Origin: Desulfosarcina ovata subsp. ovata
GTDB taxonomy: Bacteria > Desulfobacterota > Desulfobacteria > Desulfobacterales > Desulfosarcinaceae
Length of the DNA stretch: 64,000 bases
Assembly: GCF_009689005.1 (NCBI RefSeq)
Contig: NZ_AP021879.1
Span: 4,340,001 to 4,404,000, forward strand
Direction: 5' to 3'
Below the pieces are notes generated by a model. It made no database searches. It saw nothing but the letters and a program-made list of their open reading frames with translations, and was not told where the DNA came from. A program made the translations under genes and the position numbers. How positions within the stretch are numbered: position 1 is the stretch's first letter; every line of letters begins with the position of its first letter. Positions 1 to 64,000 of this stretch are shown here, piece after piece.

Positions 1-1078
1 GCAGCTGCGTGAAGACAAGCATCCCGGCAACGGTGACAACCATTCCCCAGGTGGCCAGAAGACGCGGTTGGATGCGATCCGAGAGCCGCCCGGCAATGGG
101 TGAGAAGATTGCCATGATGACCGGCTGGGCCATGAGCACCGTGCCTGCGGTCTGCGGGGGCATACCCTTGATGTACTGCAGGTAGAGGCTCATCATGAAG
201 GTGAGGGCGAAGGTGGCTGCATAATTGAGCAGGGCGGCAAGGCTGGAGAAGGTGAACGTCCGGTTGTTCAGGAACAGAGACACCTCGAAAACCGGATCGG
301 TGGCCCGTTTTTGCTGCAAAAAGAAAAGCATCAGCCCCAACAGGCCGGCAAATGCCAGACCGGACCCGGTTGCCGACGGCAGCAGCGAGGCCCCGTACAC
401 CAGCGCGAGAATGGCGGCTGCATAAATCAGACATCCGATGATATCCAGACGCTGGTCACGGGCATCGGCCCACTCCCCCTTGAGGAAGGCGCGGGTCATT
501 GTGATGGAGCCGAGCCCCAGCGGCAGCATCACTGCAAAAATACTGCGCCAGCCGAGCTGCTGGGTCAGGAAGCCACCCAGAAAAGGCCCGACCGATAGCC
601 CCACATAGACCGCCGACACATACAGCCCGATGGCCCGGCCGCGCTTCTGGGGCGGGAAAATGGATGTCAGAATGGCCATGCCGGTGGTTACGAACATGCC
701 GGCTCCCAGCCCCTGGACCACCCGCAAAAAGATAAACCCGGCAGTCGTTCCTGCAAAGGCCGCGGCTGTCGATCCGGCGGTGTAAATGAGCAGACCGGTA
801 CTGAAGATTTTTTTGCGGCCGTAAATATCGGCGATCTTGCCTGCCGGGACCAGGCCAACCGCCATGGCCAGCAGGTAGGATGTGGCCACCCAGCTCAACT
901 GGACGGCGTTCATGGCCATGTCCTGCTGGATCGCCGGCAGGGCGACGTTGACCGACGAAATCATGAACGGTCCCATGAAAGAGGTCAGGGTGGCCACGAA
1001 AATGGCCGAGCGCTCAAGGGCCGATTGCCGCTTTGAGTCAGACGAAGGCATTATTTTGGGAGTGGCGCGTGAAGACAT
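1..1078 (-). CDS. MFS drug-efflux transporter, DHA2 (EmrB/QacA) type, partial
   Basis: A continuous minus-strand frame starts at the ATG at 1078 and runs off the left edge, giving 359 visible codons. The translation is highly hydrophobic. After a short polar N-terminus it reads ATLTSFMGPFMISSVNVALP (TM1). The loop-2/3 signature GKIADIYGRKKIF follows, then RVVQGLGAGMF and VGLSVGPFLGGFLTQQLGWR, the antiporter motif region of the 14-TM DHA2 family. Such proteins are inner-membrane proton-driven exporters of lipophilic toxicants. A weak GCGGAA precedes the start. The 3' end and any partner MFP or MarR regulator lie outside the window. The inverted repeat 135 bp upstream suggests MarR-type repression. 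Substrate cannot be inferred. Confidence 0.85.
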   Translation of the reverse strand, partial: MSSRATPKIMPSSDSKRQSALERSAIFVATLTSFMGPFMISSVNVALPAIQQDMAMNAVQLSWVATSYLLAMAVGLVPAGKIADIYGRKKIFSTGLLIYTAGSTAAAFAGTTAGFIFLRVVQGLGAGMFVTTGMAILTSIFPPQKRGRAIGLYVSAVYVGLSVGPFLGGFLTQQLGWRSIFAVMLPLGLGSITMTRAFLKGEWADARDQRLDIIGCLIYAAAILALVYGASLLPSATGSGLAFAGLLGLMLFFLQQKRATDPVFEVSLFLNNRTFTFSSLAALLNYAATFALTFMMSLYLQYIKGMPPQTAGTVLMAQPVIMAIFSPIAGRLSDRIQPRLLATWGMVVTVAGMLVFTQL

Positions 1079-1480
1079 TTCAAATTCCGCTCTGCTGAAA
1101 CGATGATTTCTCCGGTCACTGGGATCAAGACCGCCGCCCTTCGACCCGACCACGATTTTCGAGCCTGTCGATCAGCCGAACCCTGGATACGTTGTTTTTA
1201 TTGTAATTGTTAATAGTTACCTAGCTAACTATTTGGCGGATGTTTGTCAACGCTTTTCCCTGATGCGTCGCGTGCCCGATAGATTCGCTTAAGCGCCGGT
1301 TCGAAGAACCCGTCTGAAGCCGCTAACGGCATTGGAATCCGACGACCATGCCCACCGCCTGCATGCATGTTCCGCTTTCGGGCCGGCCCGATTCGATACG
1401 CTGTTCTTAACTGCGGAGTTGTGGTAAATTTGGCGGTCTTGAAGGAAATCGCCAATCGAAATGCTTGAAAAGGAATGCCG
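1079..1480. other. Divergent intergenic region, efflux pump / histidine kinase
   Basis: This is about 400 bp without a credible gene; the small open frames here have no RBS or recognisable product. It holds the MarR-like inverted repeat (1213-1232). A minus-strand TTGACA hexamer at 1250-1245 places the repeat over the expected -10 region of the efflux gene. Nothing else is clear; no RNA structure was recognised. Confidence 0.5.
1213..1232. promoter_or_regulatory. MarR-type operator (perfect inverted repeat)
   Basis: ATAGTTA (1213-1219) and TAACTAT (1226-1232) form a perfect 7-bp inverted repeat around CCTAGC. The size, AT-rich half-sites and position next to an MFS efflux gene fit MarR-family dimer sites. 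A TTGACA at 1250-1245 (minus strand) would put the repeat in the spacer/-10 zone of the pump promoter, as expected for repression. No marR gene is in the window, so assignment of the regulator is inference. Confidence 0.5.
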
Positions 1481-3466
1481 ATGCCCCTGTCCGACGAGCC
1501 CACCGACGAAACGCTGAACACGCGTGACCGTGAGATGGAAGACCGGCTAAAGACCCTGATCCGCATTCTCCCCGACCTGATCTGGCTGAAAGATCAGCAG
1601 GGGGTCTACCTGTTCTGCAATTCGCGCTTCGAGGCTTTTTTCGGTGCCCGGGAGGAGGAGATTGTCGGCAAGACCGACTATGATTTCGTGGACCGGGAAC
1701 TGGCCGACTTTTTCCGCCGGCATGACGAAATGGCCGTTGATAAAGGCGGACCCAGCAAAAACGAGGAGGAGGTCGTCTTCGCCAGCGATGGCCATCTCGA
1801 AATTCTCGAAACGATCAAAACGCCCATGTTCCGGAGTGACGGCAAGCTCCTGGGCGTGTTGGGAATCGGCAGGGATACGACCCAGCGCAAACGGGCAGAG
1901 GAAAACCTGAAGCGGTCACGCGTCCGTTACCGAAAACTCTACCGGGAATCCCTGCAGCGGGAGCAGCTTTACGAATCGCTGCTCAAATCGGTTCCCGACG
2001 CGCTGGTGATTTATAACCTTGAAGGAGAGGCGACTTACATCAATCCCGCATTTACCCGTACGTTCGGCTTCAGTCTTCAGGATGTCGAGGGCAAACGGAT
2101 CCCCTTTGTCCCGGAAAGCGAAAAGGAGAAATCCCTGGCCGGGATCCATGAGGTGCTCGACGGTAAGCCCGTGACCGGCATGGAGACCCGGCGCCTGACC
2201 AAGGACGGCCGTTTGCTGGATATTGTACTGAGTTCATCGGCCTATGATGACCATGCCGGCAGGCGGGCGGGAATCGTTGTCTTTTTAAGGGATGTCACCC
2301 AGATCAAGCAAACCGAAGGGCAGCTCCGCCAGGCACAGAAAATGGAATCCATCGGTCGCCTGGCCGGAGGGGTGGCCCACGATTTCAATAATATGCTGAA
2401 TGTGATTCTGGGTTATACGGAGCTGGAGCTGAGCCAGTTGGACGACACCCAACCGATATTCACCACCCTGCAGGAAATTCGCAAGGCGGCGCAGCGCTCG
2501 GCGGATCTTACCCGCCAACTGCTGGCCTTTGCCCGCAAACAGACCGTTTCCCCTACCGTGCTGGATCTGAACGAGACCCTTCAGGGCATGCTGAAAATGC
2601 TGCAACGGCTGCTGGGTGAGGATATCGATTTGATCTGGCGGCCGGCCCTGGATTTGTGGCCGGTGAGAATCGATGCCTCCCAGATCGACCAACTGCTGAC
2701 CAACCTTTGCATTAACGCCCGGGACGCCATCCGGGATGTCGGCAAAATCACCATTGAAACCGGAACCACGACATTCGATGAGGCCTATTGCCGCGAGCAT
2801 CGGGGGTTTGTACCAGGTAGGTTTGTCGTCCTGGCGGTCAGCGATGACGGCTGCGGGATGGACAGGGAGACGGCGGATAAAATTTTCGAGCCCTTTTTTA
2901 CCACCAAAGGGGAGTCCAAAGGAACGGGCTTGGGGCTGTCCACCGTTTATGGCATCGTCAAACAGAACCATGGCTTCATCAATGTATACAGTGAACCGGG
3001 GGACGGGACCACCATCAGGATCTACCTGCCATGCCACGCAGGGGCAGATATTCCGCATCCCCAGGCCACGCTGGAAACGCTTCCCCAGGGCCAGGATGAA
3101 ATGATCCTGGTGGTCGAAGACGAGCCGTTGATACTGAAACTGGCCGAGAAATTATTGAAAAGTCTGGGCTACCGGGTGCTGTTGGCCAAGAACCCGAAAG
3201 AGGCCCTGAGGATCGCCGAGGGGCATACCGACCGCATTGCCCTGGTGCTCACGGATGTGGTCATGCCGGAACTGAACGGCCGCGAACTGGCCGAGCGCTT
3301 GAAAGTTCTTTCTCCCGGAATAAAGTGTCTCTTCATGTCCGGATACACAGCCAATGTGATCGCCCATCACGGTGTACTGGACGAAGGCGTGACGTTTATT
3401 CAGAAGCCTTTCTCCAAAAAAGATCTGGCCATTAAGGTCAGGGAGGCCATGGATCGACATGGATGA
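1481..3466 (+). CDS. PAS-PAS hybrid sensor histidine kinase with C-terminal receiver
   Basis: A soluble hybrid kinase of about 661 aa with no TM segment. Numbered from the upstream ATG at 1475, it has PAS 1 (about 22-140, ending GRDTTQRKRAEE) and PAS 2 (about 165-280, ending FLRDVTQIKQTE). The DHp H-box is GGVAHDFNNML with phospho-acceptor His302. The ATPase domain has N box NLCINARDA, G1 DDGCGMD, F box FEPFFTTK and G2 GTGLGLS. The receiver (about 543-660) has acidic pair E548/D549, phospho-Asp594 in LTDVVMPELNG and Lys644. The ATG at 1481 is preferred because AAAAGG ends 7 nt before it and only 1 nt before the 1475 ATG. No response regulator or output gene is adjacent, so it probably acts in a phosphorelay encoded elsewhere. 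Signal unknown. Confidence 0.9.
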   Translation: MPLSDEPTDETLNTRDREMEDRLKTLIRILPDLIWLKDQQGVYLFCNSRFEAFFGAREEEIVGKTDYDFVDRELADFFRRHDEMAVDKGGPSKNEEEVVFASDGHLEILETIKTPMFRSDGKLLGVLGIGRDTTQRKRAEENLKRSRVRYRKLYRESLQREQLYESLLKSVPDALVIYNLEGEATYINPAFTRTFGFSLQDVEGKRIPFVPESEKEKSLAGIHEVLDGKPVTGMETRRLTKDGRLLDIVLSSSAYDDHAGRRAGIVVFLRDVTQIKQTEGQLRQAQKMESIGRLAGGVAHDFNNMLNVILGYTELELSQLDDTQPIFTTLQEIRKAAQRSADLTRQLLAFARKQTVSPTVLDLNETLQGMLKMLQRLLGEDIDLIWRPALDLWPVRIDASQIDQLLTNLCINARDAIRDVGKITIETGTTTFDEAYCREHRGFVPGRFVVLAVSDDGCGMDRETADKIFEPFFTTKGESKGTGLGLSTVYGIVKQNHGFINVYSEPGDGTTIRIYLPCHAGADIPHPQATLETLPQGQDEMILVVEDEPLILKLAEKLLKSLGYRVLLAKNPKEALRIAEGHTDRIALVLTDVVMPELNGRELAERLKVLSPGIKCLFMSGYTANVIAHHGVLDEGVTFIQKPFSKKDLAIKVREAMDRHG

Positions 3467-3482
3467 TCCGTGAAGGCCAGCC

Positions 3483-6400
3483 TTATATAGTTACCACCAC
3501 TGCCCGGGCAAGCCAGGCGCGGGCCTTTTTCAGCCAGGCACTGCCGTCCGTGCCGATGGCCAGTTCTTCGGTTAAATGGCGGACGGAGAATCCCAGATTC
3601 TGGTTGCGCCCCAGGCCGGTGAGGCATGACGGGCAGTTGGTCAGCACGATGGTGCTGCGCGTGGGGGTGTCTGCGAGCAGGGGGCGGAAGGCATCGGCCT
3701 TGCGCGCACGCATGGCTGCGGCGATATCGGGCCGGCTCAGGGCCAGGGTGCCGGCTTCACCGCAACAGTGCGGCACGACGCTGACCGGATGACCCAGGCT
3801 TCCCAGAAGGGTGTCCGCCGTGCCGTCCAGGGAGTCGTGGCAGGGGGCGTGGTAGAGGCATGGGCCCGGAATGGCGGCGTTCAAGCCGCGTTCAAGCGCC
3901 AGGCGGCTGACGTCGGTCAACGGGCAGCCGAAGATGGCCTCCGCCTGCATGCCGGCCAGGGCTTCCCGGCAGGTCCCGCAGCTGACCGCCACGGCGTCGA
4001 AGGTCAGGTGGCCGAAACGCTCGCGGATCTGGTTCAGGATGACCGCCGTGCGCATGGCCTGACGGCGGTGCATGTCGGCCTTGGCATTGACCTGGGCCGG
4101 AAAGCCGCAGCACAGGAAGGGGGGCGGCAGGATGACGCGCAGGCCGGTGTGGACCAGAATGTGGATCGCTGCCAGAGCGATACGGGCGATCATCCGCTCG
4201 GAGCCGCAACCCGGAAAGTAGAACACCGTGCCGCGCGCCGGCTCCTCGGGTTCGACCACCACGGCCTGATGGCGGCCGCACGCCGGCAGGCGGCCGAACA
4301 GGGTGCCGGCCGGAACCGGCGGCATGGGCGCGCGCAACAGATCGAGCCCGGCTGCCCGGATGGCGCCGCCGCCGCCGGGCAGCCGGTTGAGCAGCCAGGC
4401 AGCGCTGCGCTGCATCCGGCTGCCGGCCCACAGGGCCGTGGGCCGCAGGATGGCATTGGCCGTCTTCGAGCGATTGTCCAGGTAGGCCAGGGCCAGGGCC
4501 GTGGGCGGAGCGGTATGGCGGTACCGGCGTGCCGTGAGGATTTGGCGCTCCAGGATCGAGACGGCACCCGAATCGATGTCCACCGGGCAGGGCGGCTGGC
4601 ATTTGTGGCAGATGGTGCAGTGATCGGCCACCTGGCCGAGGTATTTCAGCGCGTTGAACCCGGTGCTGCGAAAACGCTGGGTTTCCCACAGGATCGCCTC
4701 GATGAGGGCCACCACGGCAAGATTCTTGTTGCGCGGGTGGAAAAAGAGATTCTCCTGGGGATGGAACACGCAGCAGGGCGTCTTGCAGCGGCCGCAGCGC
4801 ACACAACCGGAGATCATTTCGGCCAGCTGCTCCAGTTCCGCATGCCGCAGGATGCTGGCTTCCAGCTCCAGCAGGTTGAAAGAAGGGGCGAAGACCAGTT
4901 GCGGTGCCCGCGGGTCACTGAGCTTGCCCGGGTTCATGATCCCGTCGGGATCCACCTGACGGCGGTAATCCGCAAGGGCGTCAATGCGGCTTTCGTCCAG
5001 GTATTTGAATTTGGTGAAACCGATGCCGTGCTCCCCGCTGACCACCCCATTGAGTTCGATGGCCTTGGCCATGACCGCATCGGCGGTTTCGGCGGCCCGG
5101 ATCATCATTTCGCGGTCATTGGCAAAGACCGGAATATTGACGTGGATGTTGCCGTCACCGGCATGCATGTGGGTGGCGATGACGATCAATTTGGAGCGGG
5201 TGTCGGCGACGATTTCGTCGATTTCATGGTTGATTTTCACGTAGCCGCTGAACAGTTCGGTCAGTTCTCCGCGCAGCTGTCGGATGTGGGTTTCTTCCTG
5301 CAGATGGTGTTTGCCGGACAGGCGGATGCGCTCCAGGGTCTCCATGAGCAGGGTTTTTGCGGCGGGTCGTTTGGCGGCCAGCCATTCCGGGTCTTCCAGG
5401 GGCTGGGCGGTCTCCAGGTGGGCGCCCAGGCGGAAAACCAGGTCACGCTGATTTTCGCGCTGCTCCTCGGCATTGATATCGTCGGCAAACTGGGCGAACT
5501 CGGCCAGGGCGTGGATGGGCAGAACAATGTCCTCGTTGAGTTTGAAGGATCGGGTGCGTCTGGCGATGGCTCCCAGCCGCTTGCGGTCACGCCAGTAACG
5601 CTCGGCCTCCTGTTCGTTTTCGGCCACGAAAAGGTGGGTGTTGGCGTAGGCGGCCATGAGCTGCGCAAGTCGATCCAGCCCGCGTCGGATCTGTTGGTCG
5701 TCGTGCCCGACCATATCCACCAGCAGGACCGCCTTGGGCGGATCCTGGCGGGGCGCCTTGACCTTGTAGCCGATGGCGCGCACGTAGGCATCGTCGAAGT
5801 GCTCCAGGGCCATGAGCGTTTCCTCGCCGCGATTGGCGAAGGCGTTGCAGATGGCGGCGATGGCCCGGCTGGCCTCGTCCATGTCTTCGCCGAAAAATTC
5901 CAGGCAGCAGGTGGCCTGCCTCGGATAGGCCCGGTGCAGGATGAAACGGGCCGAGGTGATGATGCCGTCGGTGCCCTCCTTCTGAACCCCGGGCAATCCG
6001 GACAGGGCCTTGTTGGTGATATCCTTGCCCAGGCCGGCTTTGCGGACATCCAGGCCGTCAAGGTTTACTTCGCGGACGCGGTGGCCGGTGTCGTCCAGCA
6101 CATCGAAGCGGATCCGGTCTTCGGGTCGGATCCGGCGCAGGCTGTGTGCCGACCGTTTTACCATGTAAAGGCGTCCATCGGGCATGGCGATGCTGAAAGC
6201 CAGAAGGTTGTCGATGGCCGTGCCCCAAAGGACGGCGGTCTTGCCGCCGGCGTTTTCGGCGATATTGCCGCCGATGGTGCAGGCCCAGGCGCTGGTGGGA
6301 TCGGTGGCGAAGATCAGGCCCTGCTGTTTGGCCGCGTCCATGGCCGCACGGGTGATCACGCCGGCTTCCAGGTGAATCACCGGCACCTGGCGGGTCTTTT

Positions 6401-7124
6401 GGTCCGGCGTGCTGATCGACACGGTTTCGATCCCGTGAATGCGATTGAGCTGTTCGGTGTTGATGACCACACAGCCCGCTTCAAGGGGAACGCTGCCGCC
6501 GGTCAGCCCGGTTCCGCCGCCCCGGGGGATCACTTTGAATCCGGCGTCGGAGAGGGCACGGATCGTGCCGGGAACCTGATCCTCGCAGGTGGGACGGGCC
6601 ACGGCCAGCGGCAGGCTCAGCCGCCAGTTGGTGGCGTCGGTCACATGGGCGTTGATGCTGAACGGATCGGTGAAGATGTTCCGGCGGCCGATCAGGGGCG
6701 CCAACCGCCGGACAATCCGGCGTTGACTGTCGCGGATCTGGCGGATGCCGGCTTCGCTCTCCGCCAGGGACCGGCGGCAGGCGTCCATGACGGCCGTTGA
6801 CGCGGGCTCACCGGAAGCCGCCGCTTTTTCGGCCATGGCCAGATCCTGGCGCACGGCGTCGAAAAACTGATTCCGGCGCTGGCTGGATTCAATCAGCTCG
6901 TTGCGGACGAAGGCATTTCGCCGCAGCATGAACAGGTCGCCGAAAAAGCGCAGCAGGGGGCGCAACGCTGGGCCCTTTCGTTTCAGCAGACGACTTTTCC
7001 GGAGTTGGCCAAAGCCCGCCTCGCCAATGATCAGGCGGATGATCTGATGGTCATCGGCGGAGGTGTAATTAAAAGGTATTTTTCTGATATCGTTCCCTGA
7101 CATATTGGCGGCCCTGTTACCCAT
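3483..7124 (-). CDS. DUF3683 FAD-linked oxidase / Fe-S / CCG-domain oxidoreductase (D-lactate dehydrogenase-like)
   Basis: A 1213-aa fusion. The N-terminal DUF3683-like segment begins around NDIRKIPFNYTSADD. A PCMH-type FAD-binding domain (about 170-330) has RGGGTGLTGGSVPLEAGCVV. The FAD-oxidase C-terminal domain (about 400-735) has HMHAGDGNIHV and SGEHGIG. Two ferredoxin-like clusters follow: CVRCGRCKTPCC (about 774) and CTICHKCQPPCP (about 836). The C-terminal half has two CCG-type cysteine motifs (CCGFPAQ, CCGEAGT), as in heterodisulfide reductase B or GlcF. Family members oxidise D-2-hydroxy acids and pass electrons through Fe-S centres to quinone or other carriers; the exact substrate is not visible. 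The gene stands alone and convergent to the kinase gene. ATG at 7124 is used; an in-frame ATG seven codons downstream is possible. Confidence 0.88.
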   Translation of the reverse strand: MGNRAANMSGNDIRKIPFNYTSADDHQIIRLIIGEAGFGQLRKSRLLKRKGPALRPLLRFFGDLFMLRRNAFVRNELIESSQRRNQFFDAVRQDLAMAEKAAASGEPASTAVMDACRRSLAESEAGIRQIRDSQRRIVRRLAPLIGRRNIFTDPFSINAHVTDATNWRLSLPLAVARPTCEDQVPGTIRALSDAGFKVIPRGGGTGLTGGSVPLEAGCVVINTEQLNRIHGIETVSISTPDQKTRQVPVIHLEAGVITRAAMDAAKQQGLIFATDPTSAWACTIGGNIAENAGGKTAVLWGTAIDNLLAFSIAMPDGRLYMVKRSAHSLRRIRPEDRIRFDVLDDTGHRVREVNLDGLDVRKAGLGKDITNKALSGLPGVQKEGTDGIITSARFILHRAYPRQATCCLEFFGEDMDEASRAIAAICNAFANRGEETLMALEHFDDAYVRAIGYKVKAPRQDPPKAVLLVDMVGHDDQQIRRGLDRLAQLMAAYANTHLFVAENEQEAERYWRDRKRLGAIARRTRSFKLNEDIVLPIHALAEFAQFADDINAEEQRENQRDLVFRLGAHLETAQPLEDPEWLAAKRPAAKTLLMETLERIRLSGKHHLQEETHIRQLRGELTELFSGYVKINHEIDEIVADTRSKLIVIATHMHAGDGNIHVNIPVFANDREMMIRAAETADAVMAKAIELNGVVSGEHGIGFTKFKYLDESRIDALADYRRQVDPDGIMNPGKLSDPRAPQLVFAPSFNLLELEASILRHAELEQLAEMISGCVRCGRCKTPCCVFHPQENLFFHPRNKNLAVVALIEAILWETQRFRSTGFNALKYLGQVADHCTICHKCQPPCPVDIDSGAVSILERQILTARRYRHTAPPTALALAYLDNRSKTANAILRPTALWAGSRMQRSAAWLLNRLPGGGGAIRAAGLDLLRAPMPPVPAGTLFGRLPACGRHQAVVVEPEEPARGTVFYFPGCGSERMIARIALAAIHILVHTGLRVILPPPFLCCGFPAQVNAKADMHRRQAMRTAVILNQIRERFGHLTFDAVAVSCGTCREALAGMQAEAIFGCPLTDVSRLALERGLNAAIPGPCLYHAPCHDSLDGTADTLLGSLGHPVSVVPHCCGEAGTLALSRPDIAAAMRARKADAFRPLLADTPTRSTIVLTNCPSCLTGLGRNQNLGFSVRHLTEELAIGTDGSAWLKKARAWLARAVVVTI

Positions 7125-7271
7125 TTAAAAAACCGGTTCCAAATCACAAATCCGATCAATTGGCAACCGTCCTATTTGAAAATGCTGATCACGATCGTCC
7201 GTGACACTGGCTCATTTATCGGGATTCCCGGTTACGTTTGACGGGACCGTGGTTATTGAACCGCGCACCGG

Positions 7272-7323
7272 TTGACAAAAAATTATTCATGCACCATTCT
7301 AAATGAATAAAAATCATAGAATG
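7272..7323 (+). promoter_or_regulatory. Promoter/operator region of the TAXI-TRAP operon
   Basis: TTGACA at 7272-7277 is followed, 17 nt later, by a poor -10 (CATTCT, 7295-7300). Two interlocking inverted repeats cover this interval: TTATTCAT (7283-7290) with ATGAATAA (7303-7310), and CATTCTA (7295-7301) with TAGAATG (7317-7323). A good -35 with a weak -10 buried in palindromes is typical of a regulated promoter. No regulator is assigned. Confidence 0.4.
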
Positions 7324-7409
7324 ATTAAACGGCAATAAAACGAAGGTATCTCTTTTTCGGCGTCAACCGAATACCTGTAAGCTTATTCAACAAGGGGAGG
7401 GTTACGGAC

Positions 7410-8378
7410 ATGAAACGCACAAGCATGGCAGTTCTGTTGGTTTTCGTTTTGGGTCTGATGGCCGTACCGGCGATGGCCAGAACCACGTTTATCGGTATCG
7501 GCACCGGTGGCACCGGAGGGATCTATTATCCCTATGGCGGTGGTGTGGCCGAGATTTGGTCCAAGCACGTCAAGGATGTCAAGGCCGTGGCCGAGGTGAC
7601 CGGGGCCAGTGTGGAAAATGTCAAGCTGGCCCACAAGGGCGAGACCGTCATCGGCGAGGTGATGGGTGATGTCGCCGTCGCCGGCTACAATGGGACGGGG
7701 AAGTTCAAGGGCAAGAAAAACGACATTTTCGCCATGGCCATCATGTACCCGAACCTGCTCCAGGTGGTGGCGTTGAAAAGCTCCGACGTAACGGACATCA
7801 CCCAGGTGAAAGGACGCAGCATCAGCACCGGCAGTCCCGGCAGCGGTACCAATTTCATGGCCGAAGGGGTGCTCAAGGCGCTCAATATTTCCCCCGACAG
7901 TTACAAGGACAGCCGGCTCTCCTTCACCGAAAGCGCCAATGCATTGCGGGACGGGACCATCGAGGTGGGGACGTGGTCGGTGGGGCCCGGCACCAGTTCC
8001 ATCCTGGACCTCTCCACGACCCACGACATCCGCATCATCGGTTTTACTCCCGAACAGACCGCTGCCGTGCTGGCGGCCAACAAGACCTATTCGGCCGTTG
8101 ACCTGGCCGGCGGCGTATACCGCGGTGTCGACGAGGCCGTTCCCACCATCGGAGTGTGGAACGTGATGATCTGCCAGGCGTCGCTGGATACTGACCTGGT
8201 CTATCGGCTGGTCAAAGCCCTGTTCGAGCACAACGACTACCTGAAGAAAATCCATCCGTCGGCCGTTTACACCACGCCGGAAAACGCGGTTAAATATTCG
8301 CCGATTCCCCTGCATCCGGGCACGATCAAGTATCTGCAGGAGAAGGGCGTCGCGGTGCCGGACAAATTGAAACCCTGA
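7410..8378 (+). CDS. TAXI-family TRAP transporter substrate-binding protein
   Basis: A 322-aa periplasmic protein with a Sec signal peptide (residues 1-23, cleavage near AMA-RT). The mature N-terminus FIGIGTGGTGGIYYPYGGGVAEIW is the hallmark of TAXI (TRAP-associated extracytoplasmic immunogenic) solute receptors. The STGSPGSGTNFMAEGVLKAL region belongs to the same fold. GGGGAGG lies about 10 nt before the ATG. It should capture a small carboxylate or similar ligand and deliver it to the fused permease encoded two genes downstream. First gene of a co-directional six-gene operon; ligand unknown. Confidence 0.92.
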   Translation: MKRTSMAVLLVFVLGLMAVPAMARTTFIGIGTGGTGGIYYPYGGGVAEIWSKHVKDVKAVAEVTGASVENVKLAHKGETVIGEVMGDVAVAGYNGTGKFKGKKNDIFAMAIMYPNLLQVVALKSSDVTDITQVKGRSISTGSPGSGTNFMAEGVLKALNISPDSYKDSRLSFTESANALRDGTIEVGTWSVGPGTSSILDLSTTHDIRIIGFTPEQTAAVLAANKTYSAVDLAGGVYRGVDEAVPTIGVWNVMICQASLDTDLVYRLVKALFEHNDYLKKIHPSAVYTTPENAVKYSPIPLHPGTIKYLQEKGVAVPDKLKP

Positions 8379-8384
8379 TTGCGG

Positions 8385-8954
8385 ATGATGACCATGCAAA
8401 ACCATCGTGTTGCCATTACCAGCGTTGTCTTGACCGCTCTGATCGCCCTCGGTGTGCTGCTCAGACCCGGAGGCCTGGAGCTTCGTGTCGTTCCGGTTGA
8501 CGGGGGGCCGCCCTTGGCGGTGCTGCCCCTCGCCGCTGGTGAACCGTTTACCCTGCAATACTACCATTCGGTGGAAAACGCGCCCATTTGGGAGGTGCAC
8601 ACACTGGATCCGTCGGGCAGCATCTTTATCGAAGAGGAGCGCTACCTGAAGTTCGGTGCGGGCATGGGCAAGATGCCCGGCGTGGGCCGTATGGTCAGGC
8701 AGGGACCCTATGAATCGATTGTGGACATGCACATGCGCACGGGAAATTTCGTTCTGCGCATCGGCAGTCCCGGGGTGGACCATATGCTGCTCTGGCGTGG
8801 CACCCAGACCAATCTGAGCACCCTGGCCCCCCATGCGGCGGTGCAGTTTTGCGGTCGCTCGATTTCCCGGTTCTATGCCCTGTGGCGGCAGGTGTTTCCC
8901 CACCGGGCCACACCGCCCGGCATTGCCGACGGCCACCAAACCCCATCCACCTGA
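8385..8954 (+). CDS. DUF1850 protein associated with TAXI-TRAP transporters
   Basis: About 189 aa. A single N-terminal hydrophobic segment (ITSVVLTALIALGVLL) is followed by a soluble domain with LQYYHSVENAPIWEVH and LLWRG, as in DUF1850. These small proteins typically sit between the receptor and permease genes of TAXI-TRAP operons, as here. The frame is open from a TTG directly after the preceding stop, with several in-frame ATGs (8385, 8388, 8394) and no clear SD, so it is probably translated by coupling. The role is undetermined; an accessory periplasm-facing TRAP subunit is the likely reading. Confidence 0.75.
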   Translation: MMTMQNHRVAITSVVLTALIALGVLLRPGGLELRVVPVDGGPPLAVLPLAAGEPFTLQYYHSVENAPIWEVHTLDPSGSIFIEEERYLKFGAGMGKMPGVGRMVRQGPYESIVDMHMRTGNFVLRIGSPGVDHMLLWRGTQTNLSTLAPHAAVQFCGRSISRFYALWRQVFPHRATPPGIADGHQTPST

Positions 8955-8971
8955 TAGAAAGCACCGATTGA

Positions 8972-10954
8972 ATGGCCACCATCGATCCTGCAGCTGATTT
9001 GCCCAGTCATCCGGCCCTGGCCACCGTCACCGCCCGAATTGTTATGGTGGTGGCGGTCTGCCTGAGCCTTTATCAATTGTACACCGCCGGGATTGCCGCC
9101 CTCACCGCCCTGGTCCAACGCTCCATTCATCTGGGGGCCATCCTGACCCTTACCTTTCTGCTCAGGCCTCCATTCTCGACCGCCCGCAAGGACCGCCTGA
9201 ACCTGTGGGTGGTGGTGGATGGGGTGCTGGTGGCGGCGGCGATTTTCTGCACGGTCTATATCTGCGTCAATCTGACCGCCATTTTCGAGCGCCAGGGGGA
9301 CTGGCTGCCCATGGACCGGCTGGTGAGCATTCTCGGAACGCTGCTGGTGCTGGAAGCCTGCCGCCGGGTGATCGGGGTTTTTATGTCCGTCATCTGCGTG
9401 GTGGCCATGCTGTATGCCTACTTCGGACCGTACATGCCCGATCTGATCATCCACAAGGGCTACTCCGTCGAGCGCATCGCCACGACCCTGTGGCTGACCA
9501 CCGAGGGAATTTTCGGTCTGCCCATCGGGGTGGCCGCTACCTTCGTGTTTGTTTTCGTACTCTTCGGCGCCTTTCTGGAGACCACCGGCGGGGGAAGTTT
9601 TTTCATCGAGATGGCCTACGCCCTGACCGGCCACTTTTCCGGCGGCCCGGCCAAAACATCCGTGGTGGCTTCCGGTTTCATGGGCTCGGTATCCGGCTCT
9701 GCCGTGGGCAATGTGGTGGCCACCGGCTCCTTTACCATCCCCATGATGAAGAAGGTCGGCTACCGTCCCCATGTGGCCGGCGCCATCGAGGCGGCAGCCT
9801 CCACCGGTGGCCAGTTGATGCCGCCGATCATGGGAGCCGGTGCTTTCCTCATGGCCGAATTCACCAATATCAGCTACCTGACCATCATCAAGGTGGCCCT
9901 GGTGCCGGCGATCATGTACTACGCCACGCTGCTCTTTTTTGTCCACTACGAGGCCAAGAAGTACGGCCTGGAAGGACAGCCCAGGGAGGAACTGCCCCGG
10001 GTGGGTCAGGTGTTCAAAAGTGGCCTGCATTTCGTCATCCCGGTGGTGATCCTCATCTATGTGCTGGTCAACAACTACTCCCCCATGATGGCCGGTTTCG
10101 TGGCCGTGATCAGCACGGTAGCCGCCAGCCTGCTGGCCAATGCCGTGCGCTGGCAGATAGCGTCGGCAACGGATCCTTCGTGCCCGTCGCTGGCCGCATT
10201 CGCCGGCGGTGAATTGCAAAGTATTGTTCAGGCGCTGGAAAAGGGGGCCACAAGCGCCATCATGGTTTCGGTGGCCTGTGCGGCCGCCGGCATCATTGTG
10301 GGTATGGTGACGCTGACCGGCATGGGGCTGAAATTTTCCAGCCTGGTGCTGGACCTGAGTTACGGCATCGAGGTGCTGGCGATTCTTTTGATCGGCCTCG
10401 CCTCCTTGGTGCTGGGCATGGGATTGCCCGTCACCGCCAGTTACATCGTTCTGGCCACCCTGGCCGGCCCGGCCTTGCTGGACATGGGCGTGCCGCTGAT
10501 GGTCAGCCACATGATCGTGTTCTGGTATTCCCAGGACGCCAATGTGACACCGCCGGTGAGCCTGGCCAGTTTCGCCGGGGCCGGTGTGGCCGGCGCCAAC
10601 CCCATGAGTACAGCCTTCACCTCATGGAAGCTGGCCAAGGGCCTCTATATCATTCCCATCATCATGGCCTACCGCCCCCTGCTGGGCATGGGTGAGCATT
10701 ATGAACTGCTGCACTGGCCGGTGGTGTGGTCCATGGTGGCCACCATGCTGGGACTCATCGCCTTTGCCTCGGCCCTCGAGCGCTTCTTCATCCGCCGGGC
10801 TACCTGGCCGGAAACCCTGCTTTTCTGGCTGGCTGCCGCCGGTTTTCTCTGGCCCACCTACTGGGCCGACGGTCTGGGTCTGGCCGCGTTTGTCCTGGTG
10901 GTGCTGCTGCAGAAGGGACGGCGCGGAGAGACCGCCACCGGACAACAAATTTGA
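8972..10954 (+). CDS. TRAP transporter fused 4TM/12TM permease
   Basis: A 660-aa polytopic membrane protein. The N-terminal about 170 residues form the small DctQ-like four-helix part. The rest is the DctM-like large subunit with conserved stretches FGAFLETTGGGSFFIEMAYAL, GSVSGSAVGNVVATGSFTIP, EAAASTGGQLMPPIMGAGAF and GLASLVLGMGLPVTASYIVL. QM fusion is the norm for TAXI-type TRAP systems. It works as a Na+-coupled secondary importer with the receptor encoded at 7410. It is followed 22 nt later by an iron-sulfur protein gene in the same operon. The C-terminal tail (about 560-655) has extra TM segments often seen in these fused permeases. Confidence 0.92.
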   Translation: MATIDPAADLPSHPALATVTARIVMVVAVCLSLYQLYTAGIAALTALVQRSIHLGAILTLTFLLRPPFSTARKDRLNLWVVVDGVLVAAAIFCTVYICVNLTAIFERQGDWLPMDRLVSILGTLLVLEACRRVIGVFMSVICVVAMLYAYFGPYMPDLIIHKGYSVERIATTLWLTTEGIFGLPIGVAATFVFVFVLFGAFLETTGGGSFFIEMAYALTGHFSGGPAKTSVVASGFMGSVSGSAVGNVVATGSFTIPMMKKVGYRPHVAGAIEAAASTGGQLMPPIMGAGAFLMAEFTNISYLTIIKVALVPAIMYYATLLFFVHYEAKKYGLEGQPREELPRVGQVFKSGLHFVIPVVILIYVLVNNYSPMMAGFVAVISTVAASLLANAVRWQIASATDPSCPSLAAFAGGELQSIVQALEKGATSAIMVSVACAAAGIIVGMVTLTGMGLKFSSLVLDLSYGIEVLAILLIGLASLVLGMGLPVTASYIVLATLAGPALLDMGVPLMVSHMIVFWYSQDANVTPPVSLASFAGAGVAGANPMSTAFTSWKLAKGLYIIPIIMAYRPLLGMGEHYELLHWPVVWSMVATMLGLIAFASALERFFIRRATWPETLLFWLAAAGFLWPTYWADGLGLAAFVLVVLLQKGRRGETATGQQI

Positions 10955-10976
10955 TTTTTCCACCAAGGAGCGCCCC

Positions 10977-12035
10977 ATGAGTGGCATCTACAAGCAACTG
11001 GCCATCTTTCTGGACCACCTGCCGGCCGGCTATCCCGCCACCGAAAGCGGTGTCGAACTGAGAATTCTCAAACGGCTATTTTCTCCCGAGGAAGCCGAAG
11101 CCGCCATGACCCTGACCATGATTCCGGAACCGGTGGCGGGAGTGGCGGCGCGCAACGGACGGGATGCAACCGAGTTGGAAAAGCAGTTTGCCGAAATGGC
11201 GGACAAGGGCCTGGTCTTCCGGATTTCCAAGCGGGGCAAAATCCTTTACAGTGCGGCCCAGTTTGTCATCGGGATCTGGGAGTACCACCTCAACAGCCTG
11301 GACGAGGGACTGGTCGCGGATGTCAACGAATACATGCCTGCACTTTTGAAACAGGGCTGGCTGGATGTCAAAACCAAACAACTGCGTGTGGTGCCGGTTT
11401 CCAAAAGCCTTGCCGCCGGCATGGCGGTCACGCCCTATGAAGCCGCCGAAGCGATCCTCAATGCCCAATCCAAAATTGTGGTTTCCGACTGCATCTGCCG
11501 CAAGGAACAGAAACTGATCGGCAAGGGGTGCGACAAACCCATGGAGACCTGCTTCTCCTTTGGTGCCGCGGCCTTTTACTATGAACGGAACGGTCTGGGG
11601 CGTTCCATCGACAAGGCCGAAGCCCTGGAGATTCTCAAGTCCGGCGTGGAGGCCGGTCTGGTGCTTCAGCCGGGCAACCAGCAGAAAACCAGCAATATCT
11701 GCATGTGCTGCGGCTGCTGTTGCGGCATTCTCAAGAACCTCAAAACCCTGGACCGTCCGGCCATGGCCGTGCACTCGAACTATTTCGCCCGGGTGGACGA
11801 TACGGCATGCACCGGCTGCGAAGCCTGTGTGGAGCGGTGCCAGATGGATGCCATCACCATGGACGACATCGCCCGGGTCGATCTGCAGCGTTGCATCGGA
11901 TGCGGGCTGTGTGTTACCGATTGCCCTTCCGGGGCCATGCAGATCGTGGAGAAAAATGCCGACGACCGTTACGTCCCGCCCAAAAATATGCTCGCAACTT
12001 ACATGAAGATCGCCCAGGAGCGGGGCCTGCGCTGA
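10977..12035 (+). CDS. Winged-helix-like polyferredoxin with extra Cys-rich motifs
   Basis: A 352-aa protein starting at ATG 10977 behind AAGGAG (10965-10970). Residues about 20-100 resemble a small helical/winged-helix domain. A middle region carries DCICRKEQ (171-178), a further C185 and C192, then the dense motif CMCCGCCCG (242-250). The C-terminus has two classical 4Fe-4S motifs, CTGCEACVERC (278-288) and CIGCGLCVTDCP (306-317). The layout matches the family annotated as 4Fe-4S binding proteins with an N-terminal HTH-like part. It could transfer electrons to the flavoenzyme downstream or sense redox state. Its place between the importer and an Old Yellow Enzyme homologue favours a role in reducing the imported compound (inference). 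Confidence 0.75.
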   Translation: MSGIYKQLAIFLDHLPAGYPATESGVELRILKRLFSPEEAEAAMTLTMIPEPVAGVAARNGRDATELEKQFAEMADKGLVFRISKRGKILYSAAQFVIGIWEYHLNSLDEGLVADVNEYMPALLKQGWLDVKTKQLRVVPVSKSLAAGMAVTPYEAAEAILNAQSKIVVSDCICRKEQKLIGKGCDKPMETCFSFGAAAFYYERNGLGRSIDKAEALEILKSGVEAGLVLQPGNQQKTSNICMCCGCCCGILKNLKTLDRPAMAVHSNYFARVDDTACTGCEACVERCQMDAITMDDIARVDLQRCIGCGLCVTDCPSGAMQIVEKNADDRYVPPKNMLATYMKIAQERGLR

Positions 12036-12070
12036 TTTTTTCGGACGGTGAATGGAAAAACCGTCGTGTC

Positions 12071-12145
12071 TCGCTGGCATGGTCCTTTTTCGCTGCCGAA
12101 AACGGAGATGGCCCACGGACCTGTAAGAGCGGGCCATGCCAGCGA
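12071..12145. other. Intergenic inverted repeat within the TRAP operon
   Basis: TCGCTGGCATGG (12071-12082) pairs perfectly with CCATGCCAGCGA (12134-12145), with 51 nt between. An alternative short pairing GGTCC (12081-12085)/GGACC (12117-12121) overlaps it. The 149-bp gap between the ferredoxin and Rieske-like genes has no frame of interest. The hairpin may affect mRNA processing or differential expression. No U-tract follows, so it is not an intrinsic terminator. Confidence 0.5.
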
Positions 12146-12184
12146 CGAGATCCGATATGGAAAATCACCAAGGGAGAAATGACC

Positions 12185-12586
12185 ATGAAATTTCTGAAAC
12201 GACTGTTTGGCATTTGTGAAACTCCGTTGCCGGCCGATCCCTCGGCTTGGTCTCTTAACGGTAAAACAGTTCAGGTCGATTTGTCGCGAATGCCGGAACT
12301 GAACGCCCCCGGCAGCGGCGTGCGCCTGGAAGGCCAGGGTCTGGATCCCCGGCTGCTGGTGGTTCACAGCGACGACGGCCAGTATCATGCCGTGGCCAAC
12401 CGCTGCGCCCACATGGGCCGGCGTATCGATGTTCTCGCCGGCAGCGGCCGCATCCAGTGCTGCAGTGTTTCCAAATCGACCTATACCTATGACGGCCAGC
12501 CCGTGAGCGGCGCGGCCAAATCGCCCCTGACCACTTTTCCGGTAGCACTCGAAAACGACACGCTCACCATCACCTTGAGAAAGTGA
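12185..12586 (+). CDS. Rieske-fold protein with incomplete cluster ligands
   Basis: A 133-aa protein. Start 12185 is preferred over ATG 12179 because AGGGAG ends 8 nt before it. Residues about 15-133 follow the Rieske 2Fe-2S fold: GVRLEGQGLDPRLLVVHSDDG, then NRCAHMGRRID supplies the first Cys-X-His ligand pair. Where the second pair C-x-x-H is expected, the sequence is IQCCSVSKSTYTYDG. A cysteine is present but the histidine is replaced. Standard Rieske ligation is therefore not possible; it may bind another cluster, use a different fourth ligand, or be a scaffold. It sits 10 nt before the Old Yellow Enzyme gene. No membrane anchor or signal peptide. Confidence 0.7.
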   Translation: MKFLKRLFGICETPLPADPSAWSLNGKTVQVDLSRMPELNAPGSGVRLEGQGLDPRLLVVHSDDGQYHAVANRCAHMGRRIDVLAGSGRIQCCSVSKSTYTYDGQPVSGAAKSPLTTFPVALENDTLTITLRK

Positions 12587-12596
12587 ATCCTGTCAT

Positions 12597-13712
12597 ATGC
12601 AAACATCTCCCCTGTTCGAGTCTGCAACCCTTCATACACTGACCCTGCCCAACCGCTTCGTGCGCTCGGCCACCTGGGAAGGCATGGCCACGGAAAAGGG
12701 CGCGGTGACGCCCCGGCTGATCGACACCATGGCCGCCCTTGCCCAAGGCGGCGTGGGCCTGATCATCTCCGGGCATGCCTATGTCTCAGCGGAGGGCCAG
12801 GCCACGCCCTGGCAGCTGGGCATCTATGACGATGCCCTGGTTGACGGCCTGCGCCAGATGACCGATGCGGTGCATGCCGCTGGTGGGAGTATCCTTGCCC
12901 AACTGGCCCATGCCGGTAACTTCGCCCTGGAAAAGGCCATCGCTACCGCCCCCCGAGTGGTTTCCAATTTCGACGGCCTGGCAAAAACGCCGCGCCACGA
13001 GCTGTCCGCGGAGGAGATCGAAGCACTGAAAGGAGCTTTTGTGGCGGCGGCCCGGCGGGCCCTGGCGGCCGGCTTCGACGGCATCGAGTTGCACTGCGCC
13101 CACGGTTATCTGCTCAGCCAGTTTCTCTCCCCCTGGTTCAACCGGCGCACCGACGCCTATGGCGGATCCATCGAGAGCCGTGCGCGCATTCACGTGGAGA
13201 TCATCCGGGCGATCCGTGCGGTCGTGGGTGCGGACTATCCCCTGCTGATCAAAATCAATTGTTCGGATTTCGCGGATGGCGGACTGACCGTGGAAGAGAG
13301 CATCTCGGCAGTCCGGCGGATGGTCCCCGCCGGCCTGGATGCCATTGAGTTGAGCGGCGGTCTGCTTACCGGCGGAACGCTCTCTCCCAGCCGGCCGGGC
13401 ATCACCACCCCGGAGAAGGAGGCTTATTTCCGGCTGTCGGCCCGGGCGTTCAAGGAGGTCCTGGACGTTCCGCTCATTCTGGTAGGCGGCATCCGCTCTC
13501 CCGAAGTGGCCGAGCGCCTGCTGGCTGACGGCAGTGCCGATTTTTTCGCCATGTCCCGCCCGTTGATCCGGGAGCCCGACCTGGTCAACCGCTGGCAGAC
13601 CGGCGACCGCAGTCCGGCCCTTTGTATTTCGGACAACCTGTGTTTCCGGCCGGGCATGATGGGCAAAGGCGTTTACTGCCTGACAAAAGAACGTATGGAA
13701 ACCCAAAGATAA
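12597..13712 (+). CDS. NADH:flavin oxidoreductase, Old Yellow Enzyme family
   Basis: A 371-aa FMN-dependent TIM barrel. Visible family features are LPNRFVRSATWEGMA at the N-terminus, LAQLAHAGN, GFDGIELHCAHGYLLSQFLSPWFNRRTDAYGGS (substrate/FMN region), LIKINCSD, and the phosphate-binding end LVGGIRSPEVAE and DFFAMSRPLIREPDL. The length is that of a single-domain enzyme, without the C-terminal 4Fe-4S/FAD half of 2,4-dienoyl-CoA reductase. A remnant CISDNLC echoes the Fe-S site start. Such enzymes reduce activated C=C bonds. As the last gene of the TRAP operon, preceded by two Fe-S-type proteins, it probably reduces the imported enoate-like substrate (inference). Confidence 0.85.
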   Translation: MQTSPLFESATLHTLTLPNRFVRSATWEGMATEKGAVTPRLIDTMAALAQGGVGLIISGHAYVSAEGQATPWQLGIYDDALVDGLRQMTDAVHAAGGSILAQLAHAGNFALEKAIATAPRVVSNFDGLAKTPRHELSAEEIEALKGAFVAAARRALAAGFDGIELHCAHGYLLSQFLSPWFNRRTDAYGGSIESRARIHVEIIRAIRAVVGADYPLLIKINCSDFADGGLTVEESISAVRRMVPAGLDAIELSGGLLTGGTLSPSRPGITTPEKEAYFRLSARAFKEVLDVPLILVGGIRSPEVAERLLADGSADFFAMSRPLIREPDLVNRWQTGDRSPALCISDNLCFRPGMMGKGVYCLTKERMETQR

Positions 13713-13748
13713 AGTGGCGTGACGACCAGCCTTCCGGCGCTTTTCTTT

Positions 13749-15602
13749 TCACCCCGCATTTCCAAGCGCCCGGGTCTGTTTGCGCCATCGGCTAAGCAGG
13801 AGCACCCCCATCAGGATAAAAAATCCGGAGAAAAAATACGGCACATAATTGAATTTCGCACCGCCCGGGATCAGCACCGCTTGCTTGGGTTTTTCGGGAT
13901 TGTAGTAGACGGGAACCCTTTTTCCGACCGGATATCGGGCAACGACCTGTTTGGCATTGCCCGTTGAGGAAAACGAAAGTTTACCGGATTTATAGGTCTT
14001 ACCGTCAATGAGATATTGATAAGTGACGTTTGGGTATTCCTTCACCGTCTTCTTTTTGTTGGTGCCCTCTCCGCTGGTGCTGGTCCGCTTTTTTATTTCC
14101 GACTGGATAATACTGCCGCTTACTGTCGGCCAGGATTTGCTGGCCAGGCTGGTTTGATAGGCACTGTAGCTGAACACGGCGATAACGATGCCAATGGCGG
14201 GAAAAAGGACGCCGCCGACCATCTTTTCCACGGATGGGGACATAAAGCCCCCCACGATAAAAAACAGACCGATCCCCAGGGTGATCAATCCGCCCATACC
14301 GACGCCGGAAAGCAGGAACGGCAAGGCGATCACCGCCAGCAGAATGCCAGCAATTCGCTTCAGCCAGCGTTTGGCCGTTTTGATTTTGGGCGCCATGGAG
14401 GTATCGGCCTTGTTGGCGAATTCTCTGAAAAGCGCCTTGGTCTCTTCTTCCGAATAGCGCTTCCGGCCGCCCTGGGGCGGCGGAGGTGTCGGCGGTACAC
14501 CGGACGTCCCGGATTCCATGGCGGCATTGGCCGCGGCCACGGAGGTTGCCGCAAGCGCTGATTTTTGCGTCCATATGTGGGTGTTGAGATTCAACTGATC
14601 CACGATATCGACGACCAGTTTCAAATCGTCGTAATACTCCTGGATGTGGGAGATGTCGAGCAGGCTCTCTCTGATTCTGGGTTCGAACAGCTCTCTATTG
14701 AAGGCAATGGCCACATAGAATTTGGAATCCGAAAAGGAGAGCCGCATCTTTTTTTGGGCGCGGTTCTGGAAATCGACCAGCCGGCGCATCAGGCTGGTGG
14801 AAAGAATGTAGCGCGCCGCCACCTGATCCTGGCCGTAAACCACGAACAGCTTTTCGAAATCCGGGTCTTCCAGTTTGATCAGTTGGCCGTTCTGCACATT
14901 GAGGCTCTGGAGGGCCTGGCCAATATCGCCGAACAGCCGCTGAGCCGTATCCGGCAGGACGATGGTCGTCCCTTTGAAGGATTTGTTGAAATCGGCAACG
15001 AAGAGAAGTCCGTCGAAAATGGGGGTGATCTGTTTTTTCGTTCGATTCGTGCTGCTGGAACTCGAACTTTTCCGGATGATGTCGACCCGCTTGGCATGCA
15101 CCTCCGAGAATTGGATGGCCGTCTCCCCCAAGGTGCCGCTCACCAGATCGTCCCCGCTGTATTCGCCGGGTTTGTCGGCAAACAAATGGCTGGCCATAAA
15201 GGCTTCCCTGGGCACCATACCGGCTTTGTCGTACCGCAGGCGCTGATCGACAAAGGCCACGATCCTGGGGATGATCCTGTCTTTGAAGCCCGTGTGGTAG
15301 TCCCGGTAGTACTTGATGTGCCAGAAAAAAAACGTAAAGAGGGCCGATAAAATGATAAACGTCAACCAGACCATGAGATAAAGATTGAGGCCGAACAGAC
15401 CATGAACGAATAAAAACGCCAGATTGAGCGCCACGAAGATGACGATCGCCTGCACCAATTTCTTTTTTACGGTGAGCCGTTGCGCCTCCAGCGTTTCCAG
15501 GTCCGGCAACAGATCGGATTGGTAGAAGGATTCCAGTGATTGCATGTCTGCACCTTGCCATGATTTGGGATTGTTCAAATCGTAAGGGGTAGATTCTCTC
15601 AT
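13749..15602 (-). CDS. DUF3137 membrane protein with C-terminal DUF3592 domain
   Basis: 617 aa. The N-terminal half matches DUF3137: two TM helices (about 48-95), then a cytosolic domain with GFKDRIIPRIVAF, LFVADFNKSFKGTTIVLPD and the SDSKFYVAIAFNRELFEP segment. A proline-rich linker (VPPTPPPPQGG) follows, then two to three TM helices, and a C-terminal DUF3592-like extracytoplasmic domain (YPNVTYQYLIDGKTYKS ... YPVGKRVPVYYNPEKP) closed by a last TM helix. DUF3137 proteins commonly follow lemA, as here: the start ATG overlaps the lemA stop (ATGA). The DUF3592 part is paralogous to the separate protein encoded at 20044-20595. Function unknown; envelope-associated. Confidence 0.8.
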   Translation of the reverse strand: MRESTPYDLNNPKSWQGADMQSLESFYQSDLLPDLETLEAQRLTVKKKLVQAIVIFVALNLAFLFVHGLFGLNLYLMVWLTFIILSALFTFFFWHIKYYRDYHTGFKDRIIPRIVAFVDQRLRYDKAGMVPREAFMASHLFADKPGEYSGDDLVSGTLGETAIQFSEVHAKRVDIIRKSSSSSSTNRTKKQITPIFDGLLFVADFNKSFKGTTIVLPDTAQRLFGDIGQALQSLNVQNGQLIKLEDPDFEKLFVVYGQDQVAARYILSTSLMRRLVDFQNRAQKKMRLSFSDSKFYVAIAFNRELFEPRIRESLLDISHIQEYYDDLKLVVDIVDQLNLNTHIWTQKSALAATSVAAANAAMESGTSGVPPTPPPPQGGRKRYSEEETKALFREFANKADTSMAPKIKTAKRWLKRIAGILLAVIALPFLLSGVGMGGLITLGIGLFFIVGGFMSPSVEKMVGGVLFPAIGIVIAVFSYSAYQTSLASKSWPTVSGSIIQSEIKKRTSTSGEGTNKKKTVKEYPNVTYQYLIDGKTYKSGKLSFSSTGNAKQVVARYPVGKRVPVYYNPEKPKQAVLIPGGAKFNYVPYFFSGFFILMGVLLLSRWRKQTRALGNAG

Positions 15603-16156
15603 ACATCCAGAAGCTGCCCTACATCCACATTCTTTCGTTCCTGGGTATCGATTTCGAAAAATACCTTCTGCTGATATCGCATCAAGCTGGCGACAATATT
15701 GCTGGGAAACATTTCCAGGGCGTTGTTGTAATCCTTGACCGAGGCGTTGTAGGCTCTGCGCGCCGCCGAAATCTGTTCTTCCACTTCGTTTAAGGAGGCC
15801 TGCAGGTTGATGAAATTCTCGCTGGCCTTCAGATCCGGATAGTTTTCCGCTGCAACCATGATTTTCCCGATGGCGCTGGATACTTCCCGGTCCATGGCCA
15901 CGGTGTCCGCTTCGCTCATCTGGCCGGACATGACCTTGGCGCGCATCTCGGTCACCCGGGTAAGCACGTCGACTTCGTGCTGCATGTAGCGCTTCACCAT
16001 CTTGCTCAGGTTCGGGATCAGGTCGAAACGCTTTTTCAGCAATACGTCGATGCTGGAAAAGGCAGTGGCCACCTGGTTTTTCTTGCCCACCAGGTTGTTG
16101 TAAAGCAGGATCAGAAGAAGAACGATGACACCGGCGATGACGATGGCGACGATCAC
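15599..16156 (-). CDS. lemA: LemA family protein
   Basis: About 185 aa, starting at GTG 16156, 5 nt after GGGAGG. A longer frame exists but gives an implausible N-terminus. One N-terminal TM helix (VAIVIAGVIVLLLILLYNNLV) is followed by the LemA helical domain: FDLIPNLSKMVKRYMQHE, RAKVMSGQMSEADTVAMDREVSSAIGKIMVAAENYPDLKASENFINLQ, and the C-terminal YNASVKDYNNALEMFPSNIVAS. LemA proteins are membrane-anchored coiled coils of unclear function. The pairing with DUF3137 is common and suggests a membrane complex. It belongs to the long minus-strand envelope cluster. Confidence 0.93.
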   Translation of the reverse strand: MIVAIVIAGVIVLLLILLYNNLVGKKNQVATAFSSIDVLLKKRFDLIPNLSKMVKRYMQHEVDVLTRVTEMRAKVMSGQMSEADTVAMDREVSSAIGKIMVAAENYPDLKASENFINLQASLNEVEEQISAARRAYNASVKDYNNALEMFPSNIVASLMRYQQKVFFEIDTQERKNVDVGQLLDV

Positions 16157-16166
16157 GATGACCTCC

Positions 16167-16772
16167 CTATTTAAAAAGATTCTTGAAGAGGCCGCGCACG
16201 CCTTTGCGGACCTCTTGGGAAGTACTGTCCTTGACTTCATCCCGGGCAGCCTGCCCCACGTCCTTGGCGTCTTCGCTGATGGCTTCCCCGACGGCCGAGG
16301 GCTCGGAAGACGTCTGGGCGACAGGCTGCGGGGCCGACGCCGCCGTTGACGATCCGCTGCAGTTGCCGATCCGGCGCCCTGTGATGTGGTTGGTGAGTTT
16401 CATATTGGCGCTGCTGATCACCATGACCATGCTGCCCTCCATGGTGTCCCCATGATAGGTCACCTCGCCGGTGCCCTCCATCTGGCCGCCCTGGCCGCTA
16501 CAGACAATCTCCCAGGAGGTGGTGTCCCCATTGGTGACAACATTCGATATCTGGCATTCCTGGGAGGCACCCTGACTCATGGGAACCAGATCGTCCGCGG
16601 TGATGCACTGGGTATGGGTTTCGGAAGGAACCTGCATGTTGCCAGCCCCCTCCATTTTGGTTTCGGTGGTGAATTCCCAGAGGCCGGGATTGATGTTGGG
16701 ACCGGCCCAGGCATGGCCAGCCATCGGCAAAAGGACAATCATCAGTACAATAAGTCGTTTGCAGTTTTTCAT
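16167..16772 (-). CDS. Exported DUF3617 protein
   Basis: 201 aa from ATG 16772, preceded by GAAGGAGG. A Sec signal peptide (residues 1-23, ending AWAGPNI) leads into a DUF3617-type domain: NPGLWEFTTETKMEGAG, THTQCITADDLVP, SQECQISNVVTNGDTTSWEIVCSG, and GTGEVTYHGDTMEGSMVM. Three or four Cys probably form disulfides. A Ser/Ala/Pro linker follows, then a basic C-terminal tail (EVRKGVRGLFKNLFK). DUF3617 proteins are periplasmic with unknown role. The gap to lemA is 10 nt, so the two are co-transcribed. Confidence 0.82.
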   Translation of the reverse strand: MKNCKRLIVLMIVLLPMAGHAWAGPNINPGLWEFTTETKMEGAGNMQVPSETHTQCITADDLVPMSQGASQECQISNVVTNGDTTSWEIVCSGQGGQMEGTGEVTYHGDTMEGSMVMVISSANMKLTNHITGRRIGNCSGSSTAASAPQPVAQTSSEPSAVGEAISEDAKDVGQAARDEVKDSTSQEVRKGVRGLFKNLFK

Positions 16773-16963
16773 AGAAGCCTCCTTCAACGGAAAATAGTAA
16801 CGATTCACAGAAAATTTCTCATAATACTTCTTTTGCATGGGTCAAAAGTCTTCATCGATCGCTTTCGGAAATTTGCCAGTTCACCGCATAAGCCGCGTTC
16901 CTGTTGCCGCCGGCCGGCGGTTTCAGGGGGTTGTCGTTTTTGCGTGCGGCGGGAAACGGTTCT

Positions 16964-17287
16964 TTATTTGCAGACATCCAACCTGCACATCTTCTTGATG
17001 TCGCCTTTGTGAATCCGCTCGCAAAGCTTGCAGTCCCTGTTTTTCATAGCCAGTTGGTAGTAGCACCAGCCATGCACCCCGTCGGCCTTGGGCCAGTATT
17101 TGAGGATGTTTTCGCACAGCTCGGGCTGGTTGAGCTGCTCCACGGCTTCCTGGTAGCACCAGGGGCCGCGCGGAAGATCTTTGCAGGCTTTGAAGATTTC
17201 ATCCTGGTCATCCTGGGCGATTGCTGCAGCGCCTGTCATCACAAGCCAAAAAAACAACATTCCGGATACAAAAACTCGTTTGTTCAT
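16964..17287 (-). CDS. Small exported cysteine-rich protein
   Basis: 107 aa with a Sec signal peptide (1-24, AAAIAQ) and eight cysteines in the 83-residue mature part, at regular spacing (KAC, WCYQEA, LCENI, WCYYQLA, DCKLCERI, MCRLDVC). The repeated pattern of W/LCYxxLA followed by Cys suggests two or three short helical hairpins held by disulfides. No family name is assigned. Located between the HExxH protein gene and the DUF3617 gene, in the same direction. Confidence 0.65.
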   Translation of the reverse strand: MNKRVFVSGMLFFWLVMTGAAAIAQDDQDEIFKACKDLPRGPWCYQEAVEQLNQPELCENILKYWPKADGVHGWCYYQLAMKNRDCKLCERIHKGDIKKMCRLDVCK

Positions 17288-17314
17288 TGCAGCTCTCCCT
17301 GCTTACAGTTTCGG

Positions 17315-18781
17315 TCACCGGGTCCGGTTGGCCTTCAACACGGCCAGGCGCTCCTCGGCCACGGCCAGGCGACCATCGTTCGGGCAGTTTCGTTTTAGCC
17401 ATGAAATGTAGACATGAATGCCGGCAATGTAGGCATCGGTTTCGTACACGCCGAGTTTATCGACATTGTTTGGCGGAAACATGTCCGGATCCATATTGCA
17501 TTGACGAACGTGCCTTCTTTCGTGGGCGTACACGGCTTTATAAATCACATCGGGAAGGCAGCGTTCTTTCAGGCTTTCTTTCGCTTCCTTGGCTCCCAAG
17601 ACACAACATTTTTCCCCTTTTTTGGCGGCCTCCTTGCACTCGGCGGTTTTGTCGTTTTCGGCGCACTTATGGGCGGACATATGAATGCTGGTATCGGCGA
17701 TCGGATCGGGGCCGTTGCTTTGATAGGTCTGCCATGCCTGTTGACCAACCAGCCGTTTATAGGTGGACACATCTCCGGCGGCCCTGCCACGCAAGGTGGG
17801 GTCGTTGTAGGCCTCCGCCATGGCCAGATCCTCGTACAGAGAGTTGAAGACATCGTTGCAATAATTCTTCATTTGCAATGTATATTTTGCCACCATGAGA
17901 CGGTCCCAGTCACCCGGCTTTTCCGCCTTCTCCTCGACCAGGGTGAATTTGCCCTTGATTCTCTCCTGCCCGTCGGAAAATTTGATGTGTTTGTGCAAAA
18001 CAAACTTCCTGGAAACGGGATGGACCTGGAAGCGGCATATTTTATTGTCTTCACCACCCGATTCACTGGATCGCGGCTCCTGGGCGAAAGGAACGGTTGT
18101 CATCAATCGTTTTGATGATTTGCGCTTGCCGCTGCAAACATCTGTTTGCAGGGATTCGGCCTCGGATGTGTAGTTCACGAACAGTTCAACGGCCGCATCG
18201 AGCCAGTACCCGCCTTGGTAGGGTGCCGGCGTCAGTCCGACCCTGGCCCCTTTCGGTTTCATGTCGTAGTTTGTCTCGTCGAACCACTTTATTGTTTGCC
18301 CATTCTTGCCTTTCTCCCTTTGGGGGCACAGCTCGCCGCTGCCGCTTTCCTCTTCTGAAACTTCATTGCCTGGAGAGACCGGCACCGCCTCCGACCTTCC
18401 GTCCGCAGTTTCCTTGTTACACATCGTCTTGTAATAGGCATCGATACGGCCACGGTCCCATGTCTCCTTCCAGGCCCGTTGCACATTCGACACATAGAAG
18501 CGGCCGCACCCGCAAAACCGGATGGTTGCACTGGCTTGTATGGTTTGCCTGTCAACAACTTCCTGTTGGTGCCCCAACTGCGTGTCATCAATATGTTTAC
18601 TCTTGCTGTCCTTCTGGGTGAAAGTAATCTCTCCTTCCCAGACCTGTCCCATGCCCGAAGGCAGGTTGAGCTGCTTTAAAAGCTCCGCGGCCGGAATAAT
18701 CTGCTGCTGGGCCTGGATGCCGGATGGAAGCCAAATCATGCTCATCAGAAAAACAAACAAGGTTCTCAGAAAAATATGCAT
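17315..18781 (-). CDS. Exported protein with HExxH metallopeptidase-like motif
   Basis: 488 aa with a signal peptide (1-24, ending IQAQQQ). The body has many cysteines (RFCGCGRF, CKEAAKKGEKCC, RCLPDV). Near the C-terminus, VYAHERRHVRQC (His420-Glu421-x-x-His424) is followed 23 residues on by Glu447 in YETDAYIAGIHVY. This is the spacing of a gluzincin-type zinc site (HExxH plus downstream Glu). No family was recognised over the first 400 residues, so the catalytic function is an inference from the motif. It lies inside the envelope cluster, 31 nt after the DUF4412 gene. Confidence 0.6.
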   Translation of the reverse strand: MHIFLRTLFVFLMSMIWLPSGIQAQQQIIPAAELLKQLNLPSGMGQVWEGEITFTQKDSKSKHIDDTQLGHQQEVVDRQTIQASATIRFCGCGRFYVSNVQRAWKETWDRGRIDAYYKTMCNKETADGRSEAVPVSPGNEVSEEESGSGELCPQREKGKNGQTIKWFDETNYDMKPKGARVGLTPAPYQGGYWLDAAVELFVNYTSEAESLQTDVCSGKRKSSKRLMTTVPFAQEPRSSESGGEDNKICRFQVHPVSRKFVLHKHIKFSDGQERIKGKFTLVEEKAEKPGDWDRLMVAKYTLQMKNYCNDVFNSLYEDLAMAEAYNDPTLRGRAAGDVSTYKRLVGQQAWQTYQSNGPDPIADTSIHMSAHKCAENDKTAECKEAAKKGEKCCVLGAKEAKESLKERCLPDVIYKAVYAHERRHVRQCNMDPDMFPPNNVDKLGVYETDAYIAGIHVYISWLKRNCPNDGRLAVAEERLAVLKANRTR

Positions 18782-18811
18782 CGGTTTAACACTCCGTAAC
18801 CATGGGGATAT

Positions 18812-20041
18812 TCATCTAACCTGTTCCAGGTAAAACCGCACCGCCCCTTTTTTGACATGAACCTCGCCCGAAGCGATGTTCTGATCGGGGGTGAACCGCC
18901 ATTGTCGGGACTGCCCGTTTTTTAAATCGAAATCCTCTTTCAGGGCGGGCGCGCTGTCCTTGTCTTTGAAAAAAGCTACGGTCAGTTTGCTTCCGGGAAG
19001 ATCCTGGCTGTCACCGACGAGTCGGCAGACAGCGGTCCTTCGGCGTTTTACCCGGAATTCGGTTTTGCCGGGTTCCCGTACATACTTTTCCCGGCGTTGG
19101 TTTTTTACCCCGGGAATCGTTTCCTGGTTGACGGTTACAGAAACGGCGCCTTGGGTCACTGCCACCACGATCTCGTCAGGGCTTGGCCGAGTGGCGACAC
19201 GACTGGACGAAGGGGTGAAATTAACCTCTTCACGATCCCAACGTTTGGCAAAACGAATGGAAGGATTTCTCAGAACTTTTTTTGCAATCGATGTTTTATT
19301 GTTCAGGGCATCGATCGTAAGATGGGACGCTCCCTGGTGGACATTTTTCAAATACAGCATGATGTCTTTTTGTGGATCCACCTTGATGGTCAACACGCCG
19401 CCGGCTCCCAAGCGCCGGCCAATGGGCGCGTTGTGGGTTTCCTTGCCGGTAATGACCGCTTTCTTCTCCTTTTTCTTTTTCGCCGGCTGGGGCTTCGATT
19501 GTTCCTGTTTGACAAAACCTTCCGGAACCGCAAACAAGGCCTTGTTCAAGGACGATTTTTTTATTTCTCGCAGTTCGGTTGCGTAGCCGTTGGCACGATT
19601 CAACAACTTGACGGGAAAGTTGAATTCGAGGGAAATCCAGCCGGTCATCACGACCTTCCCGTCCATTTCGATCGCCTGTTTCGCGCATTCGATGCCGTTG
19701 ACGGTTTCCTGCCCCAACGACTTGGAGCCATGATCCGCCACCATTTTTTGGTAGGCTTCAAATGGATTCGACATCAGGCTCCTGAAGCTGGTGCTGGGAA
19801 ACTCCTGATAAATTTTCCCGGAAGGATCGATCACGCGGGTTTTGTTCTCAACGCGGTCCACCAGGATAATCAGCGGCTTTCCGTCTTCTTTGAGATTCAT
19901 CCGGTAACATCGATCCGACAAAAAAAACTTGCCGGTTTCGGTTTTACCGTCCCTTGTCATGACCAGGTCCGCGAAAAAGGAAGCCGCCAGGGCCGGCATG
20001 GACGAAAAAAGGAAAACCAATAGATAGACAAATGTGCGCAT
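18812..20041 (-). CDS. Exported DUF4412-like protein
   Basis: About 409 aa from ATG 20041 (AAGGAG 10 nt upstream); a longer frame would start inside the previous gene. A signal peptide (1-19, PALAAS) is followed by a DUF4412-like domain: ADLVMTRDGKTETGKFFLSDRCYRM, LVDRVENKTRVIDPSGKIYQEF and QETVNGIECAKQ. A lysine-rich linker (PAKKKKEKK) leads to a C-terminal region with PIGRRLGAGGVLTIKVDP and GDSQDLPGSKL. Both domains recur in the protein encoded at 22175-24235, so the two genes are paralogues, this one lacking the ankyrin part. Probably a periplasmic or outer-membrane-associated protein; function unknown. Confidence 0.7.
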   Translation of the reverse strand: MRTFVYLLVFLFSSMPALAASFFADLVMTRDGKTETGKFFLSDRCYRMNLKEDGKPLIILVDRVENKTRVIDPSGKIYQEFPSTSFRSLMSNPFEAYQKMVADHGSKSLGQETVNGIECAKQAIEMDGKVVMTGWISLEFNFPVKLLNRANGYATELREIKKSSLNKALFAVPEGFVKQEQSKPQPAKKKKEKKAVITGKETHNAPIGRRLGAGGVLTIKVDPQKDIMLYLKNVHQGASHLTIDALNNKTSIAKKVLRNPSIRFAKRWDREEVNFTPSSSRVATRPSPDEIVVAVTQGAVSVTVNQETIPGVKNQRREKYVREPGKTEFRVKRRRTAVCRLVGDSQDLPGSKLTVAFFKDKDSAPALKEDFDLKNGQSRQWRFTPDQNIASGEVHVKKGAVRFYLEQVR

Positions 20042-20043
20042 TT

Positions 20044-20595
20044 TCAATTTCTCCTTAATTTGGCTTTCACACATAAAACGCCTACGATGAAAAAAACGGC
20101 GCCAGCCAATAAAAGAACTATCGAACGCCAGGTGGTGCCGGATTCGAGGACGCCGTATGGCGGGTCCTGGGGATTGTAGTAGACTGTCACCGTTTTACCG
20201 ACCGGATATTTATTCACAATCTTTTGGGCCCATTTCATGCTGCCTCCGGACTCGCCCACGCCAAATGCGATCCGAGTGCTGGAATATTTTCTCCCTTCGA
20301 CCTGATAGTGGTAGCCCACTTTTGGATAATAGGTTGTCTTGGTCCGATGGTTCGAATCTCTGGTCGTCCGTTTGCCAACACTGGATGCGCTGATGGTTCC
20401 CTGGGCGGTGGGCCAGCTGCCGCTCTCCCGGGAGCCTTTGATTTCGAAGCCGCCCCAAGCCATCATAACAACGCCGGCCACGAACATCCCCAGAATCAGA
20501 AAAATCATCCCCCGGTCTGCCTTGCCACTGACGCCGGATAAATGGACAAACCTGCTTTTGGACTTATTTGTCTGAAGGGCTTTGGGGCTGTTCAT
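20044..20595 (-). CDS. DUF3592 membrane protein
   Basis: About 183 aa. Start 20595 is chosen because GGGTGG lies 8 nt upstream; an ATG two codons earlier is too close. A polar N-terminus is followed by TM1 (MIFLILGMFVAGVVMMAWGG). The extracytoplasmic DUF3592 domain has SWPTAQGTISASSVGK, YYPKVGYHYQVEGRKY and YPVGKTVTVYYNPQDPP. A final TM helix follows (IVLLLAGAVFFIVGVLCV). It closely resembles the C-terminal domain of the protein at 13749-15602 in the same cluster. Only 2 nt separate its stop from the next gene's ATG. Confidence 0.8.
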   Translation of the reverse strand: MNSPKALQTNKSKSRFVHLSGVSGKADRGMIFLILGMFVAGVVMMAWGGFEIKGSRESGSWPTAQGTISASSVGKRTTRDSNHRTKTTYYPKVGYHYQVEGRKYSSTRIAFGVGESGGSMKWAQKIVNKYPVGKTVTVYYNPQDPPYGVLESGTTWRSIVLLLAGAVFFIVGVLCVKAKLRRN

Positions 20596-20661
20596 TCTCA
20601 TTCCACCCTTTCTTTGTTGCTTGAATTTAAATAACTATCGTTCCTTTACCGACACTGTGGT

Positions 20662-22137
20662 TTATTGGTTTATGGGAAAGGCCGCGGTAACGGTCTCGCT
20701 CTTTCCCGCGCTTATCGTAACCGCCTCGAATTCGTGAACCTGTTTCGTGTCTTCGATGTTGATGACTTGCACCGTATACGCCCCCTCCGGCAAGGTGACG
20801 ACACGGGTGCCTTGTTTGGGCCAGGTGCTCCAAATCTTGATAACCTCTTTGCCTGCCGCGTCCACGATTTTAATCGGAGTCGCAAAAGGTTTCCCATCGA
20901 GGGTCACGACAACGGTCAGTTCTCCGGCTGAAAATTCGACGGTTTTTTCGACTGTTCCGCCTGGCATAACTTCCACGTCGTCCAGAAAAACGCGTGGTTT
21001 GCCGGCAATTTCATGGGCTCTCACTTCGATGCGATAGAAGCCTGGTAGCATTCGTCTTTTAAGATCGCCGGTGGTGTGGTTGGTCATCATGCTGAAAAAG
21101 TGCTTTTTTTCTCCTTGGCGATAAAAAAAGACACTGCACTCAAAAGGCTTGCCGTTGAGAAAAGATGCAAGCGCGATGGTGCCGTCCGAAAAGTCCGCTT
21201 TACGTTCCACCGTCTCGCCGGCCACGATGACAATATCTTTAAAACGCACCGCCGAGGCCTGGCCGCCGCTGACACCCGTGTTGTTGAGTTCGGCTTGGTA
21301 CGTGCCGGGAGCCAGCCGGATCTCCACCGTTCCGGTTTTCCCGGATGTACTGGCTGGCGACCATCTTTTGCCGCTTTCCTGGTGGGTCAGGGTGACAAGC
21401 GTAAAAAATGGTTTGCCGTTTTTTTCCGCGGAAACCTTGAAAATCCCATAGGGCGGGGTGGACTTTTCCACGACCTCCCTGGCGGCCGCCAGAAATTCCC
21501 CGGCATTGCCGGCGGTATAGTAGTTCCCGCCCCCGGCATTGGCCATGCATTCCAACTGCTCCCGCTCCTCCTCGGTGACATCGAAGCCGATGACGTGCAT
21601 GACGAATTTGATGCCCGCATCTTTGAGTTCACGGACCAGCCCGCAGGGATCCGGATCGCAGGTCTCCTTGCCGTCGGAAACCAGAACAATGGTCGTTTCG
21701 TTCTCGAGATGTTTGATACGCTCGGCCGTCAGGCGCACCGACCGGCTGATGGGGGTTTTCCCCTTGGGGTTCAAGGCCTGGATTTTGGCGGTCATCTTCT
21801 CTTTGTCCAGCCGTTCCAGGGGAATCAATTCCTCGACATCGTCGCAGTCGCCCTTGCGGCGGTGCCCGTAAGCCACCAGGCCAACCGTGCTCTCATCCGG
21901 CAATTCCTGCACCAGGCCGGTGAGGACTTCCTTGGCGATGGCAATTTTGGCCTGGCCCTCCACCTGGCCCCACATGGAGCCCGAAGCGTCCAGGATGAAA
22001 AGGATGTTTCCGGCCGTTTCGGCGGCAGCCGTGTTTTCGGAAAGGGATTTTTCCACTGATAGTACTGCTGGTGTGAGAGAAAACAGCAACGCGAACATTG
22101 CCGCGAGCCCGATCAGGATTTTCTTAAGCGTCAACAT
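20662..22137 (-). CDS. Exported von Willebrand factor A domain protein
   Basis: 491 aa with an N-terminal signal/anchor (1-27). The vWA domain (about 42-235) has a complete MIDAS: DASGSM (Asp50, Ser52, Ser54), Thr128 in KGKTPISRS and Asp155 in VSDGKETCD. The C-terminal half contains three successive beta-type modules, each opening with a similar NGKPF/DGKPF turn (EKNGKPFFT, FLNGKPFEC, TLDGKPFAT), resembling PEGA or carboxypeptidase-regulatory-like domains. Metal-dependent protein binding in the periplasm is likely. GGAG lies 6 nt before the ATG. The gene sits 37 nt downstream of the DUF4412-ankyrin gene. Confidence 0.85.
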   Translation of the reverse strand: MLTLKKILIGLAAMFALLFSLTPAVLSVEKSLSENTAAAETAGNILFILDASGSMWGQVEGQAKIAIAKEVLTGLVQELPDESTVGLVAYGHRRKGDCDDVEELIPLERLDKEKMTAKIQALNPKGKTPISRSVRLTAERIKHLENETTIVLVSDGKETCDPDPCGLVRELKDAGIKFVMHVIGFDVTEEEREQLECMANAGGGNYYTAGNAGEFLAAAREVVEKSTPPYGIFKVSAEKNGKPFFTLVTLTHQESGKRWSPASTSGKTGTVEIRLAPGTYQAELNNTGVSGGQASAVRFKDIVIVAGETVERKADFSDGTIALASFLNGKPFECSVFFYRQGEKKHFFSMMTNHTTGDLKRRMLPGFYRIEVRAHEIAGKPRVFLDDVEVMPGGTVEKTVEFSAGELTVVVTLDGKPFATPIKIVDAAGKEVIKIWSTWPKQGTRVVTLPEGAYTVQVINIEDTKQVHEFEAVTISAGKSETVTAAFPINQ

Positions 22138-22174
22138 ATCGATCTCCGTGGTATGGGTTCCCAGTTGTCGGTCT

Positions 22175-24235
22175 TCAAGGTGCGCCTAAAGATACCAGCC
22201 GTTCGATGATGGCTTGGCGGTTTTGCTGTTCATAGGCTTTTTCGCCCCGCCGCGGGGTCCTGGCCCAATCCAGGGCGGTTTGGCCGCTGCCATCCCGGGC
22301 GTCGATGTCGGCACCATGGTCCAGGTAGAATTCCAGCGGCTCGAGCCACGCCTTTTTGGCGGCGTGCATCAAAAGTGTTGTGCCGCTTTTGCTGATGGGC
22401 TTGTTGATATCCGCCCCTTTGGAAAAAAGCATGCCGAGGGTTTCCCGGACACCGGGTTGGAAAACGCCGTTCTTGGTTTTAAAGGCCAATTTCCAGACGT
22501 TGGTTTCGTCGTTGACCGGGGCGCCCGCTTCCACCAGCACGGCAATCACCGCCTGCCAGTGCTTGCGGTTGCTTTGGGCCTGGGAAAGGGCATCATTGTC
22601 GGAGCGGTCCCGGTAGGCCAGATCGCCGCCCCGGGTGATGATCATTTTGACCATATCGGCCGTACTCAGGTTGGCCGCGCTTTGCAGCAGGGGAGCGCCG
22701 TAAACCAGGGCATTGGGGTCCATCCCATTGTCGATCCGTTCCCGGACGGCGGCGACATCGCCGTTGTTCAGGGCGCGGATAATGATTTTTGCCGTGGCTT
22801 TGTCGAGGGCGGCCGCTTTGGAACCCGGCTGGATGGTTGACGTGCGGCCGACGGAAGCACTTGACGGGGTGCGGACGATCTTCGGTGTGGACTCGGGTTT
22901 GGCCGTTGCCGGCGCATTTTCCGTTCGTGTCTTGGCGGGGGCCGCGGCGGGCTGTTCGGCACGATAGACGATCCCGTCGTTTTCCCCCTTAACACCGATA
23001 TCGCAGGCCCGGACCTGCTGCTCCGGCGCAAAATGAAAGACTTCACTATCGCCGTTGGCGAGGCGGCATTCTTGTTGGATGGTCTTGTCCTGCTTGCCGC
23101 GCTGGAAGCATTTCAGGACCACCCGGGATTCGGGCGCATCCTGGCTGTCGCCGGTCACCGTGATGATCGCCGGCCGGGCGGGATCGAGGTCGATCTGGGT
23201 GGCACCCAGGATGCTCAGGTGGAGATAGCCTTCCTGGATTTTCCTGTCCCTGCTGAACGCAAACGGATCGGCTTCGTTGGTAACGGCGGCATAAACGAGC
23301 CCCTCCTCGACGTGAACCATCACCTGGGCGCTCTTTTTGGATTTTTTGATTTCGAATCGTTTTTTTTGCCATTTTTTTGTCAACGCCACCGGTTGGGGAG
23401 GCGTGGCATCCAGAGCCCCGTTTTGGGGAATGATGCGGTAGCGACAGCTTGAGCGATCGGTAAGGTTTTTCAGAACGATGGCGACGGGCCGATGGGGATC
23501 CACGGCCACCTGGATTTCTCCCCCCTGGCCGATACGGCGACCCCAGGGAGCGGACCCTTTAACGGTCTGGGTAATGGCCGGCTTGTCCTTCCTGACCTGG
23601 CTCGAATGCACTTCCTTGGCGTATCCCGCGGGGATCGCAAATACTGCTGAATCAATGGGTGCGACTTTAATGTTGCTGAGTTCCAGGGTGACATCCCGGA
23701 TATTGGTTTTGACCTTGACGGCGCCGTCCTTGCGGCCGCTGACGATATGGGCTTTGACCGGAAAAGCGTCCAGATCCCTGGCGAACCATACATCGGCCAG
23801 CTTGACGTCCTGGTCGTAAAACCCATCGTGATCGCAGGCATACCCGGCAACCGTTTCCGCGTTGATCCGTCGTCGGGTAACATTTTCCTGCAGGTAGGTA
23901 ATGGCTTGAAAAGGGTCGAGCATGTAAGCGCGCAAGGAGAAGCTTTTAAATGTGTCATAGGTGCGGGTATTGGGGTTGAGCAGCAGGGTCACGCCCTTGA
24001 CGCGATTCGTGACCACGACGGGACCTTTTTCGACGTCGTCGCCCGCAACGGTGAGGTCCATCCGGTAGCGGCCGTCGCTTGCATAAACTTTGCCCGTTAC
24101 GTCGCTGTTGAACATCCGTGCCGAAATGTCGGCGGTAAAATCATTTCCCCAGGCGGCGTGCCCGGCCAGCAACATCCCTAAAAAAAGGAGAAAAAAAACC
24201 CAACCGATTCGTGCTGCAGGATTTGCTCGTATCAT
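22175..24235 (-). CDS. Exported DUF4412-like protein with C-terminal ankyrin repeats
   Basis: 686 aa. A signal peptide (1-30, AAWGN) precedes a DUF4412-like domain (about 32-210: GKVYASDGRYRMDL, GVTLLLNPNTRTYDTF). A middle region (about 225-430) is shared with the paralogue at 18812 (PWGRRIGQGGEIQVAVDP, TGDSQDAPESRV). A low-complexity Ala/Pro/Thr linker leads to four to five ankyrin repeats (about 480-686: IIRALNNGDVAAVRERIDNGMDPN, GTTLLMHAAKKAWLEPLEFYLDHGADIDARDGSGQTALDWA). Ankyrin repeats on an exported protein imply a periplasmic or surface partner. The start codon overlaps the stop of the 70-aa gene (TGATG), so translation is coupled. Confidence 0.82.
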   Translation of the reverse strand: MIRANPAARIGWVFFLLFLGMLLAGHAAWGNDFTADISARMFNSDVTGKVYASDGRYRMDLTVAGDDVEKGPVVVTNRVKGVTLLLNPNTRTYDTFKSFSLRAYMLDPFQAITYLQENVTRRRINAETVAGYACDHDGFYDQDVKLADVWFARDLDAFPVKAHIVSGRKDGAVKVKTNIRDVTLELSNIKVAPIDSAVFAIPAGYAKEVHSSQVRKDKPAITQTVKGSAPWGRRIGQGGEIQVAVDPHRPVAIVLKNLTDRSSCRYRIIPQNGALDATPPQPVALTKKWQKKRFEIKKSKKSAQVMVHVEEGLVYAAVTNEADPFAFSRDRKIQEGYLHLSILGATQIDLDPARPAIITVTGDSQDAPESRVVLKCFQRGKQDKTIQQECRLANGDSEVFHFAPEQQVRACDIGVKGENDGIVYRAEQPAAAPAKTRTENAPATAKPESTPKIVRTPSSASVGRTSTIQPGSKAAALDKATAKIIIRALNNGDVAAVRERIDNGMDPNALVYGAPLLQSAANLSTADMVKMIITRGGDLAYRDRSDNDALSQAQSNRKHWQAVIAVLVEAGAPVNDETNVWKLAFKTKNGVFQPGVRETLGMLFSKGADINKPISKSGTTLLMHAAKKAWLEPLEFYLDHGADIDARDGSGQTALDWARTPRRGEKAYEQQNRQAIIERLVSLGAP

Positions 24236-24447
24236 CAGCCCCCCTTCCTTGACTTCCGAGACTTTTTAGATTTGACCGTTCCCGGTGATTTCTTTCCATT
24301 CGGATCCGTTGCCGATATCGCTTGGCACAACCCGGCCAGGCTGTTGAACGGCCGGCGTTGACCGGTATTGATATTCTCGACCATGCCCACGACCTCTTCC
24401 GGCTCGTCCGGGCTGCGCCGATAAATGCGAATGAGAAAACTGTCCAT
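24235..24447 (-). CDS. Small basic protein, first gene of the envelope cluster
   Basis: 70 aa. Residues 1-45 (MDSFLIRIYRRSPDEPEEVV, GMVENINTGQRRPFNSLAGL) look like a compact beta-hairpin/helix domain. The C-terminal 25 residues are strongly basic (KSKKSRKSRKGG), typical of nucleic-acid or membrane-surface binding tails. It has no signal peptide, unlike its downstream neighbours. Its stop overlaps the next start (TGATG), supporting translation. No family name is assigned. As the first gene of the minus-strand operon, divergent from the BTAD regulator, it may be a regulatory or adaptor protein (inference). Confidence 0.55.
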   Translation of the reverse strand: MDSFLIRIYRRSPDEPEEVVGMVENINTGQRRPFNSLAGLCQAISATDPNGKKSPGTVKSKKSRKSRKGG

Positions 24448-24674
24448 TGATTTGAGGACTTGCTAAAAAGTGAAATTTGGCCGACCATAGAATCATATCC
24501 AGTAAGCGTTGGACACCTATCATGACCGATGTCACCGATAGGTCACCGATTGCATTGCCAGCGTTTTTTTTGAATGAAGGAACGAACCTGAGCGTTTGCG
24601 CTACCAAGGAGGGGTGGAGGAGACGGCAGGGACAAGGATCTTCTCGTTAAACCGAGTCAAGGAAGACAGGGATC
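24448..24674. promoter_or_regulatory. Divergent control region with 11-bp-spaced direct repeats
   Basis: TCACCGAT occurs at 24532-24539 and again at 24543-24550, exactly 11 bp apart. A close copy TGACCGAT is at 24523-24530 and a weaker one (ACACCTAT) at 24513-24520. SARP/BTAD-type regulators with OmpR-like winged helices are known to bind tandem heptamer repeats at 11-bp spacing. The adjacent gene at 24675 encodes such a regulator. A 7-bp inverted repeat, ACCTATC (24515-24521)/GATAGGT (24537-24543), overlaps. This is probably the operator for the envelope cluster and/or autoregulation. Confidence 0.5.
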
Positions 24675-27600
24675 ATGGGACTGACGCGACCGCTCATCAG
24701 TAAGATCGCTCCTCCTGAACTGCCATCAGTCGTTCGACGGGAAACGCTGTTTAAGCTACTGGACCGGAAGGCGCACTATTCAGCGACCTGGATTTCCGGG
24801 GCAGCCGGGGCCGGCAAGACAACCCTGGTGGCCAGTTTTCTGGCGCGCCAGAAGCTTCCCTTTATCTGGTATCGGGTCGATGCCGGCGACGGCGACCTGC
24901 CCACCTTCTTTTATTACCTCGGCCAGGCCGTTAAAAAGGCTTCCCCTCGGAAACGAAAGCCCCTGCCGCTTCTCACGCCTGATTATCTACCGGGCGCCGC
25001 GGTTTTTGCCATCCGGTTTTTTGAGAATGTGAGTGCCCGGCTGGACCAGCCGCTTTTCATGGTGTTCGATGATTTTCAGAACGTCGAACCGTTTCCCACC
25101 TTTCATGAAGTTTTCAAAAACGGGCTGCTGAAGCTGGCGGCGAACATTCACGTGTTGATCATGAGCCGTTCGGACCCGCCCCCGGGATTGATTTCCCTGC
25201 TGGCCAATAACCGGATGCGCATCATCGATGCTGGCATGCTGCGGCTCAGTCTCAAGGAAACCGGTGCGATCCTCCGCCTGGAAACCGGCCGCCCCGTTAA
25301 TTCCGGAATTACCCGCCAGTTCTATGAAAAATCCAGGGGCTGGGCGGCGGGGATTGTTCTGATGGCCAAAGGCCTGCGGGATCGGCAGTGGTCATCATCC
25401 AGCCGGCCCCCCATCATGCCATCCACCATCTTCGACTACTTTTCCGGTGAGCTGTTTGACAAGTTGGAGGATCCGGTCAGGAATTTTATGCTGAAAACCG
25501 CCGTTTTGCCCCGGATGACCGCGGCCATGGCCAGAGCCTTCACCGGTAATACGGATGCCGACCGCATTTTAGCGGGTCTGCAGCATAAAAACCTCTTTAC
25601 GGAAAAGTCTTCCGACGATCCGCCCACCTATCAGTACCATGCACTTTTTCATCGTTTTTTGATTGCCAAAGCCGGAGATATGCTGGGACCGGAAACCGTG
25701 GCGGGGTTGAAACGCCGCGCCGCCCGGGTGCTGCAGGACGCCGGTCTGGTGGAAGAGGCGGCCTTGCGGCTGATCGATGTGGGCGACATGCCCGGTTTGG
25801 TCGGGTTACTCCACGCCCACGCCACGATGCTGCTCGATCAGGGGCGCCACAGACCGCTTGCCGATTGGCTGAGCCAAATCCCCGCGCCGGTTATCGACGA
25901 ACATCCCTGGCTGCTCTATTGGCGTGGCGCTGCCCGGCAGTATGATGAGGCGGTCGGTGCACGCGGGGATTTTGTGGGCGCTTTTGAACGATTTGAGTGG
26001 GACCATGACGAGCGCGGCCTTTTGCTCGCCTGGGCCGGCATCGTGCAATGCATCATCAGCGAATGGAACGACTTTCACGCGATCGATCCATGGCTCGACT
26101 GGCTGGATCGCTGGATCCGGGGCGCCGGTGTTTATCCCTCACCGCAGATCGAGGCACGGATAATGCTCGCCAGGGCCGTGGCCGAATTGATCCGCAGACC
26201 CACATCGGAAACCATCCAGCCGGGCTTTCAGAGAGCCCTGTCACTGGCCCGCAAGAGCGGCAACGTGGATTTTGAATTGCAGGTCATCGGCTGGGCCATG
26301 ACCTATCAGGCGTGGATGGGCCGGTTTGATGAAGTCGAGGTCATCCGCAAGACCTCCAAAGCCCTGGCCAAAGGCCGCCTGACCCAGCCATCCCAGGTAA
26401 TTCAATGGAAATGGATCGATATCGCCACCCGGCTTTACACGCTGTGCGGTCGGGAATCCATCCTGGACGAGATCGCCGAGGCGATCGATATGGTCCGTAA
26501 GACCGGTCTTTACACATGGGAGCACAAATTTTTCATGCCGGGCATTTTTGCGGCCCTGTTGCTGTCCGATTTCAACACCGCGGATGCGTTCCTGAAACGT
26601 TTCGAGGCGATTCTCGATCCGGCCCACTATCATGCCCATACGATCTATCATCACTTTGCCGGCTTGTATGCGCTGCTGACCGGCAATACGGTTCAAGCCC
26701 GGGCCCATGCCGAAACCGCCCTGCGTATTGCCGATGAAACGGGATATCGGCTGGCATGCGTGATCTGCCGGATCCAACTGGCCTATCTCCGCCATCTGCA
26801 CGGGAACAGCGACCAAGCCCTGGAGACGCTTCAGTCGGTCGGTGATATCATGCGACGGGGACAAAGCGCGGTCTTCGACTTTATGGAAATGATCGTGCGG
26901 GCCAAGATAGCCTATGACCGGGAGGATGAGCGGCAGGGTTTGGTGGTTTTGGAACGGGCTTTCGGGCTGGGACGCCGGCATCAATTTCTCACCATGGTCT
27001 GGTGGTGGCATCCCGGGCTGATATCCTATCTGTGCGGACAAGCCCTTGTCCATGGCATCGAAACGGACTATGCCAAAACGCTCATCCAAACTCACCGCCT
27101 GGCGCCGGATTCCCAGTTTGAAGGCCTCGTGGACTGGCCGCGGGCGTTTCATGTGCGAACGTTCGACACCTTTCAACTGCTGCGTGACGGGAAGCCGGTA
27201 TCCTTCAGCGGCAAAGTCCAGAAACGCCCCCTCGAATTGCTCAAATTATTGAGCGCAAGAGGGGGGCAGGCGGTGCCCCTGGCCACCATTATGGACGCGC
27301 TCTGGCCGGATGCGGACGGGGATATGGCCGCCAGTGCCTTTTCCTCGGCATTGAATCGGCTGCGCAAACTGATCGGTGTCAAACAAGCCATCACCCTGAC
27401 GAACGGCAAGGTCTCTTTTAATCCCCGTTACATTTGGGTCGACGTTCACGTTTTCGAGACGGCCATTCGCCGGGGGCGAAGGTTGAGGGACAGCGGCAAC
27501 GGCCTGGAGGCCCTTGAGTGGTTCCAACGCGCGATTGACGCCTATCGCGGCCCTTTTTTAGGCGATGAAAATGGAACCCCCTGGATCATCGCCGCCCGTG

Positions 27601-27887
27601 AACGACTGAAAAACATGTTTCTGGATATCCTGAAGGAGGCCGGCCGCCATCGGGAAACGGCCAAGGAATACGACCGTGCCATTGTTTGGTATCAAAAAGG
27701 ATTGGCCATTGATCCGCTTGAAGAGCATTTTTACCAACGATTGATGGCCTGTTATTTTTATCAGGGATGTTATGCCGAAGCGGTAAGAGTTTATGAACGC
27801 TGCCGGACAGTGTTGCAAACCCACTTCGACGTCCCGCCGGCAAGGGCGACGGAGGAACTTTACCAACGCATACGCAACAGGATTTAA
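24675..27887 (+). CDS. MalT-like STAND ATPase regulator with C-terminal wHTH-BTAD domain
   Basis: 1070 aa. An N-terminal STAND NTPase has Walker A GAAGAGKTT (about 44-52), Walker B LFMVFDDFQN and the sensor-like LIMSRSDPP. A long helical TPR-like/MalT middle (about 350-830) follows. The C-terminus (from about 830) has an OmpR-type winged helix (FDTFQLLRDGKPVSF, RPLELLKLLSARGGQ, ALNRLRKLIG). A BTAD/TPR domain then runs to the end (RAIDAYRGPFLGDE, WYQKGLAIDPLEEHFYQRLM). This is the inverse domain order of streptomycete SARPs. It is expected to be a ligand-gated transcriptional activator. Divergent from the envelope cluster and 260 bp upstream of the FrhB-iorAB operon, it could control either or both. 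Confidence 0.88.
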   Translation: MGLTRPLISKIAPPELPSVVRRETLFKLLDRKAHYSATWISGAAGAGKTTLVASFLARQKLPFIWYRVDAGDGDLPTFFYYLGQAVKKASPRKRKPLPLLTPDYLPGAAVFAIRFFENVSARLDQPLFMVFDDFQNVEPFPTFHEVFKNGLLKLAANIHVLIMSRSDPPPGLISLLANNRMRIIDAGMLRLSLKETGAILRLETGRPVNSGITRQFYEKSRGWAAGIVLMAKGLRDRQWSSSSRPPIMPSTIFDYFSGELFDKLEDPVRNFMLKTAVLPRMTAAMARAFTGNTDADRILAGLQHKNLFTEKSSDDPPTYQYHALFHRFLIAKAGDMLGPETVAGLKRRAARVLQDAGLVEEAALRLIDVGDMPGLVGLLHAHATMLLDQGRHRPLADWLSQIPAPVIDEHPWLLYWRGAARQYDEAVGARGDFVGAFERFEWDHDERGLLLAWAGIVQCIISEWNDFHAIDPWLDWLDRWIRGAGVYPSPQIEARIMLARAVAELIRRPTSETIQPGFQRALSLARKSGNVDFELQVIGWAMTYQAWMGRFDEVEVIRKTSKALAKGRLTQPSQVIQWKWIDIATRLYTLCGRESILDEIAEAIDMVRKTGLYTWEHKFFMPGIFAALLLSDFNTADAFLKRFEAILDPAHYHAHTIYHHFAGLYALLTGNTVQARAHAETALRIADETGYRLACVICRIQLAYLRHLHGNSDQALETLQSVGDIMRRGQSAVFDFMEMIVRAKIAYDREDERQGLVVLERAFGLGRRHQFLTMVWWWHPGLISYLCGQALVHGIETDYAKTLIQTHRLAPDSQFEGLVDWPRAFHVRTFDTFQLLRDGKPVSFSGKVQKRPLELLKLLSARGGQAVPLATIMDALWPDADGDMAASAFSSALNRLRKLIGVKQAITLTNGKVSFNPRYIWVDVHVFETAIRRGRRLRDSGNGLEALEWFQRAIDAYRGPFLGDENGTPWIIAARERLKNMFLDILKEAGRHRETAKEYDRAIVWYQKGLAIDPLEEHFYQRLMACYFYQGCYAEAVRVYERCRTVLQTHFDVPPARATEELYQRIRNRI

Positions 27888-28147
27888 TTATATTTCGGTG
27901 GGTTAATGAATCCAACGGTATTTTGACGCTGTAGTGTATATCGGTAGCGAACCTGCGGGGGCGATGGGGTCATGAAATTTTGCGTTTAAATTCTGAAATG
28001 GCTGTGACATAAAGGGCCAATGCTAAAAACGTATACGACCACGTTTGGAATTTGGCACCCTCATCGGTTTAGGAAAAACGCGGTAGGCAATCGATCCGGG
28101 ATGCGTGGCCTATCCGTTAACCAGATAAAAGAAGGACGATTATCGCA

Positions 28148-29245
28148 ATGACGGAAAAAGAACCCATCGGCCATTCACATGTCTCATCTTCCGTTATCGA
28201 TACTGGGCTGTGCACCGGCTGCGGCGCCTGCGTCGGGCTTTGCCCCTATCTTCGAATCCATCGGGGCAGTACGGTCATGCTGTTTGACTGCGACCGTGAC
28301 GACGGGCGCTGCCGGCGGTACTGCCCCCGGATGGAAACGGATTGGGATAACCTTCAGCAGGCACTTTTCGATGCCTCGGAGATCACCCCGGAGCTGGGCG
28401 CCTTTAAGGGGCTCTACATAACCCGCGCGACCGATCCTGAGATTCGGGCCCGGGCCCAGCACGGCGGCACCGTGACCGCCCTGACCTGTCTGGCGCTGGA
28501 CGAAGGGCTCATCGACGGGTGGGTTGTGGCCATGGAAGACACCCCCATGCAGCCCAGAAGCACGACAGCGTTCAGTAAGGCCGACGTTCTGGCTGCTGCC
28601 GGCAGCAAATTCGCCAACGCCCCGGCGGTAGCCGAATTCAATCGCGTGTCCACCGAAGGACAGGGTCCTCTGGGGGTGGTGGCGACCCCCTGCCAGGCAA
28701 TGGCGCTGGCCAAAATGTGGAGCCATCCGGCGGATGAGGACGCCGCCCGGGTGGCCCGCCTCAAGCTGACCATCGGTCTGTTCTGCGGCTGGACCCTGGA
28801 CTGGCGGAAGCTACGGGAGCTGGTGCTCGAGGCGGTCAAGGGGGAGAACATTCTGTCCATGGATATCCCGCCCTCCAGCCACGCCTGCATGCAGGTCGAA
28901 ACGGACAGCGGTGTGATCGATATCCCCATCGACCAAGTGAATGGCTGCGTCCGCGGATGCTGCGACTACTGCACGGATATGACGGCCGAGTTCGCCGATA
29001 TCTCAATCGGTTCGGCGAGAAGCCCGGAAGGGTGGGACGTGGACAGGCACTGGAACCAGACCATCGTCAGAAGCAGGACCGGCGAGCAGCTGATGAACCT
29101 TGCCAAGGAAAAGGGGATTTTGGAATTCAAAGATGTGCCGCCGGAGAACCTGGCCAAGCTCAAATCCGCCGCCATGGGCAAGAAGCGCAATGGCCAGTCG
29201 AATTTGCGCAGATTGCTCGGAGAGGATAACGCCCTGGCTTCCTGA
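28148..29245 (+). CDS. FrhB-like F420 hydrogenase/dehydrogenase beta-subunit family protein
   Basis: 365 aa. An N-terminal 4Fe-4S-type motif LCTGCGACVGLCP (about 21-33) is followed by C48/C54/C59 (CDRDDGRCRRYCP). The FrhB/FdhB core has AQHGGTVTALTCLALDEG, GVVATPCQAMALAKM and GLFCGWTLDW, then a late Cys cluster CVRGCCDYCTDMTAEFADISIG. Family members bind FAD and Fe-S and pass electrons between F420 or ferredoxin and partner enzymes. Its place 23 nt before iorA suggests it is the electron-transfer partner of this oxidoreductase. The organism's use of F420 is not shown by the window. Confidence 0.85.
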   Translation: MTEKEPIGHSHVSSSVIDTGLCTGCGACVGLCPYLRIHRGSTVMLFDCDRDDGRCRRYCPRMETDWDNLQQALFDASEITPELGAFKGLYITRATDPEIRARAQHGGTVTALTCLALDEGLIDGWVVAMEDTPMQPRSTTAFSKADVLAAAGSKFANAPAVAEFNRVSTEGQGPLGVVATPCQAMALAKMWSHPADEDAARVARLKLTIGLFCGWTLDWRKLRELVLEAVKGENILSMDIPPSSHACMQVETDSGVIDIPIDQVNGCVRGCCDYCTDMTAEFADISIGSARSPEGWDVDRHWNQTIVRSRTGEQLMNLAKEKGILEFKDVPPENLAKLKSAAMGKKRNGQSNLRRLLGEDNALAS

Positions 29246-29268
29246 TCAAACAATTAATAGGTGTTTGC

Positions 29269-31221
29269 ATGTCAATTATTACCGGTAATCAAAACAAGGC
29301 AGAACGTCCTCTGATGATGGGCAACGAGGCCATTGCCCGGGGTGCGCTGGAGGCCGGCGTCAAGGTCGTTGCCGCCTATCCCGGAACCCCGTCTTCGGAA
29401 ATCCCCAAGACGTTAGGAGATGTTGCCGACGAGATGGGATTGTATGTGGAGTGGTCCACCAACGAAAAAGTGTCCCTGGAAGTAGCGGCAGCCGCCGCCT
29501 ATTCGGGACTTCGTGCCCTGTGCACAATGAAGCAGGTCGGCGTGAACGTGGCCTCCGATTTTCTGCTCCACCTGGCCGAATACGGGTCCCGCACCGGCCT
29601 GGTGCTGGTGACCTGTGAGGATCCCGGTTCCCTGTCGAGCACCAATGAGGGGGATTCCCGCCCGTACAGCAAGATGATGGAGTTCCCGCTGATCGAGCCG
29701 GGCGACATCCAGGAAGCCAAGGACATGACCCGCTGGGCCTTCGAGCTTTCCGAAACCGTCCGAAACGTGGTCATGCTGCGTAGCGTCACGCGGATGTCCC
29801 ATGCCTCGGGCAATGTGACGGTCGGCGATCTTCCGGAAACGGACGTCAAGGCCGATTTCCAATGCAACGGCGAATTTTTCGATCAGATGACGGGCCCGGT
29901 CATGACACTTCCGTCCACGGCCCCGGCCCAGCGCCTGCGCCAGCACGAAGGGCTCGCCAAGGCGATCGCGTGTTTCGAAGAGAGTCCTTTCAACACTTAC
30001 ACCGGCCCGGACCGGCCCGGACTGCTCATCATCACCAGTTCGGCCGCCACGTTCTACTGCCGGGAAGCCATCGCCATTCTGGGGATCGAGGAGCGGGTGG
30101 GGCTCCTGAAACTCGGAACCACCTGGCCGCTGCCACCGCGCCTGATTGAAAAACACCTGGCCACCGCAGACCGCGTACTGATTGTCGAGGAGGGCACCCC
30201 GTTTCTGGAAGACAATCTCAAGGCCCTGTTTGCCGACCGGATCGAAACCGTCGGGCCGACGCGGTTTCACGGGCGTGCGGACAAAACGATTCCTTCTGTG
30301 GACGAGCTGAATCCCGACATCGTCATGGCAGCCCTGGCTGGCCTTTTGAATCTGCCAATTGATCACAGCACGGCCGATTATCGCCAGCGCATCTCGGCTG
30401 CGCTTGAGGGCAATGTGCCGGACCGGGCCATGACCTTCTGCCCCGGATGCCCCCATCGCGCCTCCTTCTGGCTGCTGCATGAAGCGCTCAAGCTCGACAA
30501 CCGCCGCGGCTTTATCAGTGGTGACATCGGGTGTTACACCCTGGGCGTGGCCGACTGCGGGTTTCGGGCCGTGAAAACGGTCGCTGCCATGGGCTCGGGC
30601 GTGGGCATGGCCTCCGGGTTCGGCAAACTGCGGCGCTTCGGCCTGGAGCAGCCGGTGATCGCGGTTTGCGGAGATTCGACATTTTTCCATGCCGCCATGC
30701 CGGGGCTGGTCAATGCCATCCACAACCAGGCGGATATGATCATGGTGATCCTGGACAACGCGGGCACGGCCATGACCGGTTTTCAGCCCCATCCCGGGAT
30801 CCCGGTGGGCGCGGATGGCAAGCCGCTGCCGGCCCTGGACATTCCCACCATCTGCCAGGCCATGGGCGCACGGGTGGAAATCGCCGATCCGTTTCAATTT
30901 GACGCCGCCAGAAAGACCATCGCGGAATTGATGGACGATGGGGGTGGGGTGCGCGTGCTGGTATTGCGCCAGGCCTGCGCGCTGAGCCCGGCCCGCAAGG
31001 GTAAGAAGGAATGGACCGTGTCGGTTGACCCGGATAAGTGCCTGGGCGAGGCCTGCGGCTGCAATCGGTTGTGCACCCGGGTTTTCAAGTGCCCCGGCCT
31101 GATCTGGGACCCGAAACAAAAAGAGATGCGTATCGATGAATTCGTTTGCGTGGGCTGCGGCGTCTGCGCCCAGGTCTGCCCCCAAAACGCGATTAGGGTT
31201 GAAAAGGTGGTGAATTCATGA
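29269..31221 (+). CDS. iorA: Indolepyruvate ferredoxin oxidoreductase alpha subunit-like (copy 1)
   Basis: 650 aa. The N-terminal pyrimidine domain has GNEAIARGALEAGVKVVAAYPGTPSSE and TMKQVGVNVASD. The TPP-binding domain has CPGCPHRASF, GDIGCYTLG and GDSTFFHAAM ... NAGTAMTGFQPHPG. The C-terminal ferredoxin domain has a normal second motif CVGCGVCAQVCP (from Cys627). The first motif is unusual: from Cys591, C-x4-C-x-C-x3-C-x5-CP instead of the common CxxC pattern. The enzyme oxidatively decarboxylates aryl- or other 2-oxo acids to acyl-CoA with reduction of ferredoxin. It overlaps iorB by 4 nt (ATGA). The second copy at 55517-57325 differs in the Fe-S region and neighbours, so a different substrate or acceptor is likely. 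Confidence 0.88.
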   Translation: MSIITGNQNKAERPLMMGNEAIARGALEAGVKVVAAYPGTPSSEIPKTLGDVADEMGLYVEWSTNEKVSLEVAAAAAYSGLRALCTMKQVGVNVASDFLLHLAEYGSRTGLVLVTCEDPGSLSSTNEGDSRPYSKMMEFPLIEPGDIQEAKDMTRWAFELSETVRNVVMLRSVTRMSHASGNVTVGDLPETDVKADFQCNGEFFDQMTGPVMTLPSTAPAQRLRQHEGLAKAIACFEESPFNTYTGPDRPGLLIITSSAATFYCREAIAILGIEERVGLLKLGTTWPLPPRLIEKHLATADRVLIVEEGTPFLEDNLKALFADRIETVGPTRFHGRADKTIPSVDELNPDIVMAALAGLLNLPIDHSTADYRQRISAALEGNVPDRAMTFCPGCPHRASFWLLHEALKLDNRRGFISGDIGCYTLGVADCGFRAVKTVAAMGSGVGMASGFGKLRRFGLEQPVIAVCGDSTFFHAAMPGLVNAIHNQADMIMVILDNAGTAMTGFQPHPGIPVGADGKPLPALDIPTICQAMGARVEIADPFQFDAARKTIAELMDDGGGVRVLVLRQACALSPARKGKKEWTVSVDPDKCLGEACGCNRLCTRVFKCPGLIWDPKQKEMRIDEFVCVGCGVCAQVCPQNAIRVEKVVNS

Positions 31222-31901
31222 ACCAGGCAAATTTGAAACACGACCCCTACAATCTGATCATTACCGGTGTCGGCGGGCAGGGTAATGTTCTGGCCAGCCG
31301 GATGGTCGGCGATATGCTCTCCCGTCTGGGATTTGACATTACCATCGGCGAAACCTTTGGTGCCTCCCAGCGGGGCGGGTCGGTAATGAGCCACCTGAGG
31401 ATATCGCAAAAAGGAAGCTATTCGCCTCAGATCCCCATGGGCCGCGCCCACATGATCGTGTCCCTGGAGCCCGCCGAAACCTTAAGGGTGCTCCGGGCCT
31501 ATGGCAACCGGCAAGTCAAGGTAATTACGAACATGCGTCCGGTCCGCTCCATCAGTGTCATCAGCGGCGAGCAGACATACCCGGCACCGGAAACCATCAT
31601 GGGCTGGATCCGCGACTTTTCCGAAAGCGCCTGGTTTCTCGACACCACGGAAACCGCGGTCCGGCTGGGAAATCCCATCTTCGGTAACGTCATGTTGGTT
31701 GGTGCCCTGGCCAGGACAGGTGAGTTGCCCCTTGACCGCGATACTTTTGAAGCCGTGGTCAGAAGCCGGATGCCTGCGTCCAAAGTACCGGTCAATATGG
31801 AGGCCTTTGATGCCGGGGGGGCGATGATCGAAGATGGCAGAGCAAGGATTACGAATCCATTTTATCGAGATCTGATGCAAGCTTGCGGACAGATCGGGTG
31901 A
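31218..31901 (+). CDS. iorB: Indolepyruvate oxidoreductase beta subunit-like (copy 1)
   Basis: 227 aa of the 2-oxoacid:acceptor oxidoreductase gamma-type fold: NLIITGVGGQGNVLASRMVG at the N-terminus, GETFGASQRGGSVMSHLRI, and the late LGNPIFGNVMLVGALARTGE segment. It pairs with the alpha subunit to complete the active site. Its ATG overlaps the iorA stop (ATGA), ensuring coupled synthesis. Its last 53 nt overlap the 3' end of the convergent gene at 31849-32772. Confidence 0.9.
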   Translation: MNQANLKHDPYNLIITGVGGQGNVLASRMVGDMLSRLGFDITIGETFGASQRGGSVMSHLRISQKGSYSPQIPMGRAHMIVSLEPAETLRVLRAYGNRQVKVITNMRPVRSISVISGEQTYPAPETIMGWIRDFSESAWFLDTTETAVRLGNPIFGNVMLVGALARTGELPLDRDTFEAVVRSRMPASKVPVNMEAFDAGGAMIEDGRARITNPFYRDLMQACGQIG

Positions 31902-32772
31902 ATTCGGTTTTGAATTTTTTCTCTTCCTGGCCGGTGAATTTTTTAAAGTCGAGCAGCGCCAGGGAGCGGACGGTGTTCAGCAGATCCAGAAGATAAGATT
32001 CTGCAAGGGCGTTGCAGGCTGACATTCTGTCTTCCCCGTTTCCGATTTTATCAGGTAGGGAAGCTGTGAAATTTTCTGGATCAGCTTGAAAACGAAGGTT
32101 GAGGAAGGCCGTCAGAAGACGGAACAAAGCGTCCACGCGGTTCGTCTGGATCAGGGTGGGGGAATGGAAAAAGGAACGTTTTTCCTCCACGCTGACGTCG
32201 GCTTGTTCAAGAGACAATACCTTTTCAAACCAGTTCACGGTGTAGGCAATGATGTCTTCCCTGGACCATTTATCCTTTTCCCAGGCATGGGCGCGGACAG
32301 CCTTTGTCATCTCTTCGAGGCAGATTTCATGGGTCTCATAGTTGAAACTGCCCAGCAAAGCGCCTTCCTGGAAAATATCGATGCCCGGCCGGTGCGCATA
32401 TTCTGAAATTTCTGTGCAAAGGATACGACTTTCTTTGCCGGGTCTTTGGATGATAATTTTATATGACGGTTTATCGCTGTCGATTCTTACCAATTCTTCC
32501 ATGGCATCGGCGGGGGGAAGGATCAGAGCGGCCGCAGAAGGGGGCAGAAAGGCGGCCCATAATCCCGGACTTAAGTCTACACTGGCCAGGGCGGACTTGA
32601 ATATGGGGATGTCCTGCTCTTGCAGAGGGTTAACCGGTGTTAACTTTCCCTTTTCCAGCCGTGGGATGAAAAGGCTCATGATCTCTTCCAGAGCGGCTTG
32701 CCACCGGGCACTTCTTGGGTCTCTGTTTTCCTGTTCAATCCATTGCGTCAGCTTTGATGTCATCCGGTCCAT
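31849..32772 (-). CDS. Hypothetical protein
   Basis: 307 aa without signal peptide or TM helices; not recognised. It contains a mixed alpha/beta N-terminal part (SLFIPRLEKGKLTPVNPLQE, AAFLPPSAAALILPP). A helical, charged C-terminal half follows (CNALAESYLLDLLNTVRSLALL, KKFKTEFTRSVRKLASDLDKMD). The gene is convergent with iorB and their ends overlap by 53 bp. An ATG at 32772 is used; a second ATG lies three codons downstream. No operon partner: the RND genes begin 100 bp away in the same direction but are a separate functional unit. Confidence 0.6.
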   Translation of the reverse strand: MDRMTSKLTQWIEQENRDPRSARWQAALEEIMSLFIPRLEKGKLTPVNPLQEQDIPIFKSALASVDLSPGLWAAFLPPSAAALILPPADAMEELVRIDSDKPSYKIIIQRPGKESRILCTEISEYAHRPGIDIFQEGALLGSFNYETHEICLEEMTKAVRAHAWEKDKWSREDIIAYTVNWFEKVLSLEQADVSVEEKRSFFHSPTLIQTNRVDALFRLLTAFLNLRFQADPENFTASLPDKIGNGEDRMSACNALAESYLLDLLNTVRSLALLDFKKFTGQEEKKFKTEFTRSVRKLASDLDKMDS

Positions 32773-32871
32773 TGCGCCGTTCCCGTTTTTTTATCGGTTA
32801 AAGAATCTCGTCAGACTCGCTCTCATAGCACAAACGCTTTATAGGGACAATTCATCCTTATAATACATTCA

Positions 32872-35800
32872 TCAAACGGAATGGGACGGCCCGCTCAGTT
32901 GCGGGCTGATGTCGCCGTCCGGCGGCAGACCATCGGCGGCAGGCCGCCGATGGATCAAGCGTGAGAGATCCTCCAAAACCATGTAAAGCGCCGGCACCAG
33001 CACCAGGGTAATTAGGGTGGCGAAGAGCACGCCGAAGCCCAATGAGATGGCCATGGGAATCATCATGCGCGCCTGGAACGAGGTTTCCATGATCATGGGC
33101 ATCAGCCCGCCGAAGGTGGTCACCGTGGTCAACAGGATCGGCCGGAATCGCTGGATGCCGGCACTGTGAATCGCCTGGAAATGGGTCATTCCGAACTTCA
33201 GATTCCGGTTGGCCAGATCGATGAGCACCAGGGAATCGTTGACCACCACACCGGACAGGGCCACGACCCCGAACAGGCTGTTCAGGGAGAGGGCATAGCC
33301 CATCAAAAGGTGGCCCAGAACGGCGCCGATGATGCCGAAGGGAATGCTGACCATGATAATCAACGGCTGGGCATAGCTTCTGAACGGCACGGCCAGGAGG
33401 GCATAGATGCCGAACAGGGCCAGGAGCGAGCCGGTCACCAGGGCGCTGAGGCTTTCACGCATGTCGGCCTGATGCCCCTCGAAACTGTAACCGAGCCCCG
33501 GATAGCGTTTGATCAGGTCGGGAAGAATGGTCGCTTTCAGTTCGCGCTGAATATTTTCCGCCTGGGCCGGCGGGTCCACATTGGCCGTCACCGAAATATC
33601 CCGGCGCCCGTTGGTACGTTCGATGGATGTATAGGCCCGGCCGGCGGTCATGGTCACCGCATCCCGCAGAAAGACCTCCCCCTCGGGGGCCTGGAGGATG
33701 AGATTTTCCAGGGTCGCCTCGGTGGCGCGTTCTTTTTCGGGCAGGCTTACCCGCACGGTCACTTCGTTGCGGCCACGCTGCTGTTGAACGGCTTCAGCGC
33801 CCTGAAAGGAGTAACGCACCTGCCGGGCCACGGACTGGGAGGTCAGCCCCATGCGTTCCCCCAGGGGACGCAGCTGGATGTCGAACTGGCGCTTGCCCCG
33901 GGCCGACCCGTCGTCGATATCGTGGACGATGGAAAAATGGGCCAGTTGTTCGGCCAGGTTTTCGCCGGCGGCGTCCAGGGTATCCGTATCCGAATGGCTG
34001 AGCATGACGGTCAGGTTCTTGCCCGAGCCCGGACCGCCCATGTTGGATTCGAAGCGGATGGTTTCCAGGCCGGCCATGGTCCCGGCCCGCTGACGCCAGA
34101 GGTCGACCACCTTGGACGTGGGGATGGGCCGCCGGTCCGCGGCGGTGAGAAAAATGCGCACGGTGACGGTATTGTCCGACACGTTGCTGAGAACCCCCTT
34201 GGCCAGTTCGCCGCCGCCATTGTCACGGATCACCGCCTGAGCGGTTTCCACCAAATGCGCCTCAATGCTTTTCAGCCGCGCCTCGGCCGTCCCGTAGGGC
34301 AGGGTCGCGGAACCGTAGGCATAGTCCGACTCGCTGCTGGGAAACATCTCCAGCCCCATGCGCCCCGAGGCCACATACCCGCCCAGGGCCAGCATCAAAA
34401 AGATGCCGAAGGCCAGCACGCCATAGCGCTGCCGGATCATGAAGTCCAGGAAATCGCCGTAGCGGTTGCGCACAAATCGTTCGAAGGCCTGGCTGAAGCG
34501 GTCCTGCCAGCGCTCCAGGTAGTTCAGGGGCCAGATGGGCGTCTGACGCGTCCGATGGCTCAGGTGGGCCGGTAGGATGAAGAGGCTTTCGATCAACGAA
34601 ACACCGAAAACCGCGGCCACCACCAGGGGAATCACATTGAAAATCTTGCCCATGAAGCCGGGAACGAACATCAGCGGCATAAAGGCAACCAGGTTGGTCA
34701 GCACGCTGAACACCACCGGCATGGCCACCTCGCGGGTGCCGGCCACGGCCGCCTGGAGGGTCCCAAGGCCCTTGCGGCGCCAATAGTAAATGTTCTCACC
34801 GACCACCACCGCATCGTCGACCACGATCCCCAGGGTCACGATGAAGGCGAACATGCTGATCATGTTGATGGAAAAATCGGTGGCCGAGAGGAAAATGAAG
34901 GATCCCATGAAGGAAATCGGAATCCCCAGGCTGACCCAGAAGGCCAGGCGCGTTTCCAGGAACAACGCCAGAAAAATGAAAACCAGAATCAGCCCCTGGA
35001 AGGCGTTTTTGGTCAACAACTCGGCCCGTTGGGTGAAGATCTCCGAACGGTCGTCCAAGAGGGTCAAGGTCATACCCTCGGGCAGGGAACGGTTCAGCTG
35101 TTCCAGCACCGTCTTGGCCGCATCAGCGACTTCGGTGGGCGTCTGGTTACCGACCCGGTAAACCTCGATCATCACCGCCGGATACCCGTCGAACTCGGCC
35201 CAGGTGTTGGAATCCTCGAACCCTTCACGCACCGTGGCCACATCCCCCAACAGGATCCGGGACCCGTCGGCTTCGGTGAGAAGGGGCAGATGGGCATACT
35301 GGCTGGCGTAATCCCGCCGGTCCTTGATCCGCACCAGGATATCGCCGCCCTCGGTTTTCAGGCTGCCGCCGCCAAGCTCCACCGATGCGTCGGCAATGGT
35401 CTCGGCCACGTCGCCCAGGGTCTGACCGAAGCGCCGCAGGGTGGCCTGGGGGATCTCAACCTGGACCTCATAATCCTTGACGCCGGTCAGTTCCACCTGG
35501 GTGATGTCGTCGTTATCCAGCAATTTGTCACGCACCGTGTCGGCCGCCGACCGCAAGGTCAATTCGCTCACGTTGCCATGCAAGGCCAGCGTCAGGACCC
35601 CCCGTTTGTGGTCGGCAATGGAGACCTGGGGATCCTCGGCCTCGTCGGGAAAGGTGTCGATGCGGTCCACCTCGCTCTTGATCTCCTGCCACAGGCGGGT
35701 AACGTCGGCGCCTTCGAGCACATCGACGCTGATGCTGGCACTGCCCTCAGTGGCCGTGGAGGTAATCTCATCGACACCTTCCAGATCCTGGATGGCCTCC

Positions 35801-36033
35801 TCGACGGCCAGGATGATGCCGTTTTCGACCTCCTCCGGGCTGGCACCGGGGTAACTGACCGTGATGTCAACGGTATCCAGGGTAAAATCGGGAAAGACTT
35901 CCTGCTTGATGTGCCATCCGACGATCAGGCCGCCCACCACGAAAACGAACATCAGCAGATTGGCGATTACGGAGTTGCCCGCCATCCAGGCCAGCGGGCC
36001 GCGTTCCAGGTTCGAAGAAGTTTCCACTTTCAT
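32872..36033 (-). CDS. RND efflux permease (HAE-1/AcrB type)
   Basis: 1053 aa with the typical duplicated layout: TM1 (NSVIANLLMFVFVVGGLIVGW), a large periplasmic loop (VSYPGASPEEVENGIILAVEEAIQDLEGV), and the TM4 proton-relay motif GIVVDDAVVVGEN with the conserved Asp pair. The second half has VPFRSYAQPLIIMVSIPFGIIGAVLGH and RFRPILLTTVTTFGGLMPMI. It is a proton-driven exporter acting with the adaptor (36042-37253) and outer-membrane channel (37312-38781) as a complete tripartite pump. The gene is last in the minus-strand operon, 8 nt after the adaptor. Drug/organic specificity (HAE-1) rather than heavy metals is suggested by overall similarity; substrate unknown. Confidence 0.93.
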   Translation of the reverse strand: MKVETSSNLERGPLAWMAGNSVIANLLMFVFVVGGLIVGWHIKQEVFPDFTLDTVDITVSYPGASPEEVENGIILAVEEAIQDLEGVDEITSTATEGSASISVDVLEGADVTRLWQEIKSEVDRIDTFPDEAEDPQVSIADHKRGVLTLALHGNVSELTLRSAADTVRDKLLDNDDITQVELTGVKDYEVQVEIPQATLRRFGQTLGDVAETIADASVELGGGSLKTEGGDILVRIKDRRDYASQYAHLPLLTEADGSRILLGDVATVREGFEDSNTWAEFDGYPAVMIEVYRVGNQTPTEVADAAKTVLEQLNRSLPEGMTLTLLDDRSEIFTQRAELLTKNAFQGLILVFIFLALFLETRLAFWVSLGIPISFMGSFIFLSATDFSINMISMFAFIVTLGIVVDDAVVVGENIYYWRRKGLGTLQAAVAGTREVAMPVVFSVLTNLVAFMPLMFVPGFMGKIFNVIPLVVAAVFGVSLIESLFILPAHLSHRTRQTPIWPLNYLERWQDRFSQAFERFVRNRYGDFLDFMIRQRYGVLAFGIFLMLALGGYVASGRMGLEMFPSSESDYAYGSATLPYGTAEARLKSIEAHLVETAQAVIRDNGGGELAKGVLSNVSDNTVTVRIFLTAADRRPIPTSKVVDLWRQRAGTMAGLETIRFESNMGGPGSGKNLTVMLSHSDTDTLDAAGENLAEQLAHFSIVHDIDDGSARGKRQFDIQLRPLGERMGLTSQSVARQVRYSFQGAEAVQQQRGRNEVTVRVSLPEKERATEATLENLILQAPEGEVFLRDAVTMTAGRAYTSIERTNGRRDISVTANVDPPAQAENIQRELKATILPDLIKRYPGLGYSFEGHQADMRESLSALVTGSLLALFGIYALLAVPFRSYAQPLIIMVSIPFGIIGAVLGHLLMGYALSLNSLFGVVALSGVVVNDSLVLIDLANRNLKFGMTHFQAIHSAGIQRFRPILLTTVTTFGGLMPMIMETSFQARMMIPMAISLGFGVLFATLITLVLVPALYMVLEDLSRLIHRRPAADGLPPDGDISPQLSGPSHSV

Positions 36034-36041
36034 GGGTCACC

Positions 36042-37253
36042 TCACTCCCCGGCCGTTGCATCCGCGGCGGATTCCGCCGCGTCATCGACCCGCTTCAGAG
36101 CCATGCCCTGAACCGGTGTGGCCAGGTTTGACATGACCACCTGCTCCCCCGCAGTCAGGCCGCTTTTGATGTAGACCTTGTCGGTGCTCTTCCAAGCCAG
36201 GGTCACCTTGCGGATATCCAGGGTGTTGTCGCTGTTGATCCACACGGTATCATCGTCCTGCAGGGCGGCACGCGGCAGCTCGATCACATCGTTCAGTTCC
36301 CGGCCGGTGATATCCGCATAGACGTAGTCGTCGATCATCAGCCGGGATGCGGCTGGCTTCGCCATCGTCCCCAGGGGGTTTTGGACGGCAATGATTACCG
36401 TGGCCATGCGGCTGGAATCATTGAGCTTGCCGGCCACCTGGACCACCTTCCCCCCCCACTGACCCTGGCTAGCCTGGGAACGGATGGTCACCGGACAGCC
36501 GCCCGGGTGATTCAGGTCGATCAATGCGAGTTGTTCCAGGGAGACCACCGCCTCGACCCAGAACGTATCCGTGCCCACCAGGGTGGCCAGGCTCTCTTGC
36601 TCCCCCACGTAGGTGCCCAGGTTGACATCGCGTTCGACGATCATGGCGTTGAAGGGCGCCCGCACCACCGTACGGTTGAGGTCCAGCATGGCCTGGCGCA
36701 GGTCGGCCTCGGCACTGGCAACCGTCGCCTGGGCCTGCTGCAACTGGGGTTTGCGCAAGGCCAGATCGGTTTCGGCAACCGTCTCGGCGGATAACTCGGA
36801 CAAAAGGCGCAACTCCTCCCGGGCGATATTCTGACTGCCCTGTTCGATGGCCAGGGCGGCCTTGGCATCGGCCAACGTGCTTTGGGCCTTTTTCACGGCC
36901 ACCTGGTAATCGGCCGGATCCAGGGAGAGCAGTTCGGCGCCCTTGGCGATCCTCCCGCCGGGAACGTATGCGTCGGCGACGGATTGGACAACGCCTGAAA
37001 CCTGGGCCTTGAGGGTCACCTCGCGGGCGGCGACGACCGTCCCCATGGCGGAAACAACGGCACGGGCATTGCCCAGGCTGGCGGTCTGAACATCGACCAC
37101 GGCAACTTTACGCTGGGGCGTGGATCGCTGCATCACCGGCGCGGTAGTCTTGAAATAGGACCAGGCGGCCCCGCCGGCAATGATCAGCACCAGGGGCACG
37201 AGGGCCTTGCCGACCTTGGCGGGAAAGGATGAGTTGGCTTTATTCTCTGACAT
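36042..37253 (-). CDS. RND periplasmic adaptor (membrane fusion protein)
   Basis: About 403 aa. ATG 37253 is preferred since GGAG lies 9 nt upstream; an ATG five codons earlier lacks an SD. An N-terminal TM anchor (ALVPLVLIIAGGAAWSYF) is followed by a lipoyl-like half (AVVSAMGTVVAAREVTLKAQVSGVV), an alpha-hairpin (VKKAQSTLADAKAALAIEQ ... QLQQAQATVASAEADLRQAM), the second lipoyl half (VRAPFNAMIVERDVNLGTYV), and beta-barrel and MP domains. It links the RND permease to the outer-membrane factor. The middle gene of the efflux operon; the Fe-S and sensor genes nearby are unrelated. Confidence 0.92.
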   Translation of the reverse strand: MSENKANSSFPAKVGKALVPLVLIIAGGAAWSYFKTTAPVMQRSTPQRKVAVVDVQTASLGNARAVVSAMGTVVAAREVTLKAQVSGVVQSVADAYVPGGRIAKGAELLSLDPADYQVAVKKAQSTLADAKAALAIEQGSQNIAREELRLLSELSAETVAETDLALRKPQLQQAQATVASAEADLRQAMLDLNRTVVRAPFNAMIVERDVNLGTYVGEQESLATLVGTDTFWVEAVVSLEQLALIDLNHPGGCPVTIRSQASQGQWGGKVVQVAGKLNDSSRMATVIIAVQNPLGTMAKPAASRLMIDDYVYADITGRELNDVIELPRAALQDDDTVWINSDNTLDIRKVTLAWKSTDKVYIKSGLTAGEQVVMSNLATPVQGMALKRVDDAAESAADATAGE

Positions 37254-37280
37254 ATCGATTGACTCCATGGTGTCGCGGTC

Positions 37281-37312
37281 AGGCTGGTGGAATTAATTCT
37301 TTCCGCCAGCCT
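37281..37312. repeat. Short copy of the palindromic element end
   Basis: This interval between the OM-factor stop and the adaptor start carries a second copy of the right end of the 38801-38957 element: TTTCCGCCAGCCT preceded by GGAATTAATTC, differing from the full copy by one inserted/changed base. It is also self-palindromic: AGGCTGG (37281-37287) pairs with CCAGCCT (37306-37312). It may be a collapsed or solo derivative of the element. Confidence 0.5.
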
Positions 37313-38781
37313 TATCCAAGTTCGGAAACGGTCGTGCCACCGGTTCGGGCGGCCGGTTTCGTTGCGCCGGTATTCTTTTCCAGGAAGCGGCCACCGATCA
37401 ACGCGCCGGTCCAGTCGCCTCCCAGGGCCCGGTACAGGGTGACCCGGTTTTTAATCAGCGTGGCCTGTTCGTCCACCAGTTGACGTTCCAATGTCTGAAC
37501 GCTGGTCCAGGCTGTCAAGTAATCAAGGTAGTTGTCTTGACCGTTCATATACTGCAGATGGGCGTCCTTCAAGGTCAATCGCGAGGCCTTCAACTGCTCC
37601 TCCAAAAGGGTGATGTACTCGCCCTGGCGTGTTTCGGTAGCCAGGCTGTCCTCGACTTCCTGGATTGCTTCGGCCACGGTCTGGGCATAGGCGGTAAGAT
37701 ATTCATCCGCCACGGCCCGGGTGCGATCCACCTCGGCCGAGCGGTAACCGGCGTCGAACACCGGGCCGGTGAGGCTGGCCGCCAGGGTGGACACCCAGTT
37801 GCTGAGCAAAAGATCAAGTGCGTCGCTGGAAAAAGCCGCGTCTGCCGACAGGGTGATGGACGGCAGGCGATCGGCCCGGGCCGCGCTGACCTGCCAGTCC
37901 GCTTCTTTCAGGCGCAAACCGGCGGCGCGCACATCGGGCCGGGCGGCCAAAAGATCGGCAGGCAGGCCCGTAGCCGGCAGGGGAATCAAGGACGGTAATG
38001 TTTCCTGGGTGAGAGCGAATTCGCCGATACCGGCCTGCCCCAGAAGAACGGCCAGGGCATTTTGCTGCTGCTGCTCGGTAAGTTGCAACGGCGGCAGATT
38101 GGCTTTGGCATCGGCCAGGGCTTCGCGCTGTTGGGCAACGTCCAGGGCGTCGGCCTGGCCATTGATGAAACGCAGCTCCTGCAGCTTGAGCATGCGCTGG
38201 TTGATGTCGATTTGATCCTTGAGAATCGCGATCTGGCGGTGCAGGGAAAGAATTTCGATCCAGGCGGTGGTTACCTCGGCCGACACGGTTACGGCTGCCG
38301 CCGCCAGGTCTTCGGCGCTCGCCTTCAGCTCCAATCGCTCGGACCGGTGCAGTGCCGCCAGCCGTCCCCACAGGTCAAGCTCGTAGGCAGCAGTTAGTCC
38401 GGCGCTGAAGCTGCGGCTGTTGCTATGGGACGTCCCGGCCGCATCGGTTTTTGTTTGCTGCCAGCTTTTTTCGGCACCGGCATTGGCGTCGAGCGTCGGC
38501 ATGCGGTCCGCCCCGGCCTGACGAGCAACGGCATCGGCCTGTTTCAAGCGGGCCCAGGCCGTGCGCACATCGAAATTACCGGCCAGCGCGGTTCCCACCA
38601 GTTGGTTAAGCTCATCGCTGCCAAACGCCTCCCACCACCGATCGGGCACCGGGTCGCTATCCGTATAAAGCGAGTATGCCGACGGTAGGCTGATAGGCGT
38701 GTTTGGCCGATCCTGAGGCGCGAACATGGCACACGCCGTAACGGTCAAGGCACTCAGGGTGATGCAGATCCATTTCATCAT
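37312..38781 (-). CDS. Outer-membrane efflux lipoprotein (NodT/OprM type)
   Basis: 489 aa from ATG 38781, 6 nt after GGAG. A lipoprotein signal (MMKWICITLSALTVTAC) has its lipobox Cys in LTVTAC-A. The OEP family features are RWWEAFGSDELNQLVGTALAGNFDVRTAWARLKQADAVARQAG, SFSAGLTAAYELDLWGR, LPADLLAARPDVRAAGLRLKEADWQVSAARADRLPSI, and a C-terminal repeat of the same helical pattern (YLTAYAQTVAEAIQEVEDSLA). It forms a trimeric channel for the adaptor and RND permease. First gene of the efflux operon; a 157-bp palindromic element lies 19 nt upstream of the start and could affect its leader. Confidence 0.92.
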   Translation of the reverse strand: MMKWICITLSALTVTACAMFAPQDRPNTPISLPSAYSLYTDSDPVPDRWWEAFGSDELNQLVGTALAGNFDVRTAWARLKQADAVARQAGADRMPTLDANAGAEKSWQQTKTDAAGTSHSNSRSFSAGLTAAYELDLWGRLAALHRSERLELKASAEDLAAAAVTVSAEVTTAWIEILSLHRQIAILKDQIDINQRMLKLQELRFINGQADALDVAQQREALADAKANLPPLQLTEQQQQNALAVLLGQAGIGEFALTQETLPSLIPLPATGLPADLLAARPDVRAAGLRLKEADWQVSAARADRLPSITLSADAAFSSDALDLLLSNWVSTLAASLTGPVFDAGYRSAEVDRTRAVADEYLTAYAQTVAEAIQEVEDSLATETRQGEYITLLEEQLKASRLTLKDAHLQYMNGQDNYLDYLTAWTSVQTLERQLVDEQATLIKNRVTLYRALGGDWTGALIGGRFLEKNTGATKPAARTGGTTVSELG

Positions 38782-39275
38782 ATTAAACTCCATCGCTTGG
38801 GCTGGCGGAAAGAAATAATTCCCCCAGATCGCGCCGGATTTGGGTTCGTCTACAAGGCGCCGCCACCGGTGCATATCGGGAATATGTGCCGGTGGCGGCA
38901 ACGCGGTAGACGGGCACAAAGACAAGCAGGATGGTGGAATTATTTCTTTCCGCCAGCCTAAGGCCCCGTTGCTTGGGGTTCGCCATCTTTAACGGCTGTT
39001 CCGCCGGAATCCTGCGCAAAAAAATTAAAAAAACATCGACCGATGCTCGCGGCCGCTGTTTTGAACGGGACAAGTACTTGCCGATATCCAAGGATGACAA
39101 TCTGGACGCCCTTCTCTTCCAGGCATTGACCACCAAGGGAATCCTCCCCACCTTGCCAGGTACACCATAGCCCTTGTTCGTCAAAGTTGGCGATGCGTTC
39201 ATCGTGGTGGAATTTTTCGCGCCCCTGTTTGTTGTCTCTGAATTACCTCGATCGAAGCGGCAACACGTATTTGTA
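38782..39275. other. Intergenic region, efflux operon / riboswitch
   Basis: About 490 bp. It holds the palindromic element (38801-38957). The next about 300 bp contain a 79-codon plus frame and a 139-codon minus frame without RBS, family resemblance or sensible composition; I regard both as chance frames or remnants. The stretch around 39030-39180 may be decayed coding sequence, but no product is recognised. Confidence 0.4.
38801..38957. mobile_element. 157-bp MITE-like palindromic element
   Basis: The outer 22 bp (38801-38822, beginning GCTGGCGGAAAG) are a perfect inverted match to 38936-38957 (ending CTTTCCGCCAGC). Nested inside are CGTCTAC (38847-38853)/GTAGACG (38906-38912) and CCGCCACCGG (38860-38869)/CCGGTGGCGG (38889-38898), nearly symmetrically placed about position 38879. 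The whole can fold into one long imperfect hairpin. It has no coding capacity. A related end copy lies at 37281-37312 and a 12-bp match (TTTCCGCCAGCC) near 45203. This suggests a non-autonomous transposable or extragenic palindromic repeat. Confidence 0.6.
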
Positions 39276-39304
39276 TTGACAATGACAGACTCGGTTAATT
39301 AATA
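39276..39304 (+). promoter_or_regulatory. Promoter for the cobalamin-riboswitch transcript
   Basis: TTGACA (39276-39281), a 17-nt spacer and TTAATA (39299-39304) in an AT-rich stretch directly precede the riboswitch aptamer. A perfect -35 with a partial -10 at ideal spacing. Confidence 0.45.
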
Positions 39305-39319
39305 TTTTTTCAATTTTGG

Positions 39320-39530
39320 TTGTCCAGGCGCGTACGAAACGCGAATGCAGAACGGAAAGATTCGGCTGCGTTAGGGAATCCCGTGAGAGTCGGGAACGGG
39401 CCCGCCGCTGTAACCGGAGACGAAACCTGCAACAGACCACTGGTAACATACCGGGAAGGTGCAGGAAAGAGAAAGACCCGGAAGTCAGAAGACCTTCTTG
39501 GACAATGCGTCGTATTCCTCGAGGACGGGT
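39320..39530 (+). ncRNA. Cobalamin (adenosylcobalamin) riboswitch
   Basis: Conserved aptamer blocks appear in order: TTAGGGAATCCCGTGAGA and TCGGGAACGG in the early stems, the B12-box-like CCCGCCGCTGTAACCGG (about 39409-39426), CCACTGGTAACATACCGGGAAGG, and the closing GGAAGTCAGAAGACC. It is followed by an expression platform with an intrinsic terminator (39568-39601) and then a BtuB-like receptor gene. This is the expected context for cobalamin-repressed uptake by premature termination. Boundaries are approximate. Confidence 0.92.
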
Positions 39531-39567
39531 GTGGTACGACAGATCCTGCCGGATAGTTATGGGAAAT

Positions 39568-39601
39568 CCCCGGATCGTGACTTTTACGGTCCGGGTTTTT
39601 T
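39568..39601 (+). terminator. Rho-independent terminator of the riboswitch expression platform
   Basis: CCCGGATCGT and ACGGTCCGGG form a 10-bp GC-rich stem (one G-U) around a 7-nt loop, followed by TTTTTT (39596-39601). It ends 36 nt before the receptor ATG, so it acts as the regulated attenuator. Confidence 0.88.
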
Positions 39602-39637
39602 ATGCCCGGACCCAAGGATTGAGGAGGGCATAAAAAG

Positions 39638-41614
39638 ATGAAAAAATGCGTGGGTTTCCTTTTTCTGTTAACCTTGTGGATGCTGCCCGCTGCTGGTCCG
39701 GCGGCAGCGGTGGATGAGCAAAGTTCGCCGGTGGTCGTGGATGAGATGATTGTCACGGCAAGCCGGTCCGAGCAGCAGAACGAAAAAGTCCCGGCCCAGA
39801 TCACGGTGCTCACGGCCGAGGATATCCGGGCCAGTGGCGCCCAGTCCGTTCCCGAGGCGCTGCAGAATCTGGGGGGCGTCATCGTCACCGACCTTAACGG
39901 CAACGGGTTCAACCAACAAGTGGATATGGGCGGCTTCGGGGAAACCGCCAGCCGTCATGTGGCCGTTGTGGTCAACGGCCGAAAGATCAACCCCATTGAC
40001 CAGTCCAGTATCAATTTTCTTTCCATTCCCATTGAAAACGTGGAAAAAATTGAGGTGCTCCACGGTGGGAATTCCGTACTTTACGGCAGCGATGCCATGG
40101 GCGGGGTCATCAATATCATCACCAGGGAGGCCACAGCCGGCGTCCATGGCTGGGGTGAAGCCGGCGGGGGAACCCATGATACATTCAAAGGGACCGCCGG
40201 CCTGAGCTTTAGCGAGGGACGGTTCGGCGGCCATGTTGGCGCCGTTTATTATGAAACCGACGGATACCGAGAACGCTCGGAAGCGGACCGAAAAAGCGCC
40301 TATGCGAAACTCTTCTACTCTGCCTCCGATATGTTGGACCTGAGCCTGGAAGCCAATACCACCCGGGCGGATTATGAATATCCGGGAGGAATGACCCAAT
40401 CCCAGATGGCCGCCGATCGCCGTCAGGCCGTCAATCTGGAAGACGAAGGGGAGAGTCAGGAGGACTATTACGTGCTTTCCGTTCGTTCGGACTGGGGACG
40501 CCTGGGCCGGCTGAACGTCGATTTGAGCTGCAAAAATTATGAACGCCAGGATACCATGGTCTCCTGGGACTTTCCTGCCTGGGGGTATTATGGGTATTAT
40601 GATTATGACTATACGACCCTCGGGGCCAATCCCCAATACGTCCTGAACCACTCCATCCTTGGAAGGGACAACCGCCTGACAGCCGGTATCGAATTCTATG
40701 ACACCGACTACGATGCCTGGAACGGCGATACCGCTACCCAAACCCAAATCAATACCTACGACCATGAACAGACGTCCGTCGGATTCTATGTCCAGGATGA
40801 ATTCAGCTTGGTTGACAATCTGGTATTGAACATGGGCGCCCGTTACGAGGATTTCGATACCACCTTGCGCTCCAGCCTTGGCACGGACAAGGACCTGAGT
40901 GAAAACGAATGGGCCTGGAACCTGGGGCTGGCCTATATTTACGCGCCAGGGTCGAAAGTTTACTTCAGGACCTATCAGGCCTTCAGGTTTCCGAAAGCCG
41001 ACGAATTCATGATACTTTCCACAGGTGCGGTCAACGAAGATCTCAACCATGAAACGTCGATGGGATACGAAGCCGGGGTCCGGTTCGTTGGCCTGGACAA
41101 ACGGCTGTCTGCAAACGCCAGGCTGTTCAGTTTCGATGTCGACGATGAAATCACCTGGAACGACTTTTCCAACCAGAATGAAAATCTCGATGAAACCCGC
41201 CATCAAGGGGGAGAACTGGATATCGCTTTCCAGGCTACCGATCTGTTACGCCTGTTTGGCGGATTTGGCTATACCGATGCGGAATTTACGGCCGGCACCT
41301 ATGACGGAAAAAAAATCCCGCTGGTGCCCGAATTCAAGGCAAACTTGGGGTTTGCCCTAAATTTCGATTTCGGCCTAACCTATCGATGCCAGTACAACCA
41401 CCTGGGCAAACGCTATGCCGGGGGAGACAATGACAACGCCTATGACAAGATCGACAGTGCGGACACCGTCGACATGTACCTTTCCTATTCCATTAAGAAG
41501 ATAGAACTCTTTTTGAACGCAACCAATATCTTCGATGAAGAATACCATAACGGATACAATTACGGTCCGGGGTATGAAAGTTACCAATACCGTTCGGCAT
41601 ACATATTGCCGTAA
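39638..41614 (+). pseudogene. btuB: TonB-dependent cobalamin receptor (BtuB-like), 3' end cut off by an IS
   Basis: A signal peptide (1-24) is followed by TonB box DEMIVTASRSE, plug domain (IRASGAQSVPEALQNLGGVIV ... NVEKIEVLHGGNSVLYGSDAMGGVINIITRE) and about 22 beta-strands ending ATNIFDEEYHNGYNYGPGYESY. The native frame stops at codon 649 (41584). The next nine codons (QYRSAYILP) and the stop are IS sequence. The true C-terminus, YPMPEAVYYGGVRFGF and stop, lies beyond the IS at 43001-43051 in the same frame, giving a 665-aa original protein. The lost last strand ends in Phe, the residue needed for outer-membrane assembly, so function is probably impaired. SD GAGGAGGG precedes the ATG, and a cobalamin riboswitch controls it. 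Confidence 0.9.
41576..41584 (+). repeat. Target-site duplication, left copy
   Basis: GAAAGTTAC at 41576-41584 is identical to 42992-43000 and flanks the 1407-bp IS inside the receptor gene. The 9-bp duplication is perfect, so the insertion is recent. Confidence 0.9.
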
Positions 41615-42991
41615 CATCTTGTTATTAAAATAAAAAATAGCGCTGGACAAAAAGATCGCTTTGTGTTTTAATCATGGTGGGTACAATTAATTAACCAGGA
41701 GGTCTCCATGAGCGAACACATCGACAAAAATGTTTTTCAAACAATTCTATCACCGGTGCTACCATTGATTGAGGTTACTCAAAATAGTCTCCATAATGAT
41801 TTGGACACTTACAAGCTTTCATTATCATCGTTCACCACAAATTTGCTTTTTGGAATAATAACCAGAATTAAAAGCGTTGGACAAATCGTCACTGAGATCA
41901 AAACATCACCAACTGCTAAGGCATTAGGATTGGTCGTCGCATCGAAGTCTATGTATAATGAAGCGTTTAATCGTTATCCCCCAGAAATATTTAAAGATAT
42001 ATTCCATCAGTTGGTAAAAGAATTGGATTTGCATAAAATTCCGGAAATCAGTCATCTTGGAAAAATGCTAATTGTAGATGGTTCGCTTTTTCCGGCCATT
42101 TCCAATATGGCATGGGCTTGTTACAAGAAAACCGCTAATGCGATCAAAATGCATTTATCTTTTGAACTCAACCGAATGATTCCAACCGAATTTATCAGTA
42201 CGGAAGGTAACTTTTCCGAAAAAGAATTTGTTAAGCAAATTCTTCGCGAAGGCATTACATATGTCTGTGATCGAGGCTATATCGCTTTCAATCTGTTCAA
42301 GCAGATATCCGACAGCAATGCATTTTTTATTATTCGCGGAAAGTCGAATATGACGTACACTGTAAAAGAGTGTCTCACTGCCACCGTACCGGATACATTC
42401 TTGAAATTTTTCAGTGACATCACAGATTCAAATATAATATTCAATAGCGATGAAAACAAAGCAAGTTATCGTATTGTTAGCTTTACGGCTATGGGCGAAA
42501 ACTACATTTTGATCACAAACAGAAATGATTTGACAACTTACGAAATTATAATGCTTTACGCTTACAGGTGGCAAGTGGAACTTTTTTTTCGCTTCATAAA
42601 AAGAACCTTCAAGGGAATTCACTTAATGAGCCAATCTCCTCATGGCGTACAGATACAATTCTACTTGTATATGATTGCTTATCTATTGTTATTATCATTC
42701 AAACAAGATACGGAAATAATAAGCAGAGAAAATGAAAAAGATGAGCATGAATCTGAAGAAAATAATAAGAACGAAACCTTGCTAACTTCATCTTCATGCT
42801 CCAATTCAAATGCAAAAAGACCATATGTTTGCGGGTTAGTAACTCTTCTTGGAGAAAAATTAAAACAGTTTTATAAAATTGGTCTTCACTGGTTATTAGC
42901 AGTAAAAAATAATTTGTTAGAAATATTTGATGTGAATATCGCCAAAGTTATTGCTCAATACTCTTATCAATGACTGTGCCGAACAGTATTG
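41585..42991 (+). mobile_element. IS4-family insertion sequence (1407 bp)
   Basis: Ends defined by sequence: left tip CAATACCGTTCGGCA (41585-41599) is the inverted counterpart of right tip TGCCGAACAGTATTG (42977-42991), 14 of 15 matching. A perfect 9-bp direct duplication lies outside. It carries one DDE transposase gene and is clearly AT-richer than the host. It has separated the BtuB-like receptor from its last 16 codons. A 9-bp duplication fits several IS4 subgroups; I do not assign one. Confidence 0.93.
41708..42973 (+). CDS. IS4-family DDE transposase
   Basis: 421 aa, preceded by AGGAGG 5 nt before the ATG. The catalytic DDE core is visible: MLIVDGSLFP (first Asp), TYVCDRGYIAFNLFKQI (second Asp) and the YREK signature in LYAYRWQVELFFRFIK (Tyr-2-Arg-3-Glu-6-Lys) with the catalytic Glu. 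A glutamate/asparagine-rich insert (EKDEHESEENNKNE) lies near the C-terminus. All motifs are intact, so the element may be active. Codon use is AT-rich, unlike neighbouring genes, indicating recent arrival from a different base-composition background. Confidence 0.93.
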   Translation: MSEHIDKNVFQTILSPVLPLIEVTQNSLHNDLDTYKLSLSSFTTNLLFGIITRIKSVGQIVTEIKTSPTAKALGLVVASKSMYNEAFNRYPPEIFKDIFHQLVKELDLHKIPEISHLGKMLIVDGSLFPAISNMAWACYKKTANAIKMHLSFELNRMIPTEFISTEGNFSEKEFVKQILREGITYVCDRGYIAFNLFKQISDSNAFFIIRGKSNMTYTVKECLTATVPDTFLKFFSDITDSNIIFNSDENKASYRIVSFTAMGENYILITNRNDLTTYEIIMLYAYRWQVELFFRFIKRTFKGIHLMSQSPHGVQIQFYLYMIAYLLLLSFKQDTEIISRENEKDEHESEENNKNETLLTSSSCSNSNAKRPYVCGLVTLLGEKLKQFYKIGLHWLLAVKNNLLEIFDVNIAKVIAQYSYQ

Positions 42992-43051
42992 GAAAGTTAC
43001 TATCCGATGCCCGAGGCCGTCTATTACGGCGGGGTGAGGTTCGGGTTTTAA
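42992..43051 (+). pseudogene. Displaced C-terminal end of the TonB-dependent receptor
   Basis: After the right target-site duplication (42992-43000, encoding E-S-Y) the frame reads YPMPEAVYYGGVRFGF and stops at TAA 43049-43051. This is a typical amphipathic last beta-strand with terminal Phe. Joined to codon 649 of the upstream fragment, it restores a 665-residue receptor. Confidence 0.88.
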
Positions 43052-43168
43052 TTTCTTTTGATCCGACGGGGCGGCGGCAGCCGTTCTTTTTCGATGCAGC
43101 AAATTGGCCGATGAAAAAGCCAACCGCATAATCAATGCTTTGATGTGAATTGATATGGCGGCAGGCGG

Positions 43169-43918
43169 TCAAGTTTTGCTTGGGAGGGTCCGGATGATCG
43201 CATCGAAAGCCCGCCAGTTCCAGGGGGGCGGCTCCGTCGCATCACTGCCATCGGGCCATGGCCACCCGAGGGGAATGGGGCTGGTAAAGACCATGCGCTC
43301 GCCCCGGGTGGGATGATCCACGCTCAGGCTGCGGGCCAGAAGGGCAATCTGCCGATCAGGAAGCGGGGCGCCGGCTCCGTAGCGCAGGTCCCCCAGGATC
43401 GGGTGGCCCGCCTGGGCCAGCTGGATGCGGATCTGATGCCGCCGGCCGGTCTCCAGCTGCACCTCCAGCAGGCTCTGCGTTCCGTCGCCGGCCAGGACGG
43501 TGTAGTTCAGGCGCGCCTCCTGGCTCCGGGGTGTGGGCCTCGGGACCACCCGGCTCTGGCGGTCCCGGCGTTCGATATGGTGGATCAGCCGGCCGGAGCG
43601 ACCGGGAAACGACCCGGTGACCACTGCCAGATAGCGCTTTTCCACCCGGCGTTCCCGGAACTGGGCGGAGAGCCGGCCGGCGGCCTTGGAGGTTCGGGCA
43701 AACAGCACCACACCGGCCACCGGCCGGTCCAGCCGGTGCACCATGGCCAGGAACACCCGGCCCGGCTTCTGGAACCGGTCCTTGAGCCACTGCTTGCCCA
43801 GCTCCAGAAGAGAGGCATCGCCGGTATGATCGCCCTGCACCAGAAGGCCCGCCGGCTTGTACAGCGCCAGCAGGTGGTTATCCACATGCAGGACCGGCCA
43901 GCGCGGGTCGAAAAACAA
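43169..43918 (-). CDS. RluA-family RNA pseudouridine synthase
   Basis: 249 aa. The catalytic motif HRLDRPVAGVVLFART (Asp in HRLDRP) and the RluA C-terminal landmark ETGRRHQIRIQLAQAGHPILGDLRYG are clear. LALYKPAGLLVQGDHTG starts the catalytic domain. No S4 domain is present. It isomerises uridines in rRNA or tRNA; the target is not predictable. The start appears to be TTG 43918, placed 6 nt after AAAGGA, which itself overlaps the stop region of the preceding dehydratase gene. Last in the minus-strand operon and functionally unrelated to it. Confidence 0.9.
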   Translation of the reverse strand: MFFDPRWPVLHVDNHLLALYKPAGLLVQGDHTGDASLLELGKQWLKDRFQKPGRVFLAMVHRLDRPVAGVVLFARTSKAAGRLSAQFRERRVEKRYLAVVTGSFPGRSGRLIHHIERRDRQSRVVPRPTPRSQEARLNYTVLAGDGTQSLLEVQLETGRRHQIRIQLAQAGHPILGDLRYGAGAPLPDRQIALLARSLSVDHPTRGERMVFTSPIPLGWPWPDGSDATEPPPWNWRAFDAIIRTLPSKT

Positions 43919-43921
43919 GCC

Positions 43922-45175
43922 TTATCCTTTCAATTCATCCAGCTGCTCGATAAACGCTTCGACTTTGGTTTTGGTCTGCTCATCGGAAACACAGCGCATA
44001 TCACACAGGTCGCCGTCAATGGTCAGGCTGGGAACGCCGCTGAGCGCTTCCACACGCTTGACCATGCCGTAGCGGCAGTTGGAGTTGTTCGGACAGGTCC
44101 TGGCATCGTGATAGATGATGCCGTCGATGCCGAAGCGCTCCAGTTTGTCCTTGATGTACTGCTCCTTGTAGTCATCGGAGCGCACAATGAACAGTTCCGT
44201 GTAGGCCCGGGCCATGCTCCGGAACGGATCATCGGCCTCCAGGGCCGTGAAAATCCAGCTGCTGCAGTAGGTCGAGGCCAGGACGTTGGCCTTCAGGCCG
44301 GCAAACAGCTTGGAGTGGGCCGACAATCGTCCCCACACCGGCATGCCGTCCCAGTAAATGCGGAAACGCTCCCCCTCGACAGCGGCATCCTTTTTGGCCA
44401 CCTTGTCCTTCAGTTCGGCCAGCAGTTTTTCATACAGCTCCACCGCGATCTGGGTTCCCCGGCCCACCACCGCCGGTCCCATCAGCGTGGAAGAGTCAAA
44501 AAAAGTCATCGGCGACGGTTTGGCGGTGGTGGTCTCCAGCACATCTTTCCAACGGTCCGAGCACTGCCGCGACAGGCCGACCACTTCCTTGAACTTGTCC
44601 ATATCGAATGGGTTGCCGGAAATCTCCTCCAGCGGTTTCACCAGGTTTTCGATCTGCTTGGCCACATCGTCCACAATGGGGTCGTTGACATCGGTGACGC
44701 TCCGGTTGGTGTGGATGCCGATCATGGGCACGTTGTACTCCCTGGCGTAGTAGGCAAACCAGTCCTGCACGTCGCGGCACTGGTTGGTGTTGAAAACCAG
44801 CACGTCCGGCTTGGGCACCGTTTCGATGCCCGGATAGGCCTTGGACAGCGGGGTGAATTTGTTCAGGTAGGCGCCGACATCCGCCGTCAGGTAGGAGCAG
44901 ATCTCCGGCGAATAGCCCAGCGCGTTGGCGGCGGGAATCATGTCCGTGGCCGTGCGGGTGCTGCCCAACATGGCCCCGTGGGTTTCGGGAAAGTAGACCA
45001 GAAAGCCCATGGCCCGCAAAAGCTCGGTGGGACCGACACTGGTGCACCAGGCGATCTTCCGGCTGCCGGTGGTGGCGGCCTCGTTCAATTCATAGTAATA
45101 GTCCTTCATGAACCGGCCCATGTCTTTGGACGTCTCAATCACCTTGCGAACCACTTTTTTCTCTTCTGCCATCAT
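43922..45175 (-). CDS. 2-hydroxyacyl-CoA dehydratase D-type subunit
   Basis: 417 aa of the HgdA/HgdB/BcrB/BcrC family: KIAWCTSVGPTELLRAMGFLVYFPETHGAM at the N-terminus, DVLVFNTNQCRDVQDWF, VWGRLSAHSKLFAGL with STYCSSWIF, and DGIIYHDARTCPNNSNCRYG in the C-terminal lobe. The conserved cysteines would ligate a 4Fe-4S cluster. These enzymes remove water from (R)-2-hydroxyacyl-CoA or reduce aromatic CoA esters by one-electron ketyl chemistry and need an ATP-dependent activase, encoded just upstream. Normally two related subunits are encoded together; only one is here. GGAGG precedes the ATG. Confidence 0.9.
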   Translation of the reverse strand: MMAEEKKVVRKVIETSKDMGRFMKDYYYELNEAATTGSRKIAWCTSVGPTELLRAMGFLVYFPETHGAMLGSTRTATDMIPAANALGYSPEICSYLTADVGAYLNKFTPLSKAYPGIETVPKPDVLVFNTNQCRDVQDWFAYYAREYNVPMIGIHTNRSVTDVNDPIVDDVAKQIENLVKPLEEISGNPFDMDKFKEVVGLSRQCSDRWKDVLETTTAKPSPMTFFDSSTLMGPAVVGRGTQIAVELYEKLLAELKDKVAKKDAAVEGERFRIYWDGMPVWGRLSAHSKLFAGLKANVLASTYCSSWIFTALEADDPFRSMARAYTELFIVRSDDYKEQYIKDKLERFGIDGIIYHDARTCPNNSNCRYGMVKRVEALSGVPSLTIDGDLCDMRCVSDEQTKTKVEAFIEQLDELKG

Positions 45176-45239
45176 CTCCTCCAGAATTATCGTTCGATTC
45201 CGTTTCCGCCAGCCAACTTTACAATAGGTACGTATTCGG

Positions 45240-46016
45240 TCAATTCAGGTTCATGGCAAACAGCGCCGCCCCGATCGCGCCGGAAAACTGAGGATACGGC
45301 GGGACGCTGATCGATCTCCCGATAATCTCCTCTGCCATGCTGACCAGGTATGGGTTGTGGGCCACCACCCCACCGGTCATGACCACGTTTTCGCTCAAGG
45401 AATCCATTTCCAGTACCCGTTTGATCACCGAAAAGAAGAGTCCCTTGACAATGTCTTCGACCTTTTTGCCGTTCCTGATATTCTCGAGAACTTCGGTTCC
45501 GGAAAATACCGTACAGTAACTGCCCAGCTTGACCATTTCCGTGGATTGTTTGGCCTGGTCGTTCATTGCTTCTAGCGGGATGTTCAACCGCAGGGACATC
45601 TCTTCCAGAAACGCGCCCGTGCCAGCCGCACACTTGCGGTTCATCTTGAATTCCGTGCGCAGGCCGGCATCGCTCAGCTTGATGATCTTGTTATCCTGCC
45701 CGCCGATATCGATAATCGAGACGGCATGTGGAAAATAGTGAAAGCAGCCCTTGCCGTGGCAGGCGATTTCGGTTTTGGTATCCCCCACGAAAGGAACGTT
45801 GCTGCGGCCATAGCCGGTACCGATACCGGCGACGATGTCATCCATGCCGGCGCCGGCCATCTCCAGAGCCGCCTCCAGGCAAACCTCCGCCGTCCGGGTA
45901 TAATTGGTTCCCGAATTCTGCACGGCCCGGCCAATCAGATTTTTGGACGAATCCAGTAGGGCCACTTTGGTTCTCGAGGCACCCAGGTCGATGCCCAGAA
46001 AGACAGGTTGAGACAT
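45240..46016 (-). CDS. 2-hydroxyacyl-CoA dehydratase activase (BadF/HgdC type)
   Basis: 258 aa of the ASKHA fold: DLGASRTKVALLD (phosphate 1), IIDIGGQDNKII (phosphate 2), VVMTGGVVAHNP (adenosine loop). The two cluster cysteines appear in NRKCAAGTGAFLE and SYCTVFSGTEVL; a homodimer would share one 4Fe-4S. It drives ATP-dependent low-potential electron injection into the dehydratase encoded next. AAGGAG lies before the ATG. It is located between the GlcF-like gene and the dehydratase gene, 64 bp from the latter. Confidence 0.93.
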   Translation of the reverse strand: MSQPVFLGIDLGASRTKVALLDSSKNLIGRAVQNSGTNYTRTAEVCLEAALEMAGAGMDDIVAGIGTGYGRSNVPFVGDTKTEIACHGKGCFHYFPHAVSIIDIGGQDNKIIKLSDAGLRTEFKMNRKCAAGTGAFLEEMSLRLNIPLEAMNDQAKQSTEMVKLGSYCTVFSGTEVLENIRNGKKVEDIVKGLFFSVIKRVLEMDSLSENVVMTGGVVAHNPYLVSMAEEIIGRSISVPPYPQFSGAIGAALFAMNLN

Positions 46017-46094
46017 GCCACTCCTTTTTCCGTTCGCAAAGAAAAGCGCCGGGTATCGCCCCGGCGCGAATGCTACCGATCGATACCGGTAGTC

Positions 46095-47342
46095 CTATTG
46101 CGGTTCCGACAGCAGCTGCGCCAGGTGAACGACCTCCACATCCAGCCCAAAGCGACGGACACCGTCCATGAGCTGGATCATGCATCCCGGGCAGGCGGTA
46201 ACCACCTTGCTGGCACCGGTTTTTTGAATGGATTCCATTTTTTTGGCCTGGATGGAGAGGCTGGTCTGGCGGTGCTTGACCCCGAAAGTCCCGCCCAACC
46301 CGCAGCAGGCATCGGCATTCTCCATCTCGACCAATTCGACATCAGTTAATGAATCTAACACTTTTCGGGGAAAATCGCTAATCCCCTGATGCCATTTCAG
46401 GTGACAGGGATCGTGGTAGGTAACGGTAACGGGCGTATTATTGCGGTGGTTGACCGGTGCTTCCCGGGCGACCAGGAATTCGGAAAAATCCATTACCTTT
46501 GCCGAAAATGCGCGGGCCCGCTCGCCCATGGCAGCGTCGTTTTCAAACCACTGGCCATAATGCTTCAGGGTGGAACCGCAGGTGGCGCACCCGGTGACGA
46601 TCCGGTCATAGGACGCCAGGATGTCGATGTTCCGCCGGGCCATGGCGCGGGCGGTCTCCCAGTCGCCGGCGTTATGAACCGCCATGCCGCAACAGGTCAG
46701 GCCTTCGGGGGTGATGACGTCCACGCCTGCCCGGGCCAAGGCCCGCGCCGTGTCGGCACCGGCCTGGGCGAAGAAGAATTCAAAACCGCAACCGGCAAAA
46801 AAAGCGACCCGGTCCGTTGCCGGGGTGCCGCCTGGCGGCCGGAGGCAACGCTCGATGCGCCCGGAGAGAAATGGCTTTGAGATTCTAGGGATCGACATCC
46901 CACCGGAAAAAAGGGTCAGGGCGTCGGCCATGTGGCGCAGGGGCCGGCCATTGGTATGGCTGACGCCGGGGATGCGGGCGGCGATTCCCATGAGCCGGGC
47001 CATACGGGAACGGTGTTTCAAAAGTCCCTTGAAAAGCAGTTTTTGCCCAAGACTGGCCCCATGGTCGGCCATCTGCCGGCTGCGGGCCTGAACGTTGATC
47101 GCCGGTGAGGGTACCCCGGCGGGGCACACGGTCTGGCAACGCCCGCACAGCAAGCAAAAATCCAGGCAATCCCCGTAGGCGTCCGGGTCCGGAACCGTTC
47201 CCGCTTCGGCCATGCGGATCAGCAGATTACGCCCCCGGGCCACATGGCTCTCCACATGATCCGCCTGATACACTGGGCAAACCGACATGCAGAAACCGCA
47301 TTTCATGCACTGGGACGCATTGATGGTGGTCGGAAGCGCCAT
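46095..47342 (-). CDS. Glycolate/lactate oxidase iron-sulfur subunit-like (GlcF type)
   Basis: 415 aa. Two N-terminal 4Fe-4S motifs, CMKCGFCMSVCPVYQ (about 14-28) and CLLCGRCQTVCPAGVP, are followed by two CCG domains (FAGCGFEFFF ... CCGMAVHNAGDWETA; CHLKWHQGISDFP ... CCGLGGTFGVKHRQTS, ending ACPGCMIQLMDGV). It accepts electrons from the flavoprotein encoded immediately upstream, whose stop overlaps its start (TAATG). A soluble complex oxidising a 2-hydroxy acid, or running with ferredoxin or an ETF, is likely. Confidence 0.9.
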   Translation of the reverse strand: MALPTTINASQCMKCGFCMSVCPVYQADHVESHVARGRNLLIRMAEAGTVPDPDAYGDCLDFCLLCGRCQTVCPAGVPSPAINVQARSRQMADHGASLGQKLLFKGLLKHRSRMARLMGIAARIPGVSHTNGRPLRHMADALTLFSGGMSIPRISKPFLSGRIERCLRPPGGTPATDRVAFFAGCGFEFFFAQAGADTARALARAGVDVITPEGLTCCGMAVHNAGDWETARAMARRNIDILASYDRIVTGCATCGSTLKHYGQWFENDAAMGERARAFSAKVMDFSEFLVAREAPVNHRNNTPVTVTYHDPCHLKWHQGISDFPRKVLDSLTDVELVEMENADACCGLGGTFGVKHRQTSLSIQAKKMESIQKTGASKVVTACPGCMIQLMDGVRRFGLDVEVVHLAQLLSEPQ

Positions 47343-48730
47343 TATTCGTTCTCCCAGATTTTCCCTGGATTGAGCAGCCCCTTCGGGTCGAAGGCACGCT
47401 TGATGCCTTTGAGCAGCAAAATGGCGTCGGGTGCCATGGCATCTTTCAGAAAGCGCTGTTTTTCCAGCCCGATGCCGTGTTCCCCGGAAATGGCGCCGCC
47501 AAATTCCAGGGCCGCGGCAAAGATTTCATCGGCCGCCTTCTGAGCCCGGGCAAAGTGGTCCGCATCGTTCTTATCCGTAAGAATACAGGGATGCAGGTTG
47601 CCGTCGCCGGCGTGGCCGATAATGGGGATGGCCAGATCGTATTTGCGGGCCAGCCGCTGGGTATGGGCGATCTGGTCGGCGATGCGATGGGTGGGCACGG
47701 TCACATCCTCGGCAAAAACCGTGGGCGCGGCACTGAAGACCGCCGAAAATCCGGCCCGGCGGGCCGTCCAGAACTTACCCGCCTCGTCGGCATCCCGGGC
47801 GGCGCGGACGTCCACGGCACCGGCCTGCCGGCAAAGCTCGATCACCGTCTCGGTCTCCTGCCGGACACTCGCCGGCGCGCCATCCAGTTCAAAAAGCAGA
47901 ATGGCTTCGGCGGTCAGCGGTATGCCCAACGGCAGGCGTTCTTCGATGCGTTGTACCACCCAGTTGTCCATCAATTCGATTTTGGCCGGAATCACCCCGC
48001 GGGCACGCACCTGGTGCACCGCCGATCCGGCCGTCACCACCTGGTCGAAAATGGCCAGTACCGTCTGGGTGGCCTGGGGCCTGGGCAGGAGGCGCAGGGT
48101 AACGTCGGTGATCACGGCCAGGGTGCCCTCGGCACCGCAGATGATCTGGGGCAGATCATAGCCGGTAACGTTTTTCATGGTGTTGCCGCCCAGATTGACA
48201 ATCTTTCCGTTTGCCAGCACGGCGGTCATGCCCAGCAAGTAGTGCCGGAACACCCCGTATTTGACCGCATAGGGGCCGCCGGCATTTTCGGAAACGCATC
48301 CGCCCAGGGTGGCGGCCAGAAAACTCTGGGGATCCGGTGGGAAAAAAAGGTTCTTTGCCGCCAGGGCCTGGTTGAGATCGTTGAGCACGACGCCGACTTC
48401 CGCCTTGACCGTAAAATCCTCCCCGTCGATGTCGAGGATGCGGTTCATGCGGGCGGTGCACAGCACGATGCCACCGGCCACCGGCACCGGCCCCCCGCTC
48501 AGACTGGTCCCCGCCCCGCGCACGGTAACCGGAATCTCGTCCTTATCGGCCAGTCGCATAATTTGGGCGATCTGCCCGGCATCGGTGGGAAATACCACCA
48601 CTTCCGCCGAGCCCTGGCAATGGGTGGTGCCGTCAACGGAATAAACCGCCAGGTCGTTGGCGTCGGTCAGTACGGCATCGGCGCCGACGATTTCCCTGAG
48701 CGCATGAATGGCTGTTTGACTGAGGTGCAT
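47342..48730 (-). CDS. FAD-linked 2-hydroxy-acid oxidase/dehydrogenase (GlcD type)
   Basis: About 462 aa from ATG 48730; the frame stays open further upstream into the preceding gene but without an RBS. The FAD/PCMH domain shows VTVRGAGTSLSGGPVPVAGGIVL and GGCVSENAGGPYAVKYG. The C-terminal oxidase domain shows IIGHAGDGNLHPCIL and SGEHGIGLEKQRFL. This is the size of GlcD or D-lactate dehydrogenase. With the overlapping GlcF-like gene it forms a 2-hydroxy-acid:acceptor oxidoreductase. The adjacent 2-hydroxyacyl-CoA dehydratase suggests the same hydroxy acid is handled by both (inference). Confidence 0.9.
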   Translation of the reverse strand: MHLSQTAIHALREIVGADAVLTDANDLAVYSVDGTTHCQGSAEVVVFPTDAGQIAQIMRLADKDEIPVTVRGAGTSLSGGPVPVAGGIVLCTARMNRILDIDGEDFTVKAEVGVVLNDLNQALAAKNLFFPPDPQSFLAATLGGCVSENAGGPYAVKYGVFRHYLLGMTAVLANGKIVNLGGNTMKNVTGYDLPQIICGAEGTLAVITDVTLRLLPRPQATQTVLAIFDQVVTAGSAVHQVRARGVIPAKIELMDNWVVQRIEERLPLGIPLTAEAILLFELDGAPASVRQETETVIELCRQAGAVDVRAARDADEAGKFWTARRAGFSAVFSAAPTVFAEDVTVPTHRIADQIAHTQRLARKYDLAIPIIGHAGDGNLHPCILTDKNDADHFARAQKAADEIFAAALEFGGAISGEHGIGLEKQRFLKDAMAPDAILLLKGIKRAFDPKGLLNPGKIWENE

Positions 48731-48741
48731 GGATCGCCCCG

Positions 48742-49665
48742 TTATTGCAGTGTGAAGCTGACCGCTTCGTTTTCCTTTCGCGAAAGATTGATCAGCATTT
48801 CGCAAAGCGCGGTCATGACGTTGAAAGGCATGTGATCGGCAATGGTTTGAACCCATTTGGCCTTTTCCAGGGCAATCGCCTGGGGATCTTCACCGTTGGC
48901 CGTGCGCGTCACCATCTCCTGATGATAAGCCTCTGCCGCCGCCAGGGCCTGACTGAAGAAATCGTTGGTCCGGTCTTCGATTACACCGTTGTGGCTCAAC
49001 GCCACCCGGTTGGCCTGCAGGGCGGCCAGTTTCTTAATACTATTAACGTAATTGGGCAGCGACTCGAAATAGTTGGGCCAGAAAACCTTCTCCTCGGGGT
49101 TGTAGAATCCGGTGGCATCCCCAATGGCCAGGTTCCCTTCCCGTTCTTCGTGGTAGGCAATCTGACAGGCCGAATGGCCGGGGATGGCGTGGGTGGTCCA
49201 GGCAATGCCGTTTCCCAGATCGAAACGATCCCCGTCCCGGGCGACAATATCGGCGCTGAAATCGTAAGCTTCCAAATCCTGGGGCAACGCCGCAATCTCT
49301 TCCTTGGACTGCATGATCTTACTGATGCTGCTGTCCACCCCCTTGAACTGCTTGAGCAGTTTGCCATTGCTTAGAATTTTGGCCGCCAGGGGGCTTGCAA
49401 TGGTTTTCAGGTGGGGCCAGAGCATTTTCAGGCGCGGCAAGGCACCGATATGATCGGTATGCGTATGGGTCAGGGCCACATACTTGATCCGCTGCGGATC
49501 GATGCCGATGCGTTTGATCTGCTCGACCACGATATCGAATGTGGCGCTGATGCCCCCTTCGATCAGCATGGCATCCTCGCCAATGGACAGATACATCGGA
49601 AAAAACGGGGTTCCCAACTGAAAAAAATTAGGCGTGATCGTGATGGGGCTGAAATTCATGCTCAT
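48742..49665 (-). CDS. Metallo-beta-lactamase-fold hydrolase
   Basis: 307 aa. Metal ligands are visible: THTHTDHIG (HxHxDH), the later GHSACQ, GDATGFY and ALSHNGVIED. The N-terminus (NFFQLGTPFFPMYLSIGEDAMLIEGG) is standard for glyoxalase-II-like or CoA-thioesterase-like members. First gene of the operon MBL-glcD-glcF-activase-dehydratase-rluA; GAGGATG lies before the ATG. A thioesterase or lactonase role acting on the pathway's CoA ester or lactone is plausible but unproven. Confidence 0.88.
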   Translation of the reverse strand: MSMNFSPITITPNFFQLGTPFFPMYLSIGEDAMLIEGGISATFDIVVEQIKRIGIDPQRIKYVALTHTHTDHIGALPRLKMLWPHLKTIASPLAAKILSNGKLLKQFKGVDSSISKIMQSKEEIAALPQDLEAYDFSADIVARDGDRFDLGNGIAWTTHAIPGHSACQIAYHEEREGNLAIGDATGFYNPEEKVFWPNYFESLPNYVNSIKKLAALQANRVALSHNGVIEDRTNDFFSQALAAAEAYHQEMVTRTANGEDPQAIALEKAKWVQTIADHMPFNVMTALCEMLINLSRKENEAVSFTLQ

Positions 49666-50285
49666 GGCAGCATCCTCTTTACTTTTTCATTTAATTTCAA
49701 CAGGTTGTAATCCGGCCAAATTCACCCTGCCGGATATCAGCGGTGAAAAAGCGGCAACGCTGAAAAAAACAGTGCAAAATAAAATTGAGGGCTGGTAGCA
49801 TATTTATTTCAAAAAGCGCAAATTATTTTAGCGTGTTAGGGCTTGCCTGGAGCCCACCCACAGGAAAATCATTTTATATATTAAGCCTTTATTCGCTTAA
49901 TAAAATTTTGCGTAGTGCCTACGAAATAGAGCAAAAAGGTCAACCCGGCATCGATTCAGCGCCGGATGGCCCCTACCGGCCCCCCAGCACCGGAATCCCC
50001 CCGGGACAATGGTCCAAAATCGCTCCCGACGTTCTGAAATACGCAACAATATATCTTTAATTAAAATAGTTATTACATTTTCTGGGGTTACGGGGCGGCC
50101 CGCTATGAATTGGCCACGACACGATCAACGGATTCAAATAAGATAACGCATGGGGCCGGATAACTCCGAATGGATACCCCATGGGAACGGATTTGGACTT
50201 AACGATATTCGGCGTAGTGCCTACAAAAGCTTAATGATACTAATCCCCGAAACCATGGCTGAACGAAAACCCAAAGGACGGGGAA
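49666..50285. other. AT-rich intergenic region with repeated GCGTAGTGCCTAC
   Basis: 620 bp with no credible gene; a 91-codon plus frame at 49785 lacks an RBS and family features. The 13-bp sequence GCGTAGTGCCTAC occurs at 49910-49922 and 50212-50224. It contains the short palindrome GTAG-TGC-CTAC, and a 7-bp inverted match (GTAGGCA) lies at 51173-51179 near the other side of the transposase remnant. The repeats may be terminal sequences of one or more IS1634-type elements. Confidence 0.4.
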
Positions 50286-51161
50286 TCAGGCCGGCAAATT
50301 GACTGCGGGGGTCTGTTGAGGGAAATCGATTTCGAGTTTATCGAGGATGTTGCGTTGAATCCGGGTGAGCTCCGTGAAGCGACAGACACGCTCGCCGGCA
50401 TCAAGGAACTCGCCCAGTTGGAGCCGTTGCATGGCACACCGGATGCCTGGCCATGGCATGCCGGTGTTCACTTCGGCCACCTGCCGCAGCAAGAGCGACA
50501 GCCAGTCGGCCAGTAGCGGCGTATCCGGGTCTGAGTCACCGGTTGCACCTCGGGCATCCGTGCAATCGCCAGCCTCCCGGTCGAGGTTCAGGTCCCACAG
50601 GCGGGTGGCGGATTGCCGGACCGCCGCTTGAATGTTACCGGTATGCGTGGTCAGCAGTTCCCTGACCCGATCAAGATGGCGCTGCTGGAAGGCGATTTCT
50701 TCACCAAGAAAGACATCCTGCGAAGCCCACTGCCGGATAGGCACAGGCGAAAACGGGTCAAGGGTGCGGCGGGCAACCAGGGCAAACAGGGCGATGGAAA
50801 CGGAAGGGGAGAGAACGCGCGACTTTGCCGCTTCACACAGGCACCCGGTGATCTCCAAACGGTTCCACAGGGCCCGCAAAAGATACGCTCCGCCGGCAGG
50901 TCGGCTGCGGACAAAGGTGATGGCCGACCCAGGGGCGGGCGTCGCGTGGGGATCGGTTTTCTCTTCAGGGTCAAAAAAGCGGCTGACGCTTTTTACCAAT
51001 CGCCGCAGTGCAGCGAGATCCAACTGGTCTCTCCGGCCGAAAGAGTAAATGACCTCGGCTTTTGGATACCGTTTTTCGGGATGCCGGACATTATGGGCCA
51101 GCTGGACATATTCGACAACCGATCCGTCCTTGTTTTTGCGTTTGATGGTTCGAATGTACAT
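50286..51161 (-). pseudogene. IS1634-family transposase remnant with internal deletion
   Basis: 291 aa, about half the family length (around 550 aa). The N-terminus (MYIRTIKRKNKDGSVVEYVQ, ALRRLVKSVSRFF) is the conserved start of IS1634-like transposases. The last about 65 residues (LLADWLSLLLRQVAEV ... ERVCRFTELTRIQRNILDKL) match the conserved C-terminus. The segment between, which should carry most of the DDE catalytic core, is missing, joined near residue 200. The frame is open but the protein cannot be a working transposase. Confidence 0.7.
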
Positions 51162-51222
51162 GGCTTCGCCAAGTAGGCATTGATTTATGCGGATGTCAAT
51201 TCAAATTGTCGAACTCTTCTGC

Positions 51223-52836
51223 CTAGGGCATGAGAAGTCGATTGTTGCCGAGAACGCCCGCATGCCCCGTATACATTTTTCTCAGTTTCGGTTTCTCGAT
51301 CTTGCCGGTGGGACTTCGTGGAACATCGGCGAAGATCACCTTGCGTGGCCGGGTATAGCGCGGCAACCCGCCACAGAACTGCATGAATTCGGCTTCGGTC
51401 AGGGTTTGCGCCGGTTTTACCTTCACGATGGCCAAGGCGATCTCTCCCAGGCGGTCGTCCGGATAACCGATCACGGCGACATCCTGCACCTTGGGATGGT
51501 CCATGATGAAGCTCTCGATCTCCGCGGGAAAAATGTTCTCACCCCCGGTAATGATGACATCCTTGGCCCGGTCGACCAGCCAGATGAAGCCGTCTTCATC
51601 CTGGCGGGCGATGTCGCCGGTCAGCAGCCATCCGTCCTTGATCGTCGCTTCGCTGGCCTCGGGGTTTTTATAGTACTCCTTCATGACGCCGTCTCCGCGA
51701 ACGGCCAGTTCGCCGGTGGCCCCGGGCGGCGCCGGTGCCAGCCGCCCCTGGTTGATCCAGGCATCGAAGTCAACGATCATGCACGACCAGCCAAACCCCG
51801 GCACACCGATGGCTCCGACTTTGTGCGTATTTTCGATCCCCAGGTGGACGCACCCCGGTCCGGTGCATTCGGTCAATCCGTAGTTGGTATCGTAGTCGTG
51901 GTGGGGAAACACCGTTTTCCATCGGTTGATCAGCGCCGGTGGCACCGGCTGGGCACCGATATGCATCAACCGCCAGCGGGACAGGTCGTAGTCCACCAAA
52001 TTGATCTGCCCGGTTTCAATGGCGATCAGGATATCATGGGCCCAGGGCACCAGCAGCCAGACGATGGTGGCGTTTTCCTCGGATACCGCCTGGAGAATGT
52101 CGACGGGCTGAAAGCTCTTCAGGATGACCGCTTTGGCACCAACCAGAAAGTTGCCGAACCAGTGCATTTTGGCCCCGGTGTGATAGAGCGGCGGAATGCA
52201 GAGAAAATTGTCGTCGTGGGTCTGGTGGTGATGCCGGTTTTCTACCTGGCAGGCAAATTCGAGATTGCGGTGGGTCAGATGCACCGCCTTGGGACGGCCG
52301 GTCGTGCCGGAAGTAAAGTAGAGGGCCGCGCTGTCGCCACTGTCGATGGCCACGCCGGGGTCGGTATCCTCACCGCTGGAAAGAACTGCGGCATAGCTCT
52401 CGGCATTGTCGGGCCGTCCGGCGTCGGGTCCGACGAAGATGTAGGTTTCGACACATCGATCGAGCGCTTTTTTGACCCGCGCGACCCGCTCGGCAAACTC
52501 GTCCCCGAAGATGAGGACGGTGGCCTCGGCAAGGGTGGTGCAGTATTCGATATCTTCCGCGCTGAACCTGAAATTGAGGGGCACCACCCAGGCACCGGTG
52601 CGCAGGATACCGAAGTAAACCGGCAGCCATTCCAGGCTGTTCATCATCAGGTGGACCACCCTGTCCCCTTTGCGGACGCCCCGCTTGATCAGGGCGCGAG
52701 CCACCTGGTTGGCCTGCCGGTCAAAAGCCGCCCAAGTAATTTCCCGGCGCGAGTGCCCGGCGGGATCCCTTTCGATCAGGGCCACTTCCGCGCCATATTG
52801 GCTGGCGTTGCGGGATAAGATCTCGGTGATCAGCAT
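51223..52836 (-). CDS. AMP-forming acyl-CoA synthetase
   Basis: 537 aa from ATG 52836 with AAGGAA upstream; a longer frame reaches into the preceding gene. ANL-superfamily motifs: LYFTSGTTGRPKAVHLTH (P-loop A3), YGLTECTGPG (A5), GELAVRGDGVMKEYY, DGWLLTGDIARQDEDGFIWLVDRAKDVIITGGENIFPAEIE (A7-A8) and PRSPTGKIEKPKLR with the catalytic Lys. It activates a carboxylate with ATP and CoA. It is close in sequence to the truncated ligase at 60690 (shared NSLEWL, VVPLNFRF and IGAQP segments), so the island once had two near-equivalent enzymes. It lies 11 nt after the ketopantoate-reductase/thioesterase fusion. Confidence 0.9.
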   Translation of the reverse strand: MLITEILSRNASQYGAEVALIERDPAGHSRREITWAAFDRQANQVARALIKRGVRKGDRVVHLMMNSLEWLPVYFGILRTGAWVVPLNFRFSAEDIEYCTTLAEATVLIFGDEFAERVARVKKALDRCVETYIFVGPDAGRPDNAESYAAVLSSGEDTDPGVAIDSGDSAALYFTSGTTGRPKAVHLTHRNLEFACQVENRHHHQTHDDNFLCIPPLYHTGAKMHWFGNFLVGAKAVILKSFQPVDILQAVSEENATIVWLLVPWAHDILIAIETGQINLVDYDLSRWRLMHIGAQPVPPALINRWKTVFPHHDYDTNYGLTECTGPGCVHLGIENTHKVGAIGVPGFGWSCMIVDFDAWINQGRLAPAPPGATGELAVRGDGVMKEYYKNPEASEATIKDGWLLTGDIARQDEDGFIWLVDRAKDVIITGGENIFPAEIESFIMDHPKVQDVAVIGYPDDRLGEIALAIVKVKPAQTLTEAEFMQFCGGLPRYTRPRKVIFADVPRSPTGKIEKPKLRKMYTGHAGVLGNNRLLMP

Positions 52837-52847
52837 ATTATATTTCC

Positions 52848-54227
52848 TTAATTGCGTAAAAAGACCATCTCCGCCACCTTGGCCACCGGCTGATCGTCCT
52901 GGGTCAACTCCACCTGCACCCGGGCAATGCGGCCCTGGGTGTCGATCACCCGGGCCGACGCCGTGACGTCTTTGGCCGGGTCCGCGGCGTTCAGAATTTC
53001 GATATCGCAATTCAAAGGCAGACCCACATGCCCCAGGGAGTTGGCAACGGCTGCCATGGTCTGCTCCGCCAGGGTGAACAGCGCCCCTGTATGGGTGTAG
53101 CCGAGGAAATTGGGCAGTTGCGGCGTGCCGGGCAGCTTGGCGGTGGCCCGGCCGGGCTCGAATTCCGTGAAGTGGATCGACAGGGCACGGGCCAGGGGCG
53201 ATGTTTCCAGGGCCTGGCGCAGGGCGTCCAGGTCCTCGGCTTTGATCGCGTTGCGCACCGCATTGGGTTCGCTGGCCGATTCGACTACGGAGAGCTTTTG
53301 CCGGTTGCGCTCCTCGACGCCACGGATCAACAGGGAAACCGCTTCGTTGAACGGCGTCGAAATGTTGAGCCGATTGCCTTCCGAGACAATGATTTCGTTC
53401 AGGTTGCCGATCTCGGTGGGTCGCCCGGCCTCCACGTCCTGCAGCATGCTGACCCGGTTGTCCTTGGTGGAAGCAAAGGCGCTCAGCGCAAAGGCCGGCG
53501 GATCGTCCAGTTCCGGGATGTCGATGCCCTTGGCGCGGGCCACCTGGGCCAGTTCCCGGCTCAAGGCCTCGATGACCTTCACCGTCGGGGCATGCTTGAC
53601 GGCCGAGCCGCCGGTCAGGCCGGTGAGCGCCGCCACCACATTGGTGGAGACATTGGCGATCAGTTTTTTCCAGATGACCTGGTTGATATCCGGGGTGGTA
53701 TGCACATCCAGGCCGACCTTCTGGAACGCGCTGACCATTCGCTCAAACCCCGGCCGGCTGACGCTGTCGTAAGGGCCGATGACCAGAAGCGGCCCCAGTC
53801 CGCCCACATATTTCACCTCGTTCATGCTCACCGGCATGCCGGAGTGGGCCGTGATACCGCCGATCACCCGCTCGGGGCCCACCACATCGGCAATCGCCTC
53901 CAGGTTGCCCAGGCCGTTTTGCACCGACAGCACAAGGGTCTTGTCGCCGATCATGGGCCGGGCGCTTTCGATGGCCGAACGGGTATGGTAGCCCTTGACC
54001 GCCACCATCACCACGTCTTTGACGCCCACCGCATTCACATCCGATGTAATCGCCATGCGCGCGTGGGTCCGATCGCCATCGGGCCATTGCATCCACAGCC
54101 CCTCCCGGTCAATCAGGCGCACCCGTTCCTTGAGCACCTCGACCAGGGTAACGTCGAATCCGTTTTGCGAAAAAAGACTGCCAAAGATCGATCCCAAGAC
54201 ACCCGCACCAACGATTGCGATTTCCAT
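52848..54227 (-). CDS. Ketopantoate-reductase-like protein fused to a hot-dog thioesterase
   Basis: 459 aa. Residues 1-315 follow PanE/ApbA: Rossmann GAGVLGSIFG (7-16), SVQNGLGN, the catalytic Lys region NQVIWKKLIANVSTN (Lys187, Asn191) and SMLQDVEAGRPTEIGNLNE (substrate loop). Residues about 330-459 form a PaaI/DUF4442-type hot-dog domain: FTEFEPGRATAKLPG, GYTHTGALFTLAEQTMAAVAN, VTASARVIDTQGRIARVQVELTQ. NAD(P)H-dependent reduction of a 2-oxo acid coupled to hydrolysis of an acyl-CoA is a reasonable reading. A role in pantothenate synthesis is unlikely given the fusion and the catabolic neighbours. Confidence 0.85.
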   Translation of the reverse strand: MEIAIVGAGVLGSIFGSLFSQNGFDVTLVEVLKERVRLIDREGLWMQWPDGDRTHARMAITSDVNAVGVKDVVMVAVKGYHTRSAIESARPMIGDKTLVLSVQNGLGNLEAIADVVGPERVIGGITAHSGMPVSMNEVKYVGGLGPLLVIGPYDSVSRPGFERMVSAFQKVGLDVHTTPDINQVIWKKLIANVSTNVVAALTGLTGGSAVKHAPTVKVIEALSRELAQVARAKGIDIPELDDPPAFALSAFASTKDNRVSMLQDVEAGRPTEIGNLNEIIVSEGNRLNISTPFNEAVSLLIRGVEERNRQKLSVVESASEPNAVRNAIKAEDLDALRQALETSPLARALSIHFTEFEPGRATAKLPGTPQLPNFLGYTHTGALFTLAEQTMAAVANSLGHVGLPLNCDIEILNAADPAKDVTASARVIDTQGRIARVQVELTQDDQPVAKVAEMVFLRN

Positions 54228-54403
54228 GGCTGCCCTCCCTTATAATATTTTTTTCTTGTCAGGATAAAACTTATTTAATAAGAGTATCTTTCAAAATATC
54301 AGAATATAATAAATTCATTAGCCAGAACGGAAGACAGCCCGGCCCAGGTTCTTCACTTTTGCCAGTGGATCATCCGCAACGGACCAACCGCATCGAGTCC
54401 CCC
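54228..54403. promoter_or_regulatory. AT-rich divergent promoter region (lrp / reductase-thioesterase)
   Basis: A strongly AT-rich 176-bp gap in a GC-rich locus. TATAAT at 54305-54310 could be the -10 of the Lrp gene, without a clear -35. The short palindrome CTTAT-TTA-ATAAG (54270-54282) and other A/T runs are of the kind Lrp proteins bind. Autoregulation is likely but not demonstrated. Confidence 0.35.
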
Positions 54404-54877
54404 ATGAAAATAGATGAAATTGACAAAAAGATTCTTGAAATCCTGCAAACCAACGGCCGCATCACCAATGCCAAGCTCGCCGCGACGATCGGCATTTCAC
54501 CGCCGGCCATGCTGGAACGGGTCCGCCGCCTGGAATCCGCCGGGGTGATCTCCCAGTATGCGGCAGTATTGGATCGGGAAAAGGTCGGCCTCGAAGTGAT
54601 GGCCATCGTCTCCATCTCCCTGGCGGCGCATGAACTCGAGTCCATCGACCGGTTCCGGGAACGCCTGCTGGCCCTGGACGAAGTCCTGGAGTGTCATCAG
54701 GTCTCCGGTGAAGACGACTTCATCCTCAAGGTCGTGCTGGGCGATATTAAAAGTTACTCTGAATTTGCCATGAAGAAGCTGGCCGCCATTCCTGGAATTC
54801 AGAATTTCAAATCCTCTATTGTCCTCTCGACAATCAAAAACTCCTACAGCCTGCCGGTAAAATTGAAAGACGCATAA
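54404..54877 (+). CDS. Lrp/AsnC-family transcriptional regulator
   Basis: 157 aa from ATG 54404; a longer in-frame frame exists but starts mid-promoter. The N-terminal HTH (IDEIDKKILEILQTNGRITNAKLAATIGISPPAMLERVRRLESAGVI) and the C-terminal RAM/ACT-like effector domain (CHQVSGEDDFILKVVLGDIKSYSEFAMKKLAAIPGI) are standard. Lrp-type proteins sense amino acids. Its place between two divergent arms of the island (reductase-thioesterase and ligase one way, iorAB/ACT/ligases the other side) makes it the probable local regulator responding to an amino acid. Confidence 0.92.
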   Translation: MKIDEIDKKILEILQTNGRITNAKLAATIGISPPAMLERVRRLESAGVISQYAAVLDREKVGLEVMAIVSISLAAHELESIDRFRERLLALDEVLECHQVSGEDDFILKVVLGDIKSYSEFAMKKLAAIPGIQNFKSSIVLSTIKNSYSLPVKLKDA

Positions 54878-54899
54878 TCCGCCCCAAATTCGGATCGTG

Positions 54900-55490
54900 T
54901 CATTGGATGCCCCGTCCTTTTTCGAATGCTTCCAGATTTAGCGCCTTGAACGTTGCCGGAACCCGTCTGGCGATGACCGCCGTCCACTGATCGAGGGGAA
55001 GATCCAGAAGGGTCGAGGCGATTCCGAGCAAAATGGTATTGACCAGCCTGGGATTGCCAAGGGTCTCGGCCAGGGGCAAGGCATCCACAAAGATGGGATC
55101 GGTGGTGCGCTGGCGGATCACGTTTTCCGCATCTTCGGGATAACTGCCCATGCCCGCATAAATGGCCGGTGGGATGATGCGCTGACGGTTGCTGATCACA
55201 CGCCCGTCCGGTTGTAGGAAATGCAGCCAGCGCACCGTCTCGGCCAGTTCGAAGGAGAGCAGAATATCCGCCTCGCCCTCCATGATCATGGGCGAATACA
55301 CGGTTTCGCTGTAGCGCACATGGCTGGTCACCACCCCGCCGCGCTGGGACATGCCGTGGATTTCACTTTTCTTTGTGTCGAATCCGCTGAGCATGGCCAC
55401 ATCGGACAAAATTTCACTGGCCGTGATCACGCCCTGGCCACCGGTTCCCACCACCAGCACATTGGTTGTCTTTGTCTTGTCACGCGTCAT
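54900..55490 (-). CDS. iorB: Indolepyruvate oxidoreductase beta subunit-like (copy 2)
   Basis: 196 aa from ATG 55490 with AGGAGA 8 nt upstream. VLVVGTGGQGVITASEILSDVAML, KSEIHGMSQRGGVVTSHVRY and LGNPRLVNTILLGIASTLLDLP are the family landmarks. It pairs with the alpha subunit encoded 26 nt upstream. Clearly diverged from copy 1 at 31218 (GMSQRGG versus GASQRGG context and shorter C-terminus). Convergent to lrp, with stops 22 bp apart. Confidence 0.92.
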   Translation of the reverse strand: MTRDKTKTTNVLVVGTGGQGVITASEILSDVAMLSGFDTKKSEIHGMSQRGGVVTSHVRYSETVYSPMIMEGEADILLSFELAETVRWLHFLQPDGRVISNRQRIIPPAIYAGMGSYPEDAENVIRQRTTDPIFVDALPLAETLGNPRLVNTILLGIASTLLDLPLDQWTAVIARRVPATFKALNLEAFEKGRGIQ

Positions 55491-55516
55491 TGATCGTCTC
55501 CTGTCCTTTTCAGTGA

Positions 55517-57325
55517 TTACCCGGCCACCACGGAAATGGCGTTTTGTTTGCAAACCTGCTCACAAAGGGCGCAACCGTAGCAGGTGGCGGCATCGATGGA
55601 TGAATAGCGACGCTCTTTCTTACCCTCCTCATCCGGAATGATAGCGCCCTGGGAAATGGACGGGCAGCCCAGTTTCAGACACATCTTGCAGCCGATGCAG
55701 GCATCCGTATCCACGACGCGCACGGCCTTGGGATCCTGACGGAACAGCTGGATGCACGGGCGCTTGGTCACCAGCACGGACGGCCCGTCATGATCGATCT
55801 CTTCCTTGAGCGCCGCCAGGGTGCCTTGCAGGTCAAAGGGGTCGATTTCCCGGGCCCGCTGGACCCCCAGCGCCTTGACCAGTTCGATAATATCGACGGC
55901 AATGGTCTCCTCCATCTGAAGGGTCCGCCCGGTACCCGGATTCTGCTGGCCACCGGTCATGGCCGTGATGCGGTTGTCCATGATAATCACGTTCACGTTG
56001 CCCCGGTTGTAGATCACATCCAGCAGGCTGGTGATGCCGGAGTGAAAGAAAGTGGAGTCCCCGATGGCGGCGAACACCGGGCGTTTGTCTTCCAGGCCGG
56101 CCTGGGCCATGGCCTTGGCCGTGCCGTGGGCCATGCTGATGCTGGCCCCCATGCACAGGGTGGAGTCGATGCTTTGCAGCGGCGGCAAAACGCTCAGGGT
56201 GTAACAGCCGATGTCGCTGTGCACGATGGCCTTCATCTTGTTCAGGGCGTAGAACAGGCCCCGGTGAGGACATCCGGCGCAGAGCAGCGGCGGACGGGGC
56301 ATCTCGCTGCCCGGTGCCTTTTCCGCCGCTGGCGGCAAATCAAAGGGCAGCACGCCGGCTTTGGCGAATCCGGCGGCCACGGCATCCGGCGACAGTTCAT
56401 CCAGTCGCGGAAAAAAAACCTTGCCTTCAACGGCGAGCCCCATGATGCGGATTTCCTCTTCGATGTAGGGCTCCAGTTCCTCGACCACAAAAAGCCGATC
56501 CACTTTGGCGGCAAAGGCCTGGATCATTTTTTTGGGCAAGGGAAAGGTCATACCCAGTTTGAGCACCGAGGCATCGGGCAGGATCTCCTTGACGTACTGG
56601 TAGGCGATCCCGCTGGTGATGACACCGATGGACAAATCATTCCATTCGATGCGGTTAAAGGGACTCGCCTCGGTCACTTCGGCCAGCCGGGCTTCCCGTT
56701 CGAGGACCAGCGGATGCCGCTGCTTGGCGAAGGCCGGAATCATGACGAATTTCTTGAGGTCTCGCGTGAACCCCTCGGCTTTCGGAATGGCCGCTTGGTT
56801 TTGCGCATCCACGGCAACGATCCCCTTGGCATGGCAGACCCGTGTGGTCATGCGCAGCAGGGTGGGCGTGTCGTGCTGCTCGGAGAGCAGCAATCCCGCC
56901 TCCACCATGGCTTTGGCTTCCTGGCTGTCACTGGGCTCGAGCATGGGAATCTTGGCGAAACGCGCATAATAGCGGTTGTCCTGCTCATTCTGGGAACTGT
57001 GCATGCCCGGATCGTCCGCGCAGACCATCAACAGCCCCCCGGGAATCCCCGTATAGGCGAGGGTCATCAGCGGATCGGCGGCCACGTTCAACCCGACGTG
57101 CTTGGTGGTGAACAGCGTCCGGACCCCGGTCATGGCCGATCCGATGGCCACTTCCAGAGCCACCTTTTCGTTGGGCGCCCACTCGGCATAAACCCCGTCA
57201 TAGGTTGCGAAATTCTGCAGAATTTCCGTGCTCGGCGTGCCCGGGTAGGCGCTGGCCATCTTGACGCCGGCCTGAAAGGCGCCCAGAGCGACGGCCTCAT
57301 TTCCTGAAAGGATCTGTTTTTCCAT
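55517..57325 (-). CDS. iorA: Indolepyruvate ferredoxin oxidoreductase alpha subunit (copy 2)
   Basis: 602 aa from ATG 57325, 7 nt after GGAGGG. The pyrimidine domain has GNEAVALGAFQAGVKMASAYPGTPSTE. The TPP domain has CAGCPHRGLF, SDIGCYTL and GDSTFFHSGI ... DNRITAMTGGQQNPG. Two canonical Fe-S motifs, CIGCKMCLKLGCP (from Cys543) and CYGCALCEQVCKQ (from Cys582), complete it. It converts aryl- or other 2-oxo acids from amino-acid transamination to acyl-CoA, reducing ferredoxin. The neighbouring CoA ligases, Lrp and ACT protein fit amino-acid catabolism. A near-consensus promoter sits about 70 bp upstream. Confidence 0.93.
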   Translation of the reverse strand: MEKQILSGNEAVALGAFQAGVKMASAYPGTPSTEILQNFATYDGVYAEWAPNEKVALEVAIGSAMTGVRTLFTTKHVGLNVAADPLMTLAYTGIPGGLLMVCADDPGMHSSQNEQDNRYYARFAKIPMLEPSDSQEAKAMVEAGLLLSEQHDTPTLLRMTTRVCHAKGIVAVDAQNQAAIPKAEGFTRDLKKFVMIPAFAKQRHPLVLEREARLAEVTEASPFNRIEWNDLSIGVITSGIAYQYVKEILPDASVLKLGMTFPLPKKMIQAFAAKVDRLFVVEELEPYIEEEIRIMGLAVEGKVFFPRLDELSPDAVAAGFAKAGVLPFDLPPAAEKAPGSEMPRPPLLCAGCPHRGLFYALNKMKAIVHSDIGCYTLSVLPPLQSIDSTLCMGASISMAHGTAKAMAQAGLEDKRPVFAAIGDSTFFHSGITSLLDVIYNRGNVNVIIMDNRITAMTGGQQNPGTGRTLQMEETIAVDIIELVKALGVQRAREIDPFDLQGTLAALKEEIDHDGPSVLVTKRPCIQLFRQDPKAVRVVDTDACIGCKMCLKLGCPSISQGAIIPDEEGKKERRYSSIDAATCYGCALCEQVCKQNAISVVAG

Positions 57326-57363
57326 GTTTTGCCCTCCATCGATAGAAAGCACTAAAAAAAATA

Positions 57364-57392
57364 TTGACCATTCATTTTATCTTAATTATGCT
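57364..57392 (+). promoter_or_regulatory. Divergent promoter of the ACT-reductase-ligase operon
   Basis: TTGACC (57364-57369), a 17-nt spacer and TATGCT (57387-57392) read toward the ACT gene. Its -10 is only 5 bp from the -10 of the opposing iorA promoter, so the two promoters face back-to-back and could be co-regulated from one site. Confidence 0.45.
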
Positions 57393-57396
57393 AATT

Positions 57397-57425
57397 TTTA
57401 TAAAATCCTTATTTAATTCTGTCAA
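57397..57425 (-). promoter_or_regulatory. Near-consensus sigma-70 promoter of iorAB copy 2
   Basis: On the minus strand TTGACA (57425-57420), a 17-nt spacer and TATAAA (57402-57397) precede iorA with a leader of about 65 nt. A/T palindrome TTTTATAAAA overlaps the -10. Confidence 0.6.
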
Positions 57426-57530
57426 ATCTTTTTTTTATTTAATATTATTGCCAGATTTTAAATAAATGTCATTCACGAGCACTCAAATTGAGAAGTCCCG
57501 CTTCCAAAACACATCACGAGAGGAGTTTTC

Positions 57531-57968
57531 ATGAAACTGAAACAGATCGTTATTTCAATCGAGAACTCTCCAAACCGCCTCTACAATGTCATCCGGGCGA
57601 TGAGCGATGCGGGGATCAACCTGCGCGCCCTGAACCTGGTGGACACGGGCGCCTTCGGCCAGCTTCGCCTGCTTTTATCCGACGTTGCCAAAGCCCGGCG
57701 GATACTGATGGAAATGAGCGTTCCCGCTTTTGTCAATGAGGTGGTGGCCACGGAAATTCCCGATAAGCCGGGCAGCCTGGCCAATGTCATGCTGCCGATG
57801 ATGCAGTCCGGCATCCGGATTGAATTTATGTATGCTTACACCGGTGGCACATTGGCCGGGCAGGCGGTGATGATTTTTCGCTTCTCCGACAACGACAAGG
57901 CCATTGCCGTGCTTCAGGAAAAGGGCATTCGCATTTTGGATGCAAACACCTTTGACATTATTGAATAG
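57531..57968 (+). CDS. Tandem ACT-domain protein
   Basis: 145 aa made of two ACT domains (about 1-68 and 70-145): MKLKQIVISIENSPNRLYNV ... INLRALNLVDTGAFGQLRLL, then EVVATEIPDKPGSLANVMLPMMQSGIRIEFMYAY. GAGAGGAG lies before the ATG. Stand-alone ACT proteins of this type occur next to phenylacetate-CoA ligases and IOR genes and probably bind an amino acid to regulate the pathway enzymes or act as a sensor. First gene of the plus-strand arm, divergent from iorAB. Confidence 0.88.
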   Translation: MKLKQIVISIENSPNRLYNVIRAMSDAGINLRALNLVDTGAFGQLRLLLSDVAKARRILMEMSVPAFVNEVVATEIPDKPGSLANVMLPMMQSGIRIEFMYAYTGGTLAGQAVMIFRFSDNDKAIAVLQEKGIRILDANTFDIIE

Positions 57969-57998
57969 TATCGACCCGAACAAAGAGAAGAGGTTGGC

Positions 57999-58958
57999 AT
58001 GGGAAAATCGCAAAAAAATCATTCCTGGCATTATGGCATCATCGGCGCCGGACCGGTGGGCTGCATCGTGGCCGCATTTCTCACCCGCGGCGGACACACG
58101 GTCACCCTGTGTGACATCGTCCCTGAACTGGTTGATCCGGCCAGGGAGCGGGGCATCATCATCGAGGGCGCGGAACGCCTGGAGCAGAAGATTCCCCGGA
58201 CCTGCAACCAGATCGAAGAGCTGATCGCCGCGGGCCCGGACGCCATTTTCGTCTGTGTCAAGGCCCAGGCCCTGCCGCTGATCTCCTCTGCCCTGGGCGA
58301 TCTGTACAAGGAGGGCATTTATATCGTCAGCTGGCAAAACGGAATCGATACCGAGTACGAACTGGCCAAGGTTCTCGGCAAAACGCCGGTGATGCGGGCC
58401 GTGGTGAACTGGGGATGCGGCCTGCTGGGCCCGGCCCATGTGACCATGCCGTTCCATCACCCCCCCCACTACATCCAGGAACTCGACCCCGCATCCATTG
58501 ATGCGGCCGTTCACATCGCCAGGGACCTGACCGCCAGCGGGCTGACCACCGAACACACCGACCGGATCGTTCCCATGGTGTGGCGCAAAACGGTGATGAA
58601 TGCCTCCATGAACCCGGTTTGCGCGGCCACCGGCCTGACCATGGCCCAGGCCATGGGAGACCCGATGACCTTTGGCGTCGTCGATGCGTTGTTAAAGGAG
58701 TGCCTGGCAGTGGCGCGGGGCAACGAAATCTTTCTGGGCTGGGATTACTACCAGTATGCCGTGGAATACCTGAAAAGCGCGGGTAACCACAAGCCATCCA
58801 TGCTGATGGACATTGAAGCCAGCCGGAGAACGGAGATCAATTACATCAACGGCAAATTTGTGGAATACGGCACGCGGGCCGGTGTCCAGACCCCTTACAA
58901 CAACACCATGCGCTCATTGATCAAGGGGATCGAATTCCGCCTGGAAACGCGCCGGTAG
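57999..58958 (+). CDS. Ketopantoate-reductase-like oxidoreductase
   Basis: 319 aa. Rossmann motif GIIGAGPVGCIVAAFL (14-29), SWQNGIDTEYEL, the catalytic Lys197 and Asn201 in VPMVWRKTVMNASMNP, and SMLMDIEASRRTEINYINGKFVEYG in the C-terminal domain. Single-domain size, unlike the fused paralogue at 52848. It probably reduces a 2-oxo acid other than ketopantoate, producing a 2-hydroxy acid. Second gene of the ACT operon, 30 nt downstream. Confidence 0.87.
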   Translation: MGKSQKNHSWHYGIIGAGPVGCIVAAFLTRGGHTVTLCDIVPELVDPARERGIIIEGAERLEQKIPRTCNQIEELIAAGPDAIFVCVKAQALPLISSALGDLYKEGIYIVSWQNGIDTEYELAKVLGKTPVMRAVVNWGCGLLGPAHVTMPFHHPPHYIQELDPASIDAAVHIARDLTASGLTTEHTDRIVPMVWRKTVMNASMNPVCAATGLTMAQAMGDPMTFGVVDALLKECLAVARGNEIFLGWDYYQYAVEYLKSAGNHKPSMLMDIEASRRTEINYINGKFVEYGTRAGVQTPYNNTMRSLIKGIEFRLETRR

Positions 58959-59030
58959 GCGAATCCAGATCCGCACCGGCAACCGAAAGCGTCCAGCCGC
59001 AGATGGACACAGCAAAAGAGGAGGACAGCC

Positions 59031-60590
59031 ATGGCACACTGGATGAACCTGGGCCAGCATTTCAAGATCAACGCACGCAAATATGCCGACAAATTGGCCC
59101 TGACGGATCATCGGCGCCGCTTCACCTATGCGCAAACCAACCGGCGCGTCAACCAGCTGGCCCATCGGCTCATGCGGCTGGGCCTTTCCAAGGGAGACAA
59201 AGTAGCCGCGTTCATGGACAACGGCATCGAAATCATCGAACTCTACCTGGCCACGGCCAAAACCGGCATTATTATCGTGCCGATCAACTTCCGCCTGGTG
59301 GGACGCGAGGTGGTCTATATCGTCAACAACTCCGATGCCCGGGCCATGGTGGTGGAGGCTCAGTTCACCGGGGTCATCGATCCGATCAAAAAGGAGCTGA
59401 ACAACATCGCCGCTGGCCATTATGTGGTCGTGGGCGGCGAAGCCGGCGGCTATATCGAGTATGAGAAGTTCATTGCCGGCAGTCCGGACGATGAGCCGCA
59501 GGCCACCGTGCGTCCCGAAGACACCTGGATCCTGATCTATACGTCCGGCACCACGGGCAAGCCCAAGGGGGTGATCCGTTCCCACGAATCCCACATCGCC
59601 TTTTATCTGATCAATGCCCTCGAGATGGGATTCAACGAGCACGATTACTGCATGAACATCATGCCCCTTTGCCACATCAACTCGACATTCTACACGTTTA
59701 TCTTCCTCTACCTGGGCGGCGCTGTGTATGTTCATCCGGCGCTCGCCTTCCGGGCGCCGGAACTGCTTGAAATCGTCGAAGCGGAAAAGATCACCTTCAT
59801 CTCCCTGATTCCGACCCACTACAACCTGATTTTGAACGTGGATGACGCCGACCGCCGGCGGGATGTCGGCTCCATCCGCAAACTGCTCTGCTCCTCGGCG
59901 CCGGTCAGGCGCAAAATGAAACGCGACATCATGGCCTTTTTCCCCAATGCCGAACTCTACGAAGGGTATGGCTCCACGGAGGCCGGCTGCGTGACCGTGC
60001 TCAAACCCGAGGACCAGATGGCCAAGACCGGTTCCATCGGCCGCGAGGCCCTGGGCACCGAATGGATCAAACTCCTGGACCATACGGGCAACGAAGTGCC
60101 CGTGGGCGAAGTGGGTGAGATCTACTCCCGGGGCCCCATGCTGTTCGACGAATACTACAAACTGCCCGAAAAGACCGACGAGTCCTTTCATGACGGCTGG
60201 TTTTCCGCCGGTGACATGGGCCGGCGGGATGCGGACGGGTACTACTATATCGTGGATCGCAAGGACAACATGATCATCACCGGCGGAGAAAATGTCTACC
60301 CCAGCGAAGTCGAAGAGGTGGTGGGCAGTCATGAGTGCGTATTTGACTGTGCCTGTATCGGCCTTCCCGATGAGAAGTGGGGCGAGAAGATCGTGGCCGT
60401 AGTCACTCTCAAGGCGGGCATGGATGAGAAGGACGTCGGCGAAAAGGAGATCAACGACTGCTGCCGGGAAAAGCTGGCCAGCTATAAACGGCCCAAGCAA
60501 GTCGTCTTTATCAAAAACGATGAAATGCCGCGCACGGCCACGGGAAAAATCCTGCATCGCAAACTCAAGGAGCGCCTGGCCGATGCATGA
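59031..60590 (+). CDS. AMP-forming acyl-CoA synthetase
   Basis: 519 aa. ANL motifs: WILIYTSGTTGKPKGVIRSH, YEGYGSTEAGCVT, GEIYSRGPMLFDEYY, DGWFSAGDMGRRDADGYYYIVDRKDNMIITGGENVYPSEVEEVV and PRTATGKILHRKLKERL with the catalytic Lys. It activates a fatty, aryl or branched-chain acid as its CoA ester. More distant from the ligase at 51223 than the truncated one at 60690 is. Third gene of the ACT operon. GAGGAGG-like sequence precedes the ATG. Confidence 0.9.
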   Translation: MAHWMNLGQHFKINARKYADKLALTDHRRRFTYAQTNRRVNQLAHRLMRLGLSKGDKVAAFMDNGIEIIELYLATAKTGIIIVPINFRLVGREVVYIVNNSDARAMVVEAQFTGVIDPIKKELNNIAAGHYVVVGGEAGGYIEYEKFIAGSPDDEPQATVRPEDTWILIYTSGTTGKPKGVIRSHESHIAFYLINALEMGFNEHDYCMNIMPLCHINSTFYTFIFLYLGGAVYVHPALAFRAPELLEIVEAEKITFISLIPTHYNLILNVDDADRRRDVGSIRKLLCSSAPVRRKMKRDIMAFFPNAELYEGYGSTEAGCVTVLKPEDQMAKTGSIGREALGTEWIKLLDHTGNEVPVGEVGEIYSRGPMLFDEYYKLPEKTDESFHDGWFSAGDMGRRDADGYYYIVDRKDNMIITGGENVYPSEVEEVVGSHECVFDCACIGLPDEKWGEKIVAVVTLKAGMDEKDVGEKEINDCCREKLASYKRPKQVVFIKNDEMPRTATGKILHRKLKERLADA

Positions 60591-60689
60591 TCCCTATAAT
60601 TGACAACGAACGCCTGCTGCCGCAACGATGATGTTTAGAGCAGTATGGAAAAAATTGTTCTACAACTATCTTCCAACAGGAGGTTTTCC

Positions 60690-61592
60690 GTGAACTACTC
60701 CAAATACGCCGCCATTCATGCCCGCCATCTTCCCACCAAGACCTGCCTGATCGAGCGCATGCCCTCCACCGGTGAGCGTCGCACGCTCACCTGGAAAGCG
60801 TTCAACGATGCCATCAACCGCTGTGCCAACTACCTGGCCGGGAAGTGCGGCGTCACGGACGGCAGTTATGTCATGCACCTGCAGAACAACTCGTTGGAAT
60901 GGCTGATCACCTACTACGCCATCATTCGCCTGGGCGCCGTTGTGGTGCCCCTGAACTTCCGGTTCGAAAGCAGCGATGTGCTCTATGCGGCGGGGGTCTG
61001 CAAGCCCCAGGTGTTTATTCTGGGTTCTGAATTCCTGAAGGTGGTGCAGCCGATCCAGGAAAAGCTCGATTCCGTCCGGCACTGCATCTGTGTGGGCGAC
61101 GGCGTTCCCGAGGACATGATCGGCTATCAGACCGTGGCCGCCCATGACGATCTGTCCGATGCCATGGTGGATGTGGACGATCAGCACGACCTGGCCATGA
61201 TGTTCACGTCCGGCACCACCGGCCAGCCCAAACCGGTCATGCACACCCATTTCTCATTGAAGAATACGGCCATCGGCAACGGCATGTCCTATTTTGTGGA
61301 GAAAAACGACAATTACCTTTTCTTCCTGCCCCTGTTCCACAGCGGGACCATGTTTCTGTGGGCGCCGTTCTATGCCACGGGAGCCACCGGCACCATCCTG
61401 CGGGAGTTCAACGATGCTCGCTATATCATCGAAACCATTGCCGAAGAAAAATGCACCGATACCCTTTTCGTGGTGCCGGTGGCCATCATGGTGCTCAATG
61501 CCATCGACCACGGGACCGTCAAGCTGGCGGATTACGACCTTTCGGCCTGGCGCTACATGGAGATCGGCGCCCAGCCCAGCACTGACGCATAA
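60690..61592 (+). pseudogene. Acyl-CoA synthetase truncated by an insertion sequence
   Basis: The start is GTG 60690, 6 nt after CAGGAGG; an upstream in-frame ATG gives an unlikely leader. About 296 native residues remain: LTWKAFNDAINRCANYLAG, LQNNSLEWLITYYAIIRLGAVVVPLNFRFES, MFTSGTTGQPKPVMHTH. The native match stops at MEIGAQP, where the homologue at 51223 continues VPPALINRW. Four foreign codons (STDA) and a stop follow. The C-terminal about 240 residues with A5-A10 motifs are absent, so it is inactive. The break coincides with the left edge of the DruA-type IS. Confidence 0.85.
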
Positions 61593-61750
61593 CTATTTAA
61601 ACCCACTGATACCAGCGAGATAGACAGACATCAAAAAAAGTTTGTCTCAAAATAGCTATAGACAAGCGATCGGGCTTTTGGTAGAGGTAGCATAGGATGT
61701 TTGTAAGCACGCATCATAGTCGTGACGCTACACTTGAAAAGGAGGTCGCT

Positions 61751-62620
61751 TTGATAGTCCAGTGTGGACGGCAGATTGAGAGTGAGGAGCTTGCGCAAAT
61801 TCGCGAAACCGTTGAGACATTTTGGCGGTTGAGTCAGTGGGAGTTGGCCCAAACGGTATGTGAGCATTTGGGCTGGCACACCGCTTCCGGCGGCAATAAA
61901 GTGGACGCCTGCCTGAAGTTGCTCAAGCGTTTGGAAGCGCAAGGGCGCATACGATTGCCCGCTAAACGCGATAGCGGCCGCAAAAGCGGCAAGCAGCCGA
62001 TAGCATCCCATCGGATCCAGCCTCAAGAGCCAGTCGTGGGCAAGCTTTCGGATATCGGGCCGATCCGGCTCAGGGTCGTACAAGGCAAAGCAGATAAGGC
62101 GCTTTTTAATGAATACCTGAGCCGTTACCACTACTTGGGGGACAAGAAGCCATTTGGATGTTATTTGCGCTATTTTGTCGAAGGCGCAGGCACGCTATTG
62201 GGGTGTATGCTGTTTTCAGGAGCGGCCAAAGCGCTAATCAAGAGAGATCAATGGATCGGCTGGAGCACCAACGAGCGACTGCGGAACCTGGGATTTGTTG
62301 TCAACAATGGGCGGTATTTGATTTTTCCGTGGGTAAAGGTCAGGTACTTGGCAAGCTGCGCATTGGGCAAGGCGATCAGGGAGTTGGGGCGGCACTGGCA
62401 GGAGCGCTGGGGCTATCGGCCGGTTTTGCTGGAAACCTTTGTCGATCCGCACTATTTCGATGGGACGTGCTACCGGGCGGCCAATTTTAGGTATCTTGGC
62501 ATGACCCGCGGAATGGGGCTTATTCGACAGGGTCAAAGCTACGCCACCAGTCCGAAAAAGATCTTTGTTTATCCGCTGGCGGATAATTTTCGGCAAGTGT
62601 TATGTTCAGGGGAGGGCTGA
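61751..62620 (+). CDS. DruA/DUF4338-domain protein of an IS
   Basis: About 289 aa. TTG 61751 is chosen as the start because AAAAGGAGG ends 5 nt before it and family proteins begin near this residue (IVQCGRQIESEELAQIRE). An ATG 18 codons upstream has no SD. The DUF4338 features are FWRLSQWELAQTVCEHLGW, GGNKVDACLKLLKRLEAQGRIRLP, RYHYLGDKKPFGCYLRYFV, NNGRYLIFPWVKVRYLASCALG, LLETFVDPHYFDGTCYRAANFRYLGMTRGMG. The domain also occurs in DruA of the Druantia anti-phage system. Here it is 3 nt upstream of a transposase gene, so it is an IS-encoded protein rather than evidence of defence. Confidence 0.82.
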   Translation: MIVQCGRQIESEELAQIRETVETFWRLSQWELAQTVCEHLGWHTASGGNKVDACLKLLKRLEAQGRIRLPAKRDSGRKSGKQPIASHRIQPQEPVVGKLSDIGPIRLRVVQGKADKALFNEYLSRYHYLGDKKPFGCYLRYFVEGAGTLLGCMLFSGAAKALIKRDQWIGWSTNERLRNLGFVVNNGRYLIFPWVKVRYLASCALGKAIRELGRHWQERWGYRPVLLETFVDPHYFDGTCYRAANFRYLGMTRGMGLIRQGQSYATSPKKIFVYPLADNFRQVLCSGEG

Positions 62621-62623
62621 CGG

Positions 62624-64000
62624 ATGAAAAAAACCAGCCGCAGACCCAGTCGTGAGCAGATCAAAGCCCAAATCAAACAGCGCAAACATGCACAGAAAAA
62701 ATTGCGTCAGGATGAAAAGGCCAAGGGCTTTAAGGCGCCATCACATGCCACGATTTCAAACGGCAAGTGTAAATACGAAAGCATTGAGCAGGAGTACACT
62801 GCCCGCAATGAGGCGGTTGCCGAGAAAATAGGGATCTTTCGGGCCAAGATGCCTGTGCTGCTTAAGCAACTGTCCAAAATCGAGGACCCGAGAAATCCTA
62901 AAAAGATCAAGCACAATCTGTCGACCCTGATGATCTATGGGATACTGATGTTTGTTTTTCAGATGAGCTCTAGTCGCGAGGCCAACCGGGAGATGTCCCG
63001 GCCGCTGTTTTGGCAGAATCTGCAGTTTTTCTTCCCAGAGCTTGAAAGTTTGCCCCATCATGACACGCTCAAACGGTTACTGGCGGTGATCGACGTCAAT
63101 CAAATCGAACAGTTGCATCTTGAGTTGATCCGGCAATTGATCCGGAAAAAGAAATTTCGGCGCTATTTGATTGACGAGTGCTATCCGATCGCGATCGATG
63201 GCACCGGCAAATTTAAGCGTGACTGGATTTGGGCCGAGGAGTGTTTGCAGCGCACCGTTACGCAAGCGGATGGGGAGCACCTTCAATACCATGTCTATAT
63301 TTTAGAGGCCAATCTGGCGTTTCGCGATGGCATGACTATTCCGTTGATGAGTGAAATGTTAAGCTACACCGAAGGCGACACCGCCAATGATAAACAGGAC
63401 TGCGAGCTTAAAGCCTTTTACCGATTGGCCCAACGCCTGAAGTCGGCCTTTCCGGCGCTGAAAATCATGGTGTTAATCGATGGGCTTTACGCCAAGGGTC
63501 CCGTGGTAGAGGTTTGCCGCAAAAATAAATGGCAGTTCATGATCGTCCTGAAAGACAAATCCCTTCCCAGCGTGATGAGTGAATTTGAAGCGCTTGCGGC
63601 ACTTGAGATAAAAAATCGTTTCCGCCAGGGATGGGGCAACAGAAAACAGGTGTTCAAATGGGTAAACAGTATCGACTATCGGTTTGGTCCGAACGATAAA
63701 AAAAGCCAAATCCTGCACGTCGTCGAATGCCAAGAGCGCTGGCAACAGGTTAACCCGCAAACCGGGCAATTGGAGGACAAAAGCAGCCGACACGTGTGGC
63801 TGTCCAGCAAACCGTTGAACCGGTTTAATCTTCACGAACGGTGCAATCTGGGCGCACGCGCGCGCTGGGGCATCGAAACCGGTATCCTGGTTGAAAAACA
63901 TCATGGATATCGCTATGAGCACTGCTTTTCGTATAACTGGAATGTCATGAAGGGATATCACTATTTAATGCGTCTGGGCCATATGTTCAACGTTTTGGCT
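62624..64000 (+). CDS. DDE transposase (second gene of the IS), partial
   Basis: 459 codons visible, open at the right edge; AGGGGAGGG precedes the ATG. A basic N-terminal region (KKTSRRPSREQIKAQIKQRK) leads to LSKIEDPRNPKKIKHNLSTLM. The catalytic triad is recognisable: YPIAIDGTGKF (first Asp), IMVLIDGLYAKG (second Asp) and RWGIETGILVEKHHGY (Glu). The arrangement resembles transposases of the IS4/ISAs1-related or unclassified IS groups; I do not name the family. All three acidic residues are intact, so the element may be functional. Confidence 0.85.
   Translation, partial: MKKTSRRPSREQIKAQIKQRKHAQKKLRQDEKAKGFKAPSHATISNGKCKYESIEQEYTARNEAVAEKIGIFRAKMPVLLKQLSKIEDPRNPKKIKHNLSTLMIYGILMFVFQMSSSREANREMSRPLFWQNLQFFFPELESLPHHDTLKRLLAVIDVNQIEQLHLELIRQLIRKKKFRRYLIDECYPIAIDGTGKFKRDWIWAEECLQRTVTQADGEHLQYHVYILEANLAFRDGMTIPLMSEMLSYTEGDTANDKQDCELKAFYRLAQRLKSAFPALKIMVLIDGLYAKGPVVEVCRKNKWQFMIVLKDKSLPSVMSEFEALAALEIKNRFRQGWGNRKQVFKWVNSIDYRFGPNDKKSQILHVVECQERWQQVNPQTGQLEDKSSRHVWLSSKPLNRFNLHERCNLGARARWGIETGILVEKHHGYRYEHCFSYNWNVMKGYHYLMRLGHMFNVLA

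Follow-up and report, generated by a model that had tools for sequence, protein, structure and literature searches.

Described systems closest to the locus

RseB and MucB are periplasmic stress regulators, folds of the LolA type bind lipids, and STAND proteins are found in conflict systems. The operators of SARP regulators are described as direct repeats with an 11-bp period placed 8 bp from the -10 element (PMC10936776, PMC5930380). The window analyzed here, i.e. the whole stretch of 64,000 nucleotides from Desulfosarcina ovata subsp. ovata, contains a gene for a STAND-BTAD protein (R) and, adjoining it, a set of ten genes (A-J, Table 1), of which one encodes a basic protein of 70 aa and the other nine encode products that are exported or lie in the membrane. 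No named system of such composition was found in the literature (openly licensed papers only).

Table 1. Features of the R-cluster region (positions within the window)
Feature	Position	Strand	Description	Basis
K	12597..13712	+	flanking gene, marks one edge of the insertion site, outside the set	locus comparison
J	13749..15545	-	DUF3137-DUF3592 membrane protein, 598 aa	Pfam, hydropathy
I	15599..16156	-	LemA, 185 aa, N-terminal membrane segment	Pfam, hydropathy
H	16167..16772	-	exported DUF3617 protein, 201 aa if the start is chosen by its ribosome-binding-site-like sequence	Pfam, hydropathy
G	16964..17287	-	small exported Cys-rich protein, 107 aa	sequence
F	17315..18781	-	exported HERRH protein, 488 aa, no Pfam family	sequence
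E	18812..20041	-	409-aa exported protein with the long form of DUF4412; model residues 17-183 take a LolA/RseB-type fold	Pfam, predicted model
D	20044..20601	-	185-aa membrane protein of the DUF3592 family with two TM-like segments	Pfam, hydropathy
C	20662..22137	-	exported vWA protein with MIDAS, 491 aa	Pfam; invariant residues
B	22175..24235	-	exported DUF4412 protein (long form) with ankyrin repeats, 686 aa	Pfam; homologue of same architecture in L182
A	24235..24447	-	small basic protein, 70 aa, accompanies R-type regulators	homologues at 17/39 regulator loci
-10-like	24517..24522	-	TGATAG, putative -10-like element, 8 bp downstream of the operator	aligned sites, sequence
Operator	24531..24550	-	putative operator ATCGGTGAC-CT-ATCGGTGAC, direct repeat, 11-bp period	inferred from sequence
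R	24675..27887	+	regulator of 1070 aa with STAND NTPase, TPR, putative winged-helix and BTAD parts	domain profiles, tree

Gene layout

All ten minus-strand genes claimed by a first-pass annotation of this DNA were found between positions 13749 and 24447. A and B overlap by 1 bp, but most of the overlaps it claimed disappear with better-supported starts (E at 20041, H at 16772, I with GTG at 16156 and J at 15545, selected by a ribosome-binding-site-like sequence or by conservation), which leave gaps of 37, 60, 2, 30, 27, 191, 10 and 53 bp from B to J. The 191-bp gap ahead of the DUF3617 gene (H) leaves room for a second promoter. Consensus promoters and terminators occur at chance level in 12500-28200 (7 found vs 7.9 expected and 25 found vs 24.1 expected, respectively). 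The GC content is 0.53-0.58 over 14-24 kb and ~0.60 to the left, and for the five genes tested against relatives in the genus, namely C, D, G, I and J, the dN/dS values are 0.11-0.27.

A wrong-frame ORF (24141-24488, P0001) considered as the small basic protein was rejected with a codon log-likelihood of -41. The codon score of A itself is near zero (-3), yet clear A homologues adjoin related regulators; the 39 loci of the count in Table 1 are separate places compiled by hand, in part with flanks of 1.5 kb. The product of K is, by its sequence, probably old yellow enzyme-like.

Domains and predicted folds of the products

Pfam matches above the cut-off were obtained for DUF4412 (two proteins), ankyrin, VWA, DUF3592 (two proteins), DUF3617, LemA and DUF3137, and none for the HExxH protein F or the Cys-rich protein G; signal-peptide-like and membrane segments were judged from hydropathy only. 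The MIDAS of the vWA protein had been called intact, and its residues are invariant in a 9-row vWA alignment. Of the proposed internal paralogues, the two DUF4412 proteins are 25-26% identical and the two DUF3592 domains 34-37%.

The DUF4412 part of E was modelled with the LolA/RseB/MucB fold (pLDDT about 82-95 there), and the comparison of the model with RseB, MucB and LolA gave Z-scores of about 10-14 (up to 13.7) over roughly 130-155 residues, with an identity of 6-18%. PNGase chains, which were the top Foldseek rows for E, were not read as kin (rmsd about 21). The LolA fold is also common to EPDR1 and VioE and does not fix the function.

F was compared with gluzincin-type metallopeptidases, which have HExxH and, further downstream, a Glu within a peptidase fold; its HERRH and an E..AY match the T family over 51 columns (E-value 3e-4, probability 41%). 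The structure model of F was rejected at a pLDDT of 36, a search of genome contigs with F returned no relative, and sequence searches of solved structures with F and E gave no match. F, the candidate protease of the first-pass annotation, carries HERRH; the corresponding slot holds a motif-less relative in some genomes, hence a peptidase is not a constant part of the set.

Conservation and exchange of modules in relatives

Judged by gene content, the set is conserved but modular. Three further members of the genus (G003, G005 and D. cetonica) carry it at the same chromosomal site, and it recurs, rearranged, in other taxonomic families. The first-pass annotation had named synteny of no more than two or three genes as an argument against its reading; larger blocks are kept together in all three genus relatives, so this objection does not apply. 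In G005 the cluster is kept with neither an adjoining R nor a perfect copy of the DNA site described below.

DUF4412 occurs alone or, in several genomes, fused to vWA in one protein. The HExxH slot is occupied at one chromosomal site by proteins of the F, X or T type, of which T and X have a common N-terminal module and are otherwise different; the similarity between F and T is confined to the HExxH region. The membrane module is interchangeable (LemA-DUF3137 or GIDE), and LemA and DUF3137 are adjacent in 8/8 loci with both. In G107, G048, G476 and G525 the genes are distributed among several units, and every unit carries a copy of the site; CsgG-like and PASTA genes are added to the set in G306 and G476, and G is found apart from such clusters in 2/5 genomes. 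Disrupted or truncated copies of several genes occur in relatives: D. cetonica is affected in J and R, G005 in E, G003 in the end of D, and D. alkanivorans in F and G, which may reflect decay or assembly error.

Among the vWA loci, 10 of the 12 listed first carry another family of the set (two of these 10 only as a same-protein fusion), as opposed to 1 of the 68 remaining (p = 4e-10), where the cut at 12 was set with the table in view and several of these loci come from genomes already in the sample. Family labels in other loci come from profiles built from one to few sequences, and their genes were called by a codon-based caller that fails in some loci (e.g. L295). The phylum label of L182 (Myxococcota, as given by the tree tool) rests on one MAG contig.

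The regulator and its putative operator

The BTAD of R scores 102.2 bits (cut-off 22.1), TPR lies above and AAA_16 below the cut-off, and Trans_reg_C, the OmpR-like winged helix ahead of BTAD, reaches 18.3 bits, under its cut-off of 26.2. The regulator tree, which omits two duplicate loci as well as pieces shorter than 600 aa (G048, one of the two halves in D. cetonica), places R in a 6-member clade with a support of 100/100, together with G003, D. cetonica (a 629-aa piece), G107, L182 and one regulator of G189. All of these but the last adjoin such a set (5/6); the gene next to R in G189 belongs to none of the set's profile families. Genes for vWA or the long form of DUF4412 are absent from the stretches examined around the 19 other regulators in the tree, two of which have a short DUF4412 gene; neighbours may be cut off at several of these loci, whose contigs span 4-8 kb. 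As the first-pass annotation had claimed, R looks dedicated to the set, to which it is tied both by the tree and by the DNA site.

This site, in the 227-bp spacer between R and the cluster, has the pattern ATCnGTGAC twice with an 11-bp period, and a TGnTAn-like sequence stands 8 bp past the repeat at most aligned sites. Considered within the window by itself, the repeat stands out only modestly (3 of 200 shuffles); in the genome of the window (G000, 7.63 Mb) it is the sole perfect copy. Five perfect sites, those of the window, G003, D. cetonica, G107 and G048, had served to define the pattern. A scan of 12 chosen genomes reported seven perfect copies, 7/7 at R or set genes and two outside the pattern-defining sites. 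With a pattern of one fixed base more, the scan of 146 genomes of the order again reported seven copies, 7/7 at R or set genes (reversed-pattern control: 0), in only 4/146 genomes; four of these copies come from two genomes new to the analysis. The pooled scans give 11 distinct perfect copies, 11/11 at R or set genes, of which six are independent of the pattern, since five had defined it before the search.

Sites with up to 2 mismatches number 29 and are mostly not tied to the set; two examined outside it (G000 and G306) lie inside other genes. In G315 (L175, a 6.8-kb contig) a perfect site lies beside an out-of-clade regulator, with set genes not nearby. In G189 a variant site is common to R and to a cluster with DUF4412 on a different contig, and the site of L182 has 3 mismatches. 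A block of genes for a T-like protein, LemA, DUF3137 and DUF3592 was located in G525 through the DNA site alone. The repeat is found in the versions GTGAC, GTTAC, GTAAC and GTCAC. Altogether, it seems that one dedicated regulator turns the set on via a specific repeated site, and we consider the existence of an R regulon very probable.

Proposed function and alternatives

We propose that A-J are the target operon of R, a dedicated AfsR-like (STAND-TPR-BTAD) activator, which upon a signal would bind the direct repeat at 24531-24550 and recruit RNA polymerase, presumably yielding a single transcript. The two LolA/RseB-fold DUF4412 proteins may bind a hydrophobic or lipoprotein-like ligand, the vWA protein could hold partners in a complex via its MIDAS, and the peptidase-like protein and the small exported helpers would complete the envelope set, with LemA, DUF3137-DUF3592 and DUF3592 as the predicted inner-membrane anchors. 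The job of such a set might be to capture misplaced or damaged exported material and to process it, possibly by proteolysis. A place in the envelope is favoured by the hydropathy of the products, by the modelled DUF4412 fold with its likeness to RseB and MucB, and by the CsgG-like and PASTA genes of G306 and G476. An R-driven operon making an envelope maintenance or surveillance set is in our opinion the best explanation as a whole, at slightly less than even chances, and the maintenance or surveillance function taken by itself is a tentative prediction. The earlier observation of the cluster is confirmed, and its interpretation as parts of an envelope machine is partly supported.

The same genes could form a regulon whose products, located at the surface or in the periplasm, have a common regulator and act each alone, e.g. 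in adhesion or matrix contact. The strongly varying composition and the separate site for each unit in G107, G048, G476 and G525 agree with this, as do the vWA, Ig-like and PASTA domains, which are common among surface proteins; it is nonetheless somewhat unlikely, considering the DUF4412-vWA fusions and the constant adjacency of LemA and DUF3137. That the neighbours are there by chance, with no functional link, is hardly credible: most families of the set also occur alone within the phylum, but the regulator clade speaks against this reading, and the scan for the DNA site, with 11/11 perfect copies at R or set genes, already largely refutes it.

Rather improbable is a role in antagonism or defence with the HExxH slot as an exchangeable effector, to which the three slot types at one site, their restricted mutual similarity and the occurrence of STAND proteins in conflict systems would point. 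A PADLOC search for known anti-phage systems with B-J and R (A not included) gave only an ankyrin match (E-value 5e-19) and two marginal matches, an immunity partner is not evident, and some slot proteins miss the motif. Handling of hydrophobic substrates (hydrocarbons, long-chain acids), with R as the substrate sensor, would suit the lipid binding of LolA-type folds and the hosts D. alkanivorans and D. cetonica, which degrade hydrocarbons or aromatics; however, the ten genes include no catabolic gene and D. alkanivorans has only a decayed copy, and we regard this role as very unlikely.

Returning to the R-driven envelope set, we speculate that it may represent a new envelope machine of Desulfobacterota, perhaps also of Myxococcota, composed of LolA-fold DUF4412, vWA, exchangeable peptidase-like and membrane modules (LemA-DUF3137/GIDE) and run by one branch of a large STAND-BTAD family, with other branches reading other versions of the repeat (ATCTGT-G/T/A/C-AC). 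DUF4412, DUF3137, DUF3592, DUF3617, LemA and GIDE would then belong to a single regulon whose switch has a name and whose site measures 20 bp, and a common function of these domains becomes testable via the single gene R. Further members could be discovered from the DNA sequence of the site alone, and the GTGAC/GTTAC/GTAAC/GTCAC versions suggest that other STAND-BTAD targets in the phylum may be predictable likewise.

Comparison with known systems

Protein I resembles the LemA/MamQ family in its LemA domain and N-terminal membrane segment, and matches the MamQ model weakly; its identification as the magnetosome protein MamQ was rejected (75.5 bits vs the NCBIfam cut-off of 250). E is similar to RseB, MucB and LolA in the modelled fold and in being exported. 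Unlike in these proteins, the DUF4412 domain is followed by a second beta-rich part, ankyrin repeats or a fused vWA, and in contrast to the RseB/MucB systems the ten genes include no sigma or anti-sigma gene.

R resembles AfsR and the SARP-LAL regulators of Streptomyces (PMC10936776, PMC5930380) in its TPR and BTAD parts and in the predicted NTPase and SARP-type DNA-binding parts, and at the level of sequence the 24531-24550 site corresponds to SARP operators in the 11-bp period and perhaps in the 8 bp to the putative -10-like element (PMC10936776). However, the DNA-binding/BTAD part is C-terminal in R (wHTH-BTAD at residues 849-1067 of 1070) and N-terminal in AfsR, and R differs from AfsR and SARP-LAL in the repeat (ATCnGTGAC), in the predicted target, which is an envelope set, and in its hosts, which are relatives of Desulfosarcina.

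Gene content and organization of the cluster

The first-pass annotation had described ten tightly spaced minus-strand genes with a STAND-BTAD regulator gene beside them, and such a cluster was indeed found (genes A to J and regulator R, see the table). Judged by hydropathy only, B, C, E, F, G and H possess a signal-peptide-like N-terminal segment, and D, I and J contain membrane segments. With starts chosen by ribosome-binding-site-like sequence and conservation, A and B overlap by 1 bp and the genes from B to J are separated, in order, by 37, 60, 2, 30, 27, 191, 10 and 53 bp; most of the start/stop overlaps claimed previously disappear. Comparison with genus relatives yielded dN/dS of 0.11-0.27 for C, D, G, I and J, i.e. 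purifying selection. Elsewhere in the window, a cobalamin riboswitch lies upstream of a TonB-dependent receptor gene.

Features of the cluster, its regulator and the riboswitch (window coordinates)
Feature	Description	Position	Strand or orientation
R	STAND-BTAD	24675-27887	divergent from A-J
Candidate operator	R-A spacer	24531-24550	-
A-J	ten-gene cluster	24447 to 13749	-
A	basic protein, 70 aa		-
B	DUF4412 with ankyrin repeats		-
C	vWA		-
D	DUF3592		-
E	DUF4412		-
F	HERRH protein, 488 aa		-
G	Cys-rich protein, small		-
H	DUF3617		-
I	LemA		-
J	DUF3137-DUF3592		-
Cobalamin riboswitch	102 bits	39309-39515	+
TonB-dependent receptor gene	downstream of riboswitch	~39638-41614	

The AlphaFold2 model of E, based on nine sequences (mean pLDDT 79, pTM 0.46), reaches a pLDDT of about 82-95 in its DUF4412 part, which VIA-align matched to LolA (Z: 13.7), VioE (13.4), RseB (12.9), EPDR1 (12.8) and MucB (12.1). 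The structure model of F was of unusable quality.

Copies within the genus

The genus label is common to the window's genome (7.63 Mb), D. cetonica JCM 12296 and D. alkanivorans PL12. Synteny of more than two or three of the genes in relatives, which supports part of the earlier proposal, is kept beside the same flanking gene K in genomes G003 and G005 and in D. cetonica, with I, J and K 73-92% identical, while the central part of the cluster varies. The slot of F is occupied in G003 and G005 by an HExxH protein of another type (X, 1084 or 1052 aa) and in D. cetonica by a 729-aa HEMTH protein (T). F and T have only the HExxH region in common (51 columns, E 3e-4, probability 41%), an N-terminal module (129 residues, E 2e-32) is common to T and X, and comparison of F with X revealed no significant similarity. 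Both G003 and G005 encode a fusion of a DUF4412 domain with a vWA protein; immediately upstream of such a fusion gene in G003 lies a gene pair (L085 8210-9381) that we take from its sequence to be transposase-like. Some copies are not intact: J is split over three frames in D. cetonica, E is truncated in G005, and the end of D is in a different frame in G003. The D. cetonica regulator gene (L078 3924-7171) is likewise split, over two frames, through either decay or an error of assembly.

K is present in 8 of 13 genus genomes and adjoins the cluster in four (the window's genome, G003, G005 and D. cetonica); it does not adjoin the cluster in D. alkanivorans and G002, and G001 and G011 were left out of this judgement, as K lies there at a contig end. 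In D. alkanivorans K is directly followed by an operon of amidohydrolase-like and transport genes, and the same operon, at 82-92% identity, follows the cluster in G005, so that gain or loss of ~9.6 kb occurred at a single position. Beyond the cluster, on the side away from K, the window's genome and G003 are unlike this pair. A decayed copy elsewhere in the D. alkanivorans genome (L079/L183) retains only the tail of F and G with a stop. Of 60 relatives searched, 3 have F, 12 have E, 13 have J or its DUF3592 part, and 38 have the vWA protein, mostly as weak matches. Partial sets occur in G012 (vWA, T type, a piece of the alternative membrane module GIDE, DUF3592) and G016 (LemA, DUF3137-DUF3592, DUF3617).

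Distribution beyond the genus

Of 395 genomes of the phylum, 77 were matched by the DUF4412 model, usually through a domain standing alone; five of them besides the window's genome (G189, G163, G173, G307 and G306) contain most of the long form. In G306 and G189, DUF4412, the Cys-rich protein and DUF3592 occur together with a CsgG-like gene, to which G306 adds PASTA, GIDE and DUF3617; G163 has a DUF4412-vWA fusion, as does G107, there with R and DUF3617; the contexts in G173 and G307 are cut off by contig edges. Locus L182 of MAG B46_G9 encodes in a row R, the small protein, vWA, a T-like protein that lacks HExxH, DUF3592, GIDE and DUF4412-ankyrin. The T model matched 8 of the 395 genomes, some through the N-terminal module only. 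G is present in five, in three within DUF4412 clusters; the other two, of one genus, showed no such cluster at G as far as visible. In G243 the Cys-rich protein adjoins a PspA/IM30 gene (L296 10315-11557), a further possible link to envelope stress.

The regulator family

R homologues (E up to 1e-100) are present in 37 of the 395 genomes. In a tree of 25, those of the window, G003, D. cetonica, G107 and L182, all cluster-linked, form a clade with one from G189 (support 100/100), which agrees with the earlier view of a regulator dedicated to the cluster. In the sequence stretches covered around the 19 homologues outside this clade, no vWA or long-DUF4412 gene was found, and a short DUF4412 gene occurs near two. 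Of 39 distinct regulator loci, 17 have a homologue of A, both inside and outside the clade, so that A is a partner of the regulator family and not of the cluster alone. One homologue of A (L060 992-1186), in a G026 locus, accompanies pieces of a broken vWA gene.

A candidate operator

The R-A spacer contains two copies of GTCACCGAT at a spacing of 11 bp, and the same repeat is found in the R spacers of G107, G048, G003 and D. cetonica, with a weaker copy in L182. The observed repeat was matched by 3 of 200 shuffles for the window, 17 for G107, 0 for G048, 11 for G003, 20 for D. cetonica and 189 for L182. In the direction of the cluster the candidate site reads ATCnGTGAC-Cn-ATCTGTGAC, followed after 8 bp by TGnTAn at most sites.

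A scan of 12 chosen genomes found 7 perfect copies, each of them located at R or at genes of the set; five of these had defined the pattern, and of the two further ones, one lies ahead of the second operon in G107 and one, in G048, leads to an unlinked T-like gene. With up to 2 mismatches there were 29 sites vs 4 for the reversed pattern. Of the 29, beyond the perfect ones, only a pair in G189 is connected with the set: one variant adjoins R, and a near-identical one lies ahead of the DUF4412 cluster on another contig. Two others inspected lie within unrelated genes. Across 146 genomes of the order, 7 perfect copies were found in 4 genomes (reversed control: 0). Three were already counted (one in the window's genome, two in G048), and four belong to G476 and G525, genomes outside the earlier comparison, where one accompanies R, A and DUF3617, one GIDE, one R and A, and one the genes T-like - LemA - DUF3137 - DUF3592. 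In the third of these, R is separated from the site by a small HTH-like gene. Both scans pooled, 11 of 11 distinct perfect copies are at R or set genes, 6 of them independent of the pattern's definition.

Near other STAND-BTAD regulators (G429, G374, G414) the 11-bp repeat carries GTTAC, GTAAC or GTCAC in the same frame (L168 2815, L179 11746, L181 8085), and these sequence versions suggest a recognition code. Against a strict code count a perfect copy in G315, where the adjoining regulator falls outside the clade and the short contig contains no set genes, and the G005 cluster, which has neither R nor a perfect copy.

Proposed function and relation to known systems

The best reading is that R would activate the envelope set, whose products may capture and process material that is exported or lipid-like. 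The regulatory side of this reading draws on sequence comparison, including a blind test, while the function of the set is what we infer. The libraries and literature searched yielded no named counterpart of the set. SARP operators consist of 11-bp repeats located 8 bp from the -10 element (PMC10936776, PMC5930380). As a regulator, R is of a variant AfsR/SARP type.
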